Virus record (IMG/VR): IMGVR_UViG_3300017971_000832
Coordinates: 1-21,485 of that record
Length of the DNA: 21,485 nt
Strand: one strand, 5' to 3'
Source: a virus
Made by a program: the position numbers and the translations under genes. The notes below the pieces were generated by a model. The model did not search any database. It was not told the origin of the DNA and worked only from the letters and a program-made list of their open reading frames with translations. Shown here in pieces: positions 1 through 21,485 of this stretch. Position 1 is the stretch's first letter; every line of letters begins with the position of its first letter.

Positions 1-150
1 GCAGATCACCTTATCCTCCAGGTTGAGCACCTCGATGACGGCGTGCCCGCAGGCGATGCACTCCGGCTGTACGTTATGGCGCAGCTTCATCGGGCACGGC
101 ATGTCGCCGGCCGTGCAGCTGATGCGCATGATGCCTTTGTATGGTTTCAT
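1..150 (-). CDS. small cysteine-rich (zinc-ribbon-like) protein, C-terminus cut by window edge
   Basis: The start is the ATG at 150-148, preceded by a good Shine-Dalgarno (AAGGAG, then four bases CGATC-like spacing). It is 30 bp downstream of the stop of the tail-completion candidate, so it probably continues the late operon. Fifty residues are visible before the window ends, starting MKPYKGIMRISC. Cysteines are C12, C19 and then a CxxC-type pair in PECIACG, followed by another Cys at the edge, which suggests metal binding. The spacing does not match the Com pattern seen at 13304-13465. I do not recognise the family. Its place between head-tail joining genes and the expected tail genes is where small accessory phage proteins often sit. 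Confidence 0.6.
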   Translation of the reverse strand, partial: MKPYKGIMRISCTAGDMPCPMKLRHNVQPECIACGHAVIEVLNLEDKVIC

Positions 151-180
151 GATCGCTCCTTCCGGTTATGTTTCACGTAC

Positions 181-627
181 TTAGAAATACGTTCCATAAC
201 GCACGTAGCGCAGGGTAATGCTCTTCATTTGTATCGCCAGACTTTCGTCGGCCAGGAGCTCGCTGGCCGTCTCCGAGACCAGCCACACCTCGTCGGCCTG
301 GCCGGAGAGGAGGTCGTCCCGGAGCGCGCTTTTGATATCGGCGATGATTTCCAAAACCCCTTTCTGCCCGGTAGCGGCCCCCATGACGGCGGCCTCGGGC
401 TTGCGCAGCTGGACGTAAGCGATCACCTTTACCGCGAGCTCGCTCTGCTCGGAGGCGCCCTGGCTGACGCTTGAATAGAAAATCTCCCCGTCCTTGAGGG
501 CGACGGCCGGAAATTTCACGGCCTCGGGAATCAGGCGCTCGTCTTCGGTCACATAGACATCGCTTTCCCGAACATATGTTAAATCCGTTTGTAATTGCGA
601 TTTAACGGCCGACAAAAGGTCTTTCAT
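181..627 (-). CDS. putative head-tail joining / tail completion protein (gp37-like position)
   Basis: This encodes 148 residues. The start overlaps the stop of the gpG-type gene by four bases (ATGA), so translation is probably coupled. The N-terminus MKDLLSAVKSQLQ followed by a beta-rich body and a C-terminal segment with SITLRYVRYG is typical of small tail-terminator or head-tail joining proteins (DUF1834-type/Mu gp37-like). No catalytic motif is visible. Function is inferred mainly from size and from the order capsid, small protein, DUF1320, gpG, this gene, which is the usual connector block between capsid and tail sheath genes. The family name is tentative; the structural role is likely. 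Confidence 0.65.
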   Translation of the reverse strand: MKDLLSAVKSQLQTDLTYVRESDVYVTEDERLIPEAVKFPAVALKDGEIFYSSVSQGASEQSELAVKVIAYVQLRKPEAAVMGAATGQKGVLEIIADIKSALRDDLLSGQADEVWLVSETASELLADESLAIQMKSITLRYVRYGTYF

Positions 628-1130
628 CGCTCTACCAGGTAATCCTCAAAGATCCTCCGGAACGCGCGCCAATCCGCGTCCTGAATCACCAGAAACGGCC
701 GGGCCGGGATATCCGCGGGGCCCGCGGTTACCTTTTTCGCGAACCGGACCGCGCCGCTTTTGTCGATCCAGCGCAGGGCCTTTGCCCGCCTGGGTAAAAT
801 CACCCGCGCCGGGATGGTGCCCCCAAGCTGGTGGACCGCCCCGTATGCGACGTTGGTGCCTACGCGCAGCGTTTTCCTCGTCACCTGCATGGTGATGGAG
901 CGCATGAGCCGGGCGGTATCGACAAGGGTTTTCCCGCCCGTGCGCAGGGCCCGCCGGGACGGCTTCCACCGCACGGGCCGCCCCCCGGCCTTGAAGGTCT
1001 TGGTAACGGACCGCATGAGCACGAGGCCGCATTCCCTGAGCGGCTTTCCGGGGTCCGCCAGGCGCCGGGACAGGCCCTGGATCGCGGTTCTGGCCTCGAC
1101 GTCCTTGACGCTGACTTTAAGATTGATCAT
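624..1130 (-). CDS. G: phage virion morphogenesis protein (Mu gpG / tail completion family)
   Basis: This encodes 168 residues. A helical N-terminus with IQGLSRRLADP and LRECGLVLMRSVTKTF is followed by the segment WKPSRRALRTGGKTLVDTAR and then a YGAVHQLGGTIPAR segment. LVDTGxLxxS followed by AxxHQxGG are hallmarks of the Phage_tail_S/gpG family (PF05069), whose members complete the tail or virion before head-tail joining. The C-terminus IPARPFLVIQDADW also fits the family (PARPFL). It lies six bases downstream of the DUF1320 gene and overlaps the next gene by four bases. In phage Mu the G gene sits between F and I; here it is on the far side of the capsid gene, a rearranged order that also occurs in other Mu-like phages. 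Confidence 0.88.
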   Translation of the reverse strand: MINLKVSVKDVEARTAIQGLSRRLADPGKPLRECGLVLMRSVTKTFKAGGRPVRWKPSRRALRTGGKTLVDTARLMRSITMQVTRKTLRVGTNVAYGAVHQLGGTIPARVILPRRAKALRWIDKSGAVRFAKKVTAGPADIPARPFLVIQDADWRAFRRIFEDYLVER

Positions 1131-1136
1131 GGCGCC

Positions 1137-1586
1137 TCAATAATTATCCAGCGTGCCGCTGGAGGAATCCGAGCTCCTGCCCTTGCTGAAGATCCGGTCG
1201 CTTTTGACGGTCGTGGCCTCGGGGCCGGAATCGCTGTCCTGTGCCGGGGCGTCGCCCCCGAGCGTCGCCTTGCCGTTGGATACGTCCCGCAGGAAGCGCA
1301 CGGCGCTGTCGTAGCGCTTCTGCCGGTCTTCGGGGACTCCCTTGCGCCGGGCATAAAGGTTGTAGACCGCGATATCCACGGAGAGTTTGCGCACCATCGC
1401 CGGAACGGGGCTGAAGGGAAGCTCGTAGCGGGTGCCGCAATAAGCGTCGATCTCCGCGTCGGCATCGGCCACGGCCCGCGTGACCACGCCGGAATCTACG
1501 CTCCCGGCGTCGTGATCGTCGGTCAGCTGGATCAGGACGTCTTCATCGATCTGCTCAAGCAGATCGGATTGAGTGCAATAGGACAC
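1137..1586 (-). CDS. DUF1320 family head-tail connector protein (Mu gp36-like)
   Basis: This encodes 149 residues with a GTG start at 1586-1584, preceded by GGAGG at suitable distance. The sequence opens MSYCTQSDLLEQI, continues with VVTRAVADADAEIDAYCGTRYELPF and then has a helical MVRKLSVDIAVYNLYARR and RYDSAVRFL. This helical array, with a DAEIDAY segment and a late LRDVSNGK motif, is the typical DUF1320 arrangement of Mu gp36-like proteins, thought to be connector components. The C-terminal 40 residues (after about 110) are low-complexity Ser/Asp/Gly and probably disordered. It sits between the HeH-tailed small protein and gpG. Confidence 0.87.
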   Translation of the reverse strand: MSYCTQSDLLEQIDEDVLIQLTDDHDAGSVDSGVVTRAVADADAEIDAYCGTRYELPFSPVPAMVRKLSVDIAVYNLYARRKGVPEDRQKRYDSAVRFLRDVSNGKATLGGDAPAQDSDSGPEATTVKSDRIFSKGRSSDSSSGTLDNY

Positions 1587-1618
1587 TGCAAACCTCCAAT
1601 TTGACCGCGAAGAAATCT

Positions 1619-1637
1619 GAAATTGGGAAGCAATTTC
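1619..1637 (-). other. small intercistronic hairpin
   Basis: GAAATTG and CAATTTC form a perfect 7-bp stem with a 5-base loop, starting directly after the TAG stop of the 1638-1931 gene. No T-run follows, so an intrinsic terminator is unlikely; mRNA processing or 3'-end stabilisation is possible. Confidence 0.5.
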
Positions 1638-1931
1638 CTAGCTTTCCGATTCCCCACCTTCCTCGTCTTCCAGCAGCCTCGCCAGATCCGCCTTGCGGGC
1701 GTTCTTGGGCGCCTCGATGCCCCGGGCCTCCAGCTCGGCAAGGAGTTCCTTGACCGTGCGCTCGTCACCGGGCTCCTCCGGAGGCTCCTCCACTTCGAAA
1801 CGGTTCTCCCTGCTCGTGAGCAGGAGCTCCCGGGTGAAATCCTCGGGATAGTCCTTGGTCTCGCCCTCGGCGTGGGCGCCGTAGGGATGCACGTTGACCG
1901 AGCTTCCCGGCCCCAGATATTTTACTTTCAT
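1638..1931 (-). CDS. small structural protein with C-terminal HeH/LEM-like helix-extended-helix motif
   Basis: This encodes 97 residues. The first half (MKVKYLGPGSSVNV ... FTRELLLTS) resembles small beta-rich head proteins placed after the capsid gene in Mu-like phages (Mu gp35 position). The second half has an acidic linker (EVEEPPEEPGDE, about residues 46-57) and then TVKELLAELEARGIEAPKNARKADL in two helices, which matches the HeH/LEM or SAP-like helix-extended-helix fold found at the ends of many phage proteins. I infer a structural or nucleic-acid-binding head accessory role. A good GGAGG precedes the ATG. The motif is recognisable by eye; the exact family needs a profile search. Confidence 0.75.
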   Translation of the reverse strand: MKVKYLGPGSSVNVHPYGAHAEGETKDYPEDFTRELLLTSRENRFEVEEPPEEPGDERTVKELLAELEARGIEAPKNARKADLARLLEDEEGGESES

Positions 1932-1998
1932 GAGCTATACCTCCATGCCGGCGCAGATCGCCGGCGCTTCGTTTCCTTCGGCCTTCCAGTCCCGCCTT

Positions 1999-2979
1999 TT
2001 ACGTGGCGTAGGTATCTTTCCAGAGATAAGCGCAGTCGGCGCCGACCTGGACGATATCGGTCTCCTCGGCCACCTCGTAAACGTCCTGGTGCTCCGCGGC
2101 TTCCCGCCAGGTAGAGGTGCGCCGCGGCGATCCGTCCTCGTAAGCGATCCGCACCTGGAGCCCCGCGGTGGGAACTTTGAGGCCGAGCCGCTTCGGGCGG
2201 TAGAACAGAAATCCCATGCCCTTGCCGGAATTGATTTCCCAAATGTTGGCCGCGCTAAAATCGTCGCCCGCGGCGGTCTCCTCGGCCGTGCTCTTGATGG
2301 CGGTGCCCACCAGGACCTCGTCCAGCTCGAGCAGAGAAGCCAGAAGATCGGTCCCGAAAACGCCCTTCTGGGTATATTTGATCTTCTCTAAGACCTCGCT
2401 CACCTCTTTGAGACCCAAGTACGTGGCATAATCGATCAGGAGTACGTTGGCGATGAGCCCGGATTCCTTGATCTTCTTCTTACCGGTGGCGATGTCGGCA
2501 AAAAAGGTGTTGCCCGAGGAAGCGACCCATAAGCCCTCCGCGTCCTCGCCGCCGGAATTGCCGTCGGCCCAGGTGCCGCCAGTGATGAGCTCGGCCACTC
2601 GGATCTCTTTTTTGAGATCGACTTTATCCGTGGCGAATTCGATGGCATCCTGATCCGGCTTGAGCTCCGGGGCTCCCTGGGATTTGACGAACCGGCGATC
2701 CTCATCGGTGACCTCCTTGGCGAAGGCGTACTCCGCGGTGGCGATGCTGACCGAGGTGATGGGATAGCCTCCCCGCCTGGCCCGGGTGCCCGCGGCCCTG
2801 ATGCCCGCTTCGTCGCGGAACCAGGCGCCTTTCTGGTACTTGGTGATTTTTGCCTTGGGATCGGCCCCGTCAAGGATGGGAAAGACCCGGTTGGCGATAT
2901 AGTCGGTGTTGCGATAAGCGACGGAGATCCCCGCCAGCGGGCCCGCCACGATCGCTTCTTTGATGTTCGGTTGCGTCAT
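1999..2979 (-). CDS. major capsid protein (Mu gpT functional counterpart)
   Basis: This encodes 326 residues, a normal length for a capsid subunit. The N-terminus MTQPNIKEAIVAGPLAGISVAY leads into YIANRVFPILDGADPKAKITKYQKGAWFRDEAGIRAAGT-type sequence typical of this major capsid family. Further segments are the E-loop-like ITKYQKGAWF region, LAELITGGTW in the middle, and a C-terminal RIAYEDGSPRRTSTWREAAEHQDVYEV. The fold should be HK97-like. It follows the scaffold/protease and decoration genes, as expected for head assembly. Its start is preceded by the sequence GTAACGAAAGGAG, a leader also seen before the terminase small subunit. The end of the gene is 67 bp upstream of the next small head gene. 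Confidence 0.9.
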   Translation of the reverse strand: MTQPNIKEAIVAGPLAGISVAYRNTDYIANRVFPILDGADPKAKITKYQKGAWFRDEAGIRAAGTRARRGGYPITSVSIATAEYAFAKEVTDEDRRFVKSQGAPELKPDQDAIEFATDKVDLKKEIRVAELITGGTWADGNSGGEDAEGLWVASSGNTFFADIATGKKKIKESGLIANVLLIDYATYLGLKEVSEVLEKIKYTQKGVFGTDLLASLLELDEVLVGTAIKSTAEETAAGDDFSAANIWEINSGKGMGFLFYRPKRLGLKVPTAGLQVRIAYEDGSPRRTSTWREAAEHQDVYEVAEETDIVQVGADCAYLWKDTYAT

Positions 2980-2987
2980 GATAGACT

Positions 2988-3062
2988 CCTTTCGTTACAC
3001 GTGAGACGCAGAACGGTAAAGGGTTTTCATTTCACCCTCGATGTGTCGCGTCTTGCGTTTTT
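2988..3062. repeat. intercistronic imperfect palindrome (array F)
   Basis: The gap between the stop of the decoration gene and the start of the capsid gene holds, on the minus strand, ACGCAAGACGCGACAC just after the stop and a diverged inverted copy (ACGTGAGACGCAGAAC read on the plus strand) near the capsid RBS. The two copies share 11 of 16 bases with mostly transition differences. The capsid Shine-Dalgarno AAAGGAG lies at its left edge. Confidence 0.6.
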
Positions 3063-3809
3063 TTAATGCACCACCGTGCCCAGACTGTAAACGTCGTAGG
3101 TCGGCGTATCGGCCGTAATAATCAGCAGGAACCGCTTGCTGTTGTTCTGCGCGATGGTCGCCGTGCCCTTTAGGGTGCCGCCGGTCCCGGCCGCGACGGT
3201 AATGGTATTCGCGCCTGAGGATGAATTCTTGATGGTGAACTCGATGGCGTTCCCCACGCCTGCCTGGTTAAGCGCCGCGGCCATGAGCGTCGCCGTGGGC
3301 AGGGTGTATGTCGCCGCCTCGGTAGGCGTGCCGTCGATGAACCCGCCCAAAAGCTCCGCAGCGGTTAGGGTTGCGGTGGCGGTTTCTGCCGTGACGGTCA
3401 TCTGGGTGACCCTTCCGCCCTTGGTCCGGGCGAAGGGGCTGAAAAGGACCACCGCGCAGAGGTCGTCCTCGGCGCCGGCGGCCTCCACCACCATGCCCCG
3501 GGCAGTATCCCACCAGGTGCCGGCGTCGTCGGCCTTGCCCGCGTCTGAGGCGCTCACGTACTCGGGCTTGACAAATTTACCCACGGCAAGAGCGGCGTTT
3601 GCGACGCATTTCGATTTGCCGATGATCATCACTTCGGCGGCCTCCCCGCTCTCTGGGGCGTTCTGGAGGATGCCGATCGCGACTTCGTCCTCGGCGTCCG
3701 GGAGCCTGGCCTGGCCGCTCGTGTTGAGGACCACAAAATGATATTGGTAATCGCTCAAATCCTCGGCGGCCTCAAAGGACTCCCGCCATATTGCTTGTTC
3801 CGTTGTCAT
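3063..3809 (-). CDS. capsid decoration protein (DUF2190-like) with C-terminal extension
   Basis: This encodes 248 residues in two parts. Residues about 1-125 resemble the small capsid decoration family (DUF2190): YHFVVLNTSG, AIGILQNAPE, GEAAEVMIIGKSKCVANAA, then VKPEYVSASDAGKADDA and DLCAVVLFSP. Residues about 130-248 are a separate beta-rich, Ser/Thr/Ala-rich module with TYTLPTATLMAAAL, IEFTIKNSSSGANTITVAAG and RFLLIITADTPTYDVYSL, similar to fibre or Ig-like surface modules on phage heads. It sits between the protease/scaffold and the capsid gene, the usual place for decoration proteins. Its leader AACGAAAGGAG matches that of the capsid. The fusion suggests a head-exposed appendage. Confidence 0.72.
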   Translation of the reverse strand: MTTEQAIWRESFEAAEDLSDYQYHFVVLNTSGQARLPDAEDEVAIGILQNAPESGEAAEVMIIGKSKCVANAALAVGKFVKPEYVSASDAGKADDAGTWWDTARGMVVEAAGAEDDLCAVVLFSPFARTKGGRVTQMTVTAETATATLTAAELLGGFIDGTPTEAATYTLPTATLMAAALNQAGVGNAIEFTIKNSSSGANTITVAAGTGGTLKGTATIAQNNSKRFLLIITADTPTYDVYSLGTVVH

Positions 3810-3830
3810 GACATGCTCCTTTCGTTGATG

Positions 3831-3893
3831 GTTAGTGGTGAGCCGTTAGTTGTTAGTTGTTCAACAACCGACAACCGACAACACACAACCAAC
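3831..3893. repeat. intercistronic heptad array with strand switch (array A)
   Basis: Nine consecutive 7-bp units read on the plus strand: GTTAGTG, GTGAGCC, GTTAGTT, GTTAGTT, GTTCAAC, AACCGAC, AACCGAC, AACACAC, AACCAAC. The strand sense flips at the central GTTCAAC, so the two halves are imperfect inverted repeats (GTTAGTT against AACCGAC/AACCAAC) and can fold into a hairpin. The array fills the spacer between the stop at 3904 and the decoration gene's leader. Confidence 0.85.
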
Positions 3894-3903
3894 TCATTCC
3901 TTG

Positions 3904-4506
3904 TTACGGATTGATCTCCGCCCGGTATTCCTTGGCCAGGTCCGGGTGCTCCACTTGCGCGCGGCTGAGGGCGTCGCTATAGGAGAGCTCCTTGTCCTGC
4001 TTCATCAGGTCCCTGGTGAAGGCGGCCAGCTTTTCCCCTGCCGAGCCGGCGTTCACGTCCTTGTCCCGGGTGGCGATCTCTTTGAAATCGATCACCTTGG
4101 GGAGCTCGGCCAGGAACTCTTTGAACCATCGGAGGCGGGAGGTCTTTTTCTCCGCGGAGAATTCCACGGGTTCCTCGCCGTCCAGGGAAAGCATGAATTC
4201 CCGGAGGCCCATCTTCTCCCAGGCGGGAATGATCTTCCCGTCTTTTTTGAGGGTTTCGCAGAAGGCGTTGGTCTCCGCTTTGCGGGCCTCGATACGCGCG
4301 GCTTTCTCGCGCTCGGCGAATTCCCGCTGCGCCTGCTCCTTGGCCTCTTTGGCCGCCTTGTCCGCGGCCGCCTTTTCCCGTGCCTGGATCTCGGCCTCGG
4401 TGAAGGCGTGCGGCTGCACGTCGTCGGGAAGGGCGTCGTCCGGCACCTTGCTCATATCGATGCCCATCGATGAGAGCGTGTTTTTGAGGATGTCTTTGAT
4501 GCTCAT
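3904..4506 (-). CDS. Z: nested scaffold protein from internal in-frame start (Mu Z-like)
   Basis: An ATG at 4506-4504 is in frame with the protease gene (codon 248) and is preceded by AGAAAGGAGAAGCAT, an excellent Shine-Dalgarno with proper spacing. The product would be 200 residues, MSIKDILKNTLSSMGIDM to the shared C-terminus. It is charged and helical (EIQAREKAAADKAAKEAKEQ), as expected for a scaffold. In phage Mu the scaffold Z is produced from a start inside gene I, so the arrangement is known in the family; here the evidence is the RBS, the frame and the domain boundary. Expression is inferred. Confidence 0.8.
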   Translation of the reverse strand: MSIKDILKNTLSSMGIDMSKVPDDALPDDVQPHAFTEAEIQAREKAAADKAAKEAKEQAQREFAEREKAARIEARKAETNAFCETLKKDGKIIPAWEKMGLREFMLSLDGEEPVEFSAEKKTSRLRWFKEFLAELPKVIDFKEIATRDKDVNAGSAGEKLAAFTRDLMKQDKELSYSDALSRAQVEHPDLAKEYRAEINP

Positions 4507-5247
4507 ATGCTTCTCCTTTCTGTTTTCGGCGTGTTCGCCGATCTTGAATTTTTTGCGAAATCTATCCAATCGCTCGGTGATGATCGAGCGCTCCTCGGGG
4601 CTGTACTGGGCCTGGTTTTTCTCCCGGCCCCAGTAGGATGCGGCGGCCCGCGTCTGATCGGCGTCGGGGCACGGATACCGGTAATTGACGGGATCCAGGA
4701 ACTGATCGTCGGGCACGTCGTCCCACTCGGAAGGCTTGGTCACATGGCCGCCTTCCTTGACGCCGATCTTATATTTTTTGGAGCGCGCGCGCTGGGCCTC
4801 TTTTTCCTCGTCCGTGGCCACGAATTCTATGTTGATGGTTCCCTCTCCTGTGTTGAATTTGATCTTTTCCAGGTCTTTGACCGCCGGGGCGGCCGCTCCC
4901 AGGAATCCCACGTGGAGGAGCCTGGTCCCGTCGGGGCTGAGGCGCACGGAGCGGTTTTTGAAGAGGCCCTTTTTGACCATCTCTTCGAACTCGGCCACGA
5001 TTTCTTTGCCCTTGGCATAGAGCGTTCCGCCCACGCGCTTGATCCCTCCGATCCAGCCCCAGGCCGGGGAATCGGTCTCGGGGTGCCCGATCACGATGGG
5101 CACGTCTTCATCGGGGCCGAAATTGTTGACGATGGCGTCGAGGTCGCCCTCCGTCCACTCCTTGGTGTTGCCCGCCGCATCGGTCCAGGTGCCGGTGCGG
5201 AAGATCTCGAACCAGTCGGCCAGACCTGCGAATGTCTTTTTCATCAT
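3904..5247 (-). CDS. I: prohead protease with C-terminal scaffold domain (Mu gpI-like)
   Basis: This encodes 447 residues. The N-terminal 130 residues look like the Mu I protease: VPIVIGHPETDSPAWGW with a probable catalytic His55, and KNRSVRLSPDG with a probable catalytic Ser100, followed by LHVGFLGAAAPAVKDL. Residues about 155-235 hold a small inserted domain (GHVTKPSEWDDVPDDQF ... NYRYPCPDADQTRAAASYWG) resembling DUF6582. Residues 248-447 are a charged, coiled-coil-rich scaffold segment (ADKAAKEAKEQAQREFAERE). The protease is expected to cleave scaffold and capsid proteins during prohead maturation. The start overlaps the F-like gene stop by four bases (ATGA). The scaffold portion is also predicted to be made alone from an internal start (see 3904-4506). 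Confidence 0.9.
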   Translation of the reverse strand: MMKKTFAGLADWFEIFRTGTWTDAAGNTKEWTEGDLDAIVNNFGPDEDVPIVIGHPETDSPAWGWIGGIKRVGGTLYAKGKEIVAEFEEMVKKGLFKNRSVRLSPDGTRLLHVGFLGAAAPAVKDLEKIKFNTGEGTINIEFVATDEEKEAQRARSKKYKIGVKEGGHVTKPSEWDDVPDDQFLDPVNYRYPCPDADQTRAAASYWGREKNQAQYSPEERSIITERLDRFRKKFKIGEHAENRKEKHMSIKDILKNTLSSMGIDMSKVPDDALPDDVQPHAFTEAEIQAREKAAADKAAKEAKEQAQREFAEREKAARIEARKAETNAFCETLKKDGKIIPAWEKMGLREFMLSLDGEEPVEFSAEKKTSRLRWFKEFLAELPKVIDFKEIATRDKDVNAGSAGEKLAAFTRDLMKQDKELSYSDALSRAQVEHPDLAKEYRAEINP

Positions 5248-5984
5248 CGGCGCTCCTCCTCAAAGCGTTTCCGCAATTCCTCCGGGTATTTATTCAAATC
5301 CGGCTCCCAGCGGGCCTTGGCCGGATTATGACTCCAGCCCGGGTCCGGGATCAAGGGCCGGGCCGGCATGCGCTCGCCGGTGACGGGATCCACGGGCTCG
5401 ATCAGGCTATTGGTGGGGTCCTCGGTCTCCACCGTGAGCCCTTCGTCGTCCGCGGTGCGCCGGTCCACCGCGTTCACGCCGCAGCGGCAGTTGTAGCCGT
5501 TGGGCGGGTACCAAGTATCCCAAAAAGGGTGATCCGCCGGAAATACCTTGCCGTCCAGCGCGGCGTGCGTGGGCCTGGTGCGCGCGTCGTTGACGGCGTC
5601 GTATTCCCAGAACGGGAACCGGTCCACCTGCTCCCTCATTTGCTTGTAGCGGCCGGTCGTATAGGCCGTCTGTACGTTGGTCCGGAAAATGGTCTCCAGA
5701 CGCCAAGGCGTGAAGCCCTCCGGAGCCGCCCAGCCCCGGGACCCGAAGATATCGTCCACCCGGTTTTTGAAACCCGCCAGGGTCTCGCCCTCGTCAAGGG
5801 CCTTTTGCACGGCCTCGTGGAGGTCCTTCAGAATATCCATGCGCGCCACGCCGCTCACGGTGAAGGCCTGTGCCCGGGCCTCTTCCGCCAGCGCGTAGAA
5901 CTCCGCCGGCGTAAGATCGAGCAGGCCCCTGAAGGCCTCGATCGCCTCCTCGAAGGGCAGCGGTTTTAATTCGAGTTCGGCCAT
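5244..5984 (-). CDS. F: phage head morphogenesis protein (Mu F / SPP1 gp7 family, short form)
   Basis: This encodes 246 residues. The helical N-terminus (about 1-90) is followed by the family signature: IFRTNVQTAYTTGRY (99-113), then FWEYDAVNDARTRPTHAALDG (125-145) and WYPPNGYNCRCGVNAVD (158-174) with CRC at 166-168. These are typical of the Mu F/SPP1 gp7 minor head proteins, which help portal assembly and DNA ejection. It is much shorter than Mu F (about 425 residues); the part after residue 175 is a short tail rich in Pro and charged residues. It follows the portal gene by four bases and overlaps the protease gene by four bases. Confidence 0.9.
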   Translation of the reverse strand: MAELELKPLPFEEAIEAFRGLLDLTPAEFYALAEEARAQAFTVSGVARMDILKDLHEAVQKALDEGETLAGFKNRVDDIFGSRGWAAPEGFTPWRLETIFRTNVQTAYTTGRYKQMREQVDRFPFWEYDAVNDARTRPTHAALDGKVFPADHPFWDTWYPPNGYNCRCGVNAVDRRTADDEGLTVETEDPTNSLIEPVDPVTGERMPARPLIPDPGWSHNPAKARWEPDLNKYPEELRKRFEEERR

Positions 5985-5988
5985 TTTT

Positions 5989-7506
5989 TTACCGTTGTGC
6001 GGTGTATCTCCCGTAGAGGTCCGCGATATAGATCGCCCGGGCGATCAGTTCCCGGAGATCCGCCGGATCCATCGTGCCGTAGGCGGCATAAATCCGGTCG
6101 CGCAGATCTTCCAGCGACCCGGCGTCCGCGATCATTTTTTTCAGGGGGTGCCTGAGCCCCGCGGCGGCCGGTACGGCGCGATCGATGCTTTCGGCGACCA
6201 GGTGCTCCACCTTTTCCTGTTCCGGCGAAAATCGGGGCGATTTTCGAGCGATGCGCTCCGCGAACATACCTCCCCGTGCCGGCGGCTCCACGAGCTCTTC
6301 TTCTTCTTCCGGCTCCGGGATGCCGTAGGTCTCGTAAAAATATTTTTTGCCCACGGGCACCCCGATCTTGGTGGTCACTGTTTCGTCGATCTCGCTCCGC
6401 TCCTTGAGATCGGGCTTGCGCTCGGCGTGGGTCTTGATCCGGGGATACTCCTCCACGCCGGGGAAGTTATAGTCCACGATCCACCTGATCAGGGTCTCAT
6501 TCAGGCAGCCGTCCAGGAGATCGGCGTCGGCCTCGAGGATGTCCTGGCGGACCTGGCCCCGCTCTTCTTCGCCCCCCAGCTTGCCCGGCGTGCCCTCGGT
6601 GCTGGCCGTCTGCCCGAGCACCGCCTTTGAGATCTGGGCGTCCATGTAATCGCACATGATGTTATAGCTGTCGGTCTTGCTGCTCCCGCCGCGGGAGGCC
6701 GCTTCCAGGAGATCGAGGGCCATATCGTTGGGGATCTTGATCCCCGTTTCCTGCTGTATGGCGTCGATGGCGTCCAGGAGCGCCTGCTGCTGCTCGGGCT
6801 CGGTGCCCGGCGGGTACTTTCCCACCACCGTGGGCATGCCGAATTTTTCCAGGAATACGAGCCAGAACTTGATGCCGTTTTTCTTGAACCATACCGGCCA
6901 CCAGAGTTTCTGGCCCAGCCCCTTGCCGTAGGGGTTGTCCGAATCCCCATAAATGAAGACGATAAATTTACGGGCCGGGACCTCCTCGCCCTCGATCATG
7001 CTCTCGGGCGTGAGGAGCCTGAGCTCGCGGTTCACGCTGAACGAAAAGCGCCGCGGGTGCTTGCCCAGGATCTTGCCGATGCGCACGGCGCCGTTATTCT
7101 GCCGCCAGAGCACCTCTCCTGCATAATACCCATAGAGGATCGCCTTGAGGAGCTCCTGGCGGGCCTGGGTGAAATTGCAGTTTGCAAGCGTCTCTCTCAC
7201 GAAATCGGCGATCCGCTCTTCGCGGCTGGTGGCAGCCGGCCTCCCCGCGCCGCGCGCGCTTGTGCCGGGAATAATCTCCCAGTCTTTCCCCACCAGGGCC
7301 AGGGCCCTGGTCTGGAGCACGCTGCCCGCGTGGGGGTCGCGGTCCACCTCGTCATAGAGCTTGAGGCCCTTTCCCCCGGCCTCGGTGCGGAGCACCGGAT
7401 CCGGATTTTCCAGGCGCTTCAGCCATCCCGCAAAAATATCGATATCCTTTTGCGCGGTGGCGATCTCGTCGGTGATGGGTTTTTGCGGCTTCTCTCCGGC
7501 CATCAA
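5989..7506 (-). CDS. portal protein, DUF935 family (Mu gp29-like)
   Basis: This encodes 505 residues, the usual length. Recognisable features are KLYDEVDRDPHAGSVLQTRALALVGKDWEI near residue 50-80, FTQARQELLKAILYGYYAGEVLW (about 115-140), the PRRFSFSV and FIVFIYGDSDNPYGKGLGQKLWWPVWFKKNG core, and KFGMPTVVGKYPPG, all typical of DUF935 portals. The portal is the dodecameric ring at the head vertex through which DNA is pumped and which joins the tail. The C-terminal part (about 380-505) is charged and includes a PEPEEEEEL stretch. Its start overlaps the large terminase stop by four bases and it ends just upstream of the F-like gene, giving terminase-portal-F order as in Mu. Confidence 0.94.
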   Translation of the reverse strand: MMAGEKPQKPITDEIATAQKDIDIFAGWLKRLENPDPVLRTEAGGKGLKLYDEVDRDPHAGSVLQTRALALVGKDWEIIPGTSARGAGRPAATSREERIADFVRETLANCNFTQARQELLKAILYGYYAGEVLWRQNNGAVRIGKILGKHPRRFSFSVNRELRLLTPESMIEGEEVPARKFIVFIYGDSDNPYGKGLGQKLWWPVWFKKNGIKFWLVFLEKFGMPTVVGKYPPGTEPEQQQALLDAIDAIQQETGIKIPNDMALDLLEAASRGGSSKTDSYNIMCDYMDAQISKAVLGQTASTEGTPGKLGGEEERGQVRQDILEADADLLDGCLNETLIRWIVDYNFPGVEEYPRIKTHAERKPDLKERSEIDETVTTKIGVPVGKKYFYETYGIPEPEEEEELVEPPARGGMFAERIARKSPRFSPEQEKVEHLVAESIDRAVPAAAGLRHPLKKMIADAGSLEDLRDRIYAAYGTMDPADLRELIARAIYIADLYGRYTAQR

Positions 7507-8990
7507 GATCTCCCTCCCAGAAAATTAGCCAGCCTGGTGAACGCGCGCTTCCTGCCGGTGCCCTGGAATTCGATGACGCCCGCTGCTGCGCTGCCCGCGT
7601 GCACGCTCAAAGCCTTGGCCCAGAAATGATCCGCGTGGCCCGTGGCATCGGTCCGCTCCGCGTCATAGCGGAAATGCTTGGTCGTGGTGGCGTATTTCTT
7701 GACGCTGTGCAGCGAATTCCTGATCGTCGCGTCCGCCGCAATGCGGCTGCCGCCGTCCTCGAAATTCTGCTTCAGGCCCACGGCCAGGGCCTCTTTGTTT
7801 TGGGCGGTAAAGGCAATTCCCTCCACCCGCGAGCTCCCGAACCGGTCCTGGGCGCCTTCGGCCAGCTGGGCCCCGATGCCCGTCTCGTCGATACAGGCCC
7901 GCAAAAACTCCGGCCGTCCCAGGATCGCGTGAAGCACCTGCTCCTGCACGAAATAGGGCGTGCGCTTCAGCTCGATCACAGCGGCGCTGTGGAGCACGCG
8001 GTCGATCTCCTGGTCCACCCAGATCACGGAAAGATCTTTCTTGCGCCCGATATCCATGCCCACGTAAAGCTTGCCCACGAATGCCACATTGCGCAGCGCC
8101 TCCGCCGGCGGTTCCGGCCGCACGGTCGTGCGCTTATACTCCTGATAATTCGCCTGGGCCGCCGCGATCAATGCATGTACCCAGGCCGGTTCTTTATGGA
8201 TCTTTACATCCTCTACCGCGCTGATAAGGTCGTGCGTGAGGAATGCGCTCACCTCGTCTGAGGCAACGCACATGTATTCCTCCTCCCAGGCATCGTCGTC
8301 GTTCAGCGCCAGGCGCAGGTCCTCGGGCTCGATCGGCTTCCCCTCTTCGTCCACCAGGGCCAGGCCCATCATCACGGCCTGGTAAATGTCAACAAAGTGC
8401 TTGGACCAGCCGCCGCGGTCGCCCACATGCTCGAAATCCGGCCCGGTGAAGCGCTGTTTGGTGGGCGCGCCGTAAAAAAGCTCATAAAACTTGTTCGTCT
8501 TGCCTTTGAAGGTGCTGATCACCCGCACCTTGTAGCCGCGGGTCACCGTGGGAAACATGGCCTTCCAGATCTCGCGCGAGTCCCGGTGAAGGGCGAACTC
8601 ATCCAGGATGATGTTGGCCGACCAGCCCCGGGCGGTGTCCGGGTTGGCCGGCAGCCCGATGATCCGGGCGCCGTTGGGTAGCACGATCTCCAGCTGCTTA
8701 TAGGTGATCCCGGAGGGGGCCCAGAATTCCGTCTCGTGCTCTTTAAATACCGCGCCCACGGCCCGGGCGTGGAGCTTGGCCTTGGCCACGGCCTCTTTGC
8801 TTTGCCGCTCGCCGGCCGAGAGGATCACCCAGTCCTCGCCGCTGTCCGCCGCGTCCAGCACTGCCTCCAGGGTGGCCTCAAAGGACTTGCCGCCCTGGCG
8901 CGTCACGACCCCGATTTTGAACCGGGAACTGTCTTCCACCCAGTTGCGCTGATATTCGGCAAGCGGTACCGCGGCATTAGCGGAGCCCAT
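7503..8990 (-). CDS. terminase large subunit (Mu gp28-like)
   Basis: This encodes 495 residues. ATPase: Walker A-like TRQGGKS at residues 30-36 and Walker B IILDEF with D130-E131, followed by STFKGKTNKFYE (coupling motif region, about 159-170). Nuclease (RNase H-like) half: YVGMDIGRKKDL with D313, ACIDETG with D368, and TGHADHFWAKAL with D454, the three acidic positions expected for terminase nucleases. It would cut the replicated phage DNA and drive it into the prohead through the portal. It overlaps the small subunit by 14 bp at its start and the portal by four bases at its end. Confidence 0.95.
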   Translation of the reverse strand: MGSANAAVPLAEYQRNWVEDSSRFKIGVVTRQGGKSFEATLEAVLDAADSGEDWVILSAGERQSKEAVAKAKLHARAVGAVFKEHETEFWAPSGITYKQLEIVLPNGARIIGLPANPDTARGWSANIILDEFALHRDSREIWKAMFPTVTRGYKVRVISTFKGKTNKFYELFYGAPTKQRFTGPDFEHVGDRGGWSKHFVDIYQAVMMGLALVDEEGKPIEPEDLRLALNDDDAWEEEYMCVASDEVSAFLTHDLISAVEDVKIHKEPAWVHALIAAAQANYQEYKRTTVRPEPPAEALRNVAFVGKLYVGMDIGRKKDLSVIWVDQEIDRVLHSAAVIELKRTPYFVQEQVLHAILGRPEFLRACIDETGIGAQLAEGAQDRFGSSRVEGIAFTAQNKEALAVGLKQNFEDGGSRIAADATIRNSLHSVKKYATTTKHFRYDAERTDATGHADHFWAKALSVHAGSAAAGVIEFQGTGRKRAFTRLANFLGGRS

Positions 8991-9366
8991 AGATCTCCTT
9001 CCTGATGAAATTCAAAAGCTCGTCCTTGGTCATGGGCTTGTCCGGAATCTCCGGCTCCCCGGCCTTTTTGCCCGCGCCGTCCAGGAGCTTCTCCAGGGCG
9101 ATCACCGGGTACACGTCCTGCGGGTTGAGCGTGTCTATGGCTCTGTCCAGCATTTTATTTCTGAGATCCGTTAGGGTAGCCCGCAAGGATTGTTTATCCT
9201 GCCGATATTCCCGCCGGCGCTTGAACCAGTCCTCCTTGCTCGACCACCGCTTGAGCGACTGGATCGAGATGCCGGTCTCCTGCGCCACCTGCTCCAGGGT
9301 GAGCCCGTCGATCACGTAGAGTTCCTCGGCCTTTTCCCGCAGCTCGTATGATATCGCCTCAACCAT
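8977..9366 (-). CDS. terminase small subunit-like protein (Mu gp27/DUF1804 type)
   Basis: This encodes 129 residues. The N-terminus (AEELYVIDGLTLEQVAQETGI ... LKRWSSKEDWFKRRREYRQ split across residues 12-55) is a helix-turn-helix of the kind that small terminases use to bind the packaging site. The rest is helical (NKMLDRAIDTLNPQD, ALEKLLDGAGKKA, ELLNFIRKEIYGL). It directly precedes and overlaps the large subunit, which supports the assignment. Its start is unusual: a good AAAGGTGAG lies 16 bases before the ATG, with GAGCGAAGCGAGC between, so translation may begin differently or the spacer may have grown; no closer Shine-Dalgarno is seen. Confidence 0.87.
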   Translation of the reverse strand: MVEAISYELREKAEELYVIDGLTLEQVAQETGISIQSLKRWSSKEDWFKRRREYRQDKQSLRATLTDLRNKMLDRAIDTLNPQDVYPVIALEKLLDGAGKKAGEPEIPDKPMTKDELLNFIRKEIYGLR

Positions 9367-9397
9367 GCAATGCTCGCTTCGCTCACCTTTCGTTACA

Positions 9398-9477
9398 TGG
9401 TCAAATCGAGAATTGTTAAATCGTAACTATGTGACGATTTAACTATTTAACTATTCTCTATTTAACTATTCGACTAT
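9398..9477. repeat. intercistronic octad array with strand switch (array C)
   Basis: Mostly 8-bp units: on the plus strand TTTAACTA, TTTAACTA, a 7-bp TTCTCTA, TTTAACTA and TTCGACTA (9438-9477), and the opposite sense units TGGTCAAA, TCGAGAA, TTGTTAAA at 9398-9420. The two halves align as inverted copies over 23 bases with 4 mismatches, so a long imperfect hairpin can form. The array starts at the TAG stop of the upstream gene, which is itself part of a repeat unit. Confidence 0.85.
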
Positions 9478-9731
9478 CCTCTCCCCAGCGCCTTCCTGAT
9501 ATTCCTGATGTCGCCCAGCTTCTCCAACAGCTGCATGTACAGGCTCCAGAGCTCGCTCATGGTCTCCAGGGCCGCCTCGATATTGAGCTCTTCGATAGGC
9601 TCGAAGGGGTCCAGATGATCGCGCACGCTGCCGCGCAATGTCTCGCACCTGAGCCGCAAGCTCCGGGCCTCCCGCTCCTTTTCGCTCAGCAGCCCCTCGT
9701 GCCGCAGCCGCTCTTGTCTCAATTCGCTCAT
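9474..9731 (-). CDS. small charged coiled-coil protein (Mu gp26-position)
   Basis: This encodes 85 residues with a good GGGAGG leader. It is strongly helical and charged (LRQERLRHEGLLSEKEREAR, residues about 4-23) followed by LNIEAALETMSELWSLYMQLLEKLGDI, so a coiled coil is likely. No signal peptide or membrane segment is visible. It follows the 107-residue membrane protein by one base and precedes the terminase genes, where Mu carries gp25-gp26. I do not recognise a function; an assembly or lysis accessory role would fit. The stop codon TAG lies inside a repeat unit of array C. Confidence 0.75.
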   Translation of the reverse strand: MSELRQERLRHEGLLSEKEREARSLRLRCETLRGSVRDHLDPFEPIEELNIEAALETMSELWSLYMQLLEKLGDIRNIRKALGRG

Positions 9732-9732
9732 G

Positions 9733-10056
9733 TCAGCCTCCCTGCTTCCCTTTCGCCTGTTTCTCCAGCCTGACCTGGGGGCAATACTGGTTGGTGTTGA
9801 TGGCGTCCACCAGCTTGGTCATTACCTGCGTGTTCATGATCACCACGTCCTTGAGGTCGCCGGCGAGGCGGTCGTAGCTCTCCACCAGCTTGACATTGCT
9901 GGCATACATCTTGCGCTGCTCGTCCATGTCGGATTTATACTGCGCCAGCATCTTCCGGAAATTCTTGCTGTCGAAATACCACATCACGCCGACGAACCCG
10001 GCGAACCCGAAGGCCCTCACGATCTCGATCAGCCAGGTGGCGCTGATGGAATCCAT
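9733..10056 (-). CDS. membrane-anchored coiled-coil protein (DUF2730/Mu gp25-position; i-spanin-like topology)
   Basis: This encodes 107 residues. A single hydrophobic segment near residues 7-26 (TWLIEIVRAFGFAGFVGVMW) is followed by a charged helical segment (KNFRKMLAQYKSDMDEQRKM) and a heptad-like LVESYDRLAGDLKDVVIMN. N-terminal membrane anchor plus coiled coil is the topology of inner-membrane spanins and of the small proteins that precede the terminase in Mu-like phages. RBS AAGGTGAT precedes the ATG. It lies 9 bases after the exported 134-residue protein. The spanin reading is inference; a lipoprotein partner candidate is at 10878-11531. Confidence 0.75.
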   Translation of the reverse strand: MDSISATWLIEIVRAFGFAGFVGVMWYFDSKNFRKMLAQYKSDMDEQRKMYASNVKLVESYDRLAGDLKDVVIMNTQVMTKLVDAINTNQYCPQVRLEKQAKGKQGG

Positions 10057-10065
10057 ACGATCACC

Positions 10066-10470
10066 TTATAGCCCCAGCCCGCTCGGCGAGGATGGAGAAG
10101 AAACAGCCGCCGGCAGGCGGTCCACCGGGGGGCTGTAGGGCTCCCGCGTATAGGCGACGCTGTTCGATGGATCGGATTCGCCTGTTTCGTTGTAGGCCGT
10201 GGCGATAAATGTATATTCCACTCCCGGCATCAGATTGAGCGTGGCGTCGATATTGCCATAGACAATAACGCCGTCCGCCCGCACCAGATTTTCTTTGGCT
10301 ACGGTCTTGTTGTACTGCTCCGTCCCATCAGTGAAATAGATCGTATATCCAATGATGATATCCCACTCCGCGCCAGGATCATCCCAGTACAGATCGGCCG
10401 CCAATACCAGCGCCGGCAGCATCAGGGCCGCCAGGCCCAGCCCGAGCGCAAAACACAATGATCGTTTCAT
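10066..10470 (-). CDS. exported protein with fibronectin type III-like domain
   Basis: The start is the ATG at 10470, with AAAGGAG well placed before it; upstream in-frame starts (to 10596) lack a signal and cross repeat array B. The 134-residue product has a clear signal peptide (MKRSLCFALGLGLAALMLPA, with VLA-AD cleavage near residue 24). Residues about 28-110 have beta-strand texture with IIGYTIYFTDGTEQY, ATLNLMPGVEYTFIATAYN and TGESDPSNSVAYT, a typical Fn3 pattern (YTFIATAYNETGES). The C-terminus is Pro/Ser-rich. Exported Fn3 proteins are common in the lysis/accessory zones of prophages; a surface or envelope role is inferred, and no enzyme motif is visible. Confidence 0.8.
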   Translation of the reverse strand: MKRSLCFALGLGLAALMLPALVLAADLYWDDPGAEWDIIIGYTIYFTDGTEQYNKTVAKENLVRADGVIVYGNIDATLNLMPGVEYTFIATAYNETGESDPSNSVAYTREPYSPPVDRLPAAVSSPSSPSGLGL

Positions 10471-10512
10471 GCTGCTCTCCTTTTCCATCACACGTGCGTT
10501 GTTTATTGCATT

Positions 10513-10547
10513 GACAACCAACAACCAACGACTGACAACTAACAAAT
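10513..10547. repeat. intercistronic heptad array (array B)
   Basis: Five 7-bp units on the plus strand: GACAACC, AACAACC, AACGACT, GACAACT, AACAAAT. They share the AAC-rich heptad theme of array A (AACCGAC, AACCAAC). The array lies directly after the stop of the 53-residue gene at 10550 and upstream of the Fn3 gene leader. Confidence 0.8.
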
Positions 10548-10549
10548 TC

Positions 10550-10711
10550 TCATACGTCAGGAATATCCGCCGGGTCCATCTGCTCGACTTTGGCACGGGT
10601 ATCCGCGCTGATCCGCTCGATTTCCTCTGCCGAGAGCCCGCGCCGGCGGGCCTCGATGAACGCGGTCATCAGCAGGGCCTTGATGATTTCCGCGGCGATT
10701 GCTTTTTCCAT
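10550..10711 (-). CDS. small helical protein, 53 aa (too short for standard ORF cut-offs)
   Basis: The ATG at 10711 follows GGAGGATATC, an excellent leader. The product is MEKAIAAEIIKALLMTAF followed by IEARRRGLSAEEIERISADT and a short acidic end DPADIPDV. It is helical and charged, with no obvious metal or catalytic motif. Its start overlaps the end of the 69-residue membrane protein by 42 bp, in a different frame, a normal arrangement in this cassette. I do not recognise a family. A competing frame at 10557-10748 gives an Arg/Gly-rich sequence without a good leader and is rejected. Confidence 0.75.
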   Translation of the reverse strand: MEKAIAAEIIKALLMTAFIEARRRGLSAEEIERISADTRAKVEQMDPADIPDV

Positions 10712-10878
10712 GATATCCTCCAGAAATTATAAGACGCATATCCTCCAAACCACGCGCCGGTGATCCATAGGCCTATTGGATTCCTGGAAATCGCCAGGGC
10801 CGGCAGAATATATAATGCCCATCCGTCATCCAGGAATGATCCGCATTGCCACCGATCGCGTTTTAGGAGTCGCCTCAT
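10669..10878 (-). CDS. small membrane protein, 69 aa
   Basis: The ATG at 10878 shares a base with the upstream stop (TAATG), so translation is coupled to the holin-like/lipoprotein gene. The 69 residues begin basic (MRRLLKRDRWQC), continue with two hydrophobic stretches (GWALYILPALAI near 19-30 and PIGLWITGAWFGGYASYNF near 34-52) and end basic (WKKQSPRKSSRPC). Two short transmembrane segments with positive ends fit a holin-type or holin-assisting protein in the lysis cassette. The 3' part overlaps the next small gene by 42 bp. Function is inferred from context and topology. Confidence 0.7.
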   Translation of the reverse strand: MRRLLKRDRWQCGSFLDDGWALYILPALAISRNPIGLWITGAWFGGYASYNFWRISWKKQSPRKSSRPC

Positions 10879-11531
10879 TACAACGTCGCCAGCCGGTTGA
10901 TCAAATTCAGAATCTTGGTTTCCAGATCCGCCGGCGGTGTCAGCCCTCCCTTGACGTAATCATCGTAGGCGAGGATCAAGGGATGCACCTTGGTTAGAAG
11001 GTCCTTTTTCGCCCGGACGATCTCTTTCTGGCCCTCCGTCAAATCCGGCCTTTGGGCCATCGAAAGCGTGTCCTCATACTGGGCGCCGTAGAAATCCATG
11101 AAAAACAAAGATTTCTCCACCGGGCCGCGCTCGCCCCAGGGCTTGATATTCTTGAAGAGCGAGCATCCGGTTACGCATCCCGCGCTCAGTACCGCCAGGG
11201 CCACCAGGATGATACTGATATTGTAAAGCTTGCTCGGAATTGTGGGCTTTGCCTGTGCCTTGCCCTTGGTATTCCGCACCTTGGCCTGGAACTCATAGAG
11301 CCCCACCGCGGCCGCCCCGGCCATGAACCCGGCCAGAAGATACTCGATGATCACTTTCGCGGTCATATCCACCCCGGCGTAGATCATACCCACCGCTCCC
11401 AGGGCGGTGCCGCAGCCCACGGCGATCAGCGGCTTGGCCCGGGCGGGCATGCTGGGCAGGACATGATATACCAGGGCCAGCACTACCGCGAGCAGCGCCG
11501 GCAGCGTAAAATTACCAATGGTGATTTCCAT
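10878..11531 (-). CDS. holin-like membrane domain fused to a lipobox-bearing domain
   Basis: This encodes 217 residues. Residues about 8-82 have three hydrophobic segments (LPALLAVVLALVYHVL; PLIAVGCGTALGAVGMIYAG; VIIEYLLAGFMAGAAAVGLY), like a small phage holin. A Lys-rich linker follows (RNTKGKAQAKPTIPSK). Residues about 104-123 are a fourth hydrophobic stretch ending in VTGC (C123), which matches a lipobox, and the remaining 94 residues (NIKPWGERGPVEKS, then LDFYGAQYE-type helices) are charged and helical. It reads as a holin plus a lipoprotein that is normally a separate gene; no internal in-frame ATG is present at the junction. It lies downstream of the amidase and the 152-residue gene, in the lysis cassette. 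The fusion reading is inference. Confidence 0.72.
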   Translation of the reverse strand: MEITIGNFTLPALLAVVLALVYHVLPSMPARAKPLIAVGCGTALGAVGMIYAGVDMTAKVIIEYLLAGFMAGAAAVGLYEFQAKVRNTKGKAQAKPTIPSKLYNISIILVALAVLSAGCVTGCSLFKNIKPWGERGPVEKSLFFMDFYGAQYEDTLSMAQRPDLTEGQKEIVRAKKDLLTKVHPLILAYDDYVKGGLTPPADLETKILNLINRLATL

Positions 11532-11540
11532 GATTGCCTC

Positions 11541-11999
11541 CTAAATTGTTATTGCATGTTTGACAGCCGAACCCGTTCCGAAACCGAGCTGGTCAAGATA
11601 TGCCTTTGCCTCTTCATTCGTGACCCGTGTCGGAATGCCGTCAGTGTAAATCCACCACTCTATCGGGTCCTTGGTTCGATCCGTAAGCACATGCATTTCC
11701 AGTGTTTCGCAGTTCACAATCAAAGCGTAATCGGCGGCTATCTGCTGTTGGGTTTTATAAAAAAAACAAAGGCAGTACGTGCCTTCTGGCGCAATGGGGA
11801 TAATCGAGATATAAAGATCGTGGAAGAGATCGGGTACGCCAGCAGGATAAACGATTGATATCTTCTCGCCGGTGCTTTGGCGCTCGAGCTCGACTGCATA
11901 ATAAGGCTTGCTCAAGAAACATGCCCCCCCCCAAAGAATCATCGTCACCAGCGCAATCCAGACTATTGCGGAAATTCCTGATGTTTTTTGTTTGTTCAT
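11541..11999 (-). CDS. membrane-anchored protein of unknown function with a G9 tract
   Basis: This encodes 152 residues; the start overlaps the amidase stop by four bases (ATGA) and has a strong AGGAGG leader. Residues about 9-28 are hydrophobic (ISAIVWIALVTMILWGGACF), a signal anchor or uncleaved signal. The rest has beta texture (YAVELERQSTGEKISIVYPA, YISIIPIAPEGTYCLCFFY) and a helical end (TNEEAKAYLDQLGF). The base composition is more AT-rich than the neighbours, suggesting a recently acquired accessory gene. A run of nine G (11924-11932) spans codons 23-26 at the end of the membrane segment. I do not recognise the family. Confidence 0.7.
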   Translation of the reverse strand: MNKQKTSGISAIVWIALVTMILWGGACFLSKPYYAVELERQSTGEKISIVYPAGVPDLFHDLYISIIPIAPEGTYCLCFFYKTQQQIAADYALIVNCETLEMHVLTDRTKDPIEWWIYTDGIPTRVTNEEAKAYLDQLGFGTGSAVKHAITI

Positions 12000-12538
12000 A
12001 ACGCCCTCCTGAAGGCCTCTAAATTAAACTGCGCGCCGGGGCAGCTCTTATACGGCGCGTATTCCCGGTGCCCGCACACGCAGATCGCCGGGATCTCGAG
12101 CAGAAGCATGAGCGATTTCACCAGGGCGACGCCCAGATCCCACTGCTCCTGCGGCGGCGCGATCAGGTCGAAATTGCCCATGAAACAGACGCCCACCGAA
12201 TGATGATTCATATGGTGCTCCCGGCAGTGGGCCCCGGTCTCCGGGACCATGCGCCCGGTCAGCACCTCGTAGCGATCGCCGATCAATTCGATGCCGTAAT
12301 GGTAGCCGATGTTCCGCCAGCCCAGCGTCTCCACGTGATAGCGCCTGATGGCATCCCAGGACACCGTCCGCCCGTCCTGGGTAAGGCTGTGGTGGATCAT
12401 GATGTAGCCGGGGAGCTTCACGATGTCTTTCTTGAGCTGCTCTTCCATCTCCGTCAGCTCGTGGTCAAGCTCCCTGACCATATGCCGGGCCACCATGACC
12501 CGGTTCCTCACCAGGTGCGCGAGATTGTGCCGGTCCAT
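11996..12538 (-). CDS. endolysin: N-acetylmuramoyl-L-alanine amidase (amidase_2 / T7-lysozyme type)
   Basis: This encodes 180 residues. It would cleave the amide bond between N-acetylmuramic acid and L-alanine in peptidoglycan. Visible active-site set: MIHHSLT with H49 as first zinc ligand, GYHYGIEL with Y79/Y81 as the catalytic tyrosine region, VCGHRE with H157 as second ligand, and YKSCPG with K164 and C166, the same H-x-K-C arrangement as T7 lysozyme (H122, K128, C130). About 40 extra helical residues precede the domain. There is no signal peptide, so release needs a holin. The gene is followed directly by membrane and lipoprotein-like genes, as in a lysis cassette. Confidence 0.94.
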   Translation of the reverse strand: MDRHNLAHLVRNRVMVARHMVRELDHELTEMEEQLKKDIVKLPGYIMIHHSLTQDGRTVSWDAIRRYHVETLGWRNIGYHYGIELIGDRYEVLTGRMVPETGAHCREHHMNHHSVGVCFMGNFDLIAPPQEQWDLGVALVKSLMLLLEIPAICVCGHREYAPYKSCPGAQFNLEAFRRAL

Positions 12539-12562
12539 TGTATTTCCTCCGGCTAGCCGTGC

Positions 12563-13123
12563 TTACGCCCCATCATCCGCGGCCGAGATCGTGTACGTCA
12601 CCTCCAGGGTGTCGTTGTCTTCCACGGATTTCGAGGCTGAAAACTGGGCCGCGCAGAACAGCGTGCCGCCGCCGGCCGTGTCGCCCTTGGTGTCGGGACC
12701 GGTCCCGCCGCCCACCAGCGCCGCGCCATAGATCGTCTTGGTCGCGTTCATGGTGAAGGTGGCCTTGTTGGCGCTGTTGGTGATGGACTGGCTTGATGCC
12801 GCGGCCTCGTTGTATTCCGGCCTGGTCGCCTCGTCATACGCCGTGCTTTCGGTATAGCCCGGCACGGCGTAGGTGTGCGTGGCCAAAATGGTAGTGTCGG
12901 ATTCAAAAATCGCCACATACCAGGTGGTGATCTGGGTGGCCGCGTGGAACATGATATCCAGGATGGCGTCCAGGCCCTCATTGACCACCAGGTTTTTGAC
13001 CCGCTCCGTCCACTTCACCGTGCCGTCCGGCCGCCGGCAGACGATCTCCCAGTACCCGCCGAGCAGCATGCCGGCCCTGGGGCCGAGCAACGACATGATT
13101 TTTTCCCTGATCCCCTGATTCAT
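12563..13123 (-). CDS. conserved phage tail/fibre-associated protein
   Basis: This encodes 186 residues with leader GGAGGACACT before the ATG. The N-terminal half has a pattern seen in phage proteins annotated as tail-fibre-like: GYWEIVCRRPDGTVKWTERV, KNLVVNEGLDAILDIMF and TTWYVAIFES, followed by a beta-rich second half (ATFTMNATKTIYGAALVGG and NDTLEVTYTISA). No enzyme motif is visible. It sits downstream of an intrinsic terminator and just upstream of the amidase, so it may be transcribed from its own promoter in the AT-rich spacer or by read-through. Function is inferred as structural. Confidence 0.7.
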   Translation of the reverse strand: MNQGIREKIMSLLGPRAGMLLGGYWEIVCRRPDGTVKWTERVKNLVVNEGLDAILDIMFHAATQITTWYVAIFESDTTILATHTYAVPGYTESTAYDEATRPEYNEAAASSQSITNSANKATFTMNATKTIYGAALVGGGTGPDTKGDTAGGGTLFCAAQFSASKSVEDNDTLEVTYTISAADDGA

Positions 13124-13140
13124 AGTGTCCTCCGGTTGCT

Positions 13141-13196
13141 AAAAAAAACGCCCGATCCGTGCGATCGCGCGTTTTCAATCGCATGGATCGGGCGTT
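13141..13196 (-). terminator. strong rho-independent terminator
   Basis: On the minus strand AACGCCCGATCC (pairing arm 13185-13196) and GGATCGGGCGTT (13147-13158) form a 12-bp perfect stem, extended inward by further pairs with one A-C mismatch around a 12-base loop, and the hairpin runs straight into eight T residues (plus-strand A-run at 13141-13148). It would stop transcripts coming from the Com-like and fibre genes before the 12563-13123 gene. On the plus strand no T-run follows. Confidence 0.93.
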
Positions 13197-13198
13197 GA

Positions 13199-13295
13199 GC
13201 GCCCTGCAGCGTACCACAGGGGGACACCCTGGCCACTCGCTCGCTGCCTCCCGGCGCCCTGCAGCGTACCACAGGGGGACACCCTGGCCACTCGC
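13199..13295. repeat. two direct copies of a 42-bp palindrome-rich element
   Basis: Identical 42-bp copies lie at 13199-13240 and 13254-13295 (55-bp period, 13-bp spacer). Each copy contains CCCTG, CAGGG and CCCTG in a row, so two mutually exclusive hairpins are possible (CCCTG-CAGGG and CAGGG-CCCTG). The pair lies between the Com-like gene and the terminator. Confidence 0.95.
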
Positions 13296-13303
13296 CGGTT
13301 ATA

Positions 13304-13465
13304 TTATTTTACATGTTGAGACTTTTTTTTCTCAAAGTCAAGGTTTTTTTCAATATATACGATTTTTTTACATCGGCGGCACCACATCTTGATATATGTT
13401 TTTTCCGGTCTCCAGGCGCCCAGCAGTTTATTGCAGATGGGGCACCGGATCGTGTCTCCCGCCAT
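13304..13465 (-). CDS. com: Com-like small zinc-ribbon protein (53 aa)
   Basis: The ATG at 13465 shares a base with the upstream stop (TGATG), so it is translationally coupled. The 53-residue product begins MAGDTIRCPICNKLLGAW and continues with TYIKMWCRRCKKIVYI, giving C8-x2-C11 and C29-x2-C32. This is very close to the layout of phage Mu Com (IRCKNCNKLL ... IRCPRCKR as I recall it), the zinc protein that activates translation of the mom DNA-modification mRNA. The C-terminus is basic (KKKSQHVK). It is too short for common ORF cut-offs. No mom or DNA methylase gene follows; next come the duplicated 42-bp element and a terminator. The family call is good, the target is unknown. Confidence 0.85.
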   Translation of the reverse strand: MAGDTIRCPICNKLLGAWRPEKTYIKMWCRRCKKIVYIEKNLDFEKKKSQHVK

Positions 13466-13812
13466 CAGCTCACCGCTACCAGGCCGTCCACGATGAATCG
13501 GATCTCGTCATTGAGAGGCAGGTCCGATCCCGCATCCGAATCATACGTGCCCTCCACGGTGAGGATCCGTACGCCCCGGCTGGTTTCGCCGCTTTGGAGC
13601 GCCAGGTCATCCCCGGAGAGGACGATATCTTCCGATGACGATGGGCTGGATACTTCCACGTCCTCGCGCCCGTTGATCACGTCTCCCTGATCGTCGGTCA
13701 GGGTCCAGGTGAGGGTCTTGGGCGCCACCGCCGCGTCATCCTCGTCCGTAAAGCTCGCGGTGATGATATAGGTGGATTTTTCCTTTGCATGAGTGGTTAA
13801 TTCAGTCGTCAT
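13465..13812 (-). CDS. small beta-rich phage protein (115 aa), Ig-like
   Basis: This encodes 115 residues. Most of it looks like a single beta-sandwich: STYIITASFTDEDDAAVAP, KTLTWTLTDDQGDVINGRED, SSEDIVLSGDDLALQSGE and DEIRFIVDGLVAVS. The TWTLTDDQGDVIN-type segment is common in small Ig-like proteins encoded next to phage fibres. It lies between the large fibre-like gene and the Com-like gene, with array D upstream of its start and a TGATG overlap at its end. I infer a structural, fibre-associated role, without a named family. Confidence 0.7.
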   Translation of the reverse strand: MTTELTTHAKEKSTYIITASFTDEDDAAVAPKTLTWTLTDDQGDVINGREDVEVSSPSSSEDIVLSGDDLALQSGETSRGVRILTVEGTYDSDAGSDLPLNDEIRFIVDGLVAVS

Positions 13813-13822
13813 AATCCCTCAT

Positions 13823-13908
13823 TGATTAGTCAAATCGTGAGTCGTTAAATAGTTAAATCGACACACAATTTAACAATTCTCTATTTAACTGTTTGACTAT
13901 TTAACTAA
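13823..13908. repeat. intercistronic octad array with strand switch (array D)
   Basis: Mostly 8-bp units. Plus strand: TAGTCAAA, a 7-bp TCGTGAG, TCGTTAAA, TAGTTAAA in one sense (13826-13857), then TTTAACAA, a 7-bp TTCTCTA, TTTAACTG, TTTGACTA, TTTAACTA in the other (13869-13907). The halves form an imperfect inverted repeat. Units and the order with a TTCTCTA 7-mer are shared with array C. The stop codon of the fibre gene (TAA at 13901-13903) lies inside the last unit. Confidence 0.87.
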
Positions 13909-16465
13909 CATCAAAACTCACTTCCGGCCTTTTGCCGGAAAAAGATGCGCCGGGCGCGGAGACGGTGAATGTCACGCTCGCGGCCTTGCCGGTGATGGTG
14001 ATGGTCAGCTCGCCGGCCGCCTGAAAATGCGCGGCGACGTCGCCTATGGTGAAACCGTCGGTGACGACCGCGGCGAAGGCCATGATTCTGGAAACCACGC
14101 TCCCGAAGGCCGCAGCGTCCGATGCCGCTACCTGGAATGTGGCCCGGCCGGCCGCCGTGTCCCCGGCCACGATGCCATCGGCCGCCTGCACCAGTGCCGT
14201 AAGCGCCGCGGCAAGGCCCTCGCCGAATGCAGCGCCGTCAGTGGCCGATCGTCGAAAAACGCCGGTCCGCGAGCCCATATCTCCCAGGGTGACGCCATCC
14301 GCGGCCTCGCCGATGGCGGTAAGGAGCGCCGAAACCGTCTCCCCCAGATCAAGCCCATCAGTCACCGCTTTGAGAAAGGTGCCCGCCACCGAGGGCGAAT
14401 CTCCCGCAGCAAGACCGTCCACCGCCAGGGCCTGGATGGCCGCGCCCAGGATGGAGGCCACCAAGCTGTCGCCGAATTTCGCTCCATCCGTGGCCAGCAC
14501 ATGATACAGCGCCGCTACAGCTAACGCCTCGCCTACAGTCAATCCGTCTATAGCCACGCCCTGGAAAATGGCCGTGACGCCGGAGGTGTCTCCCGCCGTG
14601 ATGCCATCGCTTATTGCTCCGGGCTTGCTGATCGTACGCGCCGGGGTGTCGCCCAGATCCGCGCCGTCGGCCGCAGAAAGCAAAAAGGTGGCAATAGCTG
14701 CACCCGTATCGCCCAAAATGGCGCCGTCCGATGCACCGCCTTGGAACGTGGCCCTGCTGCCGGGGCTATCGCCTGCCGCGATGCCGTCGGTGGCTGCTCC
14801 GGGACGGCGAATCGTGCGTCCGGGGGCGTCCCCTGAATTGATCCCATCCGTCAGGCCCGCAAGGAAGACGGCAAGTGCGGCTCCCACATCTCCCATGACT
14901 GTCCCGTCAGTGCTTTCCGCAAGGAGCTGCGCGACCTTGCCGGGGGCGTCTCCCCCCTTGAGCCCGTCGGCAATCGCCGCCTGGAACGTGGCGATCCCCG
15001 CCGGGCTGTCGCCCATCGAGAGCCCATCAGCGGCCTCGGCCTGGTAGGTCTGGCCGGACACCAGCTCAAATGCCCCGATATACCAGGTGCTCCTTGTCGT
15101 CCCTACTATGTCGTCAGTAAATGTGCCGCTCAGATCATCGCCGTCATCCAGCGTATCCAGCTCATCCCCCCCGGTGGTCAGCCGATAGTCGTCATTAGGA
15201 TAATCGACAAAGCAGGAATTGCCATCGTGGCAGTTGAGACTTTGATAGGAGGCATCCGGCGAAGTGGTATCTTCGGAGACGTTTTTGGAGTGGGTGTCTA
15301 TATTACTAGGATCTGTATAATCCGCAGTCGTATTGCCTTGACATAGGTTATTCTTTGCGGTGTGCGCCGGGGTACTACTATAGTGCTGGATTCCCTCATC
15401 ACACTTACACACAGCATTATTACAGATAAAGGAGGTTGCTCCACTTTGACCAGATGCGTCGTTTATGCCTTCTTCATTAGTTGCTCCATAGACTATAGAA
15501 TTTATTATCGTTAAATCTCCAGGGCAACCATAGGAACGTATGATGGGATTGAAGCAGTTGCCATCTCCCTTCATAAGCATCCGACTAATCAACAAATCTG
15601 CCCCTGTGGCAATATCAACAATATATATTCCACGATTCGAGCTGCCGCCCATGTCAACAGCTAGTTTGGATATCTCAATATTTGCAAGATCACCATCGGT
15701 AGCTTCGTACAGATATATCCCATACTCTTGCCAGCTTGAAAAATTTATTCGTGCTCCATTACCATATGCTCCTCCATTATGCTCGGCTCCAGATACAGCA
15801 GTTATCTTGAGAAGATTGCTTCCCGTTTCAGTTGCTATCGCAGGATCTGAAGTAAAGGCAGTCTCTTCATTACGATGTTCAGCGGTGAGGTCACCGGTGA
15901 GCGGATCGGCAATGTCGTTAATGAATGATGGTAAATCCGAATAATCGGCACCACTGCCAATCTCATAAGTGCCGGACGCAACAGAACCTAAGTTAAATGA
16001 AAACTTTGATATTTTTCTGGGGCTTTCATCTTCATGCTTCAGGAGATCGGTGAATGTTCTATCAATAAAAATCCTTCCTGGATCGATTTTCTTGTCGTAG
16101 ATAGCTTCAAAAAGACTCTGGCTGATAAGACCTAAATCCAAGAGTTCTTTAAAATCTACATACCAATCCTGCGCTCTCGGCCTTTCGCCAAAAGAGGACT
16201 CCCACGGATATTTACCATTACTTTTCACTGGGATGAGATATTTGTGCAGATCGCGGGTTTTATTGGTGTCGGCTTTTAAATCAGTGGAACCTCTGATTTT
16301 CCAATAATCTCCCGGTACAGTAAGGACGCAGTGGTGCCTGCGCTCAGTCTTGCCTTTATAATACCCGTCCGCAGCCTGTCCAATGACATGCCCGTCCCGG
16401 AGACCCTTTTCAAAATTAGGATCATCCGGGAGATACTTATTGCCGACTTTGATCAGTAGTTCCAC
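13901..16465 (-). CDS. large fibre-like protein: N-terminal domain, beta-helix-like middle, 17 tandem 20-aa repeats
   Basis: This encodes 854 residues with a GTG start (16465-16463) behind GAGG. Residues about 1-165 are a globular N-terminus of unknown fold. Residues about 166-470 look like a right-handed parallel beta-helix of surface or tail-spike type (GTYEIGSGADYSDLPSFI; NSIVYGATNEEGI; ending STWYIGAFELVS); this segment is clearly AT-richer than its surroundings. Residues about 475-815 are 17 tandem units near 20 residues, consensus xAxDGxxxGDxxxxxAxFxx, from AEAADGLSMGDSPAG to VVTDGFTIGD. Residues 816-854 are a beta-rich tail (ELTITITGKAASVTFTVSA). It may be a tail fibre or surface adhesin. 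It is encoded before the lysis genes rather than after the tail genes. Confidence 0.85.
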   Translation of the reverse strand: MELLIKVGNKYLPDDPNFEKGLRDGHVIGQAADGYYKGKTERRHHCVLTVPGDYWKIRGSTDLKADTNKTRDLHKYLIPVKSNGKYPWESSFGERPRAQDWYVDFKELLDLGLISQSLFEAIYDKKIDPGRIFIDRTFTDLLKHEDESPRKISKFSFNLGSVASGTYEIGSGADYSDLPSFINDIADPLTGDLTAEHRNEETAFTSDPAIATETGSNLLKITAVSGAEHNGGAYGNGARINFSSWQEYGIYLYEATDGDLANIEISKLAVDMGGSSNRGIYIVDIATGADLLISRMLMKGDGNCFNPIIRSYGCPGDLTIINSIVYGATNEEGINDASGQSGATSFICNNAVCKCDEGIQHYSSTPAHTAKNNLCQGNTTADYTDPSNIDTHSKNVSEDTTSPDASYQSLNCHDGNSCFVDYPNDDYRLTTGGDELDTLDDGDDLSGTFTDDIVGTTRSTWYIGAFELVSGQTYQAEAADGLSMGDSPAGIATFQAAIADGLKGGDAPGKVAQLLAESTDGTVMGDVGAALAVFLAGLTDGINSGDAPGRTIRRPGAATDGIAAGDSPGSRATFQGGASDGAILGDTGAAIATFLLSAADGADLGDTPARTISKPGAISDGITAGDTSGVTAIFQGVAIDGLTVGEALAVAALYHVLATDGAKFGDSLVASILGAAIQALAVDGLAAGDSPSVAGTFLKAVTDGLDLGETVSALLTAIGEAADGVTLGDMGSRTGVFRRSATDGAAFGEGLAAALTALVQAADGIVAGDTAAGRATFQVAASDAAAFGSVVSRIMAFAAVVTDGFTIGDVAAHFQAAGELTITITGKAASVTFTVSAPGASFSGKRPEVSFDVS
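14020..15045 (-). repeat. 60-bp tandem coding repeats (17 units) in the fibre-like gene
   Basis: The coding repeats have a 60-bp period (20 residues; unit 10 is three residues longer). Each unit carries DG and, four residues later, GD or GE. Units 2-4, 5-7 and the start of 8-10 repeat at 180-bp (three-unit) scale: the end of units 4 and 7 reads RTIRRPG and RTISKPG, and units 3 and 6 both carry GAALAVF/GAAIATF. Confidence 0.92.
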
Positions 16466-16481
16466 TTATGCGCCTCATTTG

Positions 16482-17105
16482 TTACCATCTGAACCCTATC
16501 CCAGCGACGGGCAAAAAGGCCGAAAAATCCCGCTCCTCATGGCCTTCGAGCCAGCTTGCCCGGTCGGTGGAGCACCGTATCACAAAATCTTCCGACAACC
16601 GCAGGAAGCGGTAGTCAACCCCTATGGCCACAAAAAACTTCCCGATCTCTTTGCGATAGGCGATACCTATATACCCCCCGATATTGCCCGACAGGTCGTA
16701 CTCCGGATCGTCATAACCCGGATGGATCTCGGTGTCCAGCATATCGTGAAAACGCGCCCTTAGCGCCTCTCCGGCCGCATTGCCCGCCGTTTCGACCTGC
16801 GGATGGTAGTAGCCTATGCCCAGCGACATCATAAAGCCCCAGCGCTCCATCCGGGCGCCGGCGCCGAGACCGTAGAGATCCACGAAGCCCATTTCCTGGC
16901 CGGCGTACCGGGCTGTGGCCGATTCATGTGATCCCCACAGGTATAGCTCGCCCCCGTAGGTGAGCCTGATCATGGCCGCGATGTCGTTCTCGCTCTCCTG
17001 GTAAATGGGCGTTGCTGCTGATAGGGAAATCTCTGCGGCGCCGGCTGCCCCCGCGCAGCACAGCGCCAGGCACAGGGCCGCCATTGCTACCGATCCATAT
17101 TTCAT
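16482..17105 (-). CDS. exported outer-membrane beta-barrel-like protein
   Basis: This encodes 207 residues. The signal peptide is clear (MKYGSVAMAALCLALCCAG, cleavage near AGA-AE at residue 24). After that the sequence alternates in beta-strands: MIRLTYGGELYLWGS, MGFVDLYGLGAGARM, WGFMMSLGIGYYHP, IGGYIGIAYRKEIGKFFVAIGVDYRFL, and it ends AFLPVAGIGFRW with a C-terminal aromatic residue as outer-membrane proteins do. Gly-rich girdles (GLGAGARM, GIGYYHP) fit a small 8-strand barrel. It is not a phage structural family I know. It sits 16 bp upstream of the fibre-like gene and could be lysogenic-conversion cargo that alters the host surface or blocks other phages. Gram-negative host implied. Confidence 0.8.
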   Translation of the reverse strand: MKYGSVAMAALCLALCCAGAAGAAEISLSAATPIYQESENDIAAMIRLTYGGELYLWGSHESATARYAGQEMGFVDLYGLGAGARMERWGFMMSLGIGYYHPQVETAGNAAGEALRARFHDMLDTEIHPGYDDPEYDLSGNIGGYIGIAYRKEIGKFFVAIGVDYRFLRLSEDFVIRCSTDRASWLEGHEERDFSAFLPVAGIGFRW

Positions 17106-17134
17106 GGATGCCCTCCTCTCAATGTGCTAGGATT

Positions 17135-17593
17135 TTAAGGTTTCCTTGCCTTCCTGCCTCCCAGCTTCCTCGCTTTTATCGCCTTCACCGCCTCGATGGC
17201 CTTGATCGCCTGCTCGGCCGTGAGAAATCGCTCGTGGTCCACGCCCAGGCGCTTGCGCAGAAACCCGCGCAGGGCGGCCCGCTCCTTGCCCGGCTCATAG
17301 TACACGCCGGCCAGGTCGCGCCACTCGGCATAAAGCTTGCGCATTAGTCTGCTCTTGCTATCTCCCGCGGACTCCGGGCTGTCCCTGAGCGGGCCCGCCA
17401 CACTTACAGGCGGGTAAGCTCTGAACCCGCGCTCCTCGAAATGCCGCACCAGCGCGCGCCACCCGGCCTCGCTCATTTTCTTCAGCGACCGGGCCCCGCC
17501 GATCTCCTCCTGGATCAGGTGCCGGTCGTCCTCGGAGATCCCCAGTTCCTTGCAGGCGACGTGCACCAGGGCGATTTGTTTGTTAGTAAGCAT
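17135..17593 (-). CDS. gemA: GemA-like regulatory protein (Mu gp16, DUF1018)
   Basis: This encodes 152 residues. The N-terminal half matches the DUF1018/GemA family: MLTNKQIALVHVACKELGIS, then DRHLIQEEIGGARSLKKMSE with AGWRALVRHFEERGF, the conserved helical block of the family. The middle is a Pro/Ser-rich linker (RAYPPVSVAGPLRDSPES) and the C-terminal part is basic and helical (AALRGFLRKRLGVDHERFLT, ending KARKLGGRKARKP). In Mu, gp16 (gemA) affects host gene expression and DNA supercoiling in the early-middle region. The start has no Shine-Dalgarno: array E runs right up to the ATG. Confidence 0.88.
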   Translation of the reverse strand: MLTNKQIALVHVACKELGISEDDRHLIQEEIGGARSLKKMSEAGWRALVRHFEERGFRAYPPVSVAGPLRDSPESAGDSKSRLMRKLYAEWRDLAGVYYEPGKERAALRGFLRKRLGVDHERFLTAEQAIKAIEAVKAIKARKLGGRKARKP

Positions 17594-17614
17594 GGTTCAA
17601 GGTTCAGGGTTTAA
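17594..17614. repeat. short heptad array abutting a start codon (array E)
   Basis: Three 7-bp units on the plus strand, GGTTCAA, GGTTCAG and GGTTTAA, fill the space between the stop of the zinc-ribbon gene (17615) and the ATG of the GemA-like gene (17593). They replace any Shine-Dalgarno sequence. Confidence 0.8.
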
Positions 17615-17815
17615 TTAACTATAGGGATATATAAACTTTGCCCCACATTGAGAGCACCGGGCTTCGATAACGGTTTCATGAACGTCACAAGCATATCCCC
17701 ACAATTCAATTTTCTCGCCGAGCCATCCGAAAGGTGAACAATTTTGAAACGATCTCACCAGCAGCTCTTTAATGCCACCGCATATCGGGCAACTTGGATC
17801 GGTTTTGTCAGGCAT
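17615..17815 (-). CDS. small zinc-ribbon protein (66 aa)
   Basis: The ATG at 17815 follows AGAGGAAACA, a fair Shine-Dalgarno. The 66 residues have two CxxC knuckles: C9-PI-C12 and C54-SQ-C57 (ARCSQCGAKFIY), with further Cys at 26 and 43, so one or two metal sites are likely. There is no catalytic motif. Small zinc-ribbon proteins of this kind are frequent in the early regions of transposable phages, where they may regulate transcription or replication. Base composition is more AT-rich than in the neighbours. Confidence 0.72.
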   Translation of the reverse strand: MPDKTDPSCPICGGIKELLVRSFQNCSPFGWLGEKIELWGYACDVHETVIEARCSQCGAKFIYPYS

Positions 17816-17896
17816 TGTTTCCTCTTGTTGATCCCCGGCCGGGCGCCGGCGCGAGAAAAGGAGGTGGAAACCCGCACCGGAAACGCCCTCCGGGGT

Positions 17897-18208
17897 TTAT
17901 CCCTCGTCCTCCCAGGGTTCGTTGATTACCAGGTGACTGTCCGGCGACGGGAGGGCCCGGTTGGGCACCACCCAAAGAGATACCGGCCTCACCGCCAGCT
18001 TTTCCGCGGCTTTCGCGGCGATTTCTTTCGTCGTGGGCGTGATCCCGTACACTGCCTTGAGCCCGTAAAACTTGGTAAAACCTTCCTGGTCTTTTACGGC
18101 CGGCACATCGATCCGGATCAGCTGGCCCAGGTTTGTTACATAACCGGCGATGGTGCTGTGCCCGAACAGCTCCACGATCGCCCAGAACTCAAATTTCTCG
18201 TCATCCAT
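17897..18208 (-). CDS. conserved phage protein of unknown function (103 aa)
   Basis: This encodes 103 residues. The N-terminus KFEFWAIVELFGHSTIAGYV, followed by IRIDVPAVKDQEGFTKFYG and AVYGITPTTKEIAAKAAEKL, is a very typical pattern of a small family found in many prophages, mostly without assigned function. A beta-rich core with a C-terminal helix is predicted. Its start overlaps the Gam gene's end by eight bases. It is followed after an 81-bp GC-rich gap by the small zinc-ribbon gene. No enzyme motif is visible. Confidence 0.78.
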   Translation of the reverse strand: MDDEKFEFWAIVELFGHSTIAGYVTNLGQLIRIDVPAVKDQEGFTKFYGLKAVYGITPTTKEIAAKAAEKLAVRPVSLWVVPNRALPSPDSHLVINEPWEDEG

Positions 18209-18680
18209 CCCTCTTACCTTTCACTTTCACGTCTGCCAATTCATACGAAAAGCTCTCTTTGAGCTTCCGCACCGCCCCGATCAGGGTCAGCCGCTCCACG
18301 GGCCAGTGCTCCACTACCGCCCGATCCAGGCTTTTGGATATCTTGATCGCGTCGGTCAGGCCCCATCGCTCCGCCTGCTCCAGGGCATCGCGGGGAATGG
18401 AGACCTTGGGCTCCTCCATATGGCACAGCACCCCGGCCGCCAGGGCCAGGCGGTCTCCCTCGGCGAAAAACTCCCGCTTGTGCCGCTTCATGTGCGCGAT
18501 CAGGGCCTTTTCGCTGTCCTTGATCCGGGAGGCAAGCTCACCGATGCGCTCCCCGTATTTCTCGCGCACCGCTTTCATCTCCCGCTCTGCGGCGGCCTCC
18601 AGGCTCTCCAGCTGTGCGTTCCCGGCGCGGATCAGCTCAAGAAGCTCGTTTGCCGTGGATCTGGCTTCGCTTTTCGGCAT
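18201..18680 (-). CDS. gam: host-nuclease inhibitor, Gam-like (Mu Gam family)
   Basis: This encodes 159 residues. A long N-terminal coiled coil (AAEREMKAVREKYGERIGEL and LASRIKDSEKALIAHMKRHK) leads to the segment KREFFAEGDRLALAAGVL and RWGLTDAIKISKSLDRAVVE, matching the Mu Gam family (PF07352). Gam binds linear double-stranded DNA ends and shields them from host RecBCD-type nucleases; it is related to Ku. The gene starts inside the end of the upstream gene. Eight G residues (plus-strand C8 at 18683-18690) lie directly before the start and provide an unusual leader. Confidence 0.93.
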   Translation of the reverse strand: MPKSEARSTANELLELIRAGNAQLESLEAAAEREMKAVREKYGERIGELASRIKDSEKALIAHMKRHKREFFAEGDRLALAAGVLCHMEEPKVSIPRDALEQAERWGLTDAIKISKSLDRAVVEHWPVERLTLIGAVRKLKESFSYELADVKVKGKRDG

Positions 18681-19041
18681 CGCCCCCCCCTTCTTCCAGG
18701 TTCAGCGCCATCTGACCCAGGAGTTCCTTGAGCGTGAGGTTCTCCATCGGCGCGATCATCTTGAGCTTTTTCAGGGCCTGGTGCTTGACCCGGTCCTTCC
18801 ATTCCGCGTACTCGCTGCCATAGCCCAGGTAATAGCCGCGCGAGCAGTGGCAGATGGGGATCCCCTCCCAGCGCAGGCTGGTGATCACCCGCCGGAGCTC
18901 CCGGGTGTCGTTGATCTTGTGGCTGAAATCCTTCCCGAACACCTCCCGGTAGAGCTCGCCCATGTCCACGGCGTTGATTCTGCCGATATGCCTGGTGAGG
19001 ACCCGGAGCGCCAGGTCCTCTTCGTGGCTTAAGTCTCGCAT
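18637..19041 (-). CDS. winged-helix-like protein of unknown function (134 aa)
   Basis: This encodes 134 residues with a good GGAGGAAAAAAGGAA leader. Residues about 10-75 (DLALRVLTRHIGRINAVDMG, RELRRVITSLRWEGIPICHC, SRGYYLGYGS) look like a winged helix, with the recognition-type turn followed by a beta-wing, so DNA binding is likely. The C-terminal part is helical. It overlaps the start of the Gam gene by 44 bp in another frame and overlaps its upstream gene by 13 bp. Placement beside Gam suggests an early replication or recombination role, but I do not recognise the family. Confidence 0.72.
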   Translation of the reverse strand: MRDLSHEEDLALRVLTRHIGRINAVDMGELYREVFGKDFSHKINDTRELRRVITSLRWEGIPICHCSRGYYLGYGSEYAEWKDRVKHQALKKLKMIAPMENLTLKELLGQMALNLEEGGGDAEKRSQIHGKRAS

Positions 19042-19571
19042 TTCCTTTTTTCCTCCAGTCCCCGAATGATATCGGTAATATGTTTGCGCGCGCTGTAATC
19101 AGTCAGCCCGCTCTCGGGCAGGCCCGGCGGCTTTCGTGCTGGTTCGCCTTTCCGTTTTCCCGTTTCGCGCGTGTGCTCCTCCTCCGCCGTCATGCCTTCG
19201 GCGCTCTCGCGCTGCGCCGATTTCTTGAGGAGTACCTTGAGATAGTTGTGATTCCTGAATCCCCACTTTCCCGCATTGCAGGTCTCGGTCATGGCCGCGA
19301 GCACCTCCTGCCAGGTGGTGCGGTAGGTTTTGCCTTCAAACTTAAACCGCTTTACTTCGAATAGAGACAACAAGTCCCGGAAAATCCGCAGCCGCTTACG
19401 ATCTGAAACATCGCCCCACTCGCTCTGGCGAAAGCAATCCGAATACTCGTAGACGAGCTTCCATGACTGCCCGAATTGCGCCGCGATATCGGCCATTTCG
19501 CGGTGTTCCATTTCACGGACGGCCTGTTCCAGATCAAAGTTCCTGCGGCAGTGGGGACAGATTAATTTCAT
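19029..19571 (-). CDS. zinc-finger-containing protein (180 aa), early region
   Basis: The start at 19571 (MKLICPHC) is one base after the stop of the small membrane gene (TAA, then G, then ATG), so translation is coupled; a longer reading to 19694 crosses that gene out of frame and is rejected. Residues 1-12 hold CPHC, a single visible zinc knuckle. Then comes a helical region (LVYEYSDCFRQSEWGDVSDR) and a conserved-looking TWQEVLAAMTETCNAGKWGF and RNHNYLKVLLKKSAQR segment that fits a primosome/replication accessory-type protein. The C-terminal 60 residues are charged and probably disordered. Function is not assigned. Confidence 0.68.
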   Translation of the reverse strand: MKLICPHCRRNFDLEQAVREMEHREMADIAAQFGQSWKLVYEYSDCFRQSEWGDVSDRKRLRIFRDLLSLFEVKRFKFEGKTYRTTWQEVLAAMTETCNAGKWGFRNHNYLKVLLKKSAQRESAEGMTAEEEHTRETGKRKGEPARKPPGLPESGLTDYSARKHITDIIRGLEEKRKCET

Positions 19572-19572
19572 C

Positions 19573-19731
19573 TTAATTGCGCGCCCTCGACTCCCAGCGC
19601 TCCCAGAAGTGTTCGGACGCCTCCTGGAGCCGGGCATCGACTTCCTCTTCGACTGTTCTCTTTCGCAGCACTCCGCATAATACATACCCGGCAATAGCGC
19701 CGAGGCTCATGCCGGCAAAAAACCAGATCAT
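19573..19731 (-). CDS. small membrane protein, 52 aa
   Basis: The ATG at 19731 follows GGAGGAG at suitable distance. The product begins MIWFFAGMSLGAIAGYVLCG (one hydrophobic segment, residues 2-21) and continues with a charged helix (LRKRTVEEEVDARLQEASEH) ending ESRARN. It is too short for common ORF cut-offs. It is a single-pass membrane protein with a cytoplasmic or periplasmic helix; small DUF3789-type proteins look similar. Its TAA lies one base before the start of the next gene. Confidence 0.8.
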   Translation of the reverse strand: MIWFFAGMSLGAIAGYVLCGVLRKRTVEEEVDARLQEASEHFWERWESRARN

Positions 19732-19773
19732 GACTGAAACTCCTCCGCTACGTTATTCATTGTCGTTCGCATC

Positions 19774-20388
19774 CTAACACCCCAGCGCTTTTTTAATAAT
19801 CCACAGTGCTTGCTGGGCAGGCGTTCGGCATTCCTCATGCGCCAGCCTTTGGAGCGATTCCAGAAGAGCCGTGTGTGCGCCAAAATCAAGCATGATTGCT
19901 GCATCGATGTCCGGTATGTGTTCCGGCCCCTCGGGCCGCTCTGATGCTTTCGATTTCCCGGTTCCGCCTTTGGGCGGGCCAGGCGGGATGACGGGATTTT
20001 CCGGGCGCGGCCCCGGTGGCGGATTGGGGCCACCCTTTTGCTTTTTATAGTATTGTTTCTGGTAGCATTTCCGGCATAACCCTCGCGCATAAATCTCTTC
20101 CTCGCCGCATGTAGCGCAGCGCTTGGGCCGCGCCTCGGCCGATTCTGTTCCTGTCTCTTCCATGATTTCCCTCCCTTGCGCACAATCCTGGCACGTGACG
20201 GGGATCTCGCGCCTGTTTCCGATGGTGATGATCCCTTCGGTCTGCCGGGCGACGCAGTGCCTCTTTTTCATGGTCGTGTGCGTGGTAGTGCAGTGAAAAT
20301 ATTCCGGGCCCGAGAGCATTTCTTTAATCGTCTCCTGATCCGGCATAGATGCCAGGGTGCGGAAAGATAGTGTTTCAACCGGTTTCAT
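19774..20388 (-). CDS. protein with zinc-finger domain (204 aa)
   Basis: This encodes 204 residues. The start overlaps the stop of the upstream gene (ATGA) and has AAAAAGGAG. The N-terminal part has C33, C45, C66 and C69 (VTCQDCAQG), probably a metal site. A second zinc unit is C91-x2-C94 and C105-x2-C108 (RCATCGEEEIYARGLCRKCYQ followed by YYKKQKGG), a type frequent in phage early proteins. A Pro/Gly-rich linker (residues about 118-142) separates it from a short helical C-terminus (ALLESLQRLAHEECRTPAQQ). DNA binding is inferred; no catalytic motif is visible. Confidence 0.75.
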   Translation of the reverse strand: MKPVETLSFRTLASMPDQETIKEMLSGPEYFHCTTTHTTMKKRHCVARQTEGIITIGNRREIPVTCQDCAQGREIMEETGTESAEARPKRCATCGEEEIYARGLCRKCYQKQYYKKQKGGPNPPPGPRPENPVIPPGPPKGGTGKSKASERPEGPEHIPDIDAAIMLDFGAHTALLESLQRLAHEECRTPAQQALWIIKKALGC

Positions 20389-20789
20389 GGCTCCTTTTTC
20401 CTCACCAGCCGGTATCCCCGCAGCCGCTCATGCTGGCACGCCGGGCAGGGCATGTGCGTGAAGGTGAACATCCGGTCGTAGGGATCGATCAAAGGAGAAT
20501 CGATCGGCACTTTGCCCGTACCGTCGCATGCCGCACAGCGCACCAGCTCAAACATCGTCTCATGATTGTGATCCACGCGCCTCTGAATCGATTGCAGCGT
20601 CTCTATGGGCTCCTTGTCCGGATAGTAGCTCGCCTCCGGGGCGTGGAGCACCGGGCAGATCCGCTCGGCACAGGCATGCGTGAGGCTGTGATCCTTGTGC
20701 GTGCACACCGCCTGCTCCCGGTCTTTTATGCGGACAGCTGCCCGCCACTTGCAGTGCTCCCGGAACCAGTTAAATGCCAGTGTCACCAT
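20385..20789 (-). CDS. zinc-binding protein, 134 aa
   Basis: The start chosen is the ATG at 20789, five bases after AGGAGG; a directly preceding ATG at 20792 is too close, and an upstream in-frame start (20957) lacks a leader and would overlap the 77-residue gene. The N-terminal half has C13, C29, C40 and C45 (HTHAC, AERICPV) and the C-terminal half C85-x2-C88 with GTGKVP and C115-x2-C118, the DnaJ-like CxxCxGTG type. Two zinc sites are likely. Function is unknown. It ends four bases into the next gene. Confidence 0.72.
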   Translation of the reverse strand: MVTLAFNWFREHCKWRAAVRIKDREQAVCTHKDHSLTHACAERICPVLHAPEASYYPDKEPIETLQSIQRRVDHNHETMFELVRCAACDGTGKVPIDSPLIDPYDRMFTFTHMPCPACQHERLRGYRLVRKKEP

Positions 20790-21003
20790 CATATCCTCCT
20801 GATTCAGAGAGATATGCATACGCCGCATCATAGGCGGCCTCATATCCCTCATGAGTGCGCCTGTAGAGCGCCCGCCGCATATCATGCGGCAGCTTGCGGT
20901 AGCAGAGATAACAGAACGAAAATTTCGGCTTCTTGGGGCGCCCGCAGGCGCACTCATCGCTCATGAGCTCGTTAACGTAAAACTTCCAGTCCGGCTCGGG
21001 CAT
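20770..21003 (-). CDS. conserved small phage zinc protein, 77 aa
   Basis: The start at 21003 follows GGAGGCAGTC, better than the ATG at 21015 which has no leader of its own. The sequence ECACGRPKKPKFSFCYLCYR has C18, C20, C31 and C34, then KLPHDMRRALYRRTHEGYEA and AYDAAYAYL. This GRPKKP...CYLCYRxLP...RRALYRR pattern is one I recognise as a common small family in phage early regions, without known function. It overlaps the next gene by 20 bp. It probably binds one zinc ion and may interact with DNA or RNA. Confidence 0.82.
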   Translation of the reverse strand: MPEPDWKFYVNELMSDECACGRPKKPKFSFCYLCYRKLPHDMRRALYRRTHEGYEAAYDAAYAYLSESGGYDGDTGI

Positions 21004-21015
21004 GACTGCCTCCAT

Positions 21016-21485
21016 TCATCCCGCCAGGATATCCACCAGCCAGTATTTGTCGACCTTGCGGATATCGATGACCGCGATGTTGTTGACGATAAAGTCCCGC
21101 ACCCAGCGCTCCGTGATATACCACTCATCGCCACCCTGCTGCGGCGTCCGGGCGGTGCCGCGCTTCCGCGCCTTGAGCAGACCCCTGGAGATCCACTTCG
21201 TGATGCTGTGGTCGTCGATCCCGAAGCATTCCGCCAGGCTCCGGGACGTGTAACCGTCCATGCTGGACCTGCTGATATGCAGGCGCCTTCTCTTGAGCAT
21301 AATGCCCTGCACGGTCCTGCGATACCCGGCGCGCCCGAGATGCTTCTGTACCGCCCCCGGCATCAGGTGCGCGTTCCGCTCGAGGATGTCGATTTCCTCC
21401 TCACACCAGTCCGGCTCCTTTGCCTGCCGGGCAATCACCCCGAGCTCCAGGGCCCGCCGGGATATCTTCCATCGCGGCAGCCCGA
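21016..21485 (-). CDS. DNA-binding protein with two helix-turn-helix units, 5' end cut by window edge
   Basis: The frame is open to the right window edge, so the true start lies outside; a GTG at 21438 is an alternative internal start but the reading continues upstream as LPRWKISRRALELG. Visible are about 155 residues. A Myb/SANT-like unit (PDWCEEEIDILERNAHLMPG and AVQKHLGRAGYRRTVQGIML) is followed by a MerR-like helix-turn-helix (YTSRSLAECFGIDDHSITKW, ISRGLLKARKRG), and a beta-strand-rich end (EWYITERWVRDFIVNNIAVI). It is likely an early transcriptional regulator or site-specific DNA-binding protein. Its stop is 12 bp upstream of the 77-residue gene's start. Confidence 0.82.
   Translation of the reverse strand, partial: GLPRWKISRRALELGVIARQAKEPDWCEEEIDILERNAHLMPGAVQKHLGRAGYRRTVQGIMLKRRRLHISRSSMDGYTSRSLAECFGIDDHSITKWISRGLLKARKRGTARTPQQGGDEWYITERWVRDFIVNNIAVIDIRKVDKYWLVDILAG

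Follow-up and report, generated by a model that had tools for sequence, protein, structure and literature searches.

Gene order and the Com-like gene

The window analysed here is a whole virus record of 21,485 bp, a fragment of a Mu-like phage, and all of its recognised genes lie on the minus strand. In the first part of the gene order these are genes for a helix-turn-helix protein, Gam (PF07352, 9.9e-20), GemA (PF06252, 1e-17), a large tail protein, a 115-aa tail-associated protein (13465–13812) and a Com-like protein, followed by a 42-bp element. After this element come genes for a fibre-type protein, an amidase, a holin-like protein, DUF1804, terminase, portal, Mu F, protease, scaffold and the major head protein, a co-directional late gene block that occupies positions 1–13123. 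The fibre-type gene (12563–13123) matches phrog_8123, a PHROG of unknown function, at 1.1e-25, the tail fibre family phrog_4176 at 6e-4 and Pfam Gp80 at 3.3e-5 (slightly short of its cut-off), in agreement with an earlier note on this DNA that had called it a tail-type gene. The next gene (11996–12538) encodes an N-acetylmuramoyl-L-alanine amidase (PF01510, 2.2e-15) and thus a lysis function.

We note several other features of the window. AT-rich intergenic repeats made up of TTTAACTATT-type units occur in both orientations, direct and inverted, between late genes at 9400–9477, 13824–13908 and 578–606. In the 854-aa tail protein (13901–16465) a 20-aa repeat of the type TDGxxxGDxxxxxATF recurs in degenerate form, and similar repeats precede the fibre genes of three relatives (L003, L042 and L013). 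Between gemA and the tail gene, 16482–17105 encodes a 207-aa protein with a signal-peptide-like start and no family match found, a possible cargo gene. A second small cysteine-rich ORF (17615–17815; 66 aa, two CxxC pairs) stands directly before gemA in gene order, and Pfam and PHROG searches gave nothing above cut-off for it.

The Com-like gene (13304–13465) encodes a 53-aa protein, and its ATG overlaps the stop codon of the 115-aa gene (TGATG). The protein has the cysteines C8-x2-C11 and C29-x2-C32, as earlier described, and so contains the N-terminal four-cysteine zinc module of the approximately 60-aa Com proteins. It matches the PHROG "translational regulator" family phrog_6417 (E 3.6e-6) and the gpCom family phrog_13819 (E 8.9e-4), and it is 37% identical to Mu Com over 35 aa (E 3e-5, single-pair BLASTP); the Pfam Com model PF10122 gave no hit to it at E 1 or better. 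With proteins this short, the case for homology depends on few positions. An AF2 model of the protein is all-beta with four strands (mean pLDDT 77); a PDB fold search with this model found no match at E 0.001, and neither the Pfam and PHROG families nor the model contain a helix-turn-helix. Used as sole query, the protein retrieved no close relative from viral contigs or from phages, so the related loci discussed below were reached through the fibre, amidase and neighbouring genes. A scan of genomes yielded a single archaeal-labelled contig, from which the module is absent.

In phage Mu, Com binds a structured region of mRNA and enables translation of the DNA-modification gene mom. The com genes of Mu, B3, Chuche and Phipami28 all overlap a mom or methylase gene. 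The window gene overlaps neither; a promoter, a leader and a terminator come after it instead. The earlier observation that mom or methylase genes are missing downstream was borne out for the window ORFs scanned, which represent a 21.5-kb fragment of the phage.

The putative promoter, leader and terminator ahead of the late genes

A sigma70-like promoter sequence, TTGAGA-18-TAAAAT, overlaps the end of the Com-like gene (13335–13306). It matches the consensus at 10 of 12 positions, and 0.8% of equal-sized windows of the contig hold an equal or better site; promoter calls here and in the relatives are consensus matches. Transcription would be expected to start at about 13299, directly ahead of the first copy of the 42-bp element, and the two copies would thereby become the 5' leader of a separate transcript. 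Copy 1, proximal to the promoter, occupies 13254–13295 and copy 2, proximal to the terminator, 13199–13240. They are 100% identical and 55 bp apart from start to start, exactly as first reported, and none of 300 dinucleotide shuffles exceeds a repeat score of 12, against 42 for the real sequence. The predicted RNA thus consists of copy 1, a 13-nt spacer, copy 2 and the terminator.

Each copy can form the alternative hairpins that had been proposed for it, hairpin A being CAGGG-UGUCC-CCCUG (-7.1 kcal/mol) and hairpin B CCCUGUGG-UACG-CUGCAGGG (-10.6 kcal/mol). A single 42-nt copy is not more stable than its own shuffles (z +0.8), so the label "hairpin" rests on comparison rather than on energy, and in the minimum-energy fold copy 1 is paired with copy 2. 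The sequences that flank the copies differ, yet they are complementary in each case. Those of copy 1 add CCG/CGG and lengthen its GCG/CGC ends to a CCGGCG/CGCCGG stem, and those of copy 2 add GA/UC to give a GAGCG/CGCUC stem. The chance of such complementary extension is 0.001 to 0.01 by a rough hand estimate, which is modest evidence and suggests that each copy has been kept as a closed RNA domain.

The 42-bp element occurs nowhere else in the viral contigs or plasmids, and its one phage match (27 nt) is at chance level. The search for the same element beside other com genes, which the earlier note had proposed, accordingly came up empty in viral contigs, plasmids and phages, and the element was equally not found at sites unrelated to com or phage genes. 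A comparison of the leader region with Rfam gave no meaningful match.

The terminator that had been recognised after the copies is strong. Its stem of 19–20 bp (13147–13196) folds at -35.9 kcal/mol (z -7.5) and is followed by a run of eight U (13141–13148), and it begins 2 nt beyond the end of copy 2. Only 7 nt separate the U-run from the GGAGG Shine-Dalgarno sequence of the fibre gene (13129–13133). This gap leaves no room for a promoter, indicating that the fibre start is found only on RNAs that have crossed the terminator. Neither the promoter at the com end nor the fact that the terminator stands at the head of the whole late operon, with co-directional genes running from it to position 1, was part of the earlier note. 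With these two features the repeats appear to be the leader of a separate late transcript and not merely the tail of the com mRNA, and the control point moves to the head of the late operon.

Promoter and terminator bracket a structured RNA of about 160 nt (predicted, 13139–13299), which raises the question of a small regulatory RNA gene whose hairpins serve as binding sites for a host protein or for a target mRNA. The 6S leader of phage λ illustrates that small-RNA and leader roles can coexist. We nevertheless consider such a gene quite unlikely, since the terminator lies at or nearly at the Shine-Dalgarno sequence of the next gene in four loci, the leader is without an Rfam match, and the repeat sequences are specific to each phage.

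Related loci with the same layout

Four metagenomic fragments, L004, L040, L041 and L043, are syntenic with the window, each over the parts it holds. The genes shared in this way are the 18637–19041 gene, Gam, GemA (in L040 and L041), the zinc-ribbon gene, the amidase, the 9733 and 9474 genes, DUF1804, terminase and portal, and the L004 fibre and amidase match those of the window at 72% and 61%, respectively. The window, L004, L040 and L041 carry the full layout: a zinc-ribbon gene, a promoter, a leader with two or three tandem hairpins whose sequences are phage-specific, a terminator at the Shine-Dalgarno sequence, and the first late gene, which is a fibre or an amidase gene. L043 has the terminator without clear repeats. 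The Com-like genes of L004 and L040 show 35–39% identity (tblastn E 5e-7 for L040), the relationship being weak for the L004 zinc ribbon, and the zinc ribbon of L041 is more distant.

In L004 a 56-aa zinc ribbon is followed by TTGACA-17-TATAGG, three tandem hairpin units GCC-(AUA/AUC/UUA)-GGC that lie well upstream of the terminator, a -30 kcal/mol terminator and the fibre gene. In L040 a 58-aa Com-like protein gene precedes TTGACA-17-GATAAT (11 of 12 consensus positions), two copies of GCGGCCTGAGCGCCC, a -25 kcal/mol terminator and the amidase gene. L041 has a 65-aa zinc ribbon, then a second cysteine-rich gene that stands between it and the leader, TTGACA-17-TACACT, two hairpins, a terminator and, again, the amidase gene. 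The gap between U-run and Shine-Dalgarno sequence is about 0–2 nt in all three relatives. In L040 the second copy (1869–1883) provides the 5' arm of the terminator (1879–1911), and in L041 the second hairpin (4920–4933) overlaps the terminator stem (4930–4964), so that in these two phages a stabilised repeat hairpin and the terminator are mutually exclusive.

With a Mu-like Com, in vitro selection yielded GAG(N)2CC in a bipartite form; binding depends on CC(N)2-3GAG within a loop that a C-G pair closes, and the natural target in Mu is AUGC[CUGCGA]GCAU (PMC6483171). The two L041 hairpins, GCGC[CGGGGA]GUGC and GGCC[CGGGGA]GGCC, retain the loop while their stems differ, and both match the Mu target and the selected loop motif. 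A scan for Com-type hairpins recovers the Mu site and both L041 hairpins at a background of 0.11 per kb. L040 has a shortened form of the motif, C[CUGA]G, which was recognised by eye outside the scan. The Mu-type loop motif (C N2-3 GA between a C-G pair) is absent from the window leader in the same hairpin scan, so the window protein, if it binds its repeats, must differ in specificity. Protein and RNA changing together would explain a unit that is constant within a phage and different between phages.

These comparisons bear on three other explanations of the repeats. The Com-like protein might, as in Mu, free the ribosome-binding site of the next gene, which is the known role of Com (PMC6483171). 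The GUGUCC of the window repeat is complementary to GGACAC at the fibre Shine-Dalgarno sequence (duplex energy p 0.038), and the L040 fold pairs copy 2 with the Shine-Dalgarno sequence. However, the complementarity is not significant in L040 (p 0.33), L041 (0.74) or L004 (0.98), leaving sequestration by the repeats nominally significant in the window only, and a transcriptional terminator intervenes between repeat and gene. We regard translational control as very unlikely here. Less probable still is a protein-free antitermination RNA to which com is a bystander. The HK022 putL RNA consists of two structured units straight after the promoter and needs no dedicated protein (PMC9378689), an arrangement that the window shares, but such an RNA must fit RNA polymerase and similar sequences would be expected, whereas the sequences differ between these phages and zinc-ribbon genes recur upstream. 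Least probable of all is a role of the copies at the DNA level, as tandem operators where a repressor or activator of the late promoter would bind. Each does contain CAGGG-N5-CCCTG-N10-CAGGG, a dyad-symmetric DNA sequence just downstream of the start, but the L041 hairpins have identical loops on stems that differ, with a G-U pair retained, and the window flanks lengthen both copies as different complementary stems.

The association was also measured by scanning both strands of 150 non-redundant loci (1.2 Mb) blind for a terminator, a Shine-Dalgarno sequence and an ORF of at least 100 aa, which returned eight modules. In three of the eight (window, L004 and L040) the terminator U-run comes 121–195 nt after the end of a zinc-ribbon ORF, against an expectation of about 0.004 per module; this count includes the window, which is not independent, and the loci had been picked by gene neighbours and not by com. 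In a fourth module, that of L041, the zinc gene ends 471 nt before the U-run. Internal direct repeats mark the leaders of these four (window and L040, 0 of 300 shuffles each; L004, p 0.003; L041, p 0.057), and the leaders of the four modules that lack a zinc gene gave no such signal (p 0.39, 0.91, 0.077 and 0.20).

Three further candidate modules were rejected, L147 because its hairpin has no U-run, L059 because no zinc gene was seen upstream and L165 because its terminator lies far upstream. At L147:2680–2900, in a relative, there is a GCCCGGTTGGG...CCCAGCCGGGC hairpin before the amidase gene, with repeats of CCCGTTCTTGAGACCCG, which may be another form of the same control region. At L029:2240–2350 a fibre-family gene is directly preceded by a terminator; the 15-nt repeat there is weak (p 0.077), and no zinc gene lies upstream. 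In the relative L003 (2914–5091) tail, fibre and 115-aa genes follow one another with com, leader and terminator all missing, which suggests that the com/terminator block may move as a unit within the tail cassette.

Mor was not found in the records of the window, L004 (where part of the region is missing), L040, L041 or L043. Where Mor/C would stand, between gemA and the lysis gene, L040 and L041 carry the zinc-ribbon gene. Among Mu-like relatives that bear a Mor/C-type activator, which include L047, L153 and phages such as AFS-2018a and RhkS_P1, the 500 nt that follow mor contain no terminator at any of seven loci.

Another account of the terminator is that it insulates late from middle genes as an ordinary boundary element, a fixed fraction of transcripts reading through, with com and the repeats unrelated to it. 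The strength of the window terminator, the five modules of eight without a nearby Com-like gene and the terminator of L043 without repeats are all compatible with this. The joint occurrence of zinc gene, promoter and internally repeated leader in four relatives argues the other way, as does the lack of a terminator at the seven Mor-bearing loci, and we judge a simple boundary element unlikely.

A candidate antitermination switch and its known counterparts

We propose that the late operon is controlled at its head by the region 13335–13123, an antitermination switch with the layout of λ Q and AlpA in which the Com-type zinc ribbon is the candidate antiterminator; from the sequence comparisons we put the probability of this reading at slightly less than one half (about 0.48). 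The sigma70-type promoter at the end of com would start an RNA whose first ~100 nt are the two structured 42-nt copies and whose next 50 nt are the strong terminator. By default, without the regulator, a short leader RNA would be made and the late genes would be off. The Com-like zinc ribbon, made along with the upstream genes, would bind the nascent tandem hairpins and let the polymerase past the terminator into the fibre, lysis, packaging and head genes. For L040 and L041, a repeat hairpin stabilised by the protein would be in direct competition with the terminator, whereas copy 2 of the window ends before the terminator stem and a bound protein would there more likely act on the polymerase or on folding. 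The original suggestion that the repeats are the target of the Com-like protein and control read-through into the late genes is thus the one best supported by comparison, four phages sharing the layout; that the zinc ribbon binds the RNA is something we infer. The analogy to Com and mom has to be modified, the place of the protein being closer to that of Q and AlpA, or of Mor/C in Mu.

A wider proposal is more tentative, and we would not give it even odds: that a Mu-like clade has swapped Mor/C for an RNA-guided switch in which a Com-family ribbon and phage-specific hairpins release a late terminator, acting on transcription and not on translation. The known model does not explain late gene activation in Mu-like phages that lack Mor/C. 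If the proposal is correct, a zinc ribbon of 50–60 aa with tandem RNA hairpins would rank among the smallest antitermination systems, the Com family would have a second, transcriptional role, and matched protein and hairpin pairs from several phages would be available for work on RNA recognition.

In λ, gene Q is followed by a promoter, a terminator and the lysis genes in the same order, and a small terminated leader RNA is the default product. AlpA likewise has the order regulator, promoter, terminator, lysis genes (PMC9371919). The window resembles these systems and that of phage 21 Q in having a regulator-type gene, a sigma70-type promoter, an intrinsic terminator and lysis genes in this order, a likeness of layout in which the identity of the regulator is conjectural. 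It is unlike them in that Q and AlpA load at a promoter DNA site through a helix-turn-helix, whereas the window candidate is a 53-aa zinc ribbon with neither, and the conspicuous site is a pair of tandem hairpins in the RNA. With HK022 put, an RNA of two stem-loops of about 70 nt, it has in common the two structured units right after the promoter and upstream of the terminator, but the sequence of the units is phage-specific and a zinc-ribbon gene lies upstream, whereas put has no dedicated protein. Compared with Mor/C (PF08765), the zinc-ribbon gene in L040 and L041 has the position of Mor in L047, but the protein is unrelated, and Mor/C are DNA-binding activators that need no terminator. Finally, the window protein shares with Com of Mu (about 60 aa) a four-cysteine zinc ribbon of the RNA-binding type and, by analogy with com-mom, has candidate target hairpins near its own gene and the next gene as the candidate to be controlled; it is unlike Mu com-mom in that a separate promoter and a terminator lie between com and the target gene.
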